Below are positions 1 through 60,014 of a stretch of 60,014 nt of DNA, piece after piece. Origin of the DNA: Candidatus Magasanikiibacteriota bacterium (GTDB lineage: Bacteria; Patescibacteriota; Patescibacteriia; Magasanikbacterales; 2-02-FULL-50-9b); assembly GCA_943355025.1 (NCBI GenBank), contig CALRDW010000001.1:1-60014 (forward strand), in the 5' to 3' direction. The notes beneath the pieces were generated by a model, which did not search any database, was not told where the DNA came from, and saw nothing but the letters and a program-made list of their open reading frames with translations. The position numbers and the translations under genes are program-made. Numbering within the stretch: the stretch's first letter is position 1; the number at the start of each line of letters is the position of its first letter.

Positions 1-73
1 TGTCCGAGGCGCGCATCATTGGTCGTCAGGATTCAACTCAAAATACATTCGAACTTTGTTTAATACACACCGC

Positions 74-112
74 CAAACAAAAATACCGACCTTGCGTCGG
101 TATTTTTGTTTG
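74..112. terminator. Bidirectional intrinsic terminator-like hairpin
   Basis: A perfect 17-bp inverted repeat (74-90 and 96-112) has a 5-nt loop and A/T-rich outer ends, so it can act as a Rho-independent terminator in either direction. It probably ends whatever gene lies to the left of the window. The branched palindrome at 123-229 follows at once. Confidence 0.8.
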
Positions 113-122
113 GGAGAATGGC

Positions 123-229
123 GAGGAGATTCGAAGGGTTTGCACGCGACCGAGTGAACGCAGGTCGCATTGTGCAAACCCAGTACCGAACGCGCCAGAT
201 GCGTGGCGCGCGAGGCGAATCTCTCCCTC
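123..229. repeat. Branched palindrome: outer stem plus two arms
   Basis: The outer stem pairs GAGATTCG (126-133) with CGAATCTC (216-223), and GAG (123-125) can add to CTC (227-229) across a bulge. Arm one is a 10-bp stem (136-145/172-181) continued by a 6-bp stem (146-151/163-168). Arm two is a 7-bp stem (191-197/204-210). Read on the minus strand, the left edge TTCGAATCTCC...CGCCA looks like a tRNA T-loop, 3' acceptor strand and CCA, but no complete tRNA is present. No protein is supported here. It could be an RNA element, a cruciform site or the remnant of a tRNA-associated insertion. Confidence 0.6.
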
Positions 230-297
230 GTTTACAGAGAAGCTCAAGTTGCACAGACACATAATTTTTGTTACGCTAGTATTATATAAAAAATTGT

Positions 298-363
298 ATG
301 GCAAAAGGCAACAACGCGCAACAACGAAATAGAAAGAAACCTAAGCAGGAGAAGAAAAAATAG
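298..363 (+). CDS. Possible 21-residue lysine/arginine-rich micro-protein
   Basis: ATG to TAG encodes 21 residues beginning MAKGNNAQQRNRKK and ending in a lysine run. About half of the residues are K, R or Q. A TATTAT-like box at 280-285 lies 12 nt before the ATG, matching the short leaders of other genes in this window. Very short basic proteins starting MAKG occur in many bacteria, but I cannot assign a function. The composition could also arise by chance in A-rich DNA ahead of the next gene. Confidence 0.35.
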   Translation: MAKGNNAQQRNRKKPKQEKKK

Positions 364-376
364 AATTTTTTGATTT

Positions 377-733
377 GTGCAAAAGTATAAAATACGCGCC
401 CTTGTTTTGGGCTGCGTGGTTGTTGCAATTACAGCCATCGTTTCTGCCGCACAAAGCAAACAAACTGCACCAACGCCAAAGCCTGCCCAACCACAAGGAC
501 AGTACGCGGCAACAGAAATCGCTATTCACAAAGACGCAACGAGCTGCTGGACATCGATTAACGGTTCGGTTTATGATTTGACTGCGTGGATCGCGTCACA
601 CCCAGGAGGCGAAGGCGCAATTTTGAGTATTTGCGGTAAAGATGGATCAGATGCATTTAACAACCAGCACAGTGGTCAAGGACGTCCTGAGAAAGTGCTT
701 GCGACTTTTATAATCGGCTCGCTCAAAAAATAA
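377..733 (+). CDS. Exported cytochrome b5-like heme-binding protein
   Basis: This 118-residue protein has an N-terminal hydrophobic segment (about 7-24) that reads as a signal peptide or anchor. A Q/P-rich linker and a cytochrome b5-fold domain follow. The heme-binding signature HPGG is present (His about 75), with a second candidate axial ligand in NQHSGQ (His about 98). Cys57 and Cys86 could form a disulfide outside the membrane. Only GTG at 377 is available as a start, because an in-frame TGA lies just upstream. It sits 1 bp before the DoxX gene, suggesting a small redox unit at the membrane. Heme binding is inferred from motifs; the partner is unknown. Confidence 0.75.
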   Translation: MQKYKIRALVLGCVVVAITAIVSAAQSKQTAPTPKPAQPQGQYAATEIAIHKDATSCWTSINGSVYDLTAWIASHPGGEGAILSICGKDGSDAFNNQHSGQGRPEKVLATFIIGSLKK

Positions 734-734
734 T

Positions 735-1130
735 ATGACACACAAACAACTGACTTTATATTCACCTGTAGTGCTCCGTCTTGGCCTTGTCGCCGTAGTT
801 ATCTGGTTTGGTGTATCGCAGCTCATGAATTCGGCACAGTGGGTCGGTGTAGTCCCTGTATGGGCAAAATCCCTCTCGGGAATGAGCGCGCTTTCGATTA
901 TTCGTTTCAACGGTTGCTTCGAAATTCTGACTGGTGCACTCCTCGCAATCGGTTTGTGGACGCGCTGGGTTGCCTTGGCGCTCGCGGTACATTTATTTAT
1001 TATTGCAACTGGTTTCGGCATCAGTCCAATCGGCGTCCGCGATTTTGGTCTTTCTGTGAGCTTACTTGCAGTTGCGATGTTTGGCTCGGATGTATGCAGC
1101 TTTGAACATGTACACGAAGATTCAAAGTAG
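735..1130 (+). CDS. DoxX-family membrane protein
   Basis: The protein has 131 residues and four predicted membrane helices. Its pattern (LRLGLVAVVIWFGVSQL, a loop, then GCFEILTGALLAIGL and two further helices) is that of DoxX/DoxD-like proteins. These are small quinone- or redox-linked membrane subunits whose exact reaction is often unknown. It starts 1 bp after the cytochrome b5-like gene, so the two are probably co-transcribed and may work together in membrane electron transfer. The C-terminus is short and acidic or His-containing. Confidence 0.7.
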   Translation: MTHKQLTLYSPVVLRLGLVAVVIWFGVSQLMNSAQWVGVVPVWAKSLSGMSALSIIRFNGCFEILTGALLAIGLWTRWVALALAVHLFIIATGFGISPIGVRDFGLSVSLLAVAMFGSDVCSFEHVHEDSK

Positions 1131-1139
1131 CACTACTAT

Positions 1140-1766
1140 ATGGGGGAGCATGTTGCAGATGTTTACGACAAAATTTATTTGAAGGATGAAAAGCGGTATG
1201 GAGTGGAACCTCTATCGATCGTTCGTGAACTGGCACATATTTTGTCGCCAGGGTGTTCTATTTTTGAAATTGGAGCAGGGCATGGGCGCAACAGCTTGTT
1301 TTTATCTTCAAATGGATTTGATGTAACCGCGGCTGATATTTCGCCACGCGCAGTTGAATTATTAGCGCGTGGCGCACAGGAACGACAGACGAACATGAAG
1401 TCTATGTTTTTTAATGCTGCGCACGACCAAATTCCAGGAGTATTCGACGCGATTATATCAACATTCGTGTTTCATCATCTGTCTGATGCAGAGGCGCACA
1501 AGGCGATTCGGCATATGCAGTACGCAACGCATTCGGGCGGCGTAAATCTGATTTTATCATTTACAAAAAACGGAATGTTTTATCAGAACAATCCTGAAAC
1601 TGGTGATTTTTTTCTTGAAACTAAAGAAGATCTCGCCGAAATGTATCGAGGATGGGATATAATAAAATTATTCGAGCATGCAGGGAGGGCTCGATCTTTG
1701 GGTTCAGAGGGCAGCAGTGAGTTGCAACCTAACGTGTTTGCTGGGCTACTTGCGCGCAAGCCGTAA
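1140..1766 (+). CDS. Class I SAM-dependent methyltransferase (TehB-like)
   Basis: This is a 208-residue cytoplasmic protein with a Rossmann methyltransferase core. Motif I is FEIGAGHGRN (about 42-51) and is followed by an acidic strand (TAADISP) that should bind the SAM ribose. A post-core strand carries IISTFVFHHLSD. The layout resembles TehB/UbiE-type small-molecule methyltransferases, but the substrate cannot be read from sequence. It lies 9 bp after doxX and may belong to that unit. Its last 38 bp overlap the convergent kinase-like gene. Confidence 0.75.
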   Translation: MGEHVADVYDKIYLKDEKRYGVEPLSIVRELAHILSPGCSIFEIGAGHGRNSLFLSSNGFDVTAADISPRAVELLARGAQERQTNMKSMFFNAAHDQIPGVFDAIISTFVFHHLSDAEAHKAIRHMQYATHSGGVNLILSFTKNGMFYQNNPETGDFFLETKEDLAEMYRGWDIIKLFEHAGRARSLGSEGSSELQPNVFAGLLARKP

Positions 1767-2337
1767 ATGCGGGCGAGCGTTCAAGTTCGGCAAGGACTTC
1801 GAGTTCTGACAAATCGCCGTTGAGAATTGTTTCAGCAAAACGTGCGCCATGACTTCCATGCATGTCGAACATTGGTACGACAACCTCATAAAAATAATCA
1901 TCGTCCATTTCTGGCCAGCGAGATTTTTTGCGCGCGTATTGCTCCTCGACCGAAACATGGAGATATAATTTTGTATCAAATAAATTTCTGATGCGCGGAT
2001 CGTGATAGAGCAAATATCCTTCAACAAAAACAACGGGCCCTGGAGTTATAAGTTCGGTTCCCGTTTGAATGCCGGTTTTTTTGTCGTACACGGGGAATGT
2101 TGTCGGCTTTCCCGCGCGCAGCTTGCCGAGCGCGTCAAAAAAAGCGTCCCACTCGATATTTTCTGGTGTCTCGCGGTTTATCCATCGACCATATGACGGA
2201 AACGTTTCGTATGCCTTGAAAAAACCGTCTAATCGAATATGAGTTATATGTGGGTAGCGATCAGTTATGCTGCGTACGAGCGTGGTTTTGCCAGCTCCCG
2301 ACGGACCAGCAAGACCAATGAACAGTGGTCGGTTCAT
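1729..2337 (-). CDS. Uridine kinase-like P-loop phosphotransferase
   Basis: The protein has 202 residues if started at the ATG at 2337. A Walker A motif GPSGAGKTT sits near residue 12. The pattern IRLDGFFKAY followed by ENIEWDAFFD resembles the uridine kinase/phosphoribulokinase family, where the Asp binds the nucleoside. The likely role is nucleoside salvage or a related small-molecule phosphorylation. A longer reading from 2391 is rejected because its first codons lie in an extended -10 box (2380-2388). The 3' end overlaps the methyltransferase gene on the other strand. Confidence 0.7.
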   Translation of the reverse strand: MNRPLFIGLAGPSGAGKTTLVRSITDRYPHITHIRLDGFFKAYETFPSYGRWINRETPENIEWDAFFDALGKLRAGKPTTFPVYDKKTGIQTGTELITPGPVVFVEGYLLYHDPRIRNLFDTKLYLHVSVEEQYARKKSRWPEMDDDYFYEVVVPMFDMHGSHGARFAETILNGDLSELEVLAELERSPAFTACAQVAQQTR

Positions 2338-2379
2338 AGAAATGAAGCTGCGTTCTCTGTGCGGATAATAATTGAGCAG

Positions 2380-2388
2380 ATTATAGCA
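2380..2388 (-). promoter_or_regulatory. Extended -10 promoter of the kinase-like gene
   Basis: On the minus strand TGC-TATAAT is a perfect extended -10 element. A start about 7 nt downstream gives a leader of roughly 36 nt before the ATG at 2337. No convincing -35 box is visible. Confidence 0.6.
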
Positions 2389-2391
2389 CAT

Positions 2392-2669
2392 GTCTTCGGT
2401 TGCGTTGGTTGGTCTCTGGGTGTCAGATACTGCACATATGATTCATATCAAACTCATTCGTGGAATTGAAATTTTATTTTTGTGTGGCGTGCAGTTGACG
2501 AAGATGGCTGCAAATTGGTTGCGCACACACAACGAAGTGTGGCTTGAAAAAAACGCGCCGCATATGTAGCGGCGGGGATTATTATTACGAGCGGATTTTT
2601 ATGGGAGCTTTGGGAGTTACTTGCTGACGCGCCCGAAAAAATCGAGCGCGTCAGAAGTGTTGTAACTAA
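2392..2669. other. Intergenic stretch without a recognised gene
   Basis: These 278 bases contain no open frame I can support. Short hairpins are present: GCCGC/GCGGC around 2563-2579 and CTGACGCGC/GCGCGTCAG around 2625-2655. The second lies just downstream of the large secreted-protein gene (minus strand) but lacks a T-run, so it is a weak terminator candidate. Confidence 0.4.
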
Positions 2670-5030
2670 CTAATTGTAGAGGGGAGATGTAATCGCTGCT
2701 TGTTCAGCTGATGAGCTGAACTGATTTGAAGCAGTGACGTCTGCGCCAAACGTATAGTCACCGAAGAATGCATCTGAGATGTCGTCAATTTGTTTCGCCC
2801 ATGTGTTTCCATAGATTCCGCCAGCAACGGTTTCCGTTGTTACCCAGCGAAGAACACCTCCCTTGGTTACTGCGTAAACAAATTTACCCGTCGTAAATTT
2901 GACCATGCGTACACCTGGACGATACGTAACATTTTTTCCGAGACTGTATGATGCGAGTTGCGTGGTGCTGATTGTACGTACATCGGAGAAATCTTTGTAC
3001 CAGGTGAAGTAGATTTTTGAATTCGGGAATGCGTGGCGGTAGTTGTCAGAGCCAATAAAATATACAGCTCTGCATGAATCGTTTGATCCTGCATTTGCCG
3101 GGCACGCGTATTTTACCAACGAGCCAGGACCAATTGTTGAGTTAGGTGGTGTGACTGGGGCCGGAGATATGCTTGCAAGCGTAAAAGTCATAGGGAACGT
3201 CGCGATCGAGATCCCGTCGACTGTTGCAGTCAGTGTCGAATTTCCGACAGCGCTTGATTTAACATAGAAAACAGCCGAGCCAAGATCGCTCGTTGTGTTT
3301 CCGATGATTGTAATTGTATCAAGTCCTGGTCGCGATGAGAGCAGCTGAACACCTTTGTTTGGGAGCGGTTGTGCAAGGTTGTTTTTTATAACAACGGTAA
3401 CAATCGCTGAGGTGCTGTTGTCTGCGATTACGGTCGGCGTTGGTGAACTAATGAACGAATAAATTGCTGATGGAGTTGTGTTTGTTGGAGTAGGAGCAGG
3501 CGTTGGCGTTACTGCTGTGAGCGTTGAGGCAAAGTTTGACTCAGGACCAACGCTGTTGTTTCCAGCGTTATCAATGCACGATGCTTTGAGCATGTAGTTT
3601 TGAACACCGCTAAAACTTCGATTTACAATGTAATCATTGCTCGAAGCGTCATACACCATAGCACCAATCGCCGCGCCATTCACCAATAATGAACAGCTTG
3701 AAATGCCTGCAGCGTCGGTGACATGCGCATGAAGAGTTACAGCTGTATTAACTGTTCCAGACGTTGGTGTGACTGCTGAGACAGAAGGACCTGTGGTGTC
3801 AACGGTAAATACTACCATGGAGACAGCTCCAAGAAGGCTCACTTCGTCTGCGGCCTGAACCGAGAACGTGTGTGCGCCAGCGCTGAGGCCTGCGGGGATT
3901 TGGTAGCTTAGAAGAGTGCCATTATTGATTGTTGCATTGTTATCAATGCTTATCCAGTATGTAACGGGACCGACATTATCGGTTGCTGCGTTCCAGCTGA
4001 ATGCTGGTGTAATGTTGTTTGTAACTGATCCTGCAAAATTGCCGGCAAGACCTGCAATTACACCTGGTGCGGCACTGTCATAGACAGAGAGGCCGTCTGA
4101 TGAACTGAGAAACACGGCATTTGTTGCACCAGTCGGCACTGCAGCGCTCGTGTAGCCGACAGCGCTTGTTGGTGCGTCCATTTTGATCCAGCTTGAACCA
4201 CCATCGGTTGAGTATGATGCAACACCGTGTGTTCCAACGGTGATTACTTTGCTTGCAGATGGTTGGTAGATGCGGCGAAGCGAACCCCCGCTTAAACTGC
4301 TGGCATCAAGCTTCGTCCAGATGTGGCCAGCGTCAGTTGTTTTAAATACTGAAGGGACTGCAGAAACTGCATAACCAGTCGATCCAAACATGGAAACATC
4401 GGTAATTGTTTCCGTCAGATTTGTTACCGCGGCCCAATTCACGCCGTTATCATTTGTCCAATAGACAGAACTGCCTGCTGCAAGCATGCCGTTTTGTGTG
4501 TCTGTATATGAAAGCGCGGTAATACCGGAACCGCCGGCTGGTGAGCCGAGAAGATTCCACGTTGTACCATCCGTTGTTCGATAGAGATGACCGAGTGCTG
4601 TGCCAACGTATGCGTAGGTATCTCTAGCAACGGAGAGTGCTGAGGCGCTGCTGTTGTCGAGGGATGCGGTTGAAGTCCACGTAACACCACCGTCGGTTGA
4701 GCGGAGAATTCTACCGTTAGAAACGGACGCAAATGCGACCGAGTCTGAGTTACCAAATTGGATGTGTGTGATTTGTGTTCCGGTTCCGGAGCTTACGGAA
4801 TTCCAAGTTTTACCGCCGTCCGTCGTTCTGATTATATTTCCATTGTCTCCTGCTGCTAGACCAATCAAAGCAGAACCGAATGCAACATCTTGGAAGCTGT
4901 GCACTGAATCTTTAACTCCAATGCCTGCAGTCGGGCTCGGAGTTGCGTATACTGATGAAAATGGGGCGAGCGTAAGGGCTGCGGCAACGAGCCAGCGCGC
5001 CGTTGAATTCGTCCACGGTCGTTTTAACAT
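2670..5030 (-). CDS. Large secreted BNR-propeller/Ig-like surface protein
   Basis: This 786-residue protein has an N-terminal signal peptide ending near VYATPSP. The first 320 residues carry Asp-box/BNR-type repeats (TTDGGKTW, STDGGVTW, STDGGSSW), which form a beta-propeller of the YCF48/sialidase type. Ig-like domains follow (SVSAVTPTSGTVNTAV...), then a Pro/Thr linker (TPTPAPTPTNTTPS) and a Big_1-like domain. The last 150 residues form a domain with YFIGSDNYRHAFPN and TYRPGVRMVKFTT, a combination I associate with Patescibacteria surface proteins. The likely role is extracellular adhesion or surface display; no enzyme motif is seen. Confidence 0.8.
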   Translation of the reverse strand: MLKRPWTNSTARWLVAAALTLAPFSSVYATPSPTAGIGVKDSVHSFQDVAFGSALIGLAAGDNGNIIRTTDGGKTWNSVSSGTGTQITHIQFGNSDSVAFASVSNGRILRSTDGGVTWTSTASLDNSSASALSVARDTYAYVGTALGHLYRTTDGTTWNLLGSPAGGSGITALSYTDTQNGMLAAGSSVYWTNDNGVNWAAVTNLTETITDVSMFGSTGYAVSAVPSVFKTTDAGHIWTKLDASSLSGGSLRRIYQPSASKVITVGTHGVASYSTDGGSSWIKMDAPTSAVGYTSAAVPTGATNAVFLSSSDGLSVYDSAAPGVIAGLAGNFAGSVTNNITPAFSWNAATDNVGPVTYWISIDNNATINNGTLLSYQIPAGLSAGAHTFSVQAADEVSLLGAVSMVVFTVDTTGPSVSAVTPTSGTVNTAVTLHAHVTDAAGISSCSLLVNGAAIGAMVYDASSNDYIVNRSFSGVQNYMLKASCIDNAGNNSVGPESNFASTLTAVTPTPAPTPTNTTPSAIYSFISSPTPTVIADNSTSAIVTVVIKNNLAQPLPNKGVQLLSSRPGLDTITIIGNTTSDLGSAVFYVKSSAVGNSTLTATVDGISIATFPMTFTLASISPAPVTPPNSTIGPGSLVKYACPANAGSNDSCRAVYFIGSDNYRHAFPNSKIYFTWYKDFSDVRTISTTQLASYSLGKNVTYRPGVRMVKFTTGKFVYAVTKGGVLRWVTTETVAGGIYGNTWAKQIDDISDAFFGDYTFGADVTASNQFSSSAEQAAITSPLYN

Positions 5031-5093
5031 ACCGACGTGAAAAATAAGATGAATAATAAGTAGGTAGATGGTACCATTTTTTGGCGGTTTAGC

Positions 5094-6350
5094 CTAGAGA
5101 GATGTGACGAGGAGCGCAATCGCAGCTAGCGACATGATACAAGCTATTGTCCAACCAAAAATGTTTGAAAACCATGAGTTTGTGTGGGCACCCATAATTT
5201 TTTTATTGTTTGCGATGCACAGAATTATCATGATGAGTGGTGGCGCAACAATTCCGTTGAGCACAGCCGTGTAATACAGCATTTGAAACGGTTTGATCGG
5301 CGTCAAATTAACGAGTAAGCCAACCAGCGTCGCGAGTATTATTACTAAATAAAATCCGTGCGCGTCCGTAAATTTTTTTCCAAGCCCCGCTTTCCATTTG
5401 AAAGCTTCTGCGAGGGCATACCCGGCGGATCCGGCTAAAATTGGAACGGCTAGGAGGCCTGTTCCGATAATGCCAAGAGCGAATAATAGAAATGCAAAAT
5501 TTCCTGCGATTGGTCGAAGTGCTTCAGCTGCCTGGTCCGCTGTTTCAATGTGTGTGATTCCGTGGAGATGGAGGGTTGATGCGGTTGCAACGATAATAAA
5601 AAACATTACGAGGTTTGAGAAAAACATACCGACGACCGTATCAAGACGCATGTTTTTTATGTCGGTGGTTGTTATGTGTGGGTTACCAACACCCGACGCT
5701 TTGAGTTTGTGATGCTCAATTTCTTCTTCAACTTCCTCGTCAGTTTGCCAGAAAAATAGATATGGCGAAATGGTGGTACCGAGAATTGCAACAACGTTGA
5801 GCAAATAATCTTTATCAAACGTGATGTGTGGAATGAAGGTTGAGAGCGCTATGGCGTGCCAATTCTGCTTGATTGCAAACGCGGTAAAAATATAAGCAAA
5901 CAAGGAGAGTGTTAAATATTTGAGAACGCGGGCGTAGGTCGGATAGGGGATGGTTATTTCAAGAACGAGCGTAAGGAGCGTTATGCCGATGAGCCAAACG
6001 ATGAATGGAAATCCGAAGACAAGTTTTCCTGCCGCGGCCATGGCCCCGAGATCCGCGCCAATATTAATTATGTTCGCAAGAACTAAAATGGATACGGCAG
6101 CGTAAAGTAAGACTTTTCCGTAGCGTTCGCGGAGAATTGTCGCGAGACCTTTACCGGTTACGAGCCCAATGCGCCCACACATTTCTTGGACAACGGTCAT
6201 GAATGGGAAAGAAAAGAGGGCTGTCCACAATTGGCCATAACCGAATTGCGCGCCAGTTTGAGAGTATGTGCCAATACCTGATGGATCGTCGTCTGACGCT
6301 CCTGTAATAAAACCTGGTCCAAGTATTTTGAGAAGTTTTTTAAATTTCAT
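5094..6350 (-). CDS. NRAMP-family metal transporter, variant signature
   Basis: About 418 residues with roughly 11 membrane helices. The N-terminus (LGPGFITGASDDDPSGIGTY) matches NRAMP helix 1, but the canonical DPGN is replaced by DPSG. The helix-6 region reads GTTISPYLFFWQ where classical NRAMPs have an M-P-H metal site, and a Glu-rich loop (EEVEEEIEHH) follows. It probably belongs to the divergent NRAMP branch whose cation may be Mg2+ rather than Mn2+/Fe2+. Homologues usually begin at MKFKKLL, so I chose the ATG at 6350; ATG at 6371 and TTG at 6398 are alternatives. It stands alone downstream of a terminator. Confidence 0.75.
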   Translation of the reverse strand: MKFKKLLKILGPGFITGASDDDPSGIGTYSQTGAQFGYGQLWTALFSFPFMTVVQEMCGRIGLVTGKGLATILRERYGKVLLYAAVSILVLANIINIGADLGAMAAAGKLVFGFPFIVWLIGITLLTLVLEITIPYPTYARVLKYLTLSLFAYIFTAFAIKQNWHAIALSTFIPHITFDKDYLLNVVAILGTTISPYLFFWQTDEEVEEEIEHHKLKASGVGNPHITTTDIKNMRLDTVVGMFFSNLVMFFIIVATASTLHLHGITHIETADQAAEALRPIAGNFAFLLFALGIIGTGLLAVPILAGSAGYALAEAFKWKAGLGKKFTDAHGFYLVIILATLVGLLVNLTPIKPFQMLYYTAVLNGIVAPPLIMIILCIANNKKIMGAHTNSWFSNIFGWTIACIMSLAAIALLVTSL

Positions 6351-6400
6351 AGAGCGCGTATGCACATGCATGATAGAATGATTTTGCTTTTTTTGCAATA

Positions 6401-6428
6401 AAAAAACCGCCCTTGCGGACGGTTTTTT
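6401..6428. terminator. Intrinsic terminator between cspA and the NRAMP gene
   Basis: The stem AAAAAACCGCCC/GGACGGTTTTTT (one G-T pair) closes a 4-nt loop that reads GCAA on the minus strand. A/T runs on both sides make it usable in both directions. On the minus strand it lies just downstream of cspA. Confidence 0.85.
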
Positions 6429-6445
6429 CTCCTTACGTGCGTGGA

Positions 6446-6646
6446 TTACGCGCGTGAAACGCCTGAAGCTTTAGGGCCCTTTGGTGAATCCGTGATTTCG
6501 AATGAAACCGCGTCACCTACTTTAAGGCTGTCAAACTGGACGCCGAGGAGCTCAGTTGAATGGAAGAAAACGTCCTTACCACCATCTTCTGGGGTAATGA
6601 AGCCAAATCCTTTTTCTGAGACAAGGGTTTTAATTGAACCTAACAT
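6446..6646 (-). CDS. cspA: Cold-shock domain protein
   Basis: At 66 residues this is the usual size of a single cold-shock domain. RNP1 (KGFGFI) and RNP2 (DVFFH) are intact, so single-stranded nucleic-acid binding as an RNA chaperone is expected in the cytoplasm. It is monocistronic, with a strong consensus promoter upstream (6689-6717) and a clean terminator downstream. The leader is about 36 nt and lacks a Shine-Dalgarno sequence. The gene name is by family only; paralogs elsewhere cannot be excluded. Confidence 0.92.
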   Translation of the reverse strand: MLGSIKTLVSEKGFGFITPEDGGKDVFFHSTELLGVQFDSLKVGDAVSFEITDSPKGPKASGVSRA

Positions 6647-6688
6647 AGTACTTGCTTGTTGTGATTGAGTCGACCAAATGTAGACACA

Positions 6689-6717
6689 AGTGTAGCAGAC
6701 TTCATCAAACCTGTCAA
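6689..6717 (-). promoter_or_regulatory. Consensus sigma70-type promoter of cspA
   Basis: On the minus strand TTGACA is followed after exactly 17 bp by TACACT, preceded by TGC (extended -10). The TGA inside the -35 box is also the stop codon of the upstream gene ending at 6714, so the promoter is embedded in the end of that gene. Confidence 0.85.
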
Positions 6718-8237
6718 TAGTGAATTTTTTGCGTGATTACTTGCTCATTTTGCGCAACGATTACGGCTATTTCGAGCTTACCAACCCCTTGTTTCTCACA
6801 CGTAACCAAGTATGCGCCGGGACCAGCCATACAGCCATACCGCCCGCGACTGTCTGAAACCGCTGTTGCGACGAGTTTGTTGTATTGTGTATCAAATACG
6901 CGAATTATTGCATTTGCAACCGGATTATTATTTGAATCTGTGACTGTGCCGAATGCGCGTGGGGAGTGGCGCTTCGCAAAATAGCGGAAGAGAAAGAACA
7001 ATAAAATATTTACAGCAGCAAGCAGTACAACCCACCATTTTGGCGTAAGAAGGGCACTGCCAATCCCAAGAGCCGGGGAGGCGAGGCCAATAAATGCGCT
7101 TGCGCGGCGGCCAGCACGCCGCCATTGTTCTCGGGGTACCGAGGGTTCCTGTACAATTGGATCAACAGGCATAATTCGCTGGACGACTGGCGTCGCCGTA
7201 TCAGTCGTCAGGCGCGGTTCAAGCAAGAGATCACCATGGACAGCTTCGGAAAGTGCTGTGCCGGCAAATTCTGACGGAAATGCGTAACCTGGCTTTACGA
7301 CTTCAACCGCATAAGTACCTGGCCGTGTGAATAGAAAAAAGCGACCGTTTGAATCTGTAACCGCAGAGTGGACGACGCGGTTCGTTTCGGCACTGACAAG
7401 TCGCACAATCGCGAGATCAACAGGTAATTTTGCGAGCGAGTTGACCACGGTTCCGAATTTGTCGGTGCGTCGACGTCGCAGGACGAGCCATACGTTCGAC
7501 AAACCCATGACAACCAAGAGGCCTGTGTCGCGCAGGCCGCCAGTCGCGAGGACGTTTGTTAATGCGATTACAGAAAGCGCTGGCGCTGTTCGCTCAACGT
7601 AACATTGAGAAATAATCGCACTTTCTTTTTCTGTTGGTGCGCTTACGAGTCGGGCAAGGTCGTCGAGGCGCGCGACGCCGAGTTTGTCACGCCCACATTC
7701 AGTTACGGTTGCAATTTTGGTGTAGAGCGGTGCGAGGAGTGATTCGTAGGGTGTTCCGCTGTAGCAATCCGCAATTGCGCCTTGCTCACTTGCGTTCGGC
7801 AAAGTACTACCGCGTAGGTCTGGCGCAAGTTTTTCAAAACACGAATTAATTTTTTGTGCATCAGCGATGGTTAGCTGTATCGCAGCCAATCGTGTGTGAA
7901 GGTCGGGAATGTTTAATCTGAGAGCATCGCTGCTATTCCATAGTGCATCGATTGCACGCGCCGCAGCATCGTTTAATGTTTGGACCTCGTTGGTTGATGT
8001 TACTGTTCGATATGCTGCCGGAATCAAATCGGCAGCGCCTGCCAATCGATAACATCCAATGATTCCAAATTGAAAAGCTTCAAGAGAAATTGCGTGATTT
8101 TGATAATTAGTAATGAGAGACACTGAACATTGACCGATAATTTGTGCCTGCTCCGTCGTAAGTGTTGCTTGGGCATGGGCCACGCTGGGAATGCATAAAA
8201 AAAGCGCGGTTGCTGCAATAAAATTTTTTATTCGCAT
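6714..8237 (-). CDS. Membrane-anchored protein with two carboxypeptidase-regulatory-like domains
   Basis: A 507-residue protein. A signal peptide (MRIKNFIAATALFLCIPSVAHA) precedes an alpha-rich exported region with several cysteines. A first transmembrane helix (GLLVVMGLSNVWLVL) leads to a beta-sandwich domain (LAIVRLVSAETNRVVHS...TDSNGRFFLF). A second membrane region (WWVVLLAAVNILLFFLFRYF) leads to a second such domain (AFGTVTDSNNNPVANAIIRVFD). Both resemble the carboxypeptidase regulatory-like/CnaB fold. The longer frame from 8351 is rejected because an extended -10 (8263-8271) lies 26 nt before the ATG at 8237. Function is unknown; an envelope structural role is inferred. Confidence 0.7.
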   Translation of the reverse strand: MRIKNFIAATALFLCIPSVAHAQATLTTEQAQIIGQCSVSLITNYQNHAISLEAFQFGIIGCYRLAGAADLIPAAYRTVTSTNEVQTLNDAAARAIDALWNSSDALRLNIPDLHTRLAAIQLTIADAQKINSCFEKLAPDLRGSTLPNASEQGAIADCYSGTPYESLLAPLYTKIATVTECGRDKLGVARLDDLARLVSAPTEKESAIISQCYVERTAPALSVIALTNVLATGGLRDTGLLVVMGLSNVWLVLRRRRTDKFGTVVNSLAKLPVDLAIVRLVSAETNRVVHSAVTDSNGRFFLFTRPGTYAVEVVKPGYAFPSEFAGTALSEAVHGDLLLEPRLTTDTATPVVQRIMPVDPIVQEPSVPREQWRRAGRRASAFIGLASPALGIGSALLTPKWWVVLLAAVNILLFFLFRYFAKRHSPRAFGTVTDSNNNPVANAIIRVFDTQYNKLVATAVSDSRGRYGCMAGPGAYLVTCEKQGVGKLEIAVIVAQNEQVITQKIHY

Positions 8238-8262
8238 AAAAACAAGTGGTTTTGTGTGGATA

Positions 8263-8271
8263 AGTATACCA
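8263..8271 (-). promoter_or_regulatory. Extended -10 promoter
   Basis: The minus strand reads TGG-TATACT. The predicted start near 8256 leaves about 19 nt before the ATG at 8237. This supports the shorter start of the secreted beta-sandwich protein. Confidence 0.6.
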
Positions 8272-8302
8272 CGATGCACGGGATCGCCGAGTCGATATTT
8301 AT

Positions 8303-8331
8303 TGACAGTATTTGGTGCGGTGGGATACAGT
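8303..8331 (+). promoter_or_regulatory. TTGACA-17-TACAGT promoter
   Basis: A perfect -35 box (8303-8308) and a TACAGT -10 box (8326-8331) are separated by 17 bp. It points at the small basic ORF at 8366-8494 and lies divergently from the gene at 6714-8237. Confidence 0.7.
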
Positions 8332-8365
8332 GGATGCACCAAACGATTCAAGTCATTTTTAATTT

Positions 8366-8494
8366 ATGAGCGCAGGAAAAATGAACAGCATCGGCCGCCG
8401 GAGTGGTCGACTATCATCGAAAAAAATTTTGGTCCGCAACGTTCCGCGTGCATCAAAAAGTCCTATTGGAGGTCATCCGAGAAAGACTAAGTGA
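8366..8494 (+). CDS. Small highly basic protein, unrecognised
   Basis: Forty-two residues starting MSAGKMNSIGRRSGRLSS, with about a third K or R. It has a near-consensus promoter ending 35 nt upstream and a strong terminator (8511-8543) 17 nt after the stop. The second ATG (8381) has an AGGA motif 4 nt upstream and may be the real start, giving 37 residues. The composition suggests binding to RNA, ribosome or DNA, but no family is recognised. Promoter, ORF and terminator together are the argument that it is real. Confidence 0.55.
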   Translation: MSAGKMNSIGRRSGRLSSKKILVRNVPRASKSPIGGHPRKTK

Positions 8495-8510
8495 TTTTTG
8501 ATGTTTTAAT

Positions 8511-8543
8511 AAAAAATACCCACCAATCGGCGGGTATTTTTTT
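8511..8543. terminator. Bidirectional intrinsic terminator
   Basis: AAAAAATACCCACC pairs with GGCGGGTATTTTTT around a short loop. A-run and T-run on either side serve both the small basic gene (plus strand) and the lipoprotein gene (minus strand, ends 8563). Confidence 0.85.
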
Positions 8544-8562
8544 GTCAGTCAACCAGCAATTG

Positions 8563-9120
8563 TTATTGCATGTAGACCGAGCCCATTATCTTGTCGATCG
8601 CGTCTGTTTTTGCTGGCGCCTGAAACACAACCATGTAATTGATGCTCCAGAATGCAATATTGAACTTAAGATCTGTATATTCTGCTGCACCTGCTATGTA
8701 TTCGTATCCAGGTGTTTTTCGGTTTCCCTCGATCATGAAGGGTTTAACATTTTCTGCGGTTTTTAAGTGGTACATTTTAGTAAAACTTTCTTGCCAGTCT
8801 TTATAGCTGGTGGTTTGTTCTTTTGGAATTTCATTAATATAGAGTTTTGAGTCAGGTGTTCCGTCTGTATAATAACCTGATTCGTTGTATGTAATTTTAC
8901 CGATTGGTTCAAGCGTTACAGCACCTGTGCTGTCAGTTCTCGCAAATTTCCAATTGCTTGGAAATTTCATGGTCACAACTTCTTTACCTGATACGCTGTC
9001 TGTATACGTTGCTGTCTGTTGCGCTGAGTCACCAGACGCAGAGCTACCTGTTTGGCCGCAACCAGCACCACTGAGCAGGAGGGCACCAATCATGGACGAG
9101 GCGATGAAGAGCTTTTTCAT
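8563..9120 (-). CDS. Lipoprotein of unknown function
   Basis: The protein has 185 residues. The signal peptide MKKLFIASSMIGALLLSGAGC ends in a lipobox (GAGC), so it should be lipid-anchored on the outer face of the membrane. After a Gly/Ser/Gln linker comes a single beta-rich domain (VVTMKFPSNWKFARTDSTG...YMVVFQAP). That layout is reminiscent of PsbP/Mog1-like lipoproteins, but the resemblance is weak and no active site is visible. A TATACT box at 9146-9151 (minus strand) gives a leader of about 20 nt. The promoter region is shared divergently with the cassette at 9200. Confidence 0.75.
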   Translation of the reverse strand: MKKLFIASSMIGALLLSGAGCGQTGSSASGDSAQQTATYTDSVSGKEVVTMKFPSNWKFARTDSTGAVTLEPIGKITYNESGYYTDGTPDSKLYINEIPKEQTTSYKDWQESFTKMYHLKTAENVKPFMIEGNRKTPGYEYIAGAAEYTDLKFNIAFWSINYMVVFQAPAKTDAIDKIMGSVYMQ

Positions 9121-9199
9121 ATCGTGAAAAATTTTTAATAGTTACAGTATACACGATCGTTGAAAAAACAAAAGTGTTTAAGATGTTCTATCTTGTATG

Positions 9200-9228
9200 T
9201 TGACAAAAACAGGGAATTGTGCTATAGT
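9200..9228 (+). promoter_or_regulatory. Cassette A promoter, TTGACA-17-TATAGT
   Basis: Perfect -35 (9200-9205), 17-bp spacer and TATAGT (9223-9228) preceded by TGC. The start is expected near 9235. The 77-nt leader has small hairpins (CTTGT/ACAAG at 9262-9277; GCACA/TGTGC at 9286-9298) just ahead of a GAGG Shine-Dalgarno. Confidence 0.85.
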
Positions 9229-9311
9229 TTTTTGCTCGCAGGTGAGCCCGCAGTGGGTAATCTTGTTTGAGCACAAGAAGTGAGCGCACAAAATGTGCAG
9301 AGGAAAATGTC

Positions 9312-9884
9312 ATGAAAACTAGCGAAAAAACAGTCGCGGAAGACGTAACAAACGAAAATGAGGGCTGGAAGCCCGCCTATCCGAAACTCACTGTTTTGGC
9401 GGGTGTCCTGGTGACTGTTGCTGTGTTTTGGGGGTTTTGGGCTCTCCTGGAGAACCACGTGCGAACTTTGAAGGCTGCTGCGAGCGTGGAGAAAGCTCAG
9501 CTCGAAACGGTGCAGAAGGGTCTGCGTGCGGCCCACACCGCTAAAATGACGCAGTATCTCAAGCAATTTGAAAAACTCGATGCTGTCGATGACCTTCAAG
9601 AAGAAGATCTGAACGCTGTATTGCAGGAATTTTGCACGGTCGCTGCCGTGCACCGCAGCCAGCCAGTTGGGCGCTTCGTCTACTTTGTCGAATTGAACTA
9701 CTCTCTGGAATGCGCGCGTGCTGTCGCCGTTACGCGTTCATCGCACATGGCAAATCGTTACCAACCGTTTAACCAGGCACACAATTGCGAGGCCGCACAG
9801 CATGGAAAATTGCTGCGCGTGGTCTGCCACGGTTACAACTGGCCAAACGGTTTGATGCCACAAGAAAGAGCCAGAACAGAGTAA
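9312..9884 (+). CDS. Single-pass membrane protein, cassette A, unknown
   Basis: This 190-residue protein has an acidic cytoplasmic N-terminus (1-25), one transmembrane helix (LTVLAGVLVTVAVFWGFWAL) and an alpha-helical, coiled-coil-prone stretch (ENHVRTLKAAASVEKAQLE). A Cys-containing exported domain with four cysteines follows. I chose ATG 9312 because GAGG sits at proper spacing; the in-frame start at 9267 has none. It is the only gene between its own promoter and terminator. No homologous family is recognised. Its well-formed expression signals contrast with the neighbouring core genes. Confidence 0.75.
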   Translation: MKTSEKTVAEDVTNENEGWKPAYPKLTVLAGVLVTVAVFWGFWALLENHVRTLKAAASVEKAQLETVQKGLRAAHTAKMTQYLKQFEKLDAVDDLQEEDLNAVLQEFCTVAAVHRSQPVGRFVYFVELNYSLECARAVAVTRSSHMANRYQPFNQAHNCEAAQHGKLLRVVCHGYNWPNGLMPQERARTE

Positions 9885-9929
9885 CAGCGCTTGCTGTCCG
9901 TAATCCGTTACTCTGCCGCTCTGTTCCCG

Positions 9930-9963
9930 CCGACGTACCGCTTTCATGCTGCGTCGGTTTTTT
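9930..9963 (+). terminator. Cassette A terminator
   Basis: CCGACG (9930-9935) pairs with CGTCGG (9952-9957), followed by a T-run. It separates cassette A from the convergent lectin-like gene ending at 9968. Confidence 0.8.
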
Positions 9964-9967
9964 ATTT

Positions 9968-10756
9968 TTATAGCTGCTGCGCTACAATGTTTGATACTTG
10001 AACATTCGCATCTTCCGTGTAGAAGCCATATTGGCCGTCAGCAGTTAGCTGATCGTTGCCTGACATGGCGTAGGAAACATATTGTTTGCCATTGACTGTC
10101 ATGGTCACTACGTTGTTTTTTACGTTAAGCACAACGTTGTACGTGTCGTTGACTGGGAAAATATCTTGATTGAATGTAGAGGTGTAGAGGAAGTCCTGAG
10201 CATTATTCAAGAGGGATTCTCCCATTTCAACACCGTAGCCCTGCGGTTTCAAGACAATGTACTTGAATTTACCATCTGGTTTGTATCCGAAGAGTATCCA
10301 ACCAGTTTCCCACGGATTTGGTGTGGAACCTGTGCGAAGCTGCTGAATGGTTTTCATTGTGTAGCTCAATTGAAACGGTTGTTTGAGTGTTTGTGAACTC
10401 ACGACAAGTGAGGCGTGTGTTTCGCTCGGCTGTGTTGCGGCCTGTGGAGCCATGTTTAACTGTTGAAGCGCTGAGTTCCATGTAACAGAACCGTAACCAT
10501 CAAAAATTGTCGTTCCCCATGGGATTGATGTTGAAATTATGTTTGGCGCTGATGGCTGTGTTGGCGCCACTGGTAGGGGTGCTGGTGCCGGAGATGGATC
10601 CAGTGGGGCTGCCTCGGAGTTAGTTTTTTTATAAGAATGATGTGTCTTTGTGTTCTTTGAAGTTCTGGTAGCGCTTGTCTTTTCGGCTGCAAATGTAGGC
10701 GTCGCTGAAACGAGCAGCGCTGTTGCAATAGTGATTGTGGAGATTTTTTTCAACAT
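9968..10756 (-). CDS. Secreted lectin/glucanase-like (concanavalin-fold) protein
   Basis: A 262-residue protein with a clear signal peptide (to about TPTFA). A basic/Ser-Thr region and a proline-rich linker (PSPAPAPLPVAPTQPSAP) precede a C-terminal domain of about 180 residues. Its strand pattern (FQLSYTMKT..., GWILFGYKPDGKFKYIVLKP, YNVVLNVKNNVVTMTVNGK, GQYGFYTEDANVQVSNI) matches concanavalin A-like jelly rolls such as DUF1080 or laminin-G-like carbohydrate-binding domains. Sugar binding at the surface is likely; hydrolytic activity cannot be inferred. It is monocistronic. Confidence 0.7.
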   Translation of the reverse strand: MLKKISTITIATALLVSATPTFAAEKTSATRTSKNTKTHHSYKKTNSEAAPLDPSPAPAPLPVAPTQPSAPNIISTSIPWGTTIFDGYGSVTWNSALQQLNMAPQAATQPSETHASLVVSSQTLKQPFQLSYTMKTIQQLRTGSTPNPWETGWILFGYKPDGKFKYIVLKPQGYGVEMGESLLNNAQDFLYTSTFNQDIFPVNDTYNVVLNVKNNVVTMTVNGKQYVSYAMSGNDQLTADGQYGFYTEDANVQVSNIVAQQL

Positions 10757-10779
10757 ATTGAATATGAGAAATTAATTAA

Positions 10780-10917
10780 GCACTGAGTTTGTTGTATAGG
10801 CCGTACTGTTATATACGGAAAAAAGAGACAAAAGGTTTCAAAACTAATTGAAGTTTTGCACAGCTTGAGCATTTTGACACTGGTTGGGGCTCAAAGGAAC
10901 ATTCTATAACTCAGTGC
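10780..10917. repeat. Branched palindrome with outer stem and three arms
   Basis: A perfect 10-bp outer repeat (GCACTGAGTT 10780-10789 with AACTCAGTGC 10908-10917) encloses three hairpins. These are CCGTA/TACGG (801-805/814-818 of 10 kb), CAAAACT/AGTTTTG (839-845/852-858) and TTGAGC/GCTCAA (865-870/889-894). It fills the gap between the lectin-like gene and the cassette B promoter. No ORF is supported. It may be an RNA element, part of a divergent regulatory region or an insertion remnant. Confidence 0.5.
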
Positions 10918-10924
10918 ACCACCA

Positions 10925-10953
10925 TTGACAACGCCGCTGTTTTATGATATAAA
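10925..10953 (+). promoter_or_regulatory. Cassette B promoter, TTGACA-17-TATAAA
   Basis: The -35 (10925-10930) and -10 (10948-10953) boxes have 17-bp spacing. The start near 10960 is immediately followed by a long leader hairpin. Confidence 0.8.
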
Positions 10954-10962
10954 TGATGGTTC

Positions 10963-11026
10963 GAATTGGTGAGTGCGCTGCACATTGAGGTGTTTAGCGC
11001 TCTCGCCAATTCAACAACCAGGCGAG
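10963..11026 (+). promoter_or_regulatory. Cassette B leader with alternative hairpins
   Basis: A 17-bp stem (10963-10979 with 10996-11012; one G-T pair, one mismatch) forms at the 5' end. Part of its right arm, CTCGCC (11002-11007), can instead pair with GGCGAG (11021-11026), which abuts the GGGAGGG Shine-Dalgarno. The two structures are mutually exclusive, as in translational switches. No ligand or protein is implied. Confidence 0.45.
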
Positions 11027-11039
11027 GGAGGGTCTGTCC

Positions 11040-11768
11040 ATGAATGGTATTTTGGGGTTTCTGATGATTTTGTTTGTCGTAAGCGCGTGCGGCGCAGTAC
11101 GAGTTAAGGAAGAAGCAAAAAAGGAAACTAAGAGTCTGTTCCGACCCGACCAGCTTGCTGAGATGCAGTTGGTGGTCGAGTCCCTGCAGGCCTATGAAAA
11201 AAAAGTCATTGGCGCGCTGTGGAATGAGAACGAGAAGATTCACATCTCAGCTGAAGAAGCTTGCGTGCAGTACAAAGTCGCCGTGAAACGATGTGGCCAC
11301 GGATTTCGTCCCGACCATGCTCTTGCTGACTCCGAGAATCAATGGTGTGAGGATCAGGCCGCGGAGCTTCTTGCGAAAATTCAAAATTGGGCAGAGCGTA
11401 AGCTTCGATTGTGCGCCGCCATGCGTGCTGCTTACGAAAAGCGGTTTGAGATGGGTAAGCCGCTTGTTGCGCTCTTGCTCATGGAAAATTCGGCACATGT
11501 GCGATACCGCGCGACGATGCTTAGTGACGGCTATGAGGTTGGTGTAGAACTCAGGCCGCTTTACGCGACCTACGATATCTACGATATCGGCTTCATCTTG
11601 GACACTAAAGTGTCTAAACTGCCACATGACTCCTATCAGCGCGCTTTGCTGATCAAGGAAGTTGAAAAGGATTGGCGCGCTGTAAACCACGCGGCGATCG
11701 AGACAGCTGATTATGTGGGCGCGCTGAAGTTTGAAGCGGACGCTCCGAAGGTTATTACGCTGTTCTAA
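11040..11768 (+). CDS. Lipoprotein, cassette B, unknown
   Basis: A 242-residue protein. The short signal MNGILGFLMILFVVSACG has a lipobox (VSAC), so it should be a membrane-anchored lipoprotein facing outward. The mature part is alpha-helical and charged with four scattered cysteines. A region around residues 145-185 (AHVRYRATMLSDGYEVGVEL...YDIYDIGFILD) is more beta-like. The Shine-Dalgarno GGGAGGG lies 7 nt before the ATG. Promoter, leader hairpin and terminator are private to this gene. No family is recognised. Confidence 0.75.
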   Translation: MNGILGFLMILFVVSACGAVRVKEEAKKETKSLFRPDQLAEMQLVVESLQAYEKKVIGALWNENEKIHISAEEACVQYKVAVKRCGHGFRPDHALADSENQWCEDQAAELLAKIQNWAERKLRLCAAMRAAYEKRFEMGKPLVALLLMENSAHVRYRATMLSDGYEVGVELRPLYATYDIYDIGFILDTKVSKLPHDSYQRALLIKEVEKDWRAVNHAAIETADYVGALKFEADAPKVITLF

Positions 11769-11810
11769 TAAAACCCACGTTGTACACAGAAAAATCAACA
11801 ACAAATTAAG

Positions 11811-11857
11811 GGCCCCGTCACCACAGTGAAATATATGTGGTCGCGGGGTCGTTTTTT
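11811..11857 (+). terminator. Cassette B terminator
   Basis: GGCCCCG/CGGGGTC with an inner ACCACA/TGTGGT stem, followed by a T-run. Its 3' arm (11835-11850) is identical over 16 nt to that of the terminator at 19032-19080. Confidence 0.85.
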
Positions 11858-11910
11858 ATATCAAGAGCTATTAAAATTACTTATTTTTAGCTAAATATTC
11901 AGGGCCAGCA

Positions 11911-11939
11911 TTGACAAAACCGCCAATATGTGGTATGCT
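11911..11939 (+). promoter_or_regulatory. Cassette C promoter, TTGACA-17-TATGCT
   Basis: The -35 (11911-11916) and -10 (11934-11939, preceded by TGG) boxes have 17-bp spacing. A 6-bp hairpin CTTGGC/GCCAAG (11947-11952/11960-11965) begins right at the expected start. Confidence 0.8.
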
Positions 11940-12007
11940 TTTTTGTCTTGGCAAACTCTGCCAAGCGACCAGTTTCTTTCAAACGATCCATTACTCAAGG
12001 AGTTCCC

Positions 12008-12676
12008 ATGAAAGCGTTTACACGGATTTTGGTCCTATTTATGCTGGCCTTGGCACTTGTGCCGGCGTGCGTTGCTGAAAATCAGCCGGAAGTGTCGGTG
12101 ATCGACGAATCTGGAATTACGGCCGTGAGCCCAGATCAAATTGAACTGGTGTTCAACGTCAAATACACCGCGGCGGATCGGGCAAAACTTGCCGTCGTGC
12201 CGTTCAGCAAAGAGGATCTGATCGCTGCGCGCAATCAGAACTTCGTTCTCGTGGCCGGGTATCCGATTACGCTTGCAGAAATGCATGCGGCAAAAACGTT
12301 TATCAATGAGGACTACGATGAATTTATTCGTTACCTCACTGAACCGTTAGCTAAAGAGCCGGTTGGAGTACGCTGGTTTCTGATTCGGAAAGGGCTATTG
12401 TCTTGGTCAGAGCATGCGCCGTATGCGGAACAATCCGCCTTGGTTCCTCATGGTGAGCAGATTCCGCCGACGCGTGACATTGTGTTTGCGACATTGGCGT
12501 TGTATCTCACAACGGGTGAGCGGATGCTGGGCAACAGAATGGCGAGTTCAAGCGACCTAAGCCCTGCATATGGGCGGACGTTTGTTGGCCTCTCTGGAAA
12601 CAAGGTTTTCATTGACTTTGAACCGAACGATGAGGGACACCTGGGCATGGGCGTGCTCACAACCATCGAGCCTTGA
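12008..12676 (+). CDS. Exported protein, probable lipoprotein, cassette C, unknown
   Basis: This 222-residue protein starts at ATG 12008 with AAGGAG 5-6 nt upstream. An N-terminal hydrophobic signal ends LALVPAC, which could be a lipobox (Cys about 20), although Pro at -2 is unusual. The mature part begins acidic and reads as a mixed alpha/beta domain (ELVFNVKYTAADRAKLAVVPF ... KVFIDFEPNDEGHLGMG). No catalytic motif or family is recognised. It is a single-gene unit between its own promoter and terminator; a longer frame from 11930 would start inside the promoter. Confidence 0.75.
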   Translation: MKAFTRILVLFMLALALVPACVAENQPEVSVIDESGITAVSPDQIELVFNVKYTAADRAKLAVVPFSKEDLIAARNQNFVLVAGYPITLAEMHAAKTFINEDYDEFIRYLTEPLAKEPVGVRWFLIRKGLLSWSEHAPYAEQSALVPHGEQIPPTRDIVFATLALYLTTGERMLGNRMASSSDLSPAYGRTFVGLSGNKVFIDFEPNDEGHLGMGVLTTIEP

Positions 12677-12703
12677 TCCGCGTCGTGGTTATACAACCAC
12701 AAA

Positions 12704-12741
12704 CTTCTTCGCTAGCTGCAAAGCTGGCGGAGAGTTTTTTT
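12704..12741 (+). terminator. Cassette C terminator
   Basis: CTTCTTCGCTAGCT pairs with AGCTGGCGGAGAG around a GCAA loop and is followed by a T-run. A separate 6-bp hairpin (GTGGTT/AACCAC, 12685-12700) precedes it. Confidence 0.85.
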
Positions 12742-12806
12742 ATTTAATTCTTTTTAAGAAAATTATTTTAGGTGAGATACTACCCCAAAGTTGACCAAGG
12801 TGAGAG

Positions 12807-12835
12807 TTGACAAAAGCGCTGTTTTGTTGTATAGT
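12807..12835 (+). promoter_or_regulatory. Cassette D/E promoter, TTGACA-17-TATAGT
   Basis: The -35 (12807-12812) and -10 (12830-12835) boxes are perfectly spaced. A CCTGC/GCAGG hairpin (12843-12857) starts within 1-2 nt of the predicted transcription start. Confidence 0.85.
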
Positions 12836-12913
12836 ATTCAGTCCTGCAAAAAGCAGGCAACTGCATTATTTAGAGAACCTTAACAATAAAACAATAAGGA
12901 ATTGGGGGGTATA

Positions 12914-13588
12914 ATGGCGCATTATTATCGAGTGATGATTTTTGGACAAAATGTTAGATTGAATAAGCTTTCGCAAATGGCAGACTATGCTTTTGCTGCA
13001 GAGATTTACTCTGATCCTGAATCACAGTGGCCAGGCCACGAGCGTGTACTATTCGATTGGGCGCAGGTTCCTGATGACCTTACCGTCGCGGGCGGGAGTA
13101 TCAGATACGCTGTCTATCTCATGTATCGTGATACAGTCATTCGGCGATTCACGAATGTAGAAGATTTACGGTATTATGGTTGGCAACAGCTTAATCCGAA
13201 TGCTGCAGCGATTGTGGAAATTGAATCCAGGCTGGTTATGTACCGTGCACGTTTTCGCGAGGTCAGCAATAGCGAAGGGGATTTTCGTGATTATCGCGTC
13301 CGCACATTTCAGTTTGATCCGCAGCGTGGGTGCCTGAGTTGTATGTTGCCTGAGTTACTTGACGGGTTTCGCGTCGTGTACGTTCCACGGATGGGCAGCC
13401 GTCTGTGTGTAGCCGTGGAGCCGGGCGTTCCATATGCCTGCAGATTTTCGCATGTCTGCATTGAGCATCTGCCAAAGGCTGAACGACCAGGTTTCCAGCT
13501 GATCGAGGTGATCGTGCAGCATGAACATTTTGATCCAGTCGCGAAGATCGCATGGTTGCAGGCACAAATTGCTGCGGGTAATCCGTAG
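12914..13588 (+). CDS. Soluble protein, cassette D, unknown
   Basis: A 224-residue protein without a signal peptide or membrane helix, so probably cytoplasmic. The sequence is rich in aromatic and Arg residues (MAHYYRVMIFGQNVRLNKL, YRARFREVSNSEGDFRDYRV). Five cysteines sit in the C-terminal half, including CLSC and CRFSHVC spacing that might bind metal. I chose ATG 12914, preceded by a G-run and AAGGA; a TTG at 12902 would add four residues. It is the first gene of a two-gene unit with the next ORF 12 bp downstream. No family is recognised. Confidence 0.7.
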   Translation: MAHYYRVMIFGQNVRLNKLSQMADYAFAAEIYSDPESQWPGHERVLFDWAQVPDDLTVAGGSIRYAVYLMYRDTVIRRFTNVEDLRYYGWQQLNPNAAAIVEIESRLVMYRARFREVSNSEGDFRDYRVRTFQFDPQRGCLSCMLPELLDGFRVVYVPRMGSRLCVAVEPGVPYACRFSHVCIEHLPKAERPGFQLIEVIVQHEHFDPVAKIAWLQAQIAAGNP

Positions 13589-13600
13589 TGGAGGAATTCA

Positions 13601-14128
13601 ATGCTCTTTAATCCTGTCACAAGAGGTGCTCATCGGTCACTGAGCCGAATTGAGGCATACGGATGTATCATCGTAGTGATGATATCTGCAGGTGTTTGGA
13701 AATATCAGGCTGATGCGCCGGCACGCGCTGAGGAGGCACGGCTCGCTGCTTTTGGAAAATCTCCGGAGTGGGTTGAAGCCACACGTCCAGATCTTCGGCT
13801 CATCTCGTCAGAATTTTTTAGCGGGTCAGGCACACTGCTTGTTGAAAATCATTCAGGCTCGTGTCGAACGATGCGCGAATTGATTTCTGAAGCCGCAAAA
13901 ATCCGCGGGTACAAAGCGGGACACCGGTTCCTGGTTGGTACTCCACCGGATGACGTGCTTGAACGCGTTTTGGAGCGCGGTGGACTCGACTTCGGTCGTT
14001 GTCGCGTCTTGGTTTGGACGGGGAGGGCGTCCACTGGAGACCCCGACCAATCATTGGTTGAAATTGCGGACTGCGATTTCTTTCCAATGACACGTTGCAT
14101 CAGCCACACAGAACTGTTGGGCTGGTAA
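13601..14128 (+). CDS. Single-pass membrane protein, cassette E, unknown
   Basis: This 175-residue protein is preceded by GGAGG 6 nt before its ATG. One transmembrane helix (IEAYGCIIVVMISAGVWKY) is followed by an exported or peripheral domain. That domain has four cysteines and an alpha/beta pattern (GTLLVENHSGSCRTMRELISEAAK, RCRVLVWTGRA). It is co-transcribed with the gene at 12914 and shares its terminator. The pairing of a soluble Cys-rich partner with a membrane partner hints at a complex, but this is inference only. Confidence 0.7.
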   Translation: MLFNPVTRGAHRSLSRIEAYGCIIVVMISAGVWKYQADAPARAEEARLAAFGKSPEWVEATRPDLRLISSEFFSGSGTLLVENHSGSCRTMRELISEAAKIRGYKAGHRFLVGTPPDDVLERVLERGGLDFGRCRVLVWTGRASTGDPDQSLVEIADCDFFPMTRCISHTELLGW

Positions 14129-14134
14129 GTAATT

Positions 14135-14193
14135 GCACCCTGCCTTTAATGGCAATTTTGATCACGACGTGATTGAAAGGGTGCTATTTTTTT
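14135..14193 (+). terminator. Cassette D/E terminator, branched
   Basis: The outer stem GCACCCT/AGGGTGC (14135-14141/14178-14184) encloses two smaller hairpins and is followed by a T-rich run. Confidence 0.75.
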
Positions 14194-14208
14194 ATTTGTA
14201 ACTTCATG

Positions 14209-14214
14209 TATAAT
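14209..14214 (+). promoter_or_regulatory. -10 box of the helicase gene
   Basis: A perfect TATAAT ends 11 nt before the ATG at 14226, so the mRNA leader would be only about 5 nt. No -35 box is evident. Confidence 0.6.
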
Positions 14215-14225
14215 GAGCGCCACAT

Positions 14226-16169
14226 ATGTTTGGCGAAAAAACTTTTTTCGGTGCACCGAAAACTCCAGAACAACTTGATACACAACTACAAAGTGTTCAG
14301 AAACAGTTAGGTCATGAGCCAGAGGTATCTCTGGTGCCTGCGTCTGTTGAGCGTGAAAAAATTTTACAGATGCCCGTGATCGAGTTGCAGGAAAAATACA
14401 CTCGTCGTTTTCAGGCGTATTTTGAATTACTGCGCCAAGAAAATAACCCTGATTTTGTAAGTCGAGATAAATTGACAGCAGATTTTAAAAAATGGTTGAT
14501 TGCGCTCAATTCGTTGGATGTGTATGTTAAAAAACATCATGCTGGAGTTGACGTCACACTCCGTGGCAAGCAGATCGATGTTTTCGATGATCTACACAAT
14601 TTTTTGGAAGCAGGTGGTACAGCTGGATATATAAAATTGCCGACAGGTGTTGGTAAAACGGTTCTGTTTACGGAATTGATCGAGGCGTTGGATTTAAAAA
14701 CGCTGATTGTTGTGCCGACAAATATTTTAATTGATCAGACGGTTGATAAAGCAGAGCAATTTGCGCCGGATATTGAGGTCGGTGTTATTAATCGGACGGC
14801 AAAACAGTATTATAGAAAAGTGACGGTTACGACGTATGCATCACTTGCGCGTCAGGTTGCGCAGGGGCTTATCAAGCCGGAGGAGTTTGAGTGTTTAATT
14901 TTGGATGAAGCGCACGAGGCGCTCAGCGACGCGCGTCAAAAATTAGTGCGAAAGTTTTCAAATGCCGCGAAGATTGGTTTCACCGCGACGCCTACGTTTT
15001 CCGCGGAAAAACAGCTCAGTGATTTATTGCCAACGTGCATTCATTCAATGGAAACACGCGAGGCAGTTGAGAAAGGTTTGCTCTGTTCAGTATCTGCTGT
15101 GGTTGCGAAAACGTCCGTGAATTTATCTAAAGTTCCGAAAAATGCCATGGGAGATTATAGCGAATCTGAGCTCGCATATGCAGTGAATATAGCAAGTCGA
15201 AATAAGGCTGCAGCGCTCCTTTATAAAGAAGTATTTAGCGGTGAGCAAGCTATTGTGTTTTGCGTAGGTATAACGCATGCGCGCGAGGTTGCGCGAGTGT
15301 TTCGCGAGGAAGGTGTTGCTGCTGCATTCATCAGTGGCGAAACCACGAAAGACGAGCGGATTCGGCTGCTCGCAGAGTTTAATCGTGGTGAAATAAAAGT
15401 TTTGTGTAATGCGGATTTATTAACTCGCGGTTTTGATGAGCCGCGAGCAAGTGTATGTTTGAATTTGCGGCCAACATTGTCTTTAGTTATGGCTGAACAA
15501 CGCGGTGGACGTGTGCTCCGATTGGATCCTGATCGACCTGACAAGCACGCGACAGTTGTTGATTTTGTTGATCAATCTGACAGTATTGATGAGTTGCAGG
15601 CAACTGGCCAGGTATTGTTTGCGAAAATCTTGGGCGGTGCGTTTGTTGTGGCCGCTGCGAGCGGTGGGAGGTCTTGGGATTCTGGCGGCCGGCCGGGGCA
15701 TGGAGGTGGGTTTGTTGTTAAAAAACCAAATATTTACATACCAGGGCTTGAGGTATTTTTTGATACTGAAGAAGTGCTCCGTATTGTCGGAAAGGTTGAA
15801 GAAGTCAAAATAGAGAAGAGCCGACTTATTTTGGATTTGGAGGACTTGAAGAAACTGGTGCGACTTGCCAAAGTACAGAGCCAAGTAGAATATTTAGAAA
15901 AACGAGTCAATAATCCAAGTTGGCCACATAGTCCGGATCGATTAGAAGGCTGGGTCAACTGGAATGATTTTTTGGGAAAAACGAGTGTTGAGACGATTAG
16001 TGAATTAGCGGTTCTGCAGCTTGCTGTGCGTGTGGCACACGTTCGAAACAGGTTTGAATATGAGGCGCAGCGGGAAACTCATCCTGCGTGGCCCGGTCGG
16101 CCGGATTATTTGGCCGGTTGGACGAATTGGTTCGATTTTTTGGGAAAAAAGAAGCGTGATCGGCGATAG
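14226..16169 (+). CDS. SF2 DEAH-box helicase with C-terminal W-rich repeats
   Basis: A 647-residue protein. An N-terminal helical region (1-115) precedes a RecA-like core with motif I LPTGVGKT, motif II DEAH (LDEAHEAL), motif III FTATPT and motif VI QRGGRVLR, so ATP-dependent nucleic-acid translocation is expected. A glycine-rich linker (GGRSWDSGGRPGHGGG) follows the core. The tail holds two tandem units sharing the pattern P.WP..PD.L.GW.NW.DFLGK (about 560-590 and 615-645). These resemble the short W/FLG repeats attached to some phage integrases and helicases. It lacks restriction or methylase partners here, so a repair or defence role is open. Confidence 0.85.
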   Translation: MFGEKTFFGAPKTPEQLDTQLQSVQKQLGHEPEVSLVPASVEREKILQMPVIELQEKYTRRFQAYFELLRQENNPDFVSRDKLTADFKKWLIALNSLDVYVKKHHAGVDVTLRGKQIDVFDDLHNFLEAGGTAGYIKLPTGVGKTVLFTELIEALDLKTLIVVPTNILIDQTVDKAEQFAPDIEVGVINRTAKQYYRKVTVTTYASLARQVAQGLIKPEEFECLILDEAHEALSDARQKLVRKFSNAAKIGFTATPTFSAEKQLSDLLPTCIHSMETREAVEKGLLCSVSAVVAKTSVNLSKVPKNAMGDYSESELAYAVNIASRNKAAALLYKEVFSGEQAIVFCVGITHAREVARVFREEGVAAAFISGETTKDERIRLLAEFNRGEIKVLCNADLLTRGFDEPRASVCLNLRPTLSLVMAEQRGGRVLRLDPDRPDKHATVVDFVDQSDSIDELQATGQVLFAKILGGAFVVAAASGGRSWDSGGRPGHGGGFVVKKPNIYIPGLEVFFDTEEVLRIVGKVEEVKIEKSRLILDLEDLKKLVRLAKVQSQVEYLEKRVNNPSWPHSPDRLEGWVNWNDFLGKTSVETISELAVLQLAVRVAHVRNRFEYEAQRETHPAWPGRPDYLAGWTNWFDFLGKKKRDRR

Positions 16170-16212
16170 AAATCACGGTGGAATGCTAGGCTTGTCGCTA
16201 CCACCTAATTGG

Positions 16213-16247
16213 CTGCTTCGCAGTTTTATGCGAGGCGGTTATTTTTT
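16213..16247 (+). terminator. Terminator of the helicase gene
   Basis: A 10-bp stem CTGCTTCGCA/TGCGAGGCGG (three G-T pairs) with a 6-nt loop and a T-rich tail. Confidence 0.8.
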
Positions 16248-16337
16248 ACTGACAATGTATTTTTGCATAAAAATGCTAAATAACCTAAAATAAATTTATA
16301 GAGCTATTTGGAATTACAGCATCAATTAGAAAAAACT

Positions 16338-16805
16338 ATGGCTAAATATAAACACACTCAAATTGGCTACTTGATGCTGGTCATCACGCTGGCCGTGCTG
16401 GCGCTTTTCGTATGGGTTCATATTACGGTCGCGGTCGAGCCTCCTTCGATTGATTCCGGTTCAAACTTTCTCGTTACTGCTGTAATGGCGCTAATTTTGC
16501 TTATCATTGGATCGTTTGTAACGCTCGCAACATCCATTGATGAAAAATTTCTTCAGATCAAATTTGGATATGGAATTTTCGCCAAAAAGTTTCCACTTAA
16601 TCAAATTGCTTCAGTCCAGTCAGTCAAAAATCATTGGTACTACGGATGGGGAGTGAAAGTTTGGTTCTGGCCGTATATGTGGGTTTACGGTGTTTCCGGT
16701 TTTGATGCGGTTGAAATAATCCTGAGAAACGGAAAAATTTATCGTATTGGGACAGATGCGCCGAACGAATTAGAAGCTGCAATTAAGCAAGCCATAAATA
16801 TCTAA
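16338..16805 (+). CDS. Membrane protein with bacterial PH-like domain
   Basis: A 155-residue protein with two N-terminal membrane helices (about 10-30 and 45-68). A bacterial pleckstrin-homology-like beta-barrel follows: DEKFLQIKFGYGIFAKKFPL, IASVQSVKNHWYYGWG, VEIILRNGKIYRIGTD, then a C-terminal amphipathic helix. Such proteins are small envelope components of unclear function. ATG 16338 is chosen because it begins the natural MAKYKH N-terminus; the longer frame has no support. Confidence 0.65.
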   Translation: MAKYKHTQIGYLMLVITLAVLALFVWVHITVAVEPPSIDSGSNFLVTAVMALILLIIGSFVTLATSIDEKFLQIKFGYGIFAKKFPLNQIASVQSVKNHWYYGWGVKVWFWPYMWVYGVSGFDAVEIILRNGKIYRIGTDAPNELEAAIKQAINI

Positions 16806-16822
16806 AAAGATTTTTCACGGGT

Positions 16823-17050
16823 ATGGTGCATAAACTCCCAGAGGATTTACGAAAAGCAATTGATTCACTTCCTGCGGCGCGAGCAGTGTGGGACGACATC
16901 ACGCCGCTTGCGCGCAATGAGTGGATTTGTTGGGTAACGTCCGGCAAAAAAGTCGAGACGCGGAGTATTCGAATCGAAAAAGCGCTCTCGAAGCTGAAAG
17001 GCGGAATGCGACGGCCGTGTTGTTGGGCTGGGTGCACACACCGTTCTTAG
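16823..17050 (+). CDS. YdeI/OmpD-associated domain protein
   Basis: This 75-residue protein (LPEDLRKAIDSLPAARAVWDDI...EWICWVTSGKKVETRSIRIEKAL...RRPCCWAGC) matches the small YdeI/OmpD-associated domain in full. The family is soluble and of poorly defined function, sometimes annotated as bacteriocin protection. The ending RRPCCWAGCTHR is typical, so the gene looks intact. It lies 17 bp after the PH-domain gene, probably in one unit. Confidence 0.75.
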   Translation: MVHKLPEDLRKAIDSLPAARAVWDDITPLARNEWICWVTSGKKVETRSIRIEKALSKLKGGMRRPCCWAGCTHRS

Positions 17051-17061
17051 ATTATATTTTT

Positions 17062-17328
17062 ATGAAGGACAAAATCATTTTTTCTGAAACGCTCTCTGGT
17101 TTGACGCCAAAAAAATTAGAAGGATTTTTTGTTGGTTGGCCAAAAAAACCATCATCAAAAACACTTCTGACATTGCTCAGAAAAAGTGATTATCGAATTA
17201 TAGCTCGGAATAGTAATGGGCGCGTGGTAGGTTTTATTACTGCAATTAGCGATAGCACGCTTGCCGCGAAGAGAACGAAAAAGTCTCCCTTTCGGAGAGG
17301 CTCATTCATGGCGGGGCGTAGTGGATGA
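17062..17328 (+). pseudogene. Truncated GNAT acetyltransferase
   Basis: Residues 1-60 (LEGFFVGWPKKPSSKTLLTLL, SDYRIIARNSNGRVVGFITAISD) match the N-terminal half of a GNAT-fold acetyltransferase. The protein then departs into a basic tail (KRTKKSPFRRGSFMAGRSG). The acetyl-CoA loop (Q/RxxGxG/A) and the rest of the fold are missing, and I could not find them in the other frames downstream. A small hairpin (TCTCC/GGAGA) sits at the break. It is probably a decayed gene truncated by deletion next to the toxin-antitoxin pair. Confidence 0.65.
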
Positions 17329-17369
17329 AGTTGGGAGGTGTTTTCGAACTGGTCAGCATGTCCAGTTTA

Positions 17370-17378
17370 TGCTATAAT
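17370..17378 (+). promoter_or_regulatory. Extended -10 promoter of the toxin-antitoxin pair
   Basis: TGC-TATAAT ends 6 nt before the ATG at 17385. The predicted transcription start coincides with the start codon, giving a leaderless mRNA. Confidence 0.7.
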
Positions 17379-17384
17379 CGCTTC

Positions 17385-17624
17385 ATGTTAACAGCAATAC
17401 GCGTGCCAAAATCAATTATTCCAGTGCTTTGGGACGTGCCGAATCCTGCGAAAATTGATATCAAAAAATATCAAAATTTTATTATTGCGCGCGTTGCAGA
17501 AAAGGGTGGATGGACGGATGTACAATGGCTCAAAAAAACGTATGGCGTTGCAGCGATTCGTCGCGTGGTTGCTCGCAGTAAAAATGTTGGGAAGAAAACT
17601 AAGAATTTTTGGAAGATTGTATGA
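17385..17624 (+). CDS. Antitoxin-like protein (DUF6922-type), partner of AbiEii
   Basis: A 79-residue protein with LWDVPNPAKIDIKKYQNFIIARVAEKG followed by WTDVQWLKKTYG and RRVVARSKNVGKKTKNFWKI. It matches the short helical proteins that precede AbiEii-type nucleotidyltransferases. In such pairs it is the presumed antitoxin or regulator. ATG 17385 fits the leaderless promoter; a start at 17325 would lie upstream of it. The stop codon overlaps the toxin start (ATGA), implying translational coupling. Confidence 0.75.
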   Translation: MLTAIRVPKSIIPVLWDVPNPAKIDIKKYQNFIIARVAEKGGWTDVQWLKKTYGVAAIRRVVARSKNVGKKTKNFWKIV

Positions 17625-18244
17625 TGCATGAAACTGCATTAAATTCGGCGACAAGAAGTGTATTTGAGAAATTACGACACGCTTCATTTTTGAAAAAATT
17701 TTATTTAGCAGGTGGCACCGCGCTTGCGTTGCAGTATGGTCATCGTGAGTCAGTGGACTTAGATTTTTTTTGTGCGAAGCCGTTTAAAACAGAAACGCTC
17801 ATTGCTGCAATTTCAAAGCTGGGAAAATTTAAGTTGGTGAATGAAGAAGAAAATACTGTTGATGGCGTGCTCGACGGAGTTAAGGTGAGTTTTTTTACAT
17901 ATCCATATAAACTATTGCGCAAGACAAAAATGTTTGAAGGTGTTGCTGTTGCCAGCGTTGTAGATATTGCGTGCATGAAAATCAATGCGATCGCAGGGCG
18001 CAATGCACGTAAGGATTTTGTGGATCTGTATTTTATTTTGGATCATGAAGGATGGCGCGTTGAAGATGTGCTGCATCTGTGCAATAAAAAATTTGGTGCA
18101 GGTGCACGGGATCCTTATCATATTTTGAAAGCGTTGGTGTTTTTTGAAGAGGCTGATGGGCAGCCAGAGGTGGCGAGTAAACCTATTGTCAAATGGATAA
18201 GGGTGAAGAAATTTTTTGTGAATGAGGTTGAGGGAATACAGTAA
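17621..18244 (+). CDS. AbiEii/AbiGii-type nucleotidyltransferase toxin
   Basis: A 207-residue protein. The nucleotidyltransferase-fold signature AGGTALALQ...HRESVDLDFF (residues about 28-48) carries the paired acidic metal ligands (DLD). Later motifs KVSFFTYPY, ASVVDIACMKINAIAGR and KDFVDLYFIL complete the usual AbiEii set. Family knowledge: these enzymes transfer nucleotides, often to tRNA ends, in abortive-infection or type IV toxin-antitoxin systems. The ATGA overlap with the upstream gene fixes the start at 17621. A mobile or defence function is likely. Confidence 0.85.
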   Translation: MMHETALNSATRSVFEKLRHASFLKKFYLAGGTALALQYGHRESVDLDFFCAKPFKTETLIAAISKLGKFKLVNEEENTVDGVLDGVKVSFFTYPYKLLRKTKMFEGVAVASVVDIACMKINAIAGRNARKDFVDLYFILDHEGWRVEDVLHLCNKKFGAGARDPYHILKALVFFEEADGQPEVASKPIVKWIRVKKFFVNEVEGIQ

Positions 18245-18325
18245 TGTGAAGGATATTTTTTAGCGTAGTTTTGGGGAAAAATATTATTTTTTTGCTTAAA
18301 TTAGCTAAATAATGCTAAATTAGGG

Positions 18326-18354
18326 TTGACAGAGTCAGCTTTTTGTGTTATAGT
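18326..18354 (+). promoter_or_regulatory. Cassette F promoter, TTGACA-17-TATAGT
   Basis: Perfect boxes at 18326-18331 and 18349-18354. The sequence TTAGCTAAATA lies 15-25 nt upstream and also occurs upstream of the cassette C promoter (around 11886-11897). The leader begins with CCAG/CTGG pairing. Confidence 0.85.
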
Positions 18355-18426
18355 GCTTGGTTCCAGCAAAAAGTTTGGTTCTGGACATTGAAATTTCGAT
18401 CATTAAAACTTGTAAGGAGATATATC

Positions 18427-18975
18427 ATGGAACTCAAACGTAAAGTTATAGGTCTCTTCGTCGATGGCGTTTTGTTTGATGGATTTGAAAAGGGGTTCGA
18501 CAAAAATGCCAATAAGTTATTTGCAGGTAAGTACGATTACGTGCAAATGTTACCAGGAGCGTTGGATTCTGTGAAACTTCTTATTGAGAAAGGGTGGGAG
18601 GTCCATTTGCTTGTTTGTACTTTTAAGCGCGATCTGCCATATTGGCGGGCAGTTACGAAATGGGCAAAGCACAATGGATTTTTTGGTGAAGGCTTGCTTA
18701 AGCCGAAACAGATTCACTGTATGACCTATGCAGCCTTGCCGCGTTATGCAAAGCGCCTCAAATTCATCAAGGTGTACATGACATTTCCTGAACAGCACTA
18801 TTGTTTCACACTCCACGGCTTCTCTCAGATTCCCAGCCATCCTTTTGGTCAAATTAGTCCAGCTGGATGTCTCAAAGACCATGTTGCGTTTCAAAAGATG
18901 GTGTATAGCAATGAGGATTTTGAAGCTAGGGCAGCTCTTGTTGATGGCGACAAGTTTTGGGATGAAGCTGTCTAG
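18427..18975 (+). CDS. HAD-like protein with degenerate motif I, cassette F
   Basis: A 182-residue soluble protein. The N-terminus VIGLFVDGVLFDGF aligns with the HAD motif DxDGVL, but the nucleophilic first Asp is Phe. A motif II-like Thr (VHLLVCTFK) and the preceding helix PGALDSVKLLIEKGW resemble 5'(3')-deoxyribonucleotidase-type HAD proteins. Without the nucleophile, phosphatase activity is unlikely, so a binding role is possible. AAGGAG is 7 nt before the ATG. It is a single-gene unit with its own promoter and terminator. Fold assignment is tentative. Confidence 0.6.
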   Translation: MELKRKVIGLFVDGVLFDGFEKGFDKNANKLFAGKYDYVQMLPGALDSVKLLIEKGWEVHLLVCTFKRDLPYWRAVTKWAKHNGFFGEGLLKPKQIHCMTYAALPRYAKRLKFIKVYMTFPEQHYCFTLHGFSQIPSHPFGQISPAGCLKDHVAFQKMVYSNEDFEARAALVDGDKFWDEAV

Positions 18976-19031
18976 GGCTAAGGGCATATCTAGAATCTAA
19001 GTTCTGAACAGCAACTCTAAACGTTATGTAA

Positions 19032-19080
19032 GACCCCATGATTACATCTGAACAGATGTGGTCGCGGGGTCATTTTTTTT
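19032..19080 (+). terminator. Cassette F terminator
   Basis: GACCCC/GGGGTC outer pairs and an ACATCT/AGATGT inner stem, then eight T residues. Its 3' arm (19056-19071) repeats 16 nt of the cassette B terminator. Confidence 0.9.
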
Positions 19081-19102
19081 ATCAAAACTTTTTTCGGAAC
19101 TC

Positions 19103-19285
19103 TCCGGTTCGCAAAAGATGCGAGCCGGCCCGGGCAGTCGGAATGTCCGCTGGACATTCCTTGGTTCCTGGGCCTGCGCACGCTCGGCCCGCCTTTGGCC
19201 CCTTCGAGTCCCTTCCAGTCCGCGTCCAAAGAAAAAACCACCCTTGCGGGTGGATTTTTTCATGGCGGACTGGAAGGGACTCGAA
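19103..19285. repeat. Hairpin-rich segment with an inverted copy of the tRNA-Asp 3' end
   Basis: Three hairpin zones precede the tRNA: a 10-bp stem CCGGTTCGCA/TGCGAGCCGG; an outer GGCCCGGG/CCTGGGCC pair enclosing GGAATGTCC/GGACATTCC; and a GGCC/GGCC pair. Then 19203-19223 is a perfect 21-bp inverted copy of 19265-19285, the T-loop and acceptor 3' strand of tRNA-Asp. The tRNA terminator lies in the loop between them. No protein is supported. Confidence 0.75.
19232..19260 (-). terminator. Terminator of tRNA-Asp
   Basis: CCACCC/GGGTGG with a 4-nt loop is flanked by A6 and T6, directly 3' of tRNA-Asp on the minus strand. Confidence 0.85.
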
Positions 19286-19339
19286 CCCTCGACCTTCCGC
19301 GTGACAGGCGGACGTTCTAACCAGCTGAACTACCAGTCC
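19263..19339 (-). tRNA. tRNA-Asp (GTC)
   Basis: A complete cloverleaf on the minus strand: acceptor GGACTGG/CCAGTCC, anticodon loop CTGTCAC (GTC) between TCCGC and GCGGA, T-loop TTCGAGT, discriminator G and an encoded CCA. Partial copies of both ends occur nearby (19203-19223 inverted, 19409-19421 direct). Confidence 0.97.
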
Positions 19340-19348
19340 AAGTGAGGC

Positions 19349-19421
19349 TGACAATGAGTGTTTACACTCGATTGTCATGCCGAGCGCGGACGCCGTAGTT
19401 ACGAATGTAACTACCAGTCCA
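19349..19421. repeat. Hairpins and direct copy of the tRNA-Asp 5' end
   Basis: A stem of about 13 bp (TGACAAT-GAGTGT with ACACTC-ATTGTCA, one bulge; 19349-19377) is followed by a perfect 8-bp hairpin GTAGTTAC/GTAACTAC (19395-19414). The 3' arm of the second runs into AACTACCAGTCCA (19409-19421), a 13-nt direct repeat of 19328-19340, the 5' end of tRNA-Asp. Confidence 0.7.
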
Positions 19422-19491
19422 GCGCGGTACTACGTAAATTTTTTTTGCACCGCGTGTTCAGTTTGTCATGCTGAGAACGCTCAAAAGGCCT

Positions 19492-19848
19492 TTACGCCTT
19501 TACAACCTGCACTTTTTTAACAATGCCTTCAAATACCTTTGGGTATTTCTGTGCGAGTTCTGCCAAAACCTTACGATTCAACGTGATGTTTGCTTTTTTC
19601 AAAGCATCCATGAAGCGTGAATAGGTCATACCGTACTGGCGAACAGCTGCGTTGATCGAAATGTGCCAAGCTGCGCGGAACACAGCTTTCTTTTTGCGGC
19701 GAGCCTGCATGGAGTTGACGCCAGAGTGAAGAATGGCTTCCTTTGCCATTTTTACACGGTTCTTGCGACCCCACATGAAGCCTTTTGTATTTTTGAGCAG
19801 TTTTGTGCGCTTTCGTGCGCGAACTGTTCCTCGTTTAACGCGTGGCAT
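19492..19848 (-). CDS. rplT: 50S ribosomal protein L20
   Basis: This 118-residue protein of full family length begins MPRVKRGTVRARKRTKLL. The conserved basic N-terminus and the C-terminal globular part (MTYSRFMDALKKANITLNRK) are intact. bL20 binds 23S rRNA early in large-subunit assembly and often represses its own operon. It is third in the infC-rpmI-rplT order on the minus strand, 11 bp after rpmI. No obvious terminator directly follows, although a CGCGGT/ACCGCG hairpin lies at about 19425-19456. Confidence 0.97.
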   Translation of the reverse strand: MPRVKRGTVRARKRTKLLKNTKGFMWGRKNRVKMAKEAILHSGVNSMQARRKKKAVFRAAWHISINAAVRQYGMTYSRFMDALKKANITLNRKVLAELAQKYPKVFEGIVKKVQVVKA

Positions 19849-19859
19849 ATATCAAACAA

Positions 19860-20054
19860 TTAATTCTGGATTGAGTTCACAATCAACTTGGTGTGTGTAC
19901 CAGCAAGTGATTTATCGGTGCGTTTCTTGCGGGTGGTGTTACCGCTTTCACGGCCATTAAAATGGTCCTGGCCTGCTGCACGGTGAATAACCTTCCCTGT
20001 ACGTGTTACGCGGAAGCGCTTTGCAATCATTTTTTTCGTTTTCATCTTACCCAT
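19860..20054 (-). CDS. rpmI: 50S ribosomal protein L35
   Basis: A 64-residue basic protein (MGKMKTKKMIAKRFRVTRTGKV...GQDHFNGRESGNTTRKKR) with the bL35 pattern. It is part of the large ribosomal subunit. I start it at ATG 20054; an in-frame start three codons upstream adds only MQT. It sits between infC and rplT in the classical order. Confidence 0.95.
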   Translation of the reverse strand: MGKMKTKKMIAKRFRVTRTGKVIHRAAGQDHFNGRESGNTTRKKRTDKSLAGTHTKLIVNSIQN

Positions 20055-20115
20055 AGTCTGCAAAATAAGTGACAGGAGTATATCAGTAAACCCGCACCGC
20101 CGTCAAGCTGGCACC

Positions 20116-20664
20116 CTATATCTTGGTGAGCAGGGCAATAATCTTGTTTTCTTGCTTGGTTGGGGCCTGTTCGATTCTGAGAGGCACGGCTGTTTTGAGC
20201 TCAATAATAAAGGCATTCACAACCTTAAACGCGTTTTCAACGAACTGTCGCTCGCGACCGCGCAAAATGAGCTCTACCTTAACCTTGTTGCCATCCTCAA
20301 AAAAGCCTTTGGCCTGGTTGAGTCTGAGCTCCTTATCATGTTCACCAATACGGAGCGACAAACGAACACCCTTAACTTCGGTTTCCTTTTGCTTCTTTTT
20401 TTGGATGCGCTCCTCCTTATCTTTTTGATATTTAAATTGACCGTATTCCGTAATTTTTACAACCGGTGGCAATGCTTCCGGATTGATTTCAATGAGATCA
20501 AGCCCTCGTTCGTCCGCGAGTTTGAGCGCGTCCGCGATTGACATAACTCCGACATGCGCGCCAGCATCATCAATAACACGCACCTCTTCGGCACGAATCA
20601 TTTCGTTGAAGCGAATTTTGATTTTTGCTACCTCTGGTTTAAATCGTTTTCGGGCAATACGCAT
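20116..20664 (-). CDS. infC: Translation initiation factor IF-3
   Basis: A 182-residue protein from ATG 20664. The N-domain (IRFNEMIRAEEVRVIDDAGAH, GVMSIADALKLADERGLDL) and C-domain (KEVKGVRLSLRIGEHD-like, KVKVELILRGRE) are complete. IF-3 binds the 30S subunit and proofreads start codons. It starts with ATG, not the ATU/AUA codons used for autoregulation in enterics. A TATACT box (20676-20681, minus strand) ends 11 nt before the ATG, so the leader is only about 5 nt. The longer frame to 20754 runs through the promoter. Confidence 0.95.
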   Translation of the reverse strand: MRIARKRFKPEVAKIKIRFNEMIRAEEVRVIDDAGAHVGVMSIADALKLADERGLDLIEINPEALPPVVKITEYGQFKYQKDKEERIQKKKQKETEVKGVRLSLRIGEHDKELRLNQAKGFFEDGNKVKVELILRGRERQFVENAFKVVNAFIIELKTAVPLRIEQAPTKQENKIIALLTKI

Positions 20665-20675
20665 ATGTGTGGCTG

Positions 20676-20681
20676 AGTATA
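20676..20681 (-). promoter_or_regulatory. -10 box of infC-rpmI-rplT
   Basis: TATACT on the minus strand with a start expected 5-6 nt before the infC ATG. No -35 box is recognised. Confidence 0.55.
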
Positions 20682-20752
20682 GCGAATAGCGGGCGATTGC
20701 GCAAGGGTGCCTCCGCTTGCATGGCGTCCCGCGTGCTGCTAAACTACTGTCC

Positions 20753-21391
20753 ATGTTTGATCTTGTTTCTATTATTAAAGCAGGTGGCTATTTTGCGGTC
20801 TTCGGAATTATATTTGCGGAGTCTGGTCTTTTGATTGGGTTTTTTCTTCCCGGTGACAGCTTACTATTTACCGCTGGATTTTTATCATCGCAGGGCTACC
20901 TTGACATTCGTATTCTTGCACCGCTGTGTTTTATTGCAGCGCTTTCTGGCGATTCGTTTGGCTATGCAATTGGCAAACGGCTTGGCCCAAAAATTTTTAC
21001 ACGCGAAGACTCGCTTATTTTTAATAAAAATCACGTCGCACGCGCACAAGCCTTTTATGAACGTCACGGTGGAAAAGCGATCACTCTCGCCCGATTTACA
21101 CCCGTTATCCGCACGTTTGCACCGATTGTTGCGGGCGTTGGTAAGATGCGATATTCAGCTTTTTTATTTTACAACACACTCGGCGCGCTTATCTGGGCTG
21201 TTGGCGTCAGTCTCGCTGGTTATTTCCTCGGCAACCGCTTTCCGGGAATCGATCATTATTTGTTACCCATAATTTTGGTCATAATGCTTACGTCAATCAT
21301 GCCGGGCATTATTCACATTGTGCGTGACGGAGCAGACCGTGCAAAAATAAAAGCGGGGATCAAAAAAATATTTTCAGGTAAGGAAAAATAA
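20753..21391 (+). CDS. DedA-family membrane protein
   Basis: A 212-residue protein with 5-6 membrane helices. DedA signatures are present: the re-entrant segment [23 protein letters not shown], then [16 protein letters not shown] and the second re-entrant [18 protein letters not shown]. DedA/VTT proteins move polyprenyl or glycerophospholipids across the membrane, for example undecaprenyl phosphate recycling. A TGC-TAAACT box ends 7 nt before ATG 20753, predicting a leaderless mRNA. It is followed 5 bp later by the UDP-xylose synthase gene. Confidence 0.85.
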
Positions 21392-21396
21392 TTTGT

Positions 21397-22332
21397 ATGA
21401 AAACTATTGTTGTAACGGGCGGAGCTGGATTTATTGGTTCGCATTTGTGTGAGGCGCTGCTTACGAATGGGGACCGCGTGATCTGCGTTGATAATTTTGT
21501 GAGTGGTTCTGCGACAAACATTGAGCCGTTCCGCGCAAATCCGCATTTTGCTTTTATTGAACACAACGTGTGTGAACCGCTCGTGATTGATGATCATATT
21601 GATCAGGTCTATAATCTTGCGTGCCCTGCGTCGCCTGTGCATTATCAGCGCGATGCGGTTTTGACACTTGAGACAAATGTGATTGGAACGCACAATATGA
21701 TTCGGCTTGCGCTTGGGGCTGGTGCGCGCATTCTCCAGGCAAGTACGTCGGAGGTTTATGGAGATCCGCTCGAACACCCACAAAAGGAGACTTATTGGGG
21801 AAATGTAAATCCGATCGGTGTTCGTGCGTGTTATGATGAAGGAAAGCGCGCGGCGGAAACGTTGTGCTTTGATTATTCTAGACAACGCGGTGCGGATATT
21901 CGAGTTGTGCGGATTTTTAACACCTATGGTCCGCGCATGGCAGAGCATGATGGACGCGTAGTCTCAAATTTCATTGTTGCAGCACTGCGTGGAGAGCCGA
22001 TTACAATTTACGGCGACGGCTCGCAGACGCGCAGTTTTCAATTTGTGAGCGATCTCGTGCGCGGATTAATTTTGATGATGAATAATGAATCATTTATCGG
22101 GCCGGTTAATTTAGGAAACCCGGGCGAGTTCAATATGCTTGAGCTTGCGGAAAAAGTTTTGAGAATGACGGGATCAGCTTCTGATCTCATAACTAAGCCG
22201 CTGCCGAGTGACGATCCACGGCGTCGAAAGCCAGACATTTCGGTTGCGAAAAAAGAACTTGGCTGGGAGCCAGTCGTTGGGCTCGATGAGGGGCTCGAAA
22301 AAACCATTGCTTATTTTGCAACAGTGGTGTAG
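21397..22332 (+). CDS. UDP-glucuronate decarboxylase (UDP-xylose synthase)
   Basis: A 311-residue extended SDR enzyme. The NAD-binding [11 protein letters not shown] is at the N-terminus. [10 protein letters not shown] and the catalytic set [14 protein letters not shown] (Tyr-x3-Lys) are the specific UXS pattern, as is FNTYGPRM...DGRVVSNF. The reaction is UDP-glucuronate to UDP-xylose plus CO2 in the cytoplasm. It supplies a nucleotide sugar for surface glycans, matching the glycosyltransferase island at 28-41 kb. Confidence 0.85.
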
Positions 22333-22379
22333 CGCGCATGTAGTGGTTCGTGATAGAATAAACAATAAGTTATTTTTAT

Positions 22380-22520
22380 ATGACAGATACAGAACTCAAA
22401 GCAATTGCAGCAAAGATTAAGGACGGATCAGCAACTGATGACGAAAAACTTCAGTTCGCACAAGGCGTGGACGGACTTCTTGACGAGCTCGATGAAGCTG
22501 TAGGACAGCCAAATAATTAG
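22380..22520 (+). CDS. Small acidic protein, unrecognised
   Basis: A 46-residue helical acidic protein (MTDTELKAIAAKIKDGSATD...GLLDELDEAVGQPNN). TGA-TAGAAT (22351-22359) gives a leader of about 14 nt. It lies 5 bp before the first of two paralogous genes and is probably co-transcribed. No family is recognised; its regular amphipathic pattern supports a real protein. Confidence 0.55.
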   Translation: MTDTELKAIAAKIKDGSATDDEKLQFAQGVDGLLDELDEAVGQPNN

Positions 22521-22525
22521 TTTTT

Positions 22526-22933
22526 ATGTCACAACATGAATTTGTTCCAGCAGATTATGAACTAGAAAGACCCGGTGAACAGGCGCTTGCAAAGATGAAC
22601 AAACGGCTTCACGAACGAGTGATTCAACCAAAGCCTGAATTTTGGGATAAGATTCGTGTCCGACTCGTTAATGATAAACGCCTTGCTCAAACAACCTATA
22701 AACTATTTGAGGCGCTCAGCGCTGCAGGGCTTCTTGGGGGTATTATATCAGCCGCTGTTCTGAATGGTGGCGGAGAAGGAGCGGGAATTGCAGCTTTTGG
22801 AGCTGTGGTGGCTGGGGGCCTTGAGCTTGCGCGTCGCAACTCAGCGGCAGAAGCGGATGAAAAGATTGCAAAGACGGAACATCGGTTGCACGCTGCGTTG
22901 AGTCGTGAAGCTACTCCAGAACAAGGCACATAA
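22526..22933 (+). CDS. Small membrane protein, first of a paralogous pair
   Basis: A 135-residue protein: charged helical N-terminus (1-60), then two Ala/Gly-rich membrane helices (FEALSAAGLLGGIISAAVL and GIAAFGAVVAGGLELAR), then a charged tail. The helix pair aligns with that of the next gene (22943), so the two probably arose by duplication. No known domain is recognised. The Gly/Ala-rich paired helices could be pore- or holin-like, but that is speculation. Confidence 0.6.
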   Translation: MSQHEFVPADYELERPGEQALAKMNKRLHERVIQPKPEFWDKIRVRLVNDKRLAQTTYKLFEALSAAGLLGGIISAAVLNGGGEGAGIAAFGAVVAGGLELARRNSAAEADEKIAKTEHRLHAALSREATPEQGT

Positions 22934-22942
22934 TACTTTCAT

Positions 22943-23326
22943 ATGGAACATTCCGAAATTGAGGCTCATGGAGCAGATGGGCAAGGCACGAAACTAATGC
23001 ATGAGGAGCAACGCGCACTGCGAGAAACGGGGTCAGAACACTTGTCTGCTGTTGGGACGCGCATGCAGCACACAGGCGAAACTTTGCGTATTAAAAATGC
23101 AGCAGGCGACGCTTTTTTTGACAAGCCACCCGTGCGCCAAGTCATGTATCGTCTTGCCGAAGTTATGTCTGCTGCGGGCATAGGCGGGCTTTCTGTGATG
23201 GCGATGCTTGAAAGTTCAACTGGTCGTGGCATTGGTGGCGGTTTGGCAGGCGCTGCAATTGCCGCACTTTTGACTGCCGGACTCGAACTCTGCCGTAAAG
23301 AAGAAGCGGCCGAAGCCGCAAAATAA
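22943..23326 (+). CDS. Small membrane protein, second of a paralogous pair
   Basis: A 127-residue protein with a charged N-terminus, then MYRLAEVMSAAGIGGLSVMA and GGGLAGAAIAALLTAGLELC as membrane segments. It shares with the preceding gene the pattern Y+L.E..SAAG...G.......G...GLEL.R. Its start is 9 bp after the upstream stop, so they form one unit. It converges on recR with only 3 bp between stops. Function is unknown. Confidence 0.6.
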   Translation: MEHSEIEAHGADGQGTKLMHEEQRALRETGSEHLSAVGTRMQHTGETLRIKNAAGDAFFDKPPVRQVMYRLAEVMSAAGIGGLSVMAMLESSTGRGIGGGLAGAAIAALLTAGLELCRKEEAAEAAK

Positions 23327-23329
23327 GGG

Positions 23330-23929
23330 TTATAAATTTTGTCGTGCGCGCAGCGCGCCTGCGAGCGTGACTTCATCAGCGTATTCGACAGAGCCGCCTG
23401 AGGGCAGGCCTGTCGCGAGACGTGTTATTTTTAAATTTTCTCTTTTGAGTTGCTTATTTAAATACTGAATTGTTGTTTCGCCCTCAATTGTTGGGTCAAA
23501 CGCAAAAATAATTTCCACGATGGGTGTTTCTGAATTTTTCGCGCGCGTGATAAGTTCCGCGGCTTTGATTTGATGCGTTCCTGCGTCGATAAGTGGATCG
23601 ATAAGGCCACGGAGTACGTGGTACACGCCTTTGTAGTCATGCGTTTTTTCAATTGCAATGATATCTTGTGGTTCTGCGACAACACAAATCGTTGTATGAT
23701 CGCGCCGCGAGTCCGCGCAAATTTCGCAGGGGCTGAGAGCGGAAAAATTATGGCACTCTTCGCAGGACTTTACTGATTGCAGCAAATCTTCGAGTGCACG
23801 TTCGAGTCGTGACACTTCGCCGCGTCCAGACTTCAGTAAAAACATAACAAAGCGCTCGGCGGTTTTTGGACCAACGCCCGGGAGACGTATGAACGCTTCG
23901 ATGAGTCGCTGAATCGGGGGAGCAAACAT
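23330..23929 (-). CDS. recR: Recombination protein RecR
   Basis: A 199-residue protein. A helix-hairpin-helix (LPGVGPKTAERF), a four-cysteine zinc finger (CEECHN...CEIC) and a Toprim domain (ICVVAEPQDIIAIE...FAFDPTIEGETT) occur in the RecR order. RecR works with RecO/RecF to load RecA at gaps. It is last in the dnaB-ybaB-recR run on the minus strand, a common arrangement with ybaB just upstream. Confidence 0.95.
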   Translation of the reverse strand: MFAPPIQRLIEAFIRLPGVGPKTAERFVMFLLKSGRGEVSRLERALEDLLQSVKSCEECHNFSALSPCEICADSRRDHTTICVVAEPQDIIAIEKTHDYKGVYHVLRGLIDPLIDAGTHQIKAAELITRAKNSETPIVEIIFAFDPTIEGETTIQYLNKQLKRENLKITRLATGLPSGGSVEYADEVTLAGALRARQNL

Positions 23930-23975
23930 AGAAAGGAAGTGGCGCGTGCAGTGCAGAGCGCAGGATCTTCATTCA

Positions 23976-24278
23976 TTAGCCAAGATCAGGCATTTGAAAA
24001 TCTCCCATCGAATCCTTCATTTTTTCTGCCATGACTTTGTGGCATTTCTGAATTGCATCGTTCGCTGCATCTTTGATGAGATCCTGTAATTTATTTTTAT
24101 TTCCCGGCGCAATTAAATTTTCGTCAATATCAACGCTCTCGATTTGTTGCGCGCCGTTGATCATGATTTTTACTTTTCCAAAACCAGCGGAACCTTCGAC
24201 ATGTTCTTGTGAAAGTTTTTCATGAATAACTTTTGCTTTGTCGCGCATGTTTTTGAACTGTTTGAGTTTCTGGAACAT
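23976..24278 (-). CDS. YbaB/EbfC nucleoid-associated protein
   Basis: A 100-residue protein: helical N-terminus (FKNMRDKAKVIHEKLSQE), the central beta-sheet typical of the family (GFGKVKIMINGAQQIESVDID) and C-terminal helices (LIKDAANDAIQKCHKVMAEKM). The family binds DNA as a dimer. Its location between dnaB and recR supports the assignment. Confidence 0.9.
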   Translation of the reverse strand: MFQKLKQFKNMRDKAKVIHEKLSQEHVEGSAGFGKVKIMINGAQQIESVDIDENLIAPGNKNKLQDLIKDAANDAIQKCHKVMAEKMKDSMGDFQMPDLG

Positions 24279-24287
24279 AGAAAATAA

Positions 24288-25661
24288 TTAGAATGAATGT
24301 TTGGTGTCGAGACTGCGGAAGTTCGCTGTGTTTTCGTTGAAAAATAATTGTACCACACCGGTTGGGCCGTTTCTGTGTTTTGCAATATGAATTTCTGCGA
24401 TGTTGCGTTCGTCCTGCGGAATTTCGTCTGCTCGATAATTTCGGTCAACAGCTTTGCGATAAATGAACATTACGATATCCGCATCTTGTTCAATACTACC
24501 ACTTTCACGGAGGTGCGCCAGTTTTGGAATTGCTGGTTTGCTTTGTTCAACGGCGCGCGAAAGCTGCGAGAGCGCAATGACGGGAATATTGAGCTCGCGC
24601 GCCAAACCCTTAAGACCACGAGTGATTTCTGCGACTTCTTGAACGCGATTATCCGAATTGCCGCCAGACTTTGATTCCATCAGTTGCAGATAATCAACGA
24701 TGACCATCCCAAGACCGTTTTCCATTTGAAGGCGACGCGCTTTAGTTCTGATTTGTGTAATGTTGAGTGACGCCGTGTCATCGATGAACAACGGCGCATC
24801 CGAGAGCGTGCCCATCGCGTGGCCGAGACGTGCAAAATCATCCGAGTCTTCACGTTCTGCAAGATTACCGGTTCGCAGTTTCCACAAATCAATGTTTGAT
24901 TCCGCACAGAGAAGTTTATCCACGAGTTGCTCCTTTGACATTTCAAGAGCAAAAATTCCAACAGGGATTTGATGTTTTGTTGCAGCAATACGCGCCATGT
25001 CAAGAACCAAACTTGTTTTACCAACTGATGGACGCGCAGCAATAATAATGAGATCTGATTTTTGAAAACCAGAAAGCATATTGTCGAGCGCGGGGAAGCC
25101 AGTTGGAATGCCACGAAGTTTTCCGCGCTCCCTATGCAATTCATCAATGCGATCAAACGCGGTAACAATTACATCACGAATCGGAACAAATGCAGTTCCA
25201 CCGAATGATGATGACACGCCGTAAATTTGTTGTTGCGCCTTGTCGAGTACATCTTCGATCTCATCCGCTTCTTCAAACGCAAGGCGCGTAATTGTTTCCG
25301 CGGCTTTGAGCAATCGGCGAAGAACCCCTTTACGATGCACAATGTGCGCATAGTTGACCACGTGCGCGGCAGTCGGGACAGAGTTTGTAATGGATGCGAG
25401 CGCTGTTGTCCCACCGACAAGGTCTAATTGATTTTTATCGCGCAGACGATTGCTCAAACTGAGGAGATCGATAGGTTCGTGTTTGAGCGAGAGTTCGCTG
25501 CACGCTTCAAAAATTAATTTGTGTGCCTCACGATAAAAATCGTTGGGATCTATGATGTCGTGGATTTTAAAAATCGCTTCTTTGTCAATTAAAATAGCAC
25601 CGAGCAGAGATTGTTCCGCTTCGTCATTGTGTGGTGGAATTCGGCCGAGAGGGTCTGCCAT
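24288..25661 (-). CDS. dnaB: Replicative DNA helicase DnaB
   Basis: A 457-residue full-length protein. The N-terminal helical domain starts PPHNDEAEQSLLGAILID. The RecA-like domain has Walker A ARPSVGKTS (about 208-216), the B-type strand MVIVDYLQLM and the conserved IALSQLSRAVE and LRESGSIEQDADIV segments. No intein interrupts it. It is the hexameric replication-fork helicase. It is divergent from the GT4 gene at 25762 and first gene of dnaB-ybaB-recR. Confidence 0.97.
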   Translation of the reverse strand: MADPLGRIPPHNDEAEQSLLGAILIDKEAIFKIHDIIDPNDFYREAHKLIFEACSELSLKHEPIDLLSLSNRLRDKNQLDLVGGTTALASITNSVPTAAHVVNYAHIVHRKGVLRRLLKAAETITRLAFEEADEIEDVLDKAQQQIYGVSSSFGGTAFVPIRDVIVTAFDRIDELHRERGKLRGIPTGFPALDNMLSGFQKSDLIIIAARPSVGKTSLVLDMARIAATKHQIPVGIFALEMSKEQLVDKLLCAESNIDLWKLRTGNLAEREDSDDFARLGHAMGTLSDAPLFIDDTASLNITQIRTKARRLQMENGLGMVIVDYLQLMESKSGGNSDNRVQEVAEITRGLKGLARELNIPVIALSQLSRAVEQSKPAIPKLAHLRESGSIEQDADIVMFIYRKAVDRNYRADEIPQDERNIAEIHIAKHRNGPTGVVQLFFNENTANFRSLDTKHSF

Positions 25662-25761
25662 AGGGAGGGGTGGAGTTATCTTACTCTACAAGAGGGGTCG
25701 CGTGAAGCCTATTCGTACACAGGTAATACACAGGCAGGCACGACCAGTGTATACTACGGTT

Positions 25762-26976
25762 ATGAAGCTGTGTATCATATCAAATTTGTATCCGCCCTAC
25801 GTTCGTGGCGGCGCTGAGCGGATTGCCGAACGATTGGCGGAGGAATCAGCGGCGCGCGGCGACGTGGTGCATGTGATTACATCGGCGCCGTTTTCGCATA
25901 CGGGTTTTGGTGACGCATTGCATGTAGAGCGTGGCGTGCATGTGCATCGCTTGTTCCACTCGAATGTTTATTTTAATTTGTATAGTTCGCATCACGCATT
26001 TTTTTTGAGGTTCGTTTCATTTGTGTGGACAGAATTTAATTTTGTGTATGCATTTCATGTGTGGAAATTGCTCCGCGAAATCAAGCCCGACGTTATACAT
26101 ACACACAATCTTGCAGGCACAAGTTTTTTAATTCCGCGCGTAATAAAATTATTGCGCATACCGCACATTCATACTGTGCATGATATTCAACTCGCGATTC
26201 CATCCGGCCGGCTATTGGTCGGCGAAGAATTTGATTTTATTAATTCTGGCGCACTTGTCCTGGCGTTTCAATGGCTGCAACGAAAGCTGTGGGGTTCGCC
26301 GCGCATTATTACCGCACCATCCGAGTGGTTGCTTTCGTATTATCGTACACGAAAATATTTTCGAGGTAGTCGGTTTCAACTCGTCCGACATTTTTTTCCG
26401 CCAGAACAGTCGCTCGCACTTCGTGATTCGCAGGCACATATAAAGCGTCCGCAATTTACGCTTGTGTATGTTGGACAAATGGAGCGCGCGAAAGGTGTGA
26501 TTATGCTCGTGCAATTATTTGGCGCGCTCTGTACGGAAGGTCTCGCGCAGAACGCCGAACTCATTTTTGTCGGAACGGGCGCTGATGAAAAAATTGTTGC
26601 AACACTTGCGGCGCCATTCAAACAAATTTCTGTGCTTGGCCATTTGCACCATGATGAAGTTGAGGCTGTTATTCGATCCGCCGATGTTGTTCTCGTGCCG
26701 TCGTTGTTATACGAAAATTCACCCACCATTGTAGTTGAGGCGCTTGCTGCGGGACGCCCACTTGTTGTGTCTGACGTTGGCGGCGCGGCCGAGCTTGTGC
26801 GAGCAACTCCGGACGGGGGTTTTGTTGTTGAACCAAACGAGACGGCGTGGCGCGAGCAGCTCGCAGGGCTTTTGCAAAACCCCCAAACTGTGCTACAAAT
26901 GAATCCGCAATTTACCGCGCCGAGCAGCGTCCTGGCGTTTCACGAATTATATGTATGGCTGAACCAAAAATCTTAA
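25762..26976 (+). CDS. GT4-family glycosyltransferase
   Basis: A 404-residue GT-B enzyme. The N-domain begins MKLCIISNLYPPYVRGGAER and has the HTHN loop; the C-domain has LVYVGQMERAKGV. The nucleotide-sugar site is the E-x7-E pair in YENSPTIVVEALAAGRP. It transfers a sugar from an NDP donor to a glycan or lipid acceptor; specificity is unknown. TATACT (25750-25755) ends 6 nt before the ATG, predicting a leaderless mRNA and fixing this start against a longer frame from 25543. Confidence 0.85.
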   Translation: MKLCIISNLYPPYVRGGAERIAERLAEESAARGDVVHVITSAPFSHTGFGDALHVERGVHVHRLFHSNVYFNLYSSHHAFFLRFVSFVWTEFNFVYAFHVWKLLREIKPDVIHTHNLAGTSFLIPRVIKLLRIPHIHTVHDIQLAIPSGRLLVGEEFDFINSGALVLAFQWLQRKLWGSPRIITAPSEWLLSYYRTRKYFRGSRFQLVRHFFPPEQSLALRDSQAHIKRPQFTLVYVGQMERAKGVIMLVQLFGALCTEGLAQNAELIFVGTGADEKIVATLAAPFKQISVLGHLHHDEVEAVIRSADVVLVPSLLYENSPTIVVEALAAGRPLVVSDVGGAAELVRATPDGGFVVEPNETAWREQLAGLLQNPQTVLQMNPQFTAPSSVLAFHELYVWLNQKS

Positions 26977-27833
26977 CAACGCATCCAACGCTTAGTTACG
27001 CGCTGCTCGACAGCGGCGATGGTGAAAAACTAGAACGCTACGGCGCTATTGTTGTTGCCAGGCCAGATCCGCAAGCGCTGTGGAAAAAGCTTCGCGCACC
27101 TGCGCAGTGGGCTGCGGCTGATGCAATTTTTACGCGTGATGACGAAGACGCTGGTTGGAAAATAGGTAAACAAGTTCCAGAGCGGTGGAACATTGAACTT
27201 GCAGGGATTAAACTCTGGGTGCGACCCACCTCGTTTAAACACATGGGAGTTTTTCCTGAACAGGTCCCAAATTGGACGTGGATTTCTGATTTAATTTTGC
27301 GTGCCGCGCGCCCGATTACTGTTTTAAATTTATTTGGATATACGGGCGGCGCATCGCTTGCTGCTGCCGCGGCTGGCGCCGAAGTATGTCATGTTGATGG
27401 TTCGCGCGTTGCGATCAACTGGGCGCGCGACAATGCGAAGCTCGCGGGTCTTGAAAACAAACCTGTTCGATGGATTTTGGATGACGTTCGCGGATTTTTG
27501 AAGCGAGAACTTAAACGTGGTCGAAGATATGATGGCATTATTATGGATCCTCCTGCGTTTGGTCATGGCGCTGACAAAGAAGTGTGGAAAATCGAAGATG
27601 ATTTTTTACCGCTGCTTGATTTATGCCGCGAAATTTTGAGTGATAAGCCACTTTTTTTTCTCATCAACGGTTATGCATCGGGCTATTCATCAATCGCATA
27701 CGAAAATAATTTGACTGGACTCGTGGCAGGACTTGGTGGTGCAATTGAAATCGGCGAGTTAACGATTGCTGAGGAATTGGCGGGCCGCTTATTGCCGAGC
27801 GGTATTTTTGCTCGGTGGAACGCAATTGTTTAA
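26955..27833 (+). CDS. RlmI/RlmK-like SAM methyltransferase
   Basis: A 292-residue protein from ATG 26955, overlapping the GT4 gene by 22 bp. The motif I region LNLFGYTGGASLAAAAAGA, DGSRVAINWARDNA and the DPPAFGHG catalytic loop match the 23S rRNA cytosine methyltransferase group (PF10672). The N-terminal PUA domain of E. coli RlmI is absent or very divergent. An rRNA target is inferred from the family. Confidence 0.8.
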   Translation: MAEPKILTTHPTLSYALLDSGDGEKLERYGAIVVARPDPQALWKKLRAPAQWAAADAIFTRDDEDAGWKIGKQVPERWNIELAGIKLWVRPTSFKHMGVFPEQVPNWTWISDLILRAARPITVLNLFGYTGGASLAAAAAGAEVCHVDGSRVAINWARDNAKLAGLENKPVRWILDDVRGFLKRELKRGRRYDGIIMDPPAFGHGADKEVWKIEDDFLPLLDLCREILSDKPLFFLINGYASGYSSIAYENNLTGLVAGLGGAIEIGELTIAEELAGRLLPSGIFARWNAIV

Positions 27834-27834
27834 T

Positions 27835-28512
27835 ATGCAACTCGAGGTTTTGTATGAGGATAATCATGCGATTGTCGTGCGTAAACCAGCGGGTGTACTC
27901 GTGCAGGGAGACGCGAGTGGGGATACACCACTGCTCGACGAAGTAAAAAAATATTTAAAAGCTCACTACAATAAACCAGGCAATGTTTTTGTTGGCCTTG
28001 TGCACCGACTTGATCGTCCGGTTGAAGGTGTTATTTTATTTGCAAAAACAAGTAAGGGTGCAGCGCGTTTTTCTGAACAGTTTCGTGAACACACGACAGA
28101 AAAAATATATCACGCAGTTGTTGTCGGAGAGCCGAAAAAAAAATCTGACACGCTCGTACATTTTTTACGCAAACGCGAAGATGAGGTGACAGCTGTTATT
28201 TTTGATGAGTCAGGGCCAGATACGCAGCACGCCGAGCTTGCATATGAAATTGTTGAAGCGGGAAAAAAATATTCATTGCTCAGAATTATTTTGAAGACAG
28301 GTCGCGCGCATCAGATTCGCGCACAATTTTCTCATATCGGACACCCGATAGTCGGCGACACAAAATATGGTGGGCCACATTCACAATTTATTTCGCGCAA
28401 CGCAATCGCACTCGCAGCCACACAGCTTACATTCGCAGCGGCAACAATGGCCGAACGTGTTACGGTTAGCTCGCCGATTCCAAAAAAATGGTTTGAGCTT
28501 ATTGCGTCGTAG
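27835..28512 (+). CDS. RluA-family RNA pseudouridine synthase
   Basis: A 225-residue protein starting 1 bp after the methyltransferase stop. The catalytic block is VGLVHRLDRPVEGVILFAKT, with the invariant Asp in HRLD. TGRAHQIRAQFSHIGHPIVGD follows. The usual T-S after HRLDR is replaced by P-V. It makes pseudouridine in rRNA or tRNA; no S4 domain is seen. Its end overlaps the convergent gene by 14 bp. Confidence 0.88.
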   Translation: MQLEVLYEDNHAIVVRKPAGVLVQGDASGDTPLLDEVKKYLKAHYNKPGNVFVGLVHRLDRPVEGVILFAKTSKGAARFSEQFREHTTEKIYHAVVVGEPKKKSDTLVHFLRKREDEVTAVIFDESGPDTQHAELAYEIVEAGKKYSLLRIILKTGRAHQIRAQFSHIGHPIVGDTKYGGPHSQFISRNAIALAATQLTFAAATMAERVTVSSPIPKKWFELIAS

Positions 28513-30364
28513 CCGTGTCAATTGATGTGTGACCAATGTACGCACCATTGATAATCCACCAGTCCGCTGAATTATTTTTAAGCATCGTGATTTGCGCAGG
28601 TGTTGGTTCCCAGTATGGTTTGATAACGAAAAAAATTTCACGCACATTCGCTGCTCGTGCTGCATCAACAATTATTTTTTTTGTAAGCACTCCGTATGTC
28701 GCGGGTAAAAAAAATTTTGTATACAGCACATCGCCTGTTGGGATCGGATAAAAATAAAAATCTCGGTCAGGCAATTGACGCTCAGTAAAACCAAACACGT
28801 TGAGCGCCGCAGCAGAGGTTGGTTGATCCGCGAGCACAACATACGGTTTGTGTGCGGCGTGTTCGTCGATGCTTTTGACAAGTGCTATGTCGGAGGGACT
28901 CACAGAAATATTTTTTGAGTGCTGAACCGTATTCCACGCGGGGTAGGCAAGATACCATGAAGAAGCAGCGACGCATGTAAGTGCCATCAGAAGAATTCGA
29001 CGATTAATTTTTGGGATGCGCGCAAGAAAATTCGTTAGACCAATCGTCGCGAGCGGTACCATACAAATATATGCAGCAATCAGAAGGCGATTCGATAATC
29101 CTGACTCTTCATAGCTGATGATACCTCCGACGTGGATGGAGAGTAATAGTATGCCGCTCGTCGCGATCGCAAGCGAAGACAAAAAAAGTTGCGTGGCACG
29201 TCGATGATCCTGTCGATGCCGAAAAAAACCATAGAGCGCTCCGAGAATAATTATAAGCGGCCCGCATAGACGCGCGCTGTAAGCAAGTCGCGTTATGATA
29301 AATGAATGAAATGACTGTGGTGGAATAAAAAATAAATGTAAAAACTGCGTCGCAGTTGGGAAAGAAAAAATTATTTGTTTTGATGTAGCAGCAATAAGGG
29401 TTGCAGGTAGAAGTGCGATAAAAATAAAAGTGCTTATGAGCGATGTATGGCGCAGACCGGTAGTTTTTATTTTTGAGCACAACTCCCACAGCACGATGGC
29501 GAACGCTGGTATTCCGCTGAGTGGATGAATACACGCGATGCCTCCCGCAATGAAGAGGTGTGTTTTTATCGCCGTTGTGCTATTTCGTTTTTCATAAAAC
29601 AAGTATATGACAAAACCAAGTAATAAAAAGTGGCCGAGCGCTTGCGGTGTGCTCGTAATCCAGAGTTCGGAAAATAAAATAAAAATGAGGAGTGGCAAAG
29701 TTTTTTTTGCAGCGCACGTAATAATTGTTGCGCCAATACAGGGAGTAGCCCACGCAAGGATTGTTTTGATGTGCACGGGGAACGTGGTTGCGATCGCGGC
29801 AATCAGCGCATGGAATCCGTTATATAGAAAACCGATTGGCGTAATTGAACCCTGCTGCATCCATGCCCGCACAGTCGCTTCATGTACAAAAATATCAAAT
29901 CCAAAACCAAGTGGAAACAATTGTGCTGAGAGTGAAATAAAACTGAGCGCTGATAGCCAGACAGCAACTGGGTGTAGCAGCTGTTTATACAGCGCAATTA
30001 ACCACAAGCCGAAAAAAAGAATATATACGATTTGAAATCGTGGCGAGATGAGTTGCCACGGCGACGAATCCCACCCTGCTGAGCGGTGGTGGACTAAATA
30101 CCACGAGGCGAGCACCGAGCCAAGAAGTGCAGCAAGTGAGCAGACGACGCGCAAGAGCACGGTGCTGGCCCCTGTCTGATGTGCCGCAGTATGGGGCGTT
30201 GTATCCTCATCATCCTTCAGACTTTTATTAAAAAACACTAACAAAAAGCCCACGAAAGTGCTTATAAGCAAAAAAATACTTGAGAATGCTGCGCCCGCTG
30301 GCCAGCCGTATACATGATATATTAAAGTACCAAAAATGGACCCAGCAGAAACAGAGCCAAGCAA
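28499..30364 (-). CDS. Polytopic membrane protein, probable GT-C glycosyltransferase
   Basis: About 621 residues with at least 12 membrane helices, beginning GTLIYHVYGWPAGAAFSSIF. A large helical core (FPLGFGFDIFVHEATVRAW with an acidic loop residue) leads to a C-terminal soluble domain (NVFGFTERQLPDRDFYFYP). The layout is that of GT-C enzymes using polyprenyl-phosphate sugars; the donor site is not clearly identified. The start is uncertain: TTG at 30364 is the first conventional codon, but an upstream in-frame ATT after a TATACG box is possible. It converges on the pseudouridine synthase gene. Confidence 0.65.
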   Translation of the reverse strand: MLGSVSAGSIFGTLIYHVYGWPAGAAFSSIFLLISTFVGFLLVFFNKSLKDDEDTTPHTAAHQTGASTVLLRVVCSLAALLGSVLASWYLVHHRSAGWDSSPWQLISPRFQIVYILFFGLWLIALYKQLLHPVAVWLSALSFISLSAQLFPLGFGFDIFVHEATVRAWMQQGSITPIGFLYNGFHALIAAIATTFPVHIKTILAWATPCIGATIITCAAKKTLPLLIFILFSELWITSTPQALGHFLLLGFVIYLFYEKRNSTTAIKTHLFIAGGIACIHPLSGIPAFAIVLWELCSKIKTTGLRHTSLISTFIFIALLPATLIAATSKQIIFSFPTATQFLHLFFIPPQSFHSFIITRLAYSARLCGPLIIILGALYGFFRHRQDHRRATQLFLSSLAIATSGILLLSIHVGGIISYEESGLSNRLLIAAYICMVPLATIGLTNFLARIPKINRRILLMALTCVAASSWYLAYPAWNTVQHSKNISVSPSDIALVKSIDEHAAHKPYVVLADQPTSAAALNVFGFTERQLPDRDFYFYPIPTGDVLYTKFFLPATYGVLTKKIIVDAARAANVREIFFVIKPYWEPTPAQITMLKNNSADWWIINGAYIGHTSIDTATTQ

Positions 30365-30403
30365 AAAAAGAAGAAAATTATTGCGCGAATAAGCTATTTT
30401 TCG

Positions 30404-30420
30404 TATACTACCTCTATATT
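30404..30420 (+). promoter_or_regulatory. -10 region of the phosphatidyltransferase gene
   Basis: TATACT (30404-30409) and TATATT (30415-30420) lie 19-30 nt before the GTG start at 30439. The same region faces the divergent GT-C gene. Confidence 0.4.
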
Positions 30421-30438
30421 ACCTGTGCTCATACCTTT

Positions 30439-31014
30439 GTGACAAGTACTCCGACCGAAGTGTTTTTACACGACAGAATTTTAGACAAAGCCTTACTTTG
30501 GATGATTCCGCGTTGGGTGACGCCAAATTCTATCACGTGGCTCCGATTTTTCTTGGTGCCGTTTGTCGTGTATATTAATTATCGAGGAAATTATGCTGTG
30601 GGCGTGCCACTTTTCTTGTTCGCCGCATTTACGGATGCAGTTGACGGCTCTTTGGCACGAACGCGTGACCAGATTACAAATTTTGGAAAACTATTTGATC
30701 CGTTTGCCGATAAGTTGCTCATAGGCTCGATGGTAGTACTTCTGGTTTTTAAATATCTCAGTCAAAAAATTGGCTATATTGTTGTTGGGCTTGAAATTTT
30801 ATTTATTGTGGTTGGAACTGTGCAGTGGCTTTTGGGTAAAGTGAGTCAGGCAAATTTGTGGGGGAAAATTAAAATGTTATTGCAGGTTTTAGCAGTGTGT
30901 TTAATTTTATTAGGCCTTACATTTGGTTATCCAATACTTTTTGCTTGCGCAACATGGATTTTTGGTGCGGCGATTATTTTTGCCTGCATCAGTCTTTTTT
31001 TTCACGGCATATAA
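30439..31014 (+). CDS. CDP-alcohol phosphatidyltransferase (PgsA-like)
   Basis: A 191-residue protein from GTG 30439 with 5-6 helices. It contains the exact family signature DGSLAR-(8)-GKLFDPFAD, i.e. DG-x2-AR-x8-G-x3-D-x3-D. The first acidic residues bind the metal/CDP. The reaction is CDP-diacylglycerol plus an alcohol (probably glycerol phosphate) to a phospholipid and CMP. A longer frame from 30280 would run across the promoter. The next gene follows 2 bp later. Confidence 0.8.
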   Translation: MTSTPTEVFLHDRILDKALLWMIPRWVTPNSITWLRFFLVPFVVYINYRGNYAVGVPLFLFAAFTDAVDGSLARTRDQITNFGKLFDPFADKLLIGSMVVLLVFKYLSQKIGYIVVGLEILFIVVGTVQWLLGKVSQANLWGKIKMLLQVLAVCLILLGLTFGYPILFACATWIFGAAIIFACISLFFHGI

Positions 31015-31016
31015 TT

Positions 31017-32600
31017 ATGAATCGTAGATTTTTTAATCGAATTCCATCGCTCTTAATTGTCGGGTGTCTCTCATTTATTTTTATTTTGTCGCCAGTTGTT
31101 TATTTAATGCATGGAACTGTAAATTCTCCGGATGAGCGCGCAACAGAACTTTTTGCAACGTCATGGGCCGAGCGGCGCGAACTAAAAATTCCAGTTTCAA
31201 TACAACAACCAGAGAGTTATCCCTTGTTTGCTCGCAGCACGCAGCCGCACGGGCAAGAACTCGTCCCGTCTGGATTTGTTGGGCAGCCGATTTTTTTTGG
31301 AAGTTTGATAGGTGTGTTCGGCGCGCAGTCGATTTTTTATATTACAATTTTACTTACCGCGCTTGCCGCAATCGCATGGTGGTTTATCATGTGTCAGATT
31401 TTTGGAAGACCTGTCGCGGACTATTCTTTTTTGTTTTTTTTATTTCATCCAGCCGTTTTGTATTATTCAGCACGCGGGCTTTTTCCAAACATGGCGATGC
31501 TCGATTTACTTATCATGAGTATCGCATCAGGTTGGTATGTGTGGAATATTCGAACACATGCGCGCGAAAATTTGCAAAAATGTTTAATGGTTTCATTATG
31601 CATTGCAGCAACTGTTGGTGCAATTGCATTTCGACCGCCTGAAGCGCTCATGGTTTATGCGTGGATTTGTATCGCGATGCTTATTTTTGGATCGCGCGCT
31701 GTACTAAAGTTCGCATGCATGATCGTTGCAATGCTTATGGTGCTCGCCGGAATTTTTTGGTTCGCACGAAGTTCAGGAAATTTTGCGGGCAGTTATTCAT
31801 TCGTGCATATCACGTCGCTCACACAAGTATTATTTCCTTTTGGAATACACATTGCACTCGTGTGGCATACAGCAATACGATTCATCGTTAAATTATTTTC
31901 ACCGTGGGTCCTTGTTTCCTCAACAGGCCTTCTCGTGTGGCTTTGGCGGCTTTATAAATATAAAGAATTTGATCGTGCAGTCGCAGGGTATGTGTGCGTA
32001 ATCGTCCCTGTGAGTTTTTGGTTGTTTATTGTTTACGGCAGTTGGTCGATTAGTGATAATCCTGCAGATGCAAGCGCCGTCACGCTCGGCTCCTCGTATG
32101 TACGGTATTGGTTGCCGCATCTTATTTTTAGAATGCCATTTGCCGCGTATTTAATTCATTTGATTATTGTGCATTGGAAAGGGTTCCGTCGGTGGATGCT
32201 TGTTGCTGCACTTTCCCTCAGTGTAATCGGTGGTGTTTGGCGGGCGTCTGACGGTGTCGATGGTTTGATTGCTGTTGTGCAGTCTGTGCGGGAGGCAGGA
32301 ATTATTCGTACGGAAGTTTTAGAACGTTTGCCGAAGGGGAGTGTGCTTGCAGTGCGTGCGTGGGATAAAATTTTTGTTGGGTACGTTCCTGTGCTTCAAC
32401 CATTTCCGCGCGATGTGCGAACGCTCAGTGCGGCGCGTGAACTTCTTCTACGTGGTGGTGTTCCTGTGTGGGCATTTATTGAAACATTAGCGGAGGTTGA
32501 TGAACGTTGGCTGCGCGATAATAAAATTTTTGCCAAAAAAATTGCACCATACGGTGTGCACACGCTATACGAATTACAACTATGGAACGTCGCGCAATAA
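31017..32600 (+). CDS. GT-C-type membrane glycosyltransferase
   Basis: A 527-residue protein with about 11 membrane helices. The first extracytoplasmic loop carries NSPDERATELFATSW; an acidic pair at this position is the catalytic hallmark of GT-C enzymes (ArnT/PMT/GT39-like). A C-terminal soluble part follows (GSVLAVRAWDKIFVGYVPVL). It probably moves a sugar from a polyprenyl-phosphate donor to a surface acceptor outside the cell. It is tightly packed with its neighbours (2 bp and a 19-bp overlap). Confidence 0.75.
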   Translation: MNRRFFNRIPSLLIVGCLSFIFILSPVVYLMHGTVNSPDERATELFATSWAERRELKIPVSIQQPESYPLFARSTQPHGQELVPSGFVGQPIFFGSLIGVFGAQSIFYITILLTALAAIAWWFIMCQIFGRPVADYSFLFFLFHPAVLYYSARGLFPNMAMLDLLIMSIASGWYVWNIRTHARENLQKCLMVSLCIAATVGAIAFRPPEALMVYAWICIAMLIFGSRAVLKFACMIVAMLMVLAGIFWFARSSGNFAGSYSFVHITSLTQVLFPFGIHIALVWHTAIRFIVKLFSPWVLVSSTGLLVWLWRLYKYKEFDRAVAGYVCVIVPVSFWLFIVYGSWSISDNPADASAVTLGSSYVRYWLPHLIFRMPFAAYLIHLIIVHWKGFRRWMLVAALSLSVIGGVWRASDGVDGLIAVVQSVREAGIIRTEVLERLPKGSVLAVRAWDKIFVGYVPVLQPFPRDVRTLSAARELLLRGGVPVWAFIETLAEVDERWLRDNKIFAKKIAPYGVHTLYELQLWNVAQ

Positions 32601-33142
32601 TTTTTTTAGGCGTATTGACTGCAGTAATTCCACTCGTGGTTATTTTATGGTCGCATACAGCTGCATGGCCGGAGATATTTGCGTCGCGCACTGATACGTT
32701 TTATCCAGGCGGTCCGAATATCATTTTTAATGATTTCACACCATCTTTTCGAACTGACATTGTGCGCGCTGACGAATATGGTGTTCGCGTGCGTCCAATA
32801 ACTGCGTTGCCTGTTTATTTGTTGTTTCAGCCACGTCGACACTCAAAATATATTCGTGTTGTCATAGAGGGTCATGGTGCTGATAATGAGGATGTGGAAA
32901 TTGGATATCGCCGCGACGGCCCTGCAAACGGTTTTTATCCAGAGAATAATATTATGCAGGGAGCTACAAATGAAATGCATTTTCTTGAAAACGGCATGCG
33001 CGAGTGGGAAAACAAATTTTTGTTTTCTGACATGCTTCGAGAGCGAACGGACGCGCGGCGAATTGTGTTCCGTACTGTCCAGGCAACTTCGACCGCACCA
33101 TTTTTTGTTCGCCACGTTAGATTATATTATGAAGACAAATAA
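32582..33142 (+). CDS. Single-pass exported protein, unknown
   Basis: A 186-residue protein with one N-terminal membrane helix (RAIIFLGVLTAVIPLVVIL). An exported beta-rich domain follows (YLLFQPRRHSKYIRVVIEGHG, EDVEIGYRRDGP, RIVFRTVQATSTAPFFVRHV), with the look of a carbohydrate-binding jelly roll. It overlaps the GT-C gene by 19 bp and the next gene by 14 bp. It is therefore likely an accessory subunit of that membrane transferase; this is inference from context. Confidence 0.6.
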   Translation: MERRAIIFLGVLTAVIPLVVILWSHTAAWPEIFASRTDTFYPGGPNIIFNDFTPSFRTDIVRADEYGVRVRPITALPVYLLFQPRRHSKYIRVVIEGHGADNEDVEIGYRRDGPANGFYPENNIMQGATNEMHFLENGMREWENKFLFSDMLRERTDARRIVFRTVQATSTAPFFVRHVRLYYEDK

Positions 33143-33320
33143 AAACCTGAATATTTTTTTTGGATCTGTTGCGTGGAGTTGGTTCGCTTTCGGAATTCTT
33201 AGTGTTGTGTTTGAATTTTTTCGCCCGGGGTATGTTGACTACTTAGTGCCGGTCTGGGTATTCTTTTTTGTGGCCGCATGTTCGAGCGCGCTATCAAATA
33301 TATTTAAATCAAAAATATGA
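33129..33320 (+). CDS. Small two-helix membrane protein
   Basis: A 63-residue protein (MKTNKNLNIFFGSVAWSWFAFG...FVAACSSALSNIFKSKI) with two predicted membrane helices. It overlaps the preceding gene by 14 bp and the HIT gene by 4 bp (ATGA), so it is translationally coupled on both sides. No family is recognised. Confidence 0.6.
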   Translation: MKTNKNLNIFFGSVAWSWFAFGILSVVFEFFRPGYVDYLVPVWVFFFVAACSSALSNIFKSKI

Positions 33321-33739
33321 ATTGTGTTTTTTGTAAAATCATTGCTGGTGAAATTCCGCACAAGCGCGTGTACGAAGATGATCGTGTCATAGCATTTTTA
33401 GATCAGAATCCTGTAAATCCCGGCCACACGCTTCTTGTTCCAAAAAATCATTCTGAAAATTCTATCGAAGCCTCGACGATTGATTTGTGCGCGCTCGTTT
33501 CAGCCCTGCAGAAGATTTCGCCCGTTATCCGAGACGTTGTTGGTGCTAATGGGATTAATTTTTTAATTAACAACGGTGTAGCAGCAGGACAGGCCATCAT
33601 GCATACACATTGGCATATTATTCCACGTTTTTATACTGACGGTCTTAAGCTCTGGAACAGTGTAGATCTGTTGCCGGAGGACGCGACGCGCATTGCAGAC
33701 AAAATTATCATGGGTTTGCGTGGCAGGATCGACACATGA
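33317..33739 (+). CDS. HIT-family nucleotide hydrolase
   Basis: A 140-residue protein. It begins NCVFCKIIAGEIPHKRVYED and carries the catalytic triad MHTHWHIIPR (H-x-H-x-H). The family hydrolyses nucleoside phosphoramidates or dinucleoside polyphosphates (Hint/Fhit-like). The CxxC at the N-terminus is the usual zinc-binding start, although its other ligands are not obvious. It overlaps the upstream gene by ATGA. Confidence 0.9.
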   Translation: MNCVFCKIIAGEIPHKRVYEDDRVIAFLDQNPVNPGHTLLVPKNHSENSIEASTIDLCALVSALQKISPVIRDVVGANGINFLINNGVAAGQAIMHTHWHIIPRFYTDGLKLWNSVDLLPEDATRIADKIIMGLRGRIDT

Positions 33740-33817
33740 GGACTGCGTTTGAGTCAATTACTGCGCGATGCGTTAAACTTGAAAATTTTTGACGCACCTG
33801 GTAGGCTTGAATTAACT

Positions 33818-34834
33818 ATGGAAACTCTTTTGGTCGGCGGTGGTGCCGGATTTATTGGCTCCAATTTTGTGCGATGGATGTTGAACAAGCATCCGGATTT
33901 AAAAATTGTTAATGTCGATAAATTAACGTACGCAGGGAACTTGGATAATCTTGCGGATGTGCCGGCGGATCGCCATGTGTTTATACAGGCCGATATTGCC
34001 GATGAGGCGCGGATGCATGAGATTATTGCGGCGGAGCGCCCGGACGCGATTGTTAATTTTGCGGCCGAGACGCATGTCGATCGCTCGATTCACGGCGGCC
34101 TACGCGATTTTGTTTTGGCGAATACGCTCGGGCCACAGGTGCTCGCAGAGGCGACGAAAAAATTTAGCATACCTTTATATATTCAAATTTCAACGGACGA
34201 GGTTTTTGGTGCACTTGAACTTGACGAGGATCGTTTGTTTCACGAAGAAACCGCGTTTGCGCCGAACATGCCGTATGCAGCGTGCAAGGCTGGGGGTGAT
34301 TTAATTTGCCGGTCATATTTTAAGACATTTGGTACGCCAATCATAGTCACGCACTGCTCAAACAATTACGGGCCGTATCAGTTTCCGGAAAAATTTATTC
34401 CGCAAGCAATTTCTAAAGCGATGCGCGATGAGAAGATTCCGATTTACGGGGACGGATTATATGTGCGCGATTGGATTCATGTAAATGATCATTGCAGCGC
34501 GATTGATTTATTGTTGGAGCGCGGAGTTCCCGGCGAAGTATATAACATTGGCGTTGACAATGAGCGTTCTAATTTAGAAATTGTAAAACTATTATTGCGG
34601 ATGCTCGGCAAACCTGAAGACTTGACTGTAACGGTGCAGGATCGTCCGGGCCATGATCGCCGGTATGCAATTGACGCGCGAAAAATTACCGCGCTTGGAT
34701 GGGTTCCAGAATTTACGCGCGAAAATTTTGAAGCGGGCCTGCGCGCGAAAATTGATTGGTACTTAGCGAACGGGGAGTGGGTTGAAAAATTGCGTGCGCG
34801 TGCAGAGGAAATTAATGCACATATAAAAGTATGA
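33818..34834 (+). CDS. rmlB: dTDP-glucose 4,6-dehydratase
   Basis: A 338-residue extended SDR protein. The cofactor loop is [13 protein letters not shown]. The catalytic STDEVFG and YAACKAGGD (Tyr-x3-Lys) and the RDWIHVNDH segment are those of RmlB. It converts dTDP-glucose to dTDP-4-keto-6-deoxyglucose. I start at METLLVGGG (ATG 33818); a longer frame from 33749 lacks family resemblance. The stop overlaps the next gene (ATGA). Confidence 0.9.
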   Translation: METLLVGGGAGFIGSNFVRWMLNKHPDLKIVNVDKLTYAGNLDNLADVPADRHVFIQADIADEARMHEIIAAERPDAIVNFAAETHVDRSIHGGLRDFVLANTLGPQVLAEATKKFSIPLYIQISTDEVFGALELDEDRLFHEETAFAPNMPYAACKAGGDLICRSYFKTFGTPIIVTHCSNNYGPYQFPEKFIPQAISKAMRDEKIPIYGDGLYVRDWIHVNDHCSAIDLLLERGVPGEVYNIGVDNERSNLEIVKLLLRMLGKPEDLTVTVQDRPGHDRRYAIDARKITALGWVPEFTRENFEAGLRAKIDWYLANGEWVEKLRARAEEINAHIKV

Positions 34835-35355
34835 GTGCTGAAAAACCAGATTTCTTGTATCATGCGTCACCTAATCGAGATCTCGTTGAACTAACTCCTC
34901 AGCGCAAGTCTGTGAGAGATGCGTTTGAAGGTAAACGCATATTTGCTTCCCCCGACAAGAATTTTGTGACGACATTCATGATGTCGCACATCAAACCGTT
35001 TGAGTCGGGCTTTTCCAATGGTGTGCCATGGTTTGCCGCGATTGAGGAACAATTTAGAAAAGAAGATGTGGGGGGTGCGGTATATCATGTTCCTGCTGAT
35101 ACGTTTGTTACTGATGAAAAAAAAGGACTTGGAAATAAAGAATGGACGAGCGCTGTACCAGTGGTACCAACTCAAAAAGATATTTATGAAAGTTCACTTG
35201 AAGCCATGATTGATCATGGTGTTCAGGTATTTTTGATGGATGAAATGACTTTTAAGGCATTGCAAGAATCACCTATTAAGGCAGATATTCTTGAAGTTTA
35301 TAAATCGATAAATCAGCAACGTGGGAAAAATATAAAAGAAATTAAATATGTTTAA
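34831..35355 (+). CDS. ADP-ribosyltransferase-fold-like protein, unknown
   Basis: A 174-residue soluble protein starting SAEKPDFLYHASPNRDLVEL, then KRIFASPDKNFVTTFM. The pair LYHAS / VFAS-type is reminiscent of ADP-ribosyltransferase-fold or RNA 2'-phosphotransferase-like proteins, but catalytic residues are not secure. It is fused by ATGA overlap to rmlB and overlaps the cupin gene by 8 bp. It is thus inside the dTDP-sugar operon, an unusual place for such a protein. Confidence 0.5.
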   Translation: MSAEKPDFLYHASPNRDLVELTPQRKSVRDAFEGKRIFASPDKNFVTTFMMSHIKPFESGFSNGVPWFAAIEEQFRKEDVGGAVYHVPADTFVTDEKKGLGNKEWTSAVPVVPTQKDIYESSLEAMIDHGVQVFLMDEMTFKALQESPIKADILEVYKSINQQRGKNIKEIKYV

Positions 35356-35755
35356 ACTCTGGCCGCTTAAAGTTTGGACGAATAAAAGCTATCACCTCAC
35401 GCCGTTTGAATTATACGAGCACGTTCCATTTGATGTGAAACGCGTATATTGGGTGACACACAGTGGCGGGATTCCAACTGGTCAGCACTGTCACATGGAA
35501 GAGCAAGAAGTTTTTGTGTGCGCGGCTGGCATGATGACGGCGGTGATTGATCGCGGGCAGGGCAAAGAATTTTTTGAAATGAAAGAAGGGGATGCATTGT
35601 ATGCGCCGAACTATGTGTGGCATGGTTTTGAAAATTTATCGGACGATGCGGTGATGCTCGCGTTTTCCTCGACGAATTATAGCGCGGATCGGAGTGATTA
35701 TTGTGAGGATTATGAGGAATATCTGAGAGAATATCGCGGTAAGATACTTAATTGA
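35348..35755 (+). CDS. FdtA/QdtA-like cupin (dTDP-sugar 3,4-ketoisomerase family)
   Basis: A 135-residue cupin. The metal or active-site histidines lie in TGQHCHMEEQEVFVC and the second cupin strand pair in GDALYAPNYVWHGFENL. It matches the WxcM/FdtA/QdtA group, which isomerises dTDP-4-keto-6-deoxyglucose to the 3-keto sugar. In this cluster it occupies the place normally taken by the epimerase RmlC, which is not in the window. Either another deoxysugar is made or the cupin is recruited. Confidence 0.8.
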   Translation: MFKLWPLKVWTNKSYHLTPFELYEHVPFDVKRVYWVTHSGGIPTGQHCHMEEQEVFVCAAGMMTAVIDRGQGKEFFEMKEGDALYAPNYVWHGFENLSDDAVMLAFSSTNYSADRSDYCEDYEEYLREYRGKILN

Positions 35756-35804
35756 CACCATTTCTTGAAGAAAATTGCGCTTTGTAGTAACGTACAGGCT
35801 ACTT

Positions 35805-36647
35805 ATGCGTGTCATGATCCTCGGCTCACAGGGAATGCTTGGACAGGAATTGGTGCGAATTGCCGGTGAACGCGGCGACGAGATTTTTGCGTGGGACAAA
35901 ATCGATATCGATCTGACGGAACATGGCGCGTTCGACAAGATTCGCGCGGTCGCGCCGGAATTAATTATTAACACCGTTGCATACAATGCAGTTGACGACT
36001 GCGAAGGCGATGGCTGGGCGATTGCAGAAAAAATTAATGGCGTGCTGCCCGGGCAACTTGCAGCTCTCGCGCGAGAGCTGGACGCGACATTCGTGCATTT
36101 TTCAAGCGACTATGTGTTTGATGGTGATTGCGACGCGGGCTACACCGAAGACGCGGAGCCGCAGCCGGTCAATGCATACGGGCGCAGTAAAATGTTGGGC
36201 GAGGACGCAGTAAAAATGCTCGGCGAAAAATTTTATATTATTCGATTGTCACGATTGTTTGGAAAACCGGCAGCGTCGGCGGGTGCGAAACGAAGTTTTG
36301 TTGATTTGATGATTGAACTCGGATCCACGCGCGAGACAATTAATATGGTTGACGAAGAACGCGATTGTGCAACATATGCGCCGGATTTGGCGCGTGAGGT
36401 TTTTGCACTCGTGGATGAGGGCGCGCCGTTTGGGATTTACCATATTACAAATGCCGGTGCTGCGACGTGGTACGAATTTGGATGCGAAATTTTCCGCCTC
36501 GTTGGTTCAAAAATTATTGCATCACCAGTGGGTGCTGATGCGTTTCCGCGACCCGCGCGTCGTCCGCGCACATCAGAATTATTGAACACGAAGCGCGCGC
36601 CGATGCGTTCGTGGCAAGATGCTTTGTGCGAATATGTCGGAAGTTGA
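35805..36647 (+). CDS. rmlD: dTDP-4-dehydrorhamnose reductase-like
   Basis: A 280-residue SDR protein with MILGSQGMLGQELV (cofactor loop), FSSDYVFDGD and YGRSKMLGED (catalytic Tyr-x3-Lys), as in RmlD. It reduces the 4-keto group of dTDP-4-keto-rhamnose using NAD(P)H. Its end overlaps the first GT2 gene by 14 bp, placing it at the head of the glycosyltransferase run. The symbol is by family; the true substrate depends on the cupin upstream. Confidence 0.85.
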   Translation: MRVMILGSQGMLGQELVRIAGERGDEIFAWDKIDIDLTEHGAFDKIRAVAPELIINTVAYNAVDDCEGDGWAIAEKINGVLPGQLAALARELDATFVHFSSDYVFDGDCDAGYTEDAEPQPVNAYGRSKMLGEDAVKMLGEKFYIIRLSRLFGKPAASAGAKRSFVDLMIELGSTRETINMVDEERDCATYAPDLAREVFALVDEGAPFGIYHITNAGAATWYEFGCEIFRLVGSKIIASPVGADAFPRPARRPRTSELLNTKRAPMRSWQDALCEYVGS

Positions 36648-37503
36648 TATTTCAATCGTCACAGTTGGTTTTAAAAGTTGCGAGTATGTTCGCGAGTTAT
36701 TGAATTCGCTTTTTACAGCACGCGGAAATTTATCGATCGAATATTTTATTTTGGATAATGCATCGGGCGATGGTTTAATTGAAATGGTTGAAAAAGAATT
36801 TGTGCCGCGTGTCGACGAACGATTAAAAATTTTTGCGCTTCAGAATCTAGAAAATTTTGGTTTTGCGAAAGCGAATAATATGGGTATCGCACGTGCGCGT
36901 GGGCGATACATCCTGCTACTCAATCCAGACATGCGACTTTTTCCAGATACATTGACGAACATGGTCACCTGGATGGATACTAATGCTCAGGCAGGTATTG
37001 CGGGATGTAAACTGATAACGCAAACAGGCGCAGTCCAGCCGCATGTGCGCCGTTTTCCGGGCGTGGTCGATCAGCTTGCAATCATGCTTAAAATTCCACA
37101 TGTCTGGCCAGGCGTTTTGAATTCATATTTGGCAACGGATTTTGATTATGATTCAACTGTCCGTGTTGACTCAATTCGCGGCTCATTCTTCATGATTCGT
37201 CGGAGCGTAATTGAAAAATTGGGAGAACTCGACGAACGTTTTTTTATTTGGTTCGAAGAAGTTGATTATTGTAAACAGGCCGCGGCAAATAATTTCGAGG
37301 TGTGGTTTACAAATGCTGCAACATGCATCGATCATGTCGGTAGAAGTTTTTCACTCGTGGGCGGTTTACAAAAGCAAAAATATTTTACGGACAGCATGAT
37401 AAAATATTTCGCAAAATGGCATCCAAAAAGCGCGTGGATTTTTCGCGCGCTGCGACCATTCGCACTTGCAGGAGCGTGGGCTGCTGAAAAAATGCATATA
37501 TGA
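36634..37503 (+). CDS. GT2 glycosyltransferase (rhamnosyltransferase-like)
   Basis: A 289-residue GT-A enzyme: DISIVTVGFKSCEYV, LDNASGDG, NFGFAKANNMG, LNPDMRL (the DxD-like site) and the acceptor-side WFEEVDYCKQA. This is the WbbL/rhamnosyltransferase style. It is cytoplasmic or membrane-associated and adds a sugar to a lipid-linked glycan. It starts inside the end of rmlD and ends overlapping the next GT by ATGA. Confidence 0.85.
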   Translation: MSEVDISIVTVGFKSCEYVRELLNSLFTARGNLSIEYFILDNASGDGLIEMVEKEFVPRVDERLKIFALQNLENFGFAKANNMGIARARGRYILLLNPDMRLFPDTLTNMVTWMDTNAQAGIAGCKLITQTGAVQPHVRRFPGVVDQLAIMLKIPHVWPGVLNSYLATDFDYDSTVRVDSIRGSFFMIRRSVIEKLGELDERFFIWFEEVDYCKQAAANNFEVWFTNAATCIDHVGRSFSLVGGLQKQKYFTDSMIKYFAKWHPKSAWIFRALRPFALAGAWAAEKMHI

Positions 37504-38516
37504 CACCGATCATCATTCAGCTCGTAACATGGAACGGCGAAAAATATATTCCGCATCTTTTTAAGTCATTGCGAGAACAAAAATTTCAGGATTTTGAATT
37601 GTGGATTTTGGATAATGGCTCTATAGACGCAACAGCTCAGCTTACACAAAAAGAATTGGAAACAATAAAACAACCGCATCGTTTTATACAAAAAGAAATA
37701 AATATTGGATTTGCACCAGGTCATAATGAATTGTTTCGTTCGAGTCTCGACGCAGCGCCGTATGTGGTTCTTTTAAATCAAGACATGATGTTGCCGTCAG
37801 AATTTTTAGAAAAACTTTTTTATTTTGTCGAAAGCCATCCCGATGCCGGTGCAGTGAGTGGTCGTTTAATGAAATGGGCATTTCCTGAAAAAACAAACTT
37901 GATTGATTCGCTTGGACTCAAGTCATTTAAAAATCATCGTTTCATTGATATGAATGGCGGGGAAGAATGGCGGAGTCTTGAGGATGATATAAAAGCGGTC
38001 GAGGTATTTGGAGTTTCGGGCGCGCTTCCGCTGTATCGAACTAATGCACTGAGGGATGTTTTGTATAATGAACAAATTTTTGATGAAGATTTTTTTTCGT
38101 ACAAAGAAGATGTAGATTTGGCGTGGCGTCTCCGCGAGGCAGGGTGGAGTGCTTTTTCTATTCTCGACGCGATTGCTTATCATGATCGGTCGGCATCTGG
38201 CCCACAGGGCATGAGCGACAAAGCGGCGATCGATAATCGAAAATATAAATCAAAACTCGTAAAATTTTATTCGTATCGGAACCATATTTTAATGCTTATA
38301 AAAAATTATTCATTTGAAGGTGGTGTAATGGGGTTTTTTGCAACTCTCTGGTATGAGTTGAAAAAAGCGATATATCTTTTTATTTTTACAACACGTGTAT
38401 TTGTCAAAACCTGGGTTGATGTGTTACGGTTGCTCCCAATCATGCTCCGAAAACGTGCATTTATACAGAAAAATAAACACAGCGCAGCGGACGAACTTGA
38501 CAATTGGTTTAAATAA
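37500..38516 (+). CDS. GT2 glycosyltransferase
   Basis: A 338-residue enzyme with IIQLVTWNGEKYIPHL, LDNGSIDATA, NIGFAPGHNE, LLNQDMML and SYKEDVDLAWRLREAG, the standard GT2 set. A hydrophobic C-terminal region (MLIKNYSFEGG...IYLFIFTTRVFV) suggests membrane association. Sugar and linkage are unknown. Confidence 0.85.
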   Translation: MTPIIIQLVTWNGEKYIPHLFKSLREQKFQDFELWILDNGSIDATAQLTQKELETIKQPHRFIQKEINIGFAPGHNELFRSSLDAAPYVVLLNQDMMLPSEFLEKLFYFVESHPDAGAVSGRLMKWAFPEKTNLIDSLGLKSFKNHRFIDMNGGEEWRSLEDDIKAVEVFGVSGALPLYRTNALRDVLYNEQIFDEDFFSYKEDVDLAWRLREAGWSAFSILDAIAYHDRSASGPQGMSDKAAIDNRKYKSKLVKFYSYRNHILMLIKNYSFEGGVMGFFATLWYELKKAIYLFIFTTRVFVKTWVDVLRLLPIMLRKRAFIQKNKHSAADELDNWFK

Positions 38517-38519
38517 ATT

Positions 38520-39353
38520 ATGGTTGATGTTGGTATCGTAATTCTAAATTTTAAAATGCGCGCGCTTGTTGAGACTTGCCTCACAACGCTTTTTAATGAT
38601 ATTAAATCGGCTGGTCTGAGTGTATCAGTTATCGTAACTGATAATAAATCTGAAGACGGATTGGTTGAATGGATTGCCGAAAATTTTCCGCAAGTTACAA
38701 CAATAATTACAGAAGGGAACATTGGATTTGCGCGGGGCGTTAATCCTGGACTTCGCGCGCTTGAAGCGCGATATTATTTTGTGTTAAATCCGGACACGCA
38801 ATTTATCGAGCCAGAGACGATTCGTCGTTTGTACGACTGGATGGAAGAACATCCGAAAGTTGGTGTTTCAGCGCCACGTCTTCTGTATGGTGATGGTACG
38901 CTTCAATACTCTTGTCACCAATTTCCGAGTCTGAGTGTCCAACTCATTCGCCGCTCTCCATTATCGCGTCATTCTTTTTTTAAGAAACGCATCGATTCGT
39001 TTTTGCTCAAGGATATAGATCGCACGCAGGCGCGCCCCGTTGATTGGGTTCAGGGCAGCGCTATGTTTATTCGCCACGAAGCATTGCAAGAGGTTGGACT
39101 GCTCGACGAAGGTTTTTGGATGTATTTTGAAGACACGGATTGGTGCCGTCGTTTTTGGCAGCGCGGTTGGCTCATTTATTATGTGCCGCAGATTGCACTC
39201 GTGCATCATCATGGTCGTGGCAGTGCGTCGGTTCCAGGAATAATTGCACCGCTCTTTAAAAATCCGCTTGCTCGTGCGCATCTTAAAAGTTGGGCGCGTT
39301 ATTTTTGGAAGTGGCGCGGCTCACGTTCTCAAAATATTCAACCAATTCTATGA
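38520..39353 (+). CDS. GT2 glycosyltransferase
   Basis: A 277-residue enzyme with VGIVILNFKMRALVETCL, TDNKSEDGLVEW, NIGFARGVNPG, LNPDTQF and YFEDTDWCRRFWQRG. It resembles the rhamnosyltransferase-like GT2 at 36634 and is probably an older duplication. It ends overlapping the next GT gene by ATGA. Confidence 0.85.
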   Translation: MVDVGIVILNFKMRALVETCLTTLFNDIKSAGLSVSVIVTDNKSEDGLVEWIAENFPQVTTIITEGNIGFARGVNPGLRALEARYYFVLNPDTQFIEPETIRRLYDWMEEHPKVGVSAPRLLYGDGTLQYSCHQFPSLSVQLIRRSPLSRHSFFKKRIDSFLLKDIDRTQARPVDWVQGSAMFIRHEALQEVGLLDEGFWMYFEDTDWCRRFWQRGWLIYYVPQIALVHHHGRGSASVPGIIAPLFKNPLARAHLKSWARYFWKWRGSRSQNIQPIL

Positions 39354-40438
39354 AACGCATCGCAATAATTTATTTGTCATTCCACTGCGAGCCGTACATT
39401 GATGATGTGGTCAAAGGGCTCGAATCGGTAAAGTATCCGAAAGAAGCGCTTGAGCTTATTATTGTTGACAATCCACACCCGCAGCACGGCCTGAGCGTTC
39501 CATTTTTGGAGCAACATGTCATGCCAAAGTCCGGCATCACACTTCCAAAAGTTACAATTTTACCGCAAACAGAAAATTTAGGTTTTGCTGGTGGGAACAA
39601 TGCTGGCGTTGAATATGCAGAAAAAAATAATTTTGATTTTGTTTTTTTCTTGAACAACGATGCGTATCCGACAGAAAATACTTTTTCTGAATTAGTGAAA
39701 GTTTTTGAATCGGATCCAAAAATCGCAATTGCACAGTCATTAATTTTATTGCAGCAGCGACCGGAACTTATTAATTCAAGCGGCAACATGATTCAGTTTT
39801 GCGGGTTTGGATATTGTCGTGATTACCAAGTGCCTATCAAAGAACGCAATTTTAAAGATGTTGAAGATGTTCCGTATGCATCTGGCTGCGCGTTAATGAT
39901 TCCAACTGTTCTTTGTAAAAAATTTGGCTCATGGGACAAAGATTTTTTCATGTACCACGAAGATATGGAGTGGTCGCTCAGACTTAAATCTATGGGCTAT
40001 CGAACGGTTCTTGCGTCAAAATCAATTGTGTACCATGCGTATGAATTTCAGCGATCCATCACAAAATTTTATTGGATGGAACGCAATCGTTTCGGTGTGC
40101 TGCTTATGTTTTTAAAATGGCCGACACTAGTTTTGATCGCGCCCGCAGTTCTTATTTATGAAATCGGCACATATGCTTTTGCGTGGCGCGGGGGCTGGTG
40201 GCGCGAAAAACACAAGTTGTATGTGTATTGGTCTCAGGCCTCAACGTGGCGTATGTGGCTCGAAAAACGAGCTCGCATTCAAAGACAGCGCTCTGTTTCT
40301 GATAGCGAATTGACCAAGGATTTTGTCGGGCACGTCAGTTTTCAAGAATCACGCGTTGAAAACCCGATATTGCGTTATATTGTGAACCCCTTCATGTCGC
40401 TTTACTGGGGTATTGCACATTGGCTCATTTTTTGGTAA
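39350..40438 (+). CDS. GT2 glycosyltransferase
   Basis: A 362-residue enzyme: AIIYLSFHCEPYIDDVV, VDNPHPQHG, NLGFAGGNNAGV, LNNDAYP and MYHEDMEWSLRLKSMGY. One or two C-terminal hydrophobic segments (LVLIAPAVLIYEIGTYAF; FMSLYWGIAHWLIFW) suggest membrane anchoring. It is the last of four consecutive GT2 genes before rmlA. Confidence 0.85.
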   Translation: MKRIAIIYLSFHCEPYIDDVVKGLESVKYPKEALELIIVDNPHPQHGLSVPFLEQHVMPKSGITLPKVTILPQTENLGFAGGNNAGVEYAEKNNFDFVFFLNNDAYPTENTFSELVKVFESDPKIAIAQSLILLQQRPELINSSGNMIQFCGFGYCRDYQVPIKERNFKDVEDVPYASGCALMIPTVLCKKFGSWDKDFFMYHEDMEWSLRLKSMGYRTVLASKSIVYHAYEFQRSITKFYWMERNRFGVLLMFLKWPTLVLIAPAVLIYEIGTYAFAWRGGWWREKHKLYVYWSQASTWRMWLEKRARIQRQRSVSDSELTKDFVGHVSFQESRVENPILRYIVNPFMSLYWGIAHWLIFW

Positions 40439-40450
40439 GGTCGGCGCACT

Positions 40451-41524
40451 ATGCGAGCACTTATCGCTGCGGGTGGTCACGCGACGCGCCTGCGCCCAAT
40501 TACCTACACCATCAACAAACACATCATTCCGCTTGCAAACAAGCCCATGATTTTTAATGCCATTGAAAAATTGGCGGGTGTTGGCGTCAAGGAAATTTTT
40601 ATAAACGTTAATCCTGGTGAGCAAGAGATGCAGCGGTACGTCGGCGATGGGAGTGAGTGGGGAGTTAAAATTCATTATATCGAGCAATCCGGCGGCCCGA
40701 AAGGTCTTGCGCATATTATCAAAAATGCGGAACCGTATTTGCGTGGTGAGCCGTTTATTTTTTATCTGGGCGATAACATTATCTTGGGCTCGCTTCAAAG
40801 ATTTGTTGAGCGTTTTGAACGCGACGGATTAGATTGTCTGCTTGCATTTGCGCGCGTGAAAGATCCGTCACGCTTTGGCGTCGCGGTAATTGAAAATGGG
40901 AAGCTCATACGCGTTGAAGAAAAACCGATAAATCCAAAATCTGATCTCGCTCAAACAGGAATTTATTTATATAACGATTCAATTTTTGACGCGGTAAATA
41001 AAATTGAACCAAGTTCGCGCGGCGAATATGAAATTTCAGATGCGAACACATACTTAATTACATCGGGGCGTCGCGTTGGATGGGAAGAAATTACAGGTTG
41101 GTGGAAAGACACGGGGAAGCCCGAAGATTTACTTGAGGGAAATCAATTACTTCTCGATGAATTTATAACGACCTCGAAAAATGATGCGATGGTCGGTCCC
41201 GACGTTGTGATTCAAGGACGTGTTTCAATCGGAAAAGGAACGGTTATTTGGGACAATGTTTTGATACGTGGACCAGTGATTATTGGAGAAAACGCAGTTA
41301 TTAAAAATAGTTATATTGGGCCGTATAGTTCAATCGGAAATAATTGTACTATTGAAAATACTGAAATCGAGCACTCAATCGTGCTTGAACATGCGAATAT
41401 TAATGCGGATACACGCATCGTTGATTCTATCATTGGAAAGAATGCAATCATTCGAAGTGCAAAATCGTCATTGCCGCTTGGACACAAATTGGTAGTCGGA
41501 GATAATTCGCAAGTTGAAATTTAA
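40451..41524 (+). CDS. rmlA: Long-form glucose-1-phosphate thymidylyltransferase
   Basis: A 357-residue protein with an N-terminal nucleotidyltransferase domain. The signature reads AAGGHATRLRP, against the commoner G-x-G-T-R-L, followed by NKHIIPLANKPM. Residues from about 245 form a left-handed beta-helix of hexapeptide repeats (VSIGKGTVIWDNVLIRGPVI). The reaction is glucose-1-phosphate plus dTTP to dTDP-glucose, the first step feeding RmlB. It stops 1 bp before the convergent PEGA gene. Confidence 0.85.
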   Translation: MRALIAAGGHATRLRPITYTINKHIIPLANKPMIFNAIEKLAGVGVKEIFINVNPGEQEMQRYVGDGSEWGVKIHYIEQSGGPKGLAHIIKNAEPYLRGEPFIFYLGDNIILGSLQRFVERFERDGLDCLLAFARVKDPSRFGVAVIENGKLIRVEEKPINPKSDLAQTGIYLYNDSIFDAVNKIEPSSRGEYEISDANTYLITSGRRVGWEEITGWWKDTGKPEDLLEGNQLLLDEFITTSKNDAMVGPDVVIQGRVSIGKGTVIWDNVLIRGPVIIGENAVIKNSYIGPYSSIGNNCTIENTEIEHSIVLEHANINADTRIVDSIIGKNAIIRSAKSSLPLGHKLVVGDNSQVEI

Positions 41525-41525
41525 T

Positions 41526-42512
41526 TTAACGATACGTTCGGCTGTATTGGAATGTGCTGGATGTGTTTTCGGTTGTATAAATGAGCGCTGTTTGATCATC
41601 AGAAACAAATGCAGCAGAAATTCCGCTTGCCGAGACAAGCTCGATCGGTGTTGCTTGCGGCTCGCTGAGCTCATACGCAACTATTTGATCAGCAAAGACA
41701 ACTGCGACAACATTTAACGGCGTGAGCGGTAGTACAGTCACAATCGGTTTGCTTTGGCGAGTGACGAGTGCCGCACCACCGGTTGCTGTATTAATTTGCC
41801 AGACTTCAAATTTAGAAAATGCAAACAGTGTTGTTGTGCCTTTATATATATAAGGAACGATTGTGTCGCCAGAAATTGAAACAATGGGGGTGTCAATTGA
41901 GTCCCAGCGACGGAGCACGAGATCGTGTGTGACCGAGTGGAAGAGCGCGAGCATGTTCGCGTCGCCGCCGGCGACACGCCATGAGCCGACGCCTAAGTCG
42001 CGCGACGCGAGGGTACCGTCAATAATAAGTTGTGTGCCGCGCGCCGCTGTTGTTGTCACGCTCACCACGTGGCCTGCAACGGTAACGGGGTCGGACGCGA
42101 GAAACGTCTGCACGATAAATCGCGCAGCGGTGCTTGTTGCGGCAGTGCCAAGTAGTTTTGCAGGGCCACTCGTCGGTAAATAAATATCATTAACAAATGC
42201 TGTTGTTCGCGGTTCGATATGGATATCTCGTTTGTAGGAGATGAATCCATCTTTTGATATTTCAATATGGTGCGAGCCTGGGAACAACGCACGAATACGG
42301 GCTGGTGAGGAATTTGTAATCAGAACTTCGTCTACATAAACATTCGCGTTTGTCGGTGTAAATGTTGCCAAAATGTTTCCTGTTTGTGCAAAACGAAGTG
42401 GTGCGAATCGTAATCGATATCCATTTGCAAATAAAAGTATGGCCGTTGCAGTTACAAAATAACAAACGACCATTAACCAAAAAACAAAGCGACGGGTTTT
42501 AAGTCTGAGCAT
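41526..42512 (-). CDS. PEGA-domain membrane-anchored protein
   Basis: A 328-residue protein with an N-terminal signal anchor (FVFWLMVVCYFVTATAILLFA). A PEGA domain follows (NVYVDEVLITNSSPARIRALFPGSHHIEISKDGF). The rest is a beta-rich region of about 200 residues, probably propeller-like (WRVAGGDANMLALF, FEVWQINTATGGAALV). It is exposed on the cell surface; function is unknown. Its -10 box overlaps that of the divergent murA. Confidence 0.75.
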   Translation of the reverse strand: MLRLKTRRFVFWLMVVCYFVTATAILLFANGYRLRFAPLRFAQTGNILATFTPTNANVYVDEVLITNSSPARIRALFPGSHHIEISKDGFISYKRDIHIEPRTTAFVNDIYLPTSGPAKLLGTAATSTAARFIVQTFLASDPVTVAGHVVSVTTTAARGTQLIIDGTLASRDLGVGSWRVAGGDANMLALFHSVTHDLVLRRWDSIDTPIVSISGDTIVPYIYKGTTTLFAFSKFEVWQINTATGGAALVTRQSKPIVTVLPLTPLNVVAVVFADQIVAYELSEPQATPIELVSASGISAAFVSDDQTALIYTTENTSSTFQYSRTYR

Positions 42513-42535
42513 GGGGTTGAAAAAAATTCATGTTT

Positions 42536-42545
42536 ACTGTACACT
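42536..42545. promoter_or_regulatory. Divergent promoter with overlapping -10 boxes (PEGA/murA)
   Basis: The plus strand reads ACTGTACACT. TACACT (42540-42545) serves murA, and the reverse complement of 42536-42541, TACAGT, serves the PEGA gene. The two boxes share 2 bp. Confidence 0.5.
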
Positions 42546-42566
42546 TCTGAGTAAATATCAGCAAGT

Positions 42567-43838
42567 ATGGCGTACTTCCGCATCAACGGTCAAAAACCAA
42601 TTTCAGGGGAAATTTCAGTTACTGGCGCAAAAAATGCAGCGCTTAAGTTTATTGCAGCTTCGCTCGTATGCGACGGACCTGTTCGGTTAACGAACATGCC
42701 GGACATTCAAGATGTGCGTCGCATGCTTACTCTTGTTGCAGCGCTCGGCGTTGGCGTAAAACACGATCGCGAAGCGCACGTAGTCGAACTCGACCCCCGC
42801 ACACTTTCAAGTTTTGAAATTCCGGCAGATCTTGCAAAGACAATTCGTACCTCAATCATGCTCGTTGGCCCACTCCTCACGCGTTTTAATAAAGCGTGTA
42901 TCGGTTTTCCTGGCGGCTGCGTTATTGGACGACGACCGATTGATTTATATTTGAAAGGATATGAATTATTTGGTGCGAGCATTCACGATGTTGGTGACGC
43001 GTTTGAATTTGTTGCGCCGCATCTGCAACCAATGACATTTGTTTTTCCAATCATTAGCGTTGTTGCAACAGAAACATTTCTTATAACAGCGTCGCGCATT
43101 CCGGGAATAACAATTCTCAAAAATGCTGCACAAGAGCCGGAGGTTGTTGCGCTCGCAGAATTTTTATCTGCATGTGGTGCGCGAATTACAGGTGCGGGAA
43201 CGCCAACAATTACGATAGAGGGCGTTGCATCGCTTTCCGGCGGAGAATTTGAAATCATTCCTGACAGAATCGAAGCAGGAACGTTTGTTATTTTGGGCGC
43301 GCTGACACGTGGTCGTGTGCGCGTCACGAATTGTAATCCAGAACATCTTGAAAATTTATTAGCACACCTTGAAATGGCTGGTGCGCCGTTTGATGTTGGC
43401 GAAAATTGGATCGAAACAAAACCGTATCAGCATGCTTTGCGTGCAGTAAATGTAAAGACGCACGAGTATCCAGGTTTTGTCACTGATGTGCAAGCGCCGT
43501 TTACGGTTTTGCTCACACAAGCTGAAGGGAACTCGCTCGTGCACGAAACGATTTTTGAGGGCCGCATGTTTTATACGGATCTTCTCAATCGCATGGGTGC
43601 GAATATTATTTTGTGTGATCCACATCGCGCAATTGTTCAAGGAGCGACGCCGCTTATGGGCCGCAAATTGGAGAGCCCTGATATTCGTGCGGGCATAGCA
43701 ATGGTACTAGCCGGACTTATTGCGAAAGGCGAAACCATTATTGCAAATATCGAGATGATTGATCGCGGGTATGAAAATATTGATGCGCGCCTGCGATCAC
43801 TCGGAGCCGATATTGTGCGAGTACAAGACATCGAATAA
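42567..43838 (+). CDS. murA: UDP-GlcNAc 1-carboxyvinyltransferase MurA
   Basis: A 423-residue full-length protein. The two-domain EPSP-synthase fold is recognisable from GEISVTGAKNAALKFIAASL onward. The flexible loop FPGGCVIGRRPIDLY carries the catalytic Cys (about 118), the residue that fosfomycin targets. It adds enolpyruvate from PEP to UDP-GlcNAc, the first committed step of peptidoglycan synthesis. It is followed 8 bp later by a C-terminal processing protease. Confidence 0.96.
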   Translation: MAYFRINGQKPISGEISVTGAKNAALKFIAASLVCDGPVRLTNMPDIQDVRRMLTLVAALGVGVKHDREAHVVELDPRTLSSFEIPADLAKTIRTSIMLVGPLLTRFNKACIGFPGGCVIGRRPIDLYLKGYELFGASIHDVGDAFEFVAPHLQPMTFVFPIISVVATETFLITASRIPGITILKNAAQEPEVVALAEFLSACGARITGAGTPTITIEGVASLSGGEFEIIPDRIEAGTFVILGALTRGRVRVTNCNPEHLENLLAHLEMAGAPFDVGENWIETKPYQHALRAVNVKTHEYPGFVTDVQAPFTVLLTQAEGNSLVHETIFEGRMFYTDLLNRMGANIILCDPHRAIVQGATPLMGRKLESPDIRAGIAMVLAGLIAKGETIIANIEMIDRGYENIDARLRSLGADIVRVQDIE

Positions 43839-43846
43839 TTATTTCT

Positions 43847-45157
43847 ATGGATAAAGTTGAATCAACAGCACCGGCGGTTACACCAACAACCTCAAAAATT
43901 GGACGCTACGTCATCGGTATTTTTTTGCTCGCGGCTTTTGGCGCTGGTATTGAAGTCGGTCAAGCAATTACTCACTCAAGCGCCACCCTTTCGGAGGTTT
44001 TTGGACCAGCCGCAACAAATACGGTAAAAATTATTAATAAAAACGCAAAAGGCACTGCGAGTAAAAATGTTGATTTCAGTCAGTTTTGGGATGTATGGAG
44101 TAAAATTCAGGAAAAATCAGTGAAGCGCCCAATTGATGAAAAGCAAATGTATTACGGCGCTGTCAGCGGGTTGGTTGCGTCTCTTGGCGATCCATACTCG
44201 GTTTTTTTCACGCCACAAGTTGCAACGGAATTCCAAGAAGAACTCGCAGGATCATTTTCAGGCATTGGCGCAGAAGTCGGCGCAAAGGATGGACGAGTCG
44301 TTGTCGTTGCCCCGCTTCCAGATTCGCCAGCGGAACGTGCAGATGTGCGCGCCGGGGATTTTATAAATTCAGTTGATGGAAAAGCAACCGCCGGTCTTAC
44401 CGTTGATGAAGTGGTAAAACAAATTCGAGGGCCGCAGGGAACGAGCGTGACACTTGTTGTTGAGCGAACCGACGTTAAAGAGCCGATTAAGATTGTGCTC
44501 AAACGCGAGAAAATAGAATTGAAAAGTGTACTCACGCAGCAGCTTCCAAATAATGTCCTGCTCGTTACAGTGACAAGTTTTAATGATCAAACGTGGCCGC
44601 AATTTAATCAGGCCATTTCGTTAGCGCAAAGTAAAAAATCGCAAGGGATTGTAGTTGATCTTAGAAATAATCCTGGTGGATTTTTTGAAACCGCAATTGA
44701 TTTTGCGAGTGAATGGTTGGATTCCGGAGCAGTTGTTGTTTCAGAACGCGGTGCTGATAAAACAAAACGGCAGGATTACACGACAACAGGAAATCATCGT
44801 CTCAAAGGAATACCAACTGTGGTGCTCGTGAATGGCGGCTCGGCAAGCGCGTCTGAAATTGTTGCCGGTGCACTTCAGGATCAAGGCAAGGCAAAAATTA
44901 TTGGCACAAAATCTTTTGGCAAAGGTTCGGTTCAAGAATACGAAGAATTGCCTGATGGATCGGCGCTCAAATTAACGATTGCATTGTGGTATACACCGAA
45001 GGACCGCTCTATCAATGAGTTAGGTATTACGCCAGACATCACAATTGACGAAAAACTTATAAAAGACGAGGGACAGCAGAGCATCGTAATTCGCCGCGAC
45101 GTTTCAAAGGATGTATTTATTCAACGCGCTCTTCAGTTTTTGAAAAGCGGGAAATAA
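43847..45157 (+). CDS. C-terminal processing peptidase (S41, CtpA-like)
   Basis: A 436-residue protein. An N-terminal membrane anchor (YVIGIFLLAAFGAGIEVG) precedes a PDZ domain (FSGIGAEVGAKDGRVVVV..., about 135-215). The S41 catalytic domain has Ser in NGGSASASEI (about 325) and Lys in GTKSFGKGSVQ, the Ser-Lys dyad. It acts outside the membrane on envelope proteins or peptidoglycan hydrolases. It is tightly linked to murA and the riboflavin kinase gene (1 bp). Confidence 0.92.
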   Translation: MDKVESTAPAVTPTTSKIGRYVIGIFLLAAFGAGIEVGQAITHSSATLSEVFGPAATNTVKIINKNAKGTASKNVDFSQFWDVWSKIQEKSVKRPIDEKQMYYGAVSGLVASLGDPYSVFFTPQVATEFQEELAGSFSGIGAEVGAKDGRVVVVAPLPDSPAERADVRAGDFINSVDGKATAGLTVDEVVKQIRGPQGTSVTLVVERTDVKEPIKIVLKREKIELKSVLTQQLPNNVLLVTVTSFNDQTWPQFNQAISLAQSKKSQGIVVDLRNNPGGFFETAIDFASEWLDSGAVVVSERGADKTKRQDYTTTGNHRLKGIPTVVLVNGGSASASEIVAGALQDQGKAKIIGTKSFGKGSVQEYEELPDGSALKLTIALWYTPKDRSINELGITPDITIDEKLIKDEGQQSIVIRRDVSKDVFIQRALQFLKSGK

Positions 45158-45158
45158 T

Positions 45159-45539
45159 ATGGTGCCTCTTGAGAGTGTGAGCGGCCCGATTGTGCGCGGA
45201 TCTGAGGAAGGTCGCGCACTCGGATACCCAACGATCAATGTTTCATATAGTGAACGACCGTTTGTTTCGCTACCTGGGGTTTATGCTGCACGAGTGTGGA
45301 TTGACGGCGAAAAATTTCAAGGTGCTGCTGTGGTCGGCGGAGATTTTTTAGTTTCGCGTACGCCAAAGCTCGAAGTTTTTTTGCTTGGAGACACTGTGGC
45401 GGATCGATACGGTCAAAATGCAGAAGTTGAATTACTTGAATTCATAAGTGCGCTCGAGAAAATACCTGTAATTGACGAGCTCATAAAAAAAATTGAGCAG
45501 GATATTCTACGGGTGAAAGAATACTTTTTGCGAGATTAG
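45159..45539 (+). CDS. Stand-alone riboflavin kinase domain
   Basis: A 126-residue protein equal to only the C-terminal flavokinase domain of RibF. GRALGYPTINVSY and GVYAARVWIDGEKFQGAAVVG fit the barrel; RTPKLEVFLLG is the later strand. The N-terminal FMN adenylyltransferase domain is absent. It should phosphorylate riboflavin to FMN. One key position differs: the usual N-x-G-x-x-P-T before the strand reads GGDFLVSRT. It sits 1 bp before riboflavin synthase. Confidence 0.8.
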   Translation: MVPLESVSGPIVRGSEEGRALGYPTINVSYSERPFVSLPGVYAARVWIDGEKFQGAAVVGGDFLVSRTPKLEVFLLGDTVADRYGQNAEVELLEFISALEKIPVIDELIKKIEQDILRVKEYFLRD

Positions 45540-45540
45540 T

Positions 45541-46131
45541 ATGTTTACGGGAATTATTACGGAAGTTGGTGAAATCATTGATGCTCGCGATGAACAGGGG
45601 TGGCGAGTTGTACAGGTGAGCGGACCAAAAACAGCTGCGCGAGTTCTCCGTGGTTCGAGTGTTGCAATAAATGGTGTGTGTTTGACTGTTCAAACAATAG
45701 CCGAGAATGGCAGCATGCAATTTTCAATTTTGCCGCAGACCCTTGCTGTAACACTGATCAGTAATTGGCAACCGGGTACAAAAGTTAATTTAGAAAATGC
45801 GCTTCGTGTTGGCGACGAACTCGGTGGCCATTTTGTATATGGCCACGTCGACGGCACAGCAACTGTTGTAGCAGTTACACAGGAGGGTGAATCCACGCGC
45901 ATTCGTATGACGCTTCCACCCGAACTCCATAAATTTACGGCGCCTAGAGGATCTATTTCGATAAATGGAACAAGCCTTACAATAGCGGAACGTGGCGATG
46001 CATATATTGAAGTCGCACTTGTTGCATACACACTTTTAAATACAACATTGGGGGAATTGAAGGTTGGTGACGCTGTGCATGTCGAGTGTGATATGCTTTT
46101 AAAATTTATTGCGCAGGCGGCTGTGCATTGA
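45541..46131 (+). CDS. ribE: Riboflavin synthase alpha subunit
   Basis: A 196-residue protein with two tandem lumazine-binding barrels: MFTGIITEVGEI, then VAINGVCLTV in the first; GHFVYGHVDGTATV, then SISINGTSLTIA in the second. It dismutates two 6,7-dimethyl-8-ribityllumazine molecules to riboflavin. No other rib genes are nearby. The stop codon overlaps the TTGACA of the next promoter. Confidence 0.9.
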   Translation: MFTGIITEVGEIIDARDEQGWRVVQVSGPKTAARVLRGSSVAINGVCLTVQTIAENGSMQFSILPQTLAVTLISNWQPGTKVNLENALRVGDELGGHFVYGHVDGTATVVAVTQEGESTRIRMTLPPELHKFTAPRGSISINGTSLTIAERGDAYIEVALVAYTLLNTTLGELKVGDAVHVECDMLLKFIAQAAVH

Positions 46132-46156
46132 CAAAAAGCGCTCCAAATGCTAGTGT
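46128..46156 (+). promoter_or_regulatory. Cassette G/H promoter, TTGACA-17-TAGTGT
   Basis: The -35 box (46128-46133) contains the ribE stop codon TGA; after a 17-bp spacer comes TAGTGT (46151-46156). The leader is short (about 19 nt) and contains GAGGTG. Confidence 0.65.
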
Positions 46157-46181
46157 AGGGACCTACAAAATGAGGTGTATC

Positions 46182-46514
46182 ATGTGGCTCATTGATATCT
46201 TTAGAGAGTGGTCAAAAAAGAAGTCTGGACGCAATAAACGGCAGCCTTTTACGTACGAAGCCGTGTTGCTGGCGCTTGAAAAAGCGGGTGGTATGCGGAT
46301 TGAGCTTGAGCTGCGCGAAGAGCTCGGATATTACGAGGTGAGCCCTGTGTGCGACCACGTTGTTGCACGCTTGGCGAGTCGCGGGCACATTAAAATTGTT
46401 TCGCACTTTGTCGCCGGCGAGTCGATGGTGTCTCGTGCGCTTCAAATCACAGACTGTGGGCGTACCACGCTCGATACTGAGCATATGAGGAATTATCGAT
46501 GCAAGTCGAATTAA
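46182..46514 (+). CDS. Small winged-helix-like protein, cassette G
   Basis: A 110-residue soluble basic protein. ATG 46182 has GAGGTG 5 nt upstream. Residues 25-95 have a winged helix-turn-helix rhythm: FTYEAVLLALEKAGGMRI, PVCDHVVARLASRGHIKIV as recognition-helix region, then a wing ending in ALQITDCGRTTLD. It could be a DNA-binding regulator of its own unit. This is a fold-level guess. It overlaps the next gene by 16 bp. Confidence 0.6.
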   Translation: MWLIDIFREWSKKKSGRNKRQPFTYEAVLLALEKAGGMRIELELREELGYYEVSPVCDHVVARLASRGHIKIVSHFVAGESMVSRALQITDCGRTTLDTEHMRNYRCKSN

Positions 46515-47092
46515 ATGCCGCGGTTACGACTGTTGCGACGAGCGATGACGAGGTGCTCTTGCTCAAAGCGGCGGCGATTGTTCTTGAAAAGATGAAAGGA
46601 GCGAAGGATCACGGCAACTTTGGATTCAGCATCATCCTTCATGGACAGCAGGACTCAGGCAAATTTTCCGCACATACAGGGGCCGGCGGTAATGTGAGTA
46701 TCGATTCAGGTCCGGATACAAAGAAAACACGTGTGTTTTCAAACGTGACCCCTGAGCGCGTTGGTCAGTGGCGCGTGTGGCGTGAAGTCGATTCCATTCT
46801 GGTTCAGAATTTTCAGGACTACAAACGCGACCAGGAACAAATTTCGGCATCGATGCGCCCATATAGGTGTATCAAATTTGATCAGCGAACGTTTGACATC
46901 GTCGACGTCAGCCAGATCGAGTTTCCTGAGGAATTGACGATGAGGCTGTTCTTTATTACGTTTCGCGGAAGTTCCGTTGAGTACCTGACGGGACCGAATA
47001 AAGGGTTTGTTGATGAGGAAACTGTTTTCCCACGACTGATCGCTCTGCGGAATTGGTGGCGTAGTCTGTGGAATCGCGATAAGAAGAAGTAA
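46499..47092 (+). CDS. Soluble protein, cassette H, unknown
   Basis: A 197-residue protein with no signal peptide or membrane helix. The middle part looks beta-rich (FGFSIILHGQQDSGKFSAHT, GGNVSIDSGPDTKKTRVFSNV) and the C-terminus is helical and basic (LIALRNWWRSLWNRDKKK). AGGA lies before ATG 46499, and the start is inside the preceding gene, so translation is coupled. No family is recognised. It shares a terminator with cassette G. Confidence 0.65.
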   Translation: MQVELNAAVTTVATSDDEVLLLKAAAIVLEKMKGAKDHGNFGFSIILHGQQDSGKFSAHTGAGGNVSIDSGPDTKKTRVFSNVTPERVGQWRVWREVDSILVQNFQDYKRDQEQISASMRPYRCIKFDQRTFDIVDVSQIEFPEELTMRLFFITFRGSSVEYLTGPNKGFVDEETVFPRLIALRNWWRSLWNRDKKK

Positions 47093-47115
47093 GTCGCGCA
47101 ACAGCGACTGACGGG

Positions 47116-47150
47116 TGCCGGCAATTCCTTTGAGAATCGTCGGCATTTTT
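47116..47150 (+). terminator. Cassette G/H terminator
   Basis: TGCCG/CGGCA with inner ATTC/GAAT pairs and a T5 tail. Confidence 0.8.
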
Positions 47151-47203
47151 ATTTTCAACAGGATTCCAAAGTTTAGTAACTAGTCCAATACATTAGTTCA
47201 ACA

Positions 47204-47362
47204 TATACCCAAAGAAATTATTTGTGCTGTTCGTGGTACGTGTCGATTTTCTCAGCAGAAAATCGCACTCATTCTCGGTGCTGCTCGTCCGCGTTTACGC
47301 GGACACTGACCCGCAGCACCTCCGAGAGCCCCCTCGCAGCACAAATAATTTCTTTGGGTATA
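47204..47362. repeat. Long branched palindrome: 26-bp outer stem, two arms
   Basis: A perfect 26-bp inverted repeat (47204-47229 with 47337-47362) encloses two complex hairpins. Arm one has a 9-bp perfect stem (47244-47252/47257-47265) extended by GTG/CAC. Arm two has an 8-bp outer stem GGTGCTGC/GCAGCACC (47277-47284/47313-47320) and a 7-bp inner stem GTCCGCG/CGCGGAC (47287-47293/47298-47304). No gene is supported. It resembles the element at 123-229 in plan but not in sequence. Confidence 0.85.
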
Positions 47363-47478
47363 CCTCCATTCGCGTGTTATTCTACTCCCATACTTCCTAA
47401 TCCTTTTGAAAAACCTCTTATAGAGCTTTTGGAGGATTGCGGTGCAAGCTCTGCCGTTGGGTAAAATTGATGATTTTT
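47363..47478. other. Short intergenic remainder with a possible leaderless ORF
   Basis: After the palindrome a TATTCT-like box (about 47378) is followed by ATACTTCCTAATCC, which could be read as a 24-residue peptide (LPNPFEKPLIELLEDCG...) ending at 47464. There is no ATG, GTG or TTG at the right place, so it is not called as a gene. Confidence 0.25.
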
Positions 47479-48342
47479 TTAAATAAGGTCTGCCCAGTGC
47501 GCGTTGGTTTCGACTTCGAGATCTAAAAAAACTTTTGTGTTGAGGCGTTCTTCAAGGTCGCGGCGCGCAACGGTTCCAATTTCTTTGATTGTGCGTCCGC
47601 CTGCGCCAATGATCATTTTTTTGTAACGATCTGCGGCCGTTACGATGCGCGCTTCGATCACGTACATAAATTCATTTCCGTTTGGCGCGATTTTTTCTTT
47701 GACGCTATCCACAACCACATGCATAGCATACGGAAGTTCTTGGCGCATTTCGTTGAGTGCTTTTTCACGGATGATTTCCGCGATCCACTGTTCTTTGCTG
47801 AGATTTGTGCGTTGATTTTCCGGATACATCGCTTCACCTTCTGGAAGTGCATCGAATACTTTATTCAAAAGCCCTTGCGTGTGCGTTCCGGCAAACGCAG
47901 AAATTTCGATTGTTTCAGTAAAGTCCGAGGCGCCAAGTGCGCGATAGTCTTCTAAAAATGGTTTTTTTGCAACGTCGATTTTATTGATAACTAAAATTTT
48001 CGGGATTGTTGCTGCGCGAACAAGCGACAATGTGTAGCGCTCTTCCGCACCGACCGCGCGTGTTGGATCAACAACATACACAATCACATCAATGCCCTTG
48101 AGTGCGTCTTTAACTTTCTCAACGAGCTGACCTGTAAGTTCAGAATGGGAGCCTTTTAAAATACCCGGTGTATCGACGAACACAACTTGACCACGCTCAT
48201 CAGTGACGATGCCGTGGATAATCATGCGAGTGGTTTGTGGCTTGTTCGTCGTAATTGCAATTTTACTGCCAACGAGTGCGTTGATCAGTGTTGATTTGCC
48301 GACGTTCGAGCGGCCAATGATGATTGCGAATCCAGATTTCAT
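47479..48342 (-). CDS. era: GTPase Era
   Basis: A 287-residue protein with G1 GRSNVGKSTL, G2 TTRMIIHG, G3 DTPG and G4 NKID, followed by the C-terminal KH domain (RKKMIIGAGGRTIKEIG-type region). Era binds the 3' end of 16S rRNA and helps mature the small subunit. It is full length. No promoter could be assigned with confidence. Confidence 0.95.
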   Translation of the reverse strand: MKSGFAIIIGRSNVGKSTLINALVGSKIAITTNKPQTTRMIIHGIVTDERGQVVFVDTPGILKGSHSELTGQLVEKVKDALKGIDVIVYVVDPTRAVGAEERYTLSLVRAATIPKILVINKIDVAKKPFLEDYRALGASDFTETIEISAFAGTHTQGLLNKVFDALPEGEAMYPENQRTNLSKEQWIAEIIREKALNEMRQELPYAMHVVVDSVKEKIAPNGNEFMYVIEARIVTAADRYKKMIIGAGGRTIKEIGTVARRDLEERLNTKVFLDLEVETNAHWADLI

Positions 48343-48398
48343 GCGAAAAGCGTATCACAGCGCGGAGGATTAGGCAAGGTTGAGAGGATTACAAAACG

Positions 48399-48424
48399 AA
48401 GCGCCTGGGTTAACTCAGACGCTT
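48399..48424 (-). terminator. Probable terminator after the small membrane protein
   Basis: A near-perfect 26-nt palindrome (one mismatch, one G-T pair) begins 2 nt after the stop at 48426 on the minus strand. It is followed by only a short T-run, so termination may be modest. Confidence 0.5.
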
Positions 48425-48425
48425 G

Positions 48426-48608
48426 TTATTTTGTTTTATGTGCAAAGCTGAGAATAATAGAGCCAACCGAGGTAGAGATAAGACCAGCGACAAAAATGTG
48501 AGTGCCGCCCGTTTTCCATGTAACGGCGCCATATACAAGCCCTAACCAGCCAATGACTGCGAAACAGCGACCGATGAGAACTAACATTCGGTTATTTTGT
48601 TGCTCCAT
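48426..48608 (-). CDS. Small two-helix membrane protein, unknown
   Basis: A 60-residue protein with two helices (MLVLIGRCFAVIGWLGLVYG; HIFVAGLISTSVGSIILSF). The start at 48608 lies within 5 nt of the rpmA terminator, so it may be expressed by read-through or from a promoter overlapping that hairpin. No family is recognised. Confidence 0.55.
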   Translation of the reverse strand: MEQQNNRMLVLIGRCFAVIGWLGLVYGAVTWKTGGTHIFVAGLISTSVGSIILSFAHKTK

Positions 48609-48612
48609 AAAA

Positions 48613-48645
48613 TAAAAATACTGCTAAAGTATAGCAGTATTTTTA
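48613..48645. terminator. Terminator after rpmA
   Basis: A perfect 14-bp stem (48613-48626/48632-48645) with a 5-nt loop and A/T outer ends lies 17 nt beyond the rpmA stop (minus strand). Confidence 0.85.
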
Positions 48646-48661
48646 GCGACTCACCAAAAAA

Positions 48662-48952
48662 TTATTTTGCAGCTACTTTTCGGCCAACGTTCGCAAACGT
48701 GCGAAGCGCAAGTGAACCATCAAATGCTTTGACTTTCCGTCGGGTATACGTAACCAAGCCAGCAATTGCTGCGTAGAGTGTATCGTCTTTGCCGCGGCGG
48801 ACATTTTTGCCGGGGTGGACTTTTGTTCCACGCTGGCGAAAAATGATCTGACCTGCGAGTGCCTTTTGTCCATCATGAAGCTTGGCACCGAGACGTTGCG
48901 CTTGCGAGTCTCGGCCCAGTTGGGTGGAACCGGCGGATTTTTTTGTTGCCAT
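48662..48952 (-). CDS. rpmA: 50S ribosomal protein L27
   Basis: A 96-residue protein: [22 protein letters not shown] and the conserved [18 protein letters not shown] and [11 protein letters not shown]. bL27 lies at the peptidyl-transferase centre. There is no cleavable N-terminal extension of the Firmicutes type. rplU (L21), its usual neighbour, is not adjacent. It is transcribed from a TATAAT box overlapping the divergent promoter of the NifU-like gene. Confidence 0.96.
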
Positions 48953-48983
48953 AGCGGGATAATTGCCAAAATCAAGTGAAAGG

Positions 48984-48991
48984 ATTATACT
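48984..48991. promoter_or_regulatory. Divergent promoter with overlapping -10 boxes (rpmA/NifU-like)
   Basis: ATTATACT contains TATACT on the plus strand (48986-48991) and TATAAT on the minus strand (48984-48989). The leaders would be about 9 nt (plus) and 25 nt (minus). Confidence 0.6.
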
Positions 48992-49006
48992 CTAGGAACT
49001 ATAGCT

Positions 49007-49294
49007 ATGTCAAGAACACAAGAGGAAATCGAGACAGCTATCAAGCTCGTTCTCGTGGAAAAGATCGCACCCCTCCTTGCTCGCCACCGTGGCGGCGCTG
49101 AATTGGTGTCGTTTGAGGCGGAAAATGGAGTGGCAACACTACGTTTTTTGGGTACCTGCGTTGGCTGTCCCATGTCAACAATTACCCTTAAATCAGGGGT
49201 CGAAAGCGAGATCATCGACGCGGTTCCTGAAGTAAACGAAGTCCACGCTGAGGGTGTGGATGAGGACGCATTTGAGTTCATTGGTGAAGAATAA
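49007..49294 (+). CDS. NifU C-terminal-domain Fe-S scaffold protein
   Basis: A 95-residue protein corresponding to the NifU/Nfu C-terminal domain, with the CxxC cluster site in FLGTCVGCPMSTITLKSG. It is a carrier or scaffold of [4Fe-4S] clusters. N-terminal helices (EEIETAIKLVLVEKIAPLLA) are standard. The next gene begins 4 bp after its stop. Confidence 0.9.
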   Translation: MSRTQEEIETAIKLVLVEKIAPLLARHRGGAELVSFEAENGVATLRFLGTCVGCPMSTITLKSGVESEIIDAVPEVNEVHAEGVDEDAFEFIGEE

Positions 49295-49298
49295 ACAC

Positions 49299-49664
49299 AT
49301 GAGACACGCCTGGTATCCACCCCAGCTTTTTGTACGCAAGTGGGAAGTTGTAACCCCACTGGCTGTTACGTTAGTGAGCATGATTGCTCTCATTATTTGG
49401 ATTGAAGTCGCGCTCCGGCACGTTGCGCAGCCATTATTTTTACACTATTCGGTTGAACTTGGTGTAGATTCGGTCGGAAGCGCGCTGCAGGTGCTCCTGC
49501 TCCCGATCGCGGTTATTTTGGCCGCTGTCATCAATACTTTTTTGACCAACCTTCTTTTGTTATCTGCGCGGCCGCTTGCGCTCATGGTTGCATGGAGCAC
49601 CGTGCCGCTTGCGGGACTTGCGTATTGGCTTGCATGGCTCGTCCTCCGAGTAAACGGTGTTTAA
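49299..49664 (+). CDS. Three-helix membrane protein, unknown
   Basis: A 121-residue protein with three predicted helices (VVTPLAVTLVSMIALIIWI; ALQVLLLPIAVILAAVINTF; ALMVAWSTVPLAGLAYWLAW). ATG 49299 is chosen because it follows the NifU stop directly; the frame from 49254 would overlap it. It stands 1 bp before mraY, so it is probably co-transcribed with cell-wall genes. No family is recognised. Confidence 0.65.
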   Translation: MRHAWYPPQLFVRKWEVVTPLAVTLVSMIALIIWIEVALRHVAQPLFLHYSVELGVDSVGSALQVLLLPIAVILAAVINTFLTNLLLLSARPLALMVAWSTVPLAGLAYWLAWLVLRVNGV

Positions 49665-49665
49665 T

Positions 49666-50739
49666 ATGGATCCACGCTCAGCTCTTATCATCATCGCGCT
49701 TCTGTCTCTGCTCGGTTTTCTTGTGGCGTTTAGCGCTGCTCCGATACTCGCGAAAATTTTGTATAAGTATAAATGTTGGAAAAAAGCGGTGCGAACAGTT
49801 GCGCCAGATGGAAGTGCGACACCTATTTTTTCAATGCTCCACAAAGACAAGGAAATGAACACTCCTCGCATGGCAGGCCTCCTTTTGTGTGGTTCCGTTA
49901 TCGTCGTCGGGCTGTTCGGCGCTGTGATGTCACATTTTTTCCCAGAAACCGTTCTTGCAGATTTTAATTTTTTCAATCGTTCGCAAACGTGGATCCCGAT
50001 TTTTACGTTTATTGCCGCGTGTTTGCTCGGCCTCATGGATGATTTACTGGTTGTCGGCGGCTTTGGCGGCGTTGAAAAAGGAGGGGGCATTAAATTTCGC
50101 CACAGACTCGCATTAGTTTTTTTAATCGGTATCATCGGCGCATACTGGTTCCACTACAAACTTGGATGGGATGTTTTGCATGTGCCACTATTTGGGGATT
50201 TTTTCATCGGTGTTTGGTATATTCCACTTTTCATTCTCGTGATCGTTGGGATTTTTAGCAGCTCTGTTGTTGATGGTCTCGATGGATTGGCAGGTGGCAT
50301 TTTCGCAATTTTATTTGCGACATTTGCAGCAATCGCTTTTGCGCGCGGGCAATTTTATCTAAGCTCTTTTTGCGCTGTGATCGTTGGAAGCATTCTTGCG
50401 TTTCTCTGGTTCAACATTCCGCCAGCACTTTTTTACATGGGCGAGACCGGCATTCTTGCGTTGACAACAACGCTTGGCGTCGTCGCATTTTTTACGAACA
50501 GCGTTTTGTTGCTACCGATAGCGGGAATTGTTCTTGTGATTGAAGCAGGATCTGTTGCGCTCCAATTATTTTCGAAAAAAGTTTTCAAACGAAAGATTTT
50601 TTTGGTTGCTCCCTATCATCATCACCTCGAAGCTAAAGGCTGGCCCGCACACAGAGTAACGATGCGTATGTGGCTCATCACGGGTGTTGCGTGCATGATA
50701 ACGCTTGTACTTGCACTGCTTGACATTATTAACAAATAA
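49666..50739 (+). CDS. mraY: Phospho-MurNAc-pentapeptide transferase MraY
   Basis: A 357-residue protein with about 10 membrane helices. Signature segments are HKDKEMNTPRMAGL, LGLMDDLLVV (DD motif), VVDGLDGLAGG, FNIPPALFYMGETG and APYHHHLEAKGWPAHRV. It makes lipid I by moving phospho-MurNAc-peptide to undecaprenyl phosphate. Spacing to ftsW is 2 bp. Confidence 0.95.
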   Translation: MDPRSALIIIALLSLLGFLVAFSAAPILAKILYKYKCWKKAVRTVAPDGSATPIFSMLHKDKEMNTPRMAGLLLCGSVIVVGLFGAVMSHFFPETVLADFNFFNRSQTWIPIFTFIAACLLGLMDDLLVVGGFGGVEKGGGIKFRHRLALVFLIGIIGAYWFHYKLGWDVLHVPLFGDFFIGVWYIPLFILVIVGIFSSSVVDGLDGLAGGIFAILFATFAAIAFARGQFYLSSFCAVIVGSILAFLWFNIPPALFYMGETGILALTTTLGVVAFFTNSVLLLPIAGIVLVIEAGSVALQLFSKKVFKRKIFLVAPYHHHLEAKGWPAHRVTMRMWLITGVACMITLVLALLDIINK

Positions 50740-50741
50740 GT

Positions 50742-51872
50742 ATGGAGAGCGAGGAGGGACGCAGCTCATCTACAACATTATTTGCGGTTGTCGGGAGCGT
50801 TCTTGCATTCGGCCTTGTTATGCTTGGATCCGCGACTGCACCGATAGGCGCAGAACATTTTGGAAACGCTTATTATTTTTTGATTCGTCAGATCGGGTTT
50901 GGACTCATTCCAGGTTTGTTACTGTTTCTAATTTTGCGAAAAATTCCGACCTCGCTTTGGGAACGTTCGTGGAAGAGCGCTTTTTGGGTATCGGTTGCGC
51001 TTTTGGGACTTGTATTTATTCCAGGGCTTGGTATTCGAATCAATCATTCTCTCAGTTGGATTAAACTCGGCCCAACATCGTTTCAACCAGGCGAGCTTGT
51101 TAAATTAACATTCGTCATCTTTTTATCAGGCTGGCTTGCGGAGAATCAAAAACTGCTTGGCCGTGCGTTTGAGGACGGGTTGCTTAAATATTTGGTGTAT
51201 TTGGGAATTATTTGCGGCCTATTTATGTTGCAACCAGACTTTGGAACCATGCTTGTACTTGCGGGAACCGCGCTCGTGCTTGCGTTTGTTGCGGGTGCAC
51301 AGATGAAACACCTTGGTGCAATTGTGGGTGTAGGTGTTATTGCGATCGCGGTTTTGATTGCGATTGCGCCGTATCGGTTGGAGCGCATCACGGTTCTCTT
51401 TAATCCAAATAAAGATCCGTATGGAAGCGGATACCACATTAAACAATCGCTTGTTGCAATCGGGAGTGGAGGTTTTTTTGGTAAAGGTCTTGGGAATTCC
51501 CGACAGAAGTTTCAGTATTTGCCAGAAGTGAGCGCGGATTCAATTTTTGCTGTGATCGCCGAAGAAATGGGCTTTATTGTTTCAGCGGCGCTCATTGCGG
51601 CTTATGCATTCGTTGTTCTTCGCGGCTACCAGCTTTCACGTATTGCGCCAACCGAATGGTCGCGTTATTTTATTATTGGCACCGTGACATGGCTTGGAAT
51701 TCAGATTTTCTTGAACATTGGCGCAATGCTTGCGGTATTGCCTCTGACTGGGTTACCATTGCCGCTTGTAAGTCATGGCGGCTCATCACTTATGGTGACG
51801 CTCGCCTCATTCGGTATTATCTCGGCAATTATTATTCCGCCAGAGTCAAAGCGACAACGCGGTCGAACGTAA
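50742..51872 (+). CDS. ftsW: SEDS-family peptidoglycan polymerase FtsW/RodA
   Basis: A 376-residue protein with 10 helices. The SEDS signatures SWIKLGPTSFQPGELVKL, LQPDFGTMLVLAG, GYHIKQSLVAIGSGGFFGKG, ADSIFAVIAEE and LPLTGLPLPLVSHGGSS are intact. It polymerises lipid II with a partner PBP. Its position between mraY and murG favours FtsW over RodA. It starts 2 bp after mraY and stops 1 bp before murG. Confidence 0.92.
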   Translation: MESEEGRSSSTTLFAVVGSVLAFGLVMLGSATAPIGAEHFGNAYYFLIRQIGFGLIPGLLLFLILRKIPTSLWERSWKSAFWVSVALLGLVFIPGLGIRINHSLSWIKLGPTSFQPGELVKLTFVIFLSGWLAENQKLLGRAFEDGLLKYLVYLGIICGLFMLQPDFGTMLVLAGTALVLAFVAGAQMKHLGAIVGVGVIAIAVLIAIAPYRLERITVLFNPNKDPYGSGYHIKQSLVAIGSGGFFGKGLGNSRQKFQYLPEVSADSIFAVIAEEMGFIVSAALIAAYAFVVLRGYQLSRIAPTEWSRYFIIGTVTWLGIQIFLNIGAMLAVLPLTGLPLPLVSHGGSSLMVTLASFGIISAIIIPPESKRQRGRT

Positions 51873-51873
51873 T

Positions 51874-52950
51874 ATGAAGATTTTATTTTCTGGTGGTGGT
51901 ACGCTTGGGCCAGTCACACCATTGCTCGCTGTCATCGAAGAGTTGCGATTGCAGGATGACGCTTCGGCACATCAATTTTTGTGGATTGCAACTGAGCGTG
52001 GTGTTGAAATTCCGCTTTTGCGTAAAGCTGGGGTTGAAGTCGTGACAATCCCATCAGGTAAATTTCGACGGTATGTTGATTTTAAAAATTTGAGCGACCT
52101 CGGCAACATCGTGCGTGGGTTTTTCGCGGCGCGAAAAATTATCCGTGAATTTAAGCCAGACGTTGTTGTGACTGCAGGGGGCTTTGTTTCTGTTCCGGTA
52201 CATTATGCAGCGCGGTTTTTGGGTGTTCCAAGCCTGGTGCATCAGCAAGATCTCCGTATCGGTCTTGCCAACAAGCTCATGTCATGGGTTGCGCGGCGCG
52301 TTACGGTTTCGGTAGAGGCTCAACGTGCAGAGTTTTCAAAATTGAAAACCGTTTATACAGGAAACCCTGTGCGACTGAGTGTACTTGCGGGTTCGCGCGA
52401 GCGAGCGATTGAATTGTTTCGATTGAATAGCGATCTTGCGACAATTTTTGTATTTGGCGGCGGAACGGGTTCAACGAACATCAATCGTATCATCGAGCAA
52501 ATCGCGCGAGAGAGCTCTGGTCAATTTCAAATTATACATTTAACCGGTGCGCAGAGAACACAATCTGTGGTTCATGATGTGCCGACATATCATCCGTACC
52601 CGTTTTTTACTGGTGAGATGGCGCACGCGTATGCGGCGGCGGACATTGTTGTTGCGCGCGCTGGTTTTAACACGATTACAGAGGTTGCCGCATGGGGAAA
52701 GCCCTCGATTTTGATTCCGATTTTTGGTTCGCATCAAACTGAGAATGCTCTATGGGCTGGGGAGCGGGGAGCTACGTTTGTGCAGGATGAATTAGCACTG
52801 ACACCACATGATTTGCTCCAGGAACTGCGCGATATTTTGAATAACGCCGAGCGGTATGAATCAATGTCGGTCGCGGCTTCTGAGTTGTTTCCTGTTGGGG
52901 CACGTGAGCGATTGGCTACGGAAATTTTAGCTGTGGGCAGCGGAAAGTAG
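51874..52950 (+). CDS. murG: UDP-GlcNAc transferase MurG
   Basis: A 358-residue GT-B enzyme. The N-terminal loop is GGGTLGPVTPLLA (usual GGTGGHxxPA). Later come VVVTAGGFVSVPV, GNPVRLSV, FGGGTGSTNIN and the donor site ARAGFNTITEVAAWGKPSILIPI. It converts lipid I to lipid II at the inner membrane face. It ends the uninterrupted mraY-ftsW-murG run. Confidence 0.93.
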   Translation: MKILFSGGGTLGPVTPLLAVIEELRLQDDASAHQFLWIATERGVEIPLLRKAGVEVVTIPSGKFRRYVDFKNLSDLGNIVRGFFAARKIIREFKPDVVVTAGGFVSVPVHYAARFLGVPSLVHQQDLRIGLANKLMSWVARRVTVSVEAQRAEFSKLKTVYTGNPVRLSVLAGSRERAIELFRLNSDLATIFVFGGGTGSTNINRIIEQIARESSGQFQIIHLTGAQRTQSVVHDVPTYHPYPFFTGEMAHAYAAADIVVARAGFNTITEVAAWGKPSILIPIFGSHQTENALWAGERGATFVQDELALTPHDLLQELRDILNNAERYESMSVAASELFPVGARERLATEILAVGSGK

Positions 52951-52972
52951 GCTATTTTTGCGGGCCGCAGGG

Positions 52973-53001
52973 TTGACAAAATAGCACAAATGTGCTATAG
53001 T
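52973..53001 (+). promoter_or_regulatory. Cassette I promoter with palindromic spacer
   Basis: TTGACA (52973-52978), 17 bp, TATAGT (52996-53001). The spacer holds TAGCACA-AA-TGTGCTA (52982-52997), a perfect 7-bp dyad overlapping the -10 box, as an operator would. A related dyad GCACA-AAA-TGTGC is in the cassette A leader (9286-9298). Confidence 0.75.
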
Positions 53002-53037
53002 TTTTTTCAGTCAACCATAACCTTATTGGAGGGTTAC

Positions 53038-53571
53038 GTGCTAAAGTTCAATAAAATTGCGGCTATCTGGGTGGCGGTACTGCCCGTGCTTTACTTGGCC
53101 GTGCAGATTGGATTTTTGTGTTTGGGGGCAGCCGTTTTTGCGTCGGTCGCATATCTCGCGGTTCCACGAATGTTGTTTATGTTCATTCTGGCGCCCGCTG
53201 TGGTTGTGTTAGTAGCATGGGCTGAGTGCATCTGGAAAGACCACTTTGGCGAGGTTTACACATGGGATTTTCCAGAGTGGAAGCGCGCCGTGGTGTTCAT
53301 AGTCGCCGGGCTTGTCAGCATGTGGCTGACGTTCTGTGTAAAGCAGGTGTTTTTTAAAGGCTCTGTCGTGCTCAACGACCACGTGACTTTTACTGGCTAC
53401 ACTCTTATTTTGGCCATAGTCTATGTTGGCGTTGAGTGTGGAAGCAGCGCGCTGGTGATCGATCGGAATATCGGTCGTTGGCGCAACTGGCTCGGCTATT
53501 ATGGCCAGCAGCCGTCGCCGGACCGGTGGCGCGCGATCAAAGAAATTCTTCGTGGTCGGGCTGAGCACTAA
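53038..53571 (+). CDS. Four-helix membrane protein, cassette I, unknown
   Basis: A 177-residue protein starting at GTG 53038 with GGAGGG 5 nt upstream. There are four predicted membrane helices (VAVLPVLYLAVQIGFLCLG; MFMFILAPAVVVLVAW-type; AVVFIVAGLVSMWLTFC; GYTLILAIVYVGVEC) and a basic cytoplasmic tail (RWRNWLGYYGQQPSPDRW). No family is recognised. With its promoter and terminator it is inserted between murG and murE. Confidence 0.7.
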   Translation: MLKFNKIAAIWVAVLPVLYLAVQIGFLCLGAAVFASVAYLAVPRMLFMFILAPAVVVLVAWAECIWKDHFGEVYTWDFPEWKRAVVFIVAGLVSMWLTFCVKQVFFKGSVVLNDHVTFTGYTLILAIVYVGVECGSSALVIDRNIGRWRNWLGYYGQQPSPDRWRAIKEILRGRAEH

Positions 53572-53594
53572 GATGCGCGTCCGCTCTGAGCAAG

Positions 53595-53641
53595 GCGATT
53601 CGGTGGTTTGTGGAAACACAACTACCTGAGTCGCTTTTTTA
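53595..53641 (+). terminator. Cassette I terminator
   Basis: A long stem from GCGA (53595-53598) to TCGC (53631-53634), with internal pairs to a GTG-GAAA-CAC tip, then T6. Confidence 0.8.
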
Positions 53642-53654
53642 TTTAACGAGGGAC

Positions 53655-53682
53655 TTGCAAAAAATTGGGTTTTAGATATAAT
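53655..53682 (+). promoter_or_regulatory. Promoter of the tRNA-Lys transcript
   Basis: TTGCAA, 16-bp spacer, TATAAT (53677-53682). The predicted RNA has about 160 nt of structured leader before tRNA-Lys. Confidence 0.6.
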
Positions 53683-53702
53683 GATGCAGTTCAAGTTCGT
53701 TT

Positions 53703-53860
53703 GACCCACAGATCCTTCGCAGTTCGCAGAATTGCTCGGAACTTCTGGACTTCGACCCGTAGATCCTTCGCAGCCTTCGGCTGCTCGGGGCTACCGGGTC
53801 TCGCTCGCGAGAAAACCCGTACGTAAACGTCCAGTTTTCTCACTCACTCGACCCGGTAGC
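53703..53860. repeat. Hairpin-rich leader with direct and inverted copies of the tRNA-Lys 5' end
   Basis: Two direct repeats (GACCCxxAGATCCTTCGCAG-type at 53703-53722 and 53754-53773) lie 51 nt apart. The second opens with GACCCGTAG, one base short of the tRNA 5' end. A GCAGCC/GGCTGC hairpin follows, then GCTACCGGGTC (53790-53800), an 11-bp perfect inverted copy of the tRNA-Lys start (53850-53860). Between that copy and the tRNA is GAGAAAAC/GTTTTCTC with ACGTAAACGT inside. Confidence 0.75.
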
Positions 53861-53922
53861 TCAGCTGGTAGAGCAGTAGCCTTTTAAGCTAACGGTCGTG
53901 GGTTCAAATCCCACCCGGGTCA
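53850..53922 (+). tRNA. tRNA-Lys (TTT)
   Basis: Acceptor GACCCGG/CCGGGTC, D-arm GCTC...GAGC, anticodon loop CTTTTAA (TTT), T-loop TTCAAAT, discriminator A, no encoded CCA. The top pair of the anticodon stem (27-43) is a G-A mismatch. An inverted copy of its first 11 nt lies upstream. Confidence 0.96.
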
Positions 53923-53925
53923 TAA

Positions 53926-53955
53926 TAAAAATCCCTCTGTAAGGAGGGATTTTTA
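53926..53955 (+). terminator. Terminator of tRNA-Lys
   Basis: A perfect 12-bp stem (TAAAAATCCCTC/GAGGGATTTTTA) with a 6-nt loop. Confidence 0.85.
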
Positions 53956-53987
53956 TTTTGCGCGTTAAATGCTACACTGATACGGTT

Positions 53988-55316
53988 ATGATTGCCACGC
54001 TTCGTAAAATAATACCACAGCCAATTTTTAAACTATATCACTGGCTCATGTCAGTGAGTGGTGCTTTTTATTACGGCTATCCAACAAAACGAATGATGGT
54101 TGTTGGTATAACAGGCACGAGTGGAAAATCGACAACGGTTTTTTTATTGCACAAAATTTTGACGCACGCAGGGCTTAAAGTTGGCTCAAGTTCGACGATT
54201 GAATTTTGTATCGGCGCGGAGTGCACGCTCAATAAAACAAAGATGACGCAACTTGGTCGGTGGGGGACACAGGCGATGCTTGCTCGAATGCGCACAGCCG
54301 GCTGCGATATCGCGATTGTTGAAACCACATCACAGGGTGTTGAACAATTTCGACACATTGGAATTTTTTACGACGCTCTGATGCTCACAAATTTATATCC
54401 GGAACATATTGAAGCGCACGGAAGTTTTGAAAATTATAAAAATGCAAAGAAAAAATTATTTGCCTATCTCGCGACCCTGCCACTCAAGAAAAAATTTAAA
54501 ATTCCGAAAACAATCATTGTAAACGGAGCCGTAAAGGAGGCTGCAGAATTTATCGCGTTTCCTGTTGAGCGAAAGTGGGCACTCGGCCAATCGATTCCAG
54601 GCTCTAGCCGCGTTTTAGCTGCAGAAAATTCTAATATCACAGCCTCGGGCGTTGAATTCGATCTCGACCTCATACATTTTTCGGTGCCGCTCCTCGGAGG
54701 CCATGTTATTGATAATGCAGTTGCTGCAACTGCTGCTGCGGCTGCGCTTGGTATTAGCTTAGACACGTCTGCGGAAGCGCTTCGAGAAATCAGATCGGTT
54801 CCTGGACGCACAGAACTTATCGACGAGGGGCAGCCATTTAAAATAATGGTTGATTTTGCGTTCGAGCCCGTTGCAATGTCAAAATTATATGAGTTGGTAA
54901 AATTAATTCCACACAATCGTATTTTGCACGTGCTTGGAGGAACCGGTGGTGGGCGTGATGCGGCGCGTCGGCCGCTGCTTGGAAACATTGCCGGAGATAA
55001 CGCCGCGCTTGTTTTTGTCACAAATGAAGATCCGTATGATGAAGATCCGCAAAAAATTATGGATGACGTTGCAGCTGGCGTGCGTGGCGTTGGAAAACGT
55101 GATGGCGTAGATTTTTTTGTGATTCCAGATCGACGTGCCGCAATTGCGCGCGCAGTGCAATTAGCTGAAAAAAATGATATCATTTTAATTACAGGTAAAG
55201 GTTGTGAGCAAGCGATCATCGGGCCAGAGCGTTCGATGACGCCGTGGGATGACCGTGCAGTTGTCCGTGAAGAGCTCGCAAAATTAAAATCAACATGGGA
55301 ATTGTCGGCAAAATAA
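53988..55316 (+). CDS. Short-form MurE-like ligase
   Basis: A 442-residue Mur ligase. The ATP motif GITGTSGKSTT lies at about residue 41-51, not about 110, so the N-terminal UDP-binding domain of classical MurE is missing. The remainder is complete: VETTSQGVEQFRH, the NYKNAKKKLF lysine region, GRTELID and the C-terminal domain. The substrate motif DNPR that recognises meso-diaminopimelate reads EDPY here (VTNEDPYDEDP). It probably adds the third peptide-stem residue, identity uncertain. TGC-TACACT ends 9 nt before ATG 53988, giving a leader of about 2 nt. Confidence 0.85.
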   Translation: MIATLRKIIPQPIFKLYHWLMSVSGAFYYGYPTKRMMVVGITGTSGKSTTVFLLHKILTHAGLKVGSSSTIEFCIGAECTLNKTKMTQLGRWGTQAMLARMRTAGCDIAIVETTSQGVEQFRHIGIFYDALMLTNLYPEHIEAHGSFENYKNAKKKLFAYLATLPLKKKFKIPKTIIVNGAVKEAAEFIAFPVERKWALGQSIPGSSRVLAAENSNITASGVEFDLDLIHFSVPLLGGHVIDNAVAATAAAAALGISLDTSAEALREIRSVPGRTELIDEGQPFKIMVDFAFEPVAMSKLYELVKLIPHNRILHVLGGTGGGRDAARRPLLGNIAGDNAALVFVTNEDPYDEDPQKIMDDVAAGVRGVGKRDGVDFFVIPDRRAAIARAVQLAEKNDIILITGKGCEQAIIGPERSMTPWDDRAVVREELAKLKSTWELSAK

Positions 55317-55861
55317 GTCTAAAGCCGCATGAACTGGTATTGCACGTGTATCGGCGATACCCGATCATTGATTTTTGGCACTATATAATCAGCGTTATTT
55401 TTATGTTGGTGCCTTTTTTCTTTTTGTTTCCGCTTTTAAAAATGGGCGCACTTGGGATTGCGCTCGGAAGCTTTATTTTTTTAATTGGCGCCTGTATCAT
55501 GGCGCGCACATTATTTTTGTGGGTTCATAATGTTTTTGTCGTAACGACTGAACGCATAATTGATTTTGATCAACGCGGATTTTTTGAGCGCGTTGTTTCG
55601 CAGTCGTCATTTGAAAAAATTCAGGACGTCTCGTTTCACATTCACGGCGCGTTTGAAACGCTTTTTAATTATGGAGATCTCAATATTAAAACAGGATGGG
55701 GCTCAGTCGACCTTTGTGTGCCGAGAATATATAGGCCGAGTCGTGCGCAACGGCAATTGCTTGATGCACAAGAAGAATTTATGGCGCGAATAAGCGATCA
55801 CAAGCCGCACAAATCTAAATCTACTCACGCATATGGCTCATCCGAAGAATCAGCTTCATAA
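55295..55861 (+). CDS. Membrane protein with bacterial PH domain
   Basis: A 188-residue protein overlapping murE by 22 bp. Two helices (FWHYIISVIFMLVPFFFLFP; LGIALGSFIFLIGACIMA) precede a PH-like domain (NVFVVTTERIIDFDQRGFFERV...FEKIQDVSFHIHG...LNIKTGW). The tail is charged. bPH2-type proteins are common envelope components. Its place next to division genes is noted, but function is unknown. Confidence 0.7.
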   Translation: MGIVGKISLKPHELVLHVYRRYPIIDFWHYIISVIFMLVPFFFLFPLLKMGALGIALGSFIFLIGACIMARTLFLWVHNVFVVTTERIIDFDQRGFFERVVSQSSFEKIQDVSFHIHGAFETLFNYGDLNIKTGWGSVDLCVPRIYRPSRAQRQLLDAQEEFMARISDHKPHKSKSTHAYGSSEESAS

Positions 55862-56234
55862 ACTTCGCGTCATCACGCTGTTGGCCGTGATTATTTTTTT
55901 ATTTTTGCTGGTAAGTTTTTTGCGTGTCTTTTTTAAGGACTATGCACTTCGACAAGAGATTTCTCGTGTGCAAGGTGATGTTGGAAAATTGGAGAAGCGA
56001 AAAATAGAATCTCTTGAGGTGCTTAAGCGATTGCAGAGCGATGCATATGTCGAAGACCGAGGCCGCGCAGAATTACAGGCGGTAAAGTCGGGTGAAGCGG
56101 TGCTTGTTGTTCCAGGGCTCACAGTTACGTCGAGCGCCCCGTCGTCGCTTGTTTTAACTGATGAAAAAGCGAAGCCGCTTTCCAATCCTAATAAGTGGTG
56201 GTATTATTTCTTTCGACCTGACAATTCACAATAA
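55833..56234 (+). CDS. FtsB/DivIC-like septum formation initiator
   Basis: A 133-residue bitopic protein: short basic N-terminus, one helix (RVITLLAVIIFLFLLVSFL), then a coiled coil (LRQEISRVQGDVGKLEKRKIE) and a C-terminal tail ending NPNKWWYYFF. Length and layout match FtsB/DivIC, which bridge FtsL/FtsQ in the divisome. Its context among ftsW, murE and murG supports this. It overlaps the PH gene by 29 bp. Confidence 0.75.
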   Translation: MAHPKNQLHKLRVITLLAVIIFLFLLVSFLRVFFKDYALRQEISRVQGDVGKLEKRKIESLEVLKRLQSDAYVEDRGRAELQAVKSGEAVLVVPGLTVTSSAPSSLVLTDEKAKPLSNPNKWWYYFFRPDNSQ

Positions 56235-56242
56235 TTTTTTCT

Positions 56243-57205
56243 ATGGAAACGAATGAGCAGCCACCTGTCCACACAGTATTCATGAAAGGTGTAATATCCG
56301 GCATCTCGGCACTAGTTGGGATTGTTATTGTCGGCGGAATTGTATTGGCCTATCGGAAGCCTGATTCAACTCCAGTAGTTCCTCGTATTTTGATGGCTCT
56401 TCATGCGCCGGCGGCTTCGGTTAACGGCTCGTTTGTCTCGTGGAATGATATTCAAGTTGACTCTGATGCGCTTACAAAAATTTTATCAAAGAACCCCGCA
56501 GGACTTGGAATGACGACCGATGAACTTCGAACGCGTGTTTTGCATCGATTACTTTTTTCAAAAGTCGCAGAGAGCATGGTTAACGAGCGGGGTATTAAAA
56601 TTACGGACGCACTGATGTCGGACGTAACAGCAAATGTTGAAAAAGCGCTTGGCGGAAGAGAGGCTATGGCAGCGGAAATTCAGAAACAATACGGGTGGAC
56701 ATATGATCAATATCGTGATCGTGTTGTTCGCGCCACAGTTATTTTGAATGAATTGCAAAAAGCTCTCGACGCGGATCCTACAATTTCCGGACCCGTTGAA
56801 GTACAGGCGAAAAATATTTTGGCAGAGATTCAGTCGGGCAAAGATTTTATAGAGGAGGCAAAACAGTTTAGCGAGGATACAAGCGCAGCAGACGGCGGAG
56901 ATATTGGGTTTATAAAAAAGGGTCAGACGGTTGAGCCGTTTGAAACATCTGCGTTTGCTCTTAAAAAGGGGCAAGTGAGTGGCGTCGTTAAAAGTGAATT
57001 TGGGTATCACATAATTCGAGTTGATGAAATAAAGAAAAACGCAAAGGGTGAAGTTGAGGAAGTTCGTGTTCGGCACATTTTGTTCAAAACACCTGCGGCA
57101 AGCGAAATTGTCGAGAAGCGTTTGCAACAGGCGACCGTACACCAGTTCATTCATACAAACACACGAGCGCAAAGTGGTCTTGACAGTAAAGTGGCGAATA
57201 GGTAA
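56243..57205 (+). CDS. PpiC/SurA-type peptidyl-prolyl isomerase
   Basis: A 320-residue membrane-anchored protein with helix VISGISALVGIVIVGGIVLA near residues 14-35. A SurA-like N-terminal chaperone helical domain follows. The parvulin domain (about 190-275) has DFIEEAKQFSEDTSAADGGDIG and GVVKSEFGYHIIRVDEI. It folds exported proteins outside the membrane. An unrelated-looking tail follows. Confidence 0.85.
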   Translation: METNEQPPVHTVFMKGVISGISALVGIVIVGGIVLAYRKPDSTPVVPRILMALHAPAASVNGSFVSWNDIQVDSDALTKILSKNPAGLGMTTDELRTRVLHRLLFSKVAESMVNERGIKITDALMSDVTANVEKALGGREAMAAEIQKQYGWTYDQYRDRVVRATVILNELQKALDADPTISGPVEVQAKNILAEIQSGKDFIEEAKQFSEDTSAADGGDIGFIKKGQTVEPFETSAFALKKGQVSGVVKSEFGYHIIRVDEIKKNAKGEVEEVRVRHILFKTPAASEIVEKRLQQATVHQFIHTNTRAQSGLDSKVANR

Positions 57206-57270
57206 ACTGCATTGGCAAAAAGTGGAAATTCGAGACGTCTCACAGGGCGCTATTGGAGATGACCCTGCGT

Positions 57271-57344
57271 GCGGGGTTAGTACAATGGTAGTATGCGTGC
57301 TTCCCAAGCATGAGACGCGAGTCCGATTCTCGTACCCCGCTCCA
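57271..57344 (+). tRNA. tRNA-Gly (CCC)
   Basis: Acceptor GCGGGGT/ACCCCGC, anticodon loop TTCCCAA (CCC), encoded CCA. The T-loop is TCCGATT, so position 55 is C, not T. Confidence 0.95.
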
Positions 57345-57357
57345 CACGCGATGCCTC

Positions 57358-57432
57358 GCGGGTATCGTATAATGGCTATTATGCGTCCTTGCCAAGGACG
57401 AGAAACGGGTCCGATTCCCGTTACCCGCTCCA
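57358..57432 (+). tRNA. tRNA-Gly (GCC)
   Basis: Acceptor GCGGGTA/TACCCGC, anticodon loop TTGCCAA (GCC) in a perfect CGTCC/GGACG stem, encoded CCA. The T-loop is TCCGATT, again with C55. It lies 13 nt after the first tRNA-Gly and was probably co-transcribed with it. Confidence 0.96.
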
Positions 57433-57471
57433 AAGAAAAAATCCCATCCCTCGGATGGGATTTTTTCTTTT
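57433..57471 (+). terminator. Terminator of the tRNA-Gly pair
   Basis: An A/T-flanked stem AAAATCCCATCC/GGATGGGATTTT with a CTC loop and a T-run, directly after the encoded CCA. Confidence 0.88.
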
Positions 57472-57512
57472 GTAGTATACTGGGGGCAGTTATTAAATCG
57501 ATTATTTTTTCT

Positions 57513-58073
57513 ATGTCGCTTGCAACACTTATTCTTATTGGTTTTGCTGTTTTACTCGCAGCGCTTATTGGCGTTTATAATTCATTGGTAACAAAAAGAA
57601 ATCGTGTTCGTGGGGCATGGGCAGACATCGATGTTCAACTCAAGCGCAGATATGATCTTGTGCCAAATCTTGTTGAGACAGTTAAGGGGTACACAGGATA
57701 CGAGGCAGCAACACTTGAAAAGGTGACTGCGGCGCGAACGCAGGCCATGAGTGCTGAGAAAGGTACGGGTTTGGCGGGACGAGCGCAAGCGGAAGCAATG
57801 CTCTCAAGCGCTTTGACCGGATTTTTTGGGCTCGCAGAAGGTTACCCAGAACTCAAAGCTTCAGAAAATTTTAAACAATTACAAGAACAACTTTCGTCGC
57901 TTGAAAATGATATTCAATCCGCGCGGCGTTATTATAATGCAGCTGTTCGAGAATTTAATACTGCCACGCAGTCATTTCCGACAAATTTAATTTCAGGGCC
58001 GCTTAATTTTAAGCACGCTGAATTTTTTGGTGTGGCGGAGGGCGAGCGAGACGCGGTTAAAGTTTCTTTTTGA
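57513..58073 (+). CDS. LemA-family protein
   Basis: A 186-residue protein with an N-terminal helix ([20 protein letters not shown]). The LemA core follows: [56 protein letters not shown]. It is an antiparallel helical bundle with a short external N-terminus; the role is poorly known. TATACT (57476-57481) gives a leader of about 25 nt. It precedes DUF2207 by 7 bp, a frequent pairing. Confidence 0.92.
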
Positions 58074-58080
58074 CCCCAGT

Positions 58081-59886
58081 ATGTTCATAAAAAAATTATC
58101 ATCGGTGATTTTCGGAGTGGTTTTGTTTGCTGGCGCACTATTCAGCGCACCTTTGACCTCATTTGCTCAAACAAACTCAGAAGTGATTCATGCTTTTAAT
58201 TCAAAAATTGAAATTCAAAAAGATGGTGGTTTTATCGTAACCGAGAGTATTGTTTATGATTTCGGCGACGCTGAGAGACACGGAATTTATCGGGATATTC
58301 CAACAACTGCGGCTGAAGGGCCAGCGCCAATTATTGCCGTGCGAAGCGTGACGAATGAAACGGGGGCCGCATATAGTTATTCTGTTTCAACATCAAATAG
58401 CAACGTCCATATTAAAATAGGTTCTGCAAACGAGCTTATCACCGGACAACACGTCTACATTATTTCGTATGCGGTGCACAATGCAATGCGAACGTTTACG
58501 GATCATGATGAATTATATTGGAACGTGACGGGCAACGGGTGGATTGTGCCGATTGACAAGGCGACTGTGGATGTTGTAATGCCGACAGGGATTGTACAAA
58601 ATTCAAACCTGAAAGTTGCGTGCTACACAGGAGCGGCAGGGAGTACTAAAATGGACTGTCTCCAAAACTCATCGTCAAATGGTGCATTTGCTGCAACAAA
58701 CTTGCTTGCGCCGAGCGAGGGCCTGACTATCGTTGTAGGAATTCCTCGCGGCATAATCACAAACACATTCATAACACCAACCTACTATTCGTCTGCATCA
58801 GACGGCATAAATTCGGGCCACTTCTTTATTATTCCGCTTCTGATGTTCGGTTGTTTCTGGTTCTTTGTTTTGTATAAAATTTTACGCAAGGCGAGTGGAA
58901 AAACGCCGAAACCAAAACCTGTGATACCGTCAGAACTCAAAGGGCGGCCTGTGGTTGTTGAGTATAATCCGCCGGACGGGTTGCCGCCGATTGTGATTGG
59001 AACGATTTTGGATCGCACGGTTGATATTACCGATATATCATCGGTCATAATGGACTTGGCTGTCCGCGGATATCTTAAAATTAAGTACACTGTAAAAGAA
59101 ATTCCGTTCTGGCCCGATAAAAAAGATTTTGAGCTTGTAAAACTTAAGGATGGCACAGATTTGGTTCATGCAGCAGATCAAATCATTTTTGAATTGTTGT
59201 TTACAAATCGTGATACCATAACGCTCAGCGAACTACAAAATCAAAAAACAAAATTCCAAAGCGACATCAAAAAAATTAAGAGCGAAACAGAAAAATATTT
59301 GTTTGACGAAAAATATTTTGATGAAGCAAAAAAAGACAAATCAAAAAAATGGATTGGTTATTTTATTTTTGTGTGCGCGATTGCGGTTCTATTCTCAAAT
59401 TTTGTTAGTGCCGCCATGTGGCTGTTCGTGTTTGTAATCTTTTTTGCGACAGTAATAATCACGACGTGCGCGCCGGCATTACTTAACGGTTTCAAACAAG
59501 GTCTCACACCAAAAGGTATTACAACACTTGCGAAGATTCTTGGATTCACAGAATTTTTGGCACTGACTGAAAAAGATAAATTGCGATTGCTGAATGCTCC
59601 GGATCTCAAACCTGAGACATTTGAAAAATTTTTGCCGTATGCGATGGTGCTTGGCGTTGAAGAACAGTGGGCTAAAAAATTCGAAGGCATCTATCAGAAT
59701 ATGCCGAAGTGGTATGAGGATCCGACGAGCACATCGTTCAACAGTTTTGTACTCATGCACAGCCTTTCAGGTTTTAACAATTCGTTTAATTCTGTGTTTG
59801 CGATAACAAGCCCAAGGTCGAGTAGTGGTTTTTCTGGTGGCTCGTCAGGCGGTGGATTTGGTGGGGGTGGTGGAGGTAGCTGGTAG
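58081..59886 (+). CDS. DUF2207 membrane protein
   Basis: A 601-residue protein. A signal peptide (to about TSFAQ) precedes the exported DUF2207 beta domain (RHGIYRDIP motif at about 80). A helix near 245-265 and a cytoplasmic part with membrane pair ([30 protein letters not shown]) follow. The C-terminus is a Gly/Ser run ([14 protein letters not shown]) ending in Trp. Frequently encoded with LemA; function unknown. ATG 58081 begins the signal peptide. Confidence 0.9.
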
Positions 59887-59910
59887 AGAGCTGTGTGAGC
59901 CTTCGTAAAA

Positions 59911-59944
59911 TTAAAATCCCCACCAAACTTGGTGGGGATTTTAA
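59911..59944. terminator. Bidirectional terminator between DUF2207 and tRNA-Thr
   Basis: A perfect 15-bp stem (59911-59925/59930-59944) with a 4-nt loop; A/T ends serve both convergent transcripts. Confidence 0.88.
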
Positions 59945-59946
59945 TA

Positions 59947-60014
59947 AGCCACTTCGGGGAGTCGAACCCCGGACCTCTGCTTTACGAAAGCATTGCTCTA
60001 CCAACTGAGCTAAA
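59947..60014 (-). tRNA. tRNA-Thr (CGT), 5' end cut by window
   Basis: On the minus strand: D-arm GCTCAGTTGGTAGAGC, anticodon loop TTCGTAA (CGT) between ATGCT and AGCAG, T-loop TTCGACT, acceptor 3' strand AAGTGGC, discriminator T, no encoded CCA. About five 5' nucleotides lie outside the window. Confidence 0.9.

Follow-up and report, generated by a model that had tools for sequence, protein, structure and literature searches.

Autonomous transcription units that probably carry a moron-like class of accessory genes in a family of Magasanikbacterales

The genomes of the family to which this Candidatus Magasanikiibacteriota bacterium belongs probably share a class of autonomous transcription units that turn over through gain, loss, and fast divergence and encode accessory proteins, most of them orphans and many exported or membrane-bound. 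The units form a moron-like class of accessory genes, not all of whose members were recently acquired. Seven of them, with nine open reading frames (ORFs), lie in the window, that is, the whole 60,014-nucleotide stretch analysed here (contig CALRDW010000001.1; Table 1).

The first-pass annotation had described one plan for all seven, and most of it held. Specifically, TTGACA followed by exactly 17 bp was present in every unit where it had been placed, the -10 box was exactly TATAGT in four (A, D, F, and I) and a variant of it in the others, TGn was absent only from D, and each unit had a private terminator. The ORFs encoded 110 to 242 residues with no Pfam family at cut-off, including that of unit F, which had been read as HAD-like. 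Shine-Dalgarno (SD) sequences did precede the unit ORFs once starts were corrected, but were weak for G and for D, the latter having a G run at -4 and AAGGA farther upstream. The TTAGCTAAAT motif upstream of the C and F -35 boxes is a candidate UP-element or operator.

Table 1. Coordinates and sequence features of the units in the window.
Unit	Feature	Position	Strand	Details
A	Promoter	9200..9228	+	TTGACA-17-TATAGT, TGn
A	Leader	9229..9311	+	Hairpins, SD GAGGA
A	ORF	9312..9884	+	190 aa, single N-proximal TM segment
A	Intrinsic terminator	9930..9969	+	
B	Promoter	10925..10953	+	TTGACA-17-TATAAA, TGn
B	Leader	10954..11039	+	Very stable 5' hairpin (z -5.7), SD GGAGG
B	ORF	11040..11768	+	242 aa, lipoprotein-like
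B	Terminator	11810..11859	+	
C	TTAGCTAAAT motif	11887..11896	+	24 bp upstream of -35
C	Promoter	11911..11939	+	TTGACA-17-TATGCT, TGn
C	Leader	11940..12007	+	5' hairpin, SD AAGGAG
C	ORF	12008..12676	+	222 aa, signal peptide/lipoprotein-like
C	Terminator	12705..12744	+	
D/E	Promoter	12807..12835	+	TTGACA-17-TATAGT, no TGn
D/E	Leader	12836..12913	+	5' hairpin CCTGC..GCAGG
D	ORF	12914..13588	+	224 aa
E	ORF	13601..14128	+	175 aa, SD GGAGG, N-terminal TM segment
D/E	Terminator	14135..14193	+	
F	TTAGCTAAAT motif	18301..18310	+	25 bp upstream of -35
F	Promoter	18326..18354	+	TTGACA-17-TATAGT, TGn
F	ORF	18427..18975	+	182 aa, SD TAAGGAG
F	Terminator	19032..19080	+	
G/H	Promoter	46128..46156	+	TTGACA-17-TAGTGT (2 mismatches), TGn
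G	ORF	46182..46514	+	110 aa, weak SD GAGGTG
H	ORF	46499..47092	+	197 aa
G/H	Terminator	47116..47155	+	Dispersed repeat directly after
I	Promoter	52973..53001	+	TTGACA-17-TATAGT, TGn
I	ORF	53038..53571	+	177 aa, polytopic membrane protein, GTG start
I	Terminator	53592..53643	+	Just upstream of tRNA-Lys promoter

Scanning the genome and its relatives for this design recovered about 20 further units in the genome, scattered and in both orientations, and others in relatives; because promoter plus SD was the search criterion outside contig C1 and in relatives, the promoter and SD statistics of the units from there hold by selection. The units are confirmed to exceed chance. The promoter pattern matched 96 times in the genome against 11 in the reversed control, and TTGACA-17-TANNNT with a leader of ~50 nt and an SD matched 97 times across six family genomes against once in the reversed control. 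Moreover, promoter, leader, and SD were seen together in 24 of 57 relatives and in none of the control.

Core genes were also said to lack SD and -35 sequences. The former was borne out, with an SD at the first ATG in 3 of 128 core genes on contig C1, while the latter was only partly true, several core promoters having a fair -35. Strong -10 hexamers peaked 5-14 nt before the ATG of core genes, whereas 1500 internal ATGs had none in the 0-24 nt preceding them, and many core genes are therefore probably leaderless; on this sequence evidence, a -10 directly before the ATG with no SD marks a subset of them, and most first-of-operon core genes on C1 have this arrangement. In an unbiased survey of genes over 131 kb, single core genes, unlike the orphans, lacked SD and leader, and a further five unit genes with an SD on C1 likewise proved to be orphans, with no Pfam family reaching cut-off. 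The unit promoter by itself is not exclusive to units: in bare form it also drives a tRNA gene (C6:16435), rpsT (C6:56440), and rpsO (C24:6250), but core genes rarely had it together with a leader, an SD, and a terminator.

Leaders of the units folded better than dinucleotide shuffles (mean z -1.63 ± 0.19 SEM, n = 71), an excess that holds on average, z being above -1 in about 40% of leaders. An Rfam search of the window returned only tRNAs and no recognised RNA elements in unit leaders. Some unit leaders of relatives start with GTTCTTT, which is boxA-like. Private terminators were found in 80 of 91 units examined, and the terminator regions of the 80 had little in common beyond the T-run, except for B and F, which shared 30 bp at 93%, and one pair in G003 that was matched by eye. 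The TTTTCAACAGGATT sequence that follows H, C7:44219, and other terminators was considered as a shared insertion site and rejected as a unit part, because it is a member of a separate repeat/paralogue family also present away from units.

None of 15 unit proteins had a Pfam family, versus 13 of 19 control genes on C1 (Fisher p = 4e-5); the sole Pfam signal of the unit A protein was a weak, sub-cutoff match to T2SSM/DUF4381. Known enzymes were encoded by 3 of about 33 units in this genome and 5 of 20 in relatives, cargo in some cases being NUDIX, PemK, or PNP. By inspection, five of the nine window proteins (A, B, C, E, and I) look exported or membrane-bound, and unit proteins were Cys-rich relative to same-size core genes (1.7% versus 0.9%, p = 0.001), both as first annotated. 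Additionally, GC3 was higher in unit genes (0.54 versus 0.41, p = 7e-8), codon adaptation differed between unit and core genes (p = 1e-7), and an equal GC3 shift was found in G001-G004. High expression does not account for this shift, since rpsO, rpsT, and atpD have GC3 of only 0.38-0.40. PADLOC matched none of the nine unit proteins, so that known anti-phage defence genes were rejected, its only match nearby being a neighbouring AbiEii. No relative was found for the unit F protein in 85 genomes of the order, for the unit B protein in 56 order-level genomes, or for the unit D protein in the genome and viral contigs searched.

Compared at conserved neighbours, the presence of units differed between family genomes. 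The G/H site between RibE and Era has no unit in G003 and G004, and the unit I site between MurG and tRNA-Lys is empty in G002, G004, and G005 and holds a different unit in G001; sites at Era/o48662, IF3/w20717, and AbiEii/tRNA-Asp were likewise empty or differently filled. Thus, the same conserved gaps hold different, non-homologous units in sister genomes, with no detectable similarity of unit G to the ORF at its gap in G002 or of unit I to the ORFs at its site in G001. Some units adjoin tRNA genes. An empty-site comparison could not be made for A-E, because the family lacks a clear ortholog of the helicase at 14226-16169, which was tried as an anchor. At atpG/atpD, a hypervariable lipoprotein unit is kept in this genome, G002, G003, and G004, with promoter, hairpin, and neighbours conserved, stems changed, and proteins barely alignable; accessory therefore does not always mean recently gained. 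A unit at a fixed position was found at least at this one locus. A unit pair (L098/L099) is conserved within one genus.

Among the closest known systems are phage morons, accessory genes between prophage genes, which are akin to the units in having their own promoter and terminator, one or two genes, non-homologous cargo at one place between conserved genes, atypical composition, and accessory function. At MurG/tRNA-Lys and RibE/Era, units likewise separate genes that are direct neighbours in relatives. Unlike morons, however, they occupy the reduced chromosome of a bacterium, with housekeeping operons on either side and no phage genes around (their neighbours include MurG, MurF, Era, RibE, ATP synthase, and IF3), and share a folded leader and SD absent from core genes. 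Integron gene cassettes resemble them in being numerous, small, mobile-looking elements with a single orphan gene each and an inverted-repeat end, but units are scattered in both orientations, have their own promoters, and have no common attC-like end. We rejected integron cassettes given this lack of a shared end sequence and of an integrase over cut-off, the search with TIGR02249 giving only sub-cutoff, Xer-like matches at one place per genome. In ompA-type stabilising leaders, a stem-loop at the mRNA 5' end lies upstream of an exposed SD; unit leaders are predicted to fold in the same order, but their sequence varies freely between units. Leaderless and SD-led initiation coexist in single genomes of mycobacteria and others (PMC4633059, PMC3160421), whereas in the present case initiation with a leader and SD seems to be restricted largely to accessory orphan units, a partition from leaderless core genes for which we found no paper on this phylum.

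It is rather unlikely that the design is ordinary monocistronic architecture, in which any non-operon gene has a promoter, SD, and terminator and the orphans merely happen to be single. The promoter is of the general sigma-70 type that tRNA, rpsT, and rpsO genes use too, and G104, G124, and G171 of the phylum show the same pattern around sequences that we take to be CIRCE-like, CIRCE being known from heat-shock operons. Nevertheless, core first-of-operon genes, the five further SD-bearing genes on C1, and the strong compositional difference argue otherwise.

Lateral acquisition out of a single mobile pool, be it plasmid-, phage-, or recombinase-driven, with each cassette bringing its own signals as a non-phage counterpart of morons, is a substantial possibility that nevertheless falls short of even. 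The GC3 offset common to the genomes tested, non-homologous or missing units in the same gaps, adjacency to tRNA genes, and cargo such as NUDIX, PemK, and PNP favour it, but against it stand the missing integrase and shared ends and the persistence at atpG/atpD. Moreover, a phage or viral source found no link, as unit proteins matched no PHROG family of known function and those tested had no donor copy in viral contigs or other genome contigs. That the units are instead surface-protein loci that have long been inherited vertically under diversifying selection, orphaned by fast divergence and absent through loss, is conceivable but somewhat improbable: atpG/atpD and L098/L099 fit it, but the dissimilarity of G and I to the ORFs at their sites, several entirely empty sites, and the core-unlike composition do not. 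The proposal of a portable accessory class stands as to accessory status, composition, and presence/absence, while portability and acquisition as whole units are conjectural.

For the autonomous units that we favour, the housekeeping sigma factor would read each from a promoter close to consensus and often of the extended -10 type, and strong expression is suggested by the consensus boxes. The mRNA would open with a short leader, a 5' hairpin followed by an exposed SD, the hairpin perhaps protecting the 5' end or insulating the SD, and transcription would stop at the private hairpin-plus-T-run terminator, while core genes would mostly be read from promoters with a -10 near the ATG or lie inside operons without SD. 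Its own promoter and terminator would make a unit independent of its neighbours, and it could therefore be accommodated in nearly every inter-operon gap with no effect on the flanking operons. The architecture, its statistics, the compositional difference, presence/absence, and in-place hypervariability at one locus are all observed; quick turnover would combine loss and very rapid change in situ with gain, which we infer to be lateral, and the proteins may act at the cell surface. More doubtful is a division into two expression modes, a leaderless, SD-free core and a leadered, hairpin-capped, SD-driven, GC-richer, mobile pool of hypervariable accessory proteins, perhaps co-regulated or preferred by the ribosome in certain conditions.

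Many genes in such reduced genomes lack a known function, and only a few of these organisms are culturable. The unit signature yields a short list of accessory, fast-changing, largely surface-exposed genes that may serve in host contact or in escape from phages, and a partition into leaderless core genes and SD-led accessory ones, if true, would be a natural test case for the division of labour between modes of translation start.

The unit design, in which a TTGACA-17-TANNNT promoter is followed by a folded leader, a Shine-Dalgarno sequence (SD), one or two ORFs and a private intrinsic terminator, gave more promoter and promoter-plus-SD matches than its controls. The genome is 0.99 Mb (completeness 98%; phylum mates, 0.5-2 Mb), the window covering the initial 60 kb of C1, a contig of 132 kb. 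With at most one mismatch, the promoter pattern occurred 96 times in the whole genome versus 11 for the reversed pattern, and a promoter with GGAG placed 28-58 nt downstream and then a start codon gave 97 matches across the six family genomes versus one control match. A TATRVT plus RGGAG version was present in 24 of 57 relatives, with 0 control matches. All seven promoters reported for the window (units A, B, C, D/E, F, G/H and I, nine ORFs) had TTGACA and a 17-bp spacer, and every unit had a hairpin-plus-T-run terminator of its own. D and G have weak SDs, and the promoter is not exclusive to units, since a bare copy also precedes a tRNA gene, rpsT and rpsO.

Coordinates of units and neighboring features (unit ORF starts corrected to the SD)
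Feature	Sequence	Position	Strand	Locus
Unit A ORF	window	9312-9884
Unit B ORF	window	11040-11768
Unit C ORF	window	12008-12676
Unit D ORF	window	12914-13588
Unit E ORF	window	13601-14128
AbiEii-type toxin gene and partner	window	17325-18244
Unit F ORF	window	18427-18975
Unit G ORF	window	46182-46514
Unit H ORF	window	46499-47092
~250-bp repeat, degenerate copy	window	47152-47430
Unit I ORF	window	53038-53571
Palindromic hairpins before tRNA-Lys	window	53690-53850
Further SD-bearing units	C1	67118, 68122, 68757, 82112, 99920
atpG/atpD hypervariable lipoprotein gene	C1, outside window	97165-97944	opposite	L081, L109, L110, L197
Other ~250-bp repeat copies	C7, C25, C23, C2, C3, C6	~43.5, ~1.6, ~3.5, ~83.5, ~70.4, ~16.7 kb		L057, L078, L076, L034, L041, L053
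Units sharing a terminator	G003	6110-6920; ~3260-3340		L171; L221
Hairpin-flanked unit	G005	about 640-2190	reverse	L173

Core genes were surveyed without selection over the whole 131-kb contig C1, and, as had been noted for the window, they mostly lacked SDs: a strict SD stood at the first ATG in only 3 of 128 non-unit genes, or 8 of 128 counting any early start, and five of those eight proved to be further units. Strong -10 hexamers were concentrated 5-14 nt upstream of core-gene ATGs, while none was found 0-24 nt upstream of 1500 internal ATGs. Because of this position and the few SDs, the simplest reading would be that many core mRNAs are leaderless.

Unit leaders, by comparison with dinucleotide shuffles, folded more stably ahead of the SD (mean z -1.63, SEM 0.19, 26 below -2; n=71 leaders from the family and order). 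Pairing usually began no more than ~10 nt from where the -10 ends, which places the hairpin at the mRNA 5′ end, and stems varied between units. Such a hairpin may protect the 5′ end or insulate the SD. The sequence TTAGCTAAAT had three copies in 302 kb, each of which preceded the -35 of a unit (C, F and C5:46448) by 24-25 bp, an association that is suggestive only because the 302 kb were picked around promoters. A boxA-like GTTCTTT lay near the transcription start of several unit leaders in relatives (L104, L113, L114, L095 and L085), and two G003 units with unrelated ORFs, paralleled in the window by B and F, had a near-identical terminator (CACCCAACCCAATGCTG...GGGTGCGATTTTTTT).

The window unit proteins belonged to no recognized family, as first described: none of the nine reached a Pfam cut-off, and on C1 as a whole 0/15 unit proteins did so versus 13/19 random genes of the same size (Fisher p=4e-5). 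Elsewhere in the genome 3 of ~18 matched (a helicase, an AstE-like enzyme and a Cys-rich repeat lipoprotein), as did 5/20 in sister genomes (two NUDIX proteins, a nucleoside phosphorylase, an NDP-hexose dehydratase and a PemK-like toxin). Convincing relatives were found in 0/56 genomes of the order for B and for I (whose single weak match was a fragment with stops) and in 0/85 for F; scans that can reach only close relatives found none for B, D and F in viral contigs, or for D and F in genome contigs. Unit genes had a GC3 of 0.54 versus 0.41, a poorer core-codon fit and, in keeping with the reported richness in Cys, twice the comparison level of that residue. The GC3 shift recurred in G001-G004, the G005 sample being too small. 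Expression level does not explain it, because core genes for which high expression is expected were no less AT-rich than the remainder (GC3: rpsO 0.38, rpsT 0.40, atpD 0.39). Signal peptides, lipoboxes and TM segments, recognized by inspection, suggest that unit proteins act at the cell surface.

Gene order at MurG, Era, RibE and MurF was kept across the family, and comparison of the same gaps, which covered units other than the A-E cluster, found them empty or differently filled. The MurG/tRNA-Lys gap, which holds unit I, was empty in G002, G004 and G005, and in G001 was occupied by a separate unit of two genes, which had a promoter, hairpin, SD and terminator of its own and no detectable similarity to I. 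The RibE/Era gap of G/H was 138 bp in G004, a repeat only in G003 and a small, different unit in G002. Era/o48662 was near-empty in G001 and G002 and was occupied in G003 by one unit and in G005 by a unit on the reverse strand; IF3/w20717 had a unit in G005 and none in the window; and the gap adjoining tRNA-Asp held F in the window and a different unit in G003.

An AbiEii-type toxin gene and the partner that precedes it lie near tRNA-Asp both in the window and in G003; they are 81-83% identical between the two genomes, a conservation exceeding that of Era. A G005 unit on the reverse strand (L173) carried a ~38-bp hairpin core (TTCGCTTTTGCACGAGAGGCCAGCAACGTGCACGCGAA) on both flanks, in opposite orientations and with unlike outer stems. 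Upstream of tRNA-Lys, in the window and in the same gap at L170 and L172, are GC-rich palindromes that form hairpins (TTCGAC...CTCGCTCG) and whose stems differ. A dispersed ~250-bp repeat contains a long hairpin of self-complementary sequence (ACTCAAA...TTTGAGTATA), the stem of which varies by copy, and members of a paralogous protein family (MLPNPFEKPLPKLEDTDPLKNE...) begin after it.

Absence of conserved proteins at fixed positions was borne out only in part. The atpG/atpD gap of this genome, G002, G003 and G004 carries a small lipoprotein unit on the opposite strand, so the unit's position is fixed, but its protein is hypervariable. The adjoining ATP synthase ends were almost identical across the four genomes, the promoter was recognizable and each genome had a long leader hairpin with differing stems, while the lipoproteins were barely alignable past the lipobox (this genome versus G003, z 9.9). 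This retained unit shows that some orphans, at least, are old loci with very fast divergence. Whole-unit gain or loss and hypervariable evolution in place are likely both at work.

We found no report of such a core/unit split in this phylum in the open-access literature. The units are not integron cassettes, because no match to an integron integrase exceeded the cut-off and they share no common end sequence. Nor are they phage morons proper, the accessory phage genes with their own promoter and terminator, because they do not lie inside a prophage. They nonetheless share with morons the properties of being autonomous, insertable and accessory, and by this analogy would behave like morons without a phage.
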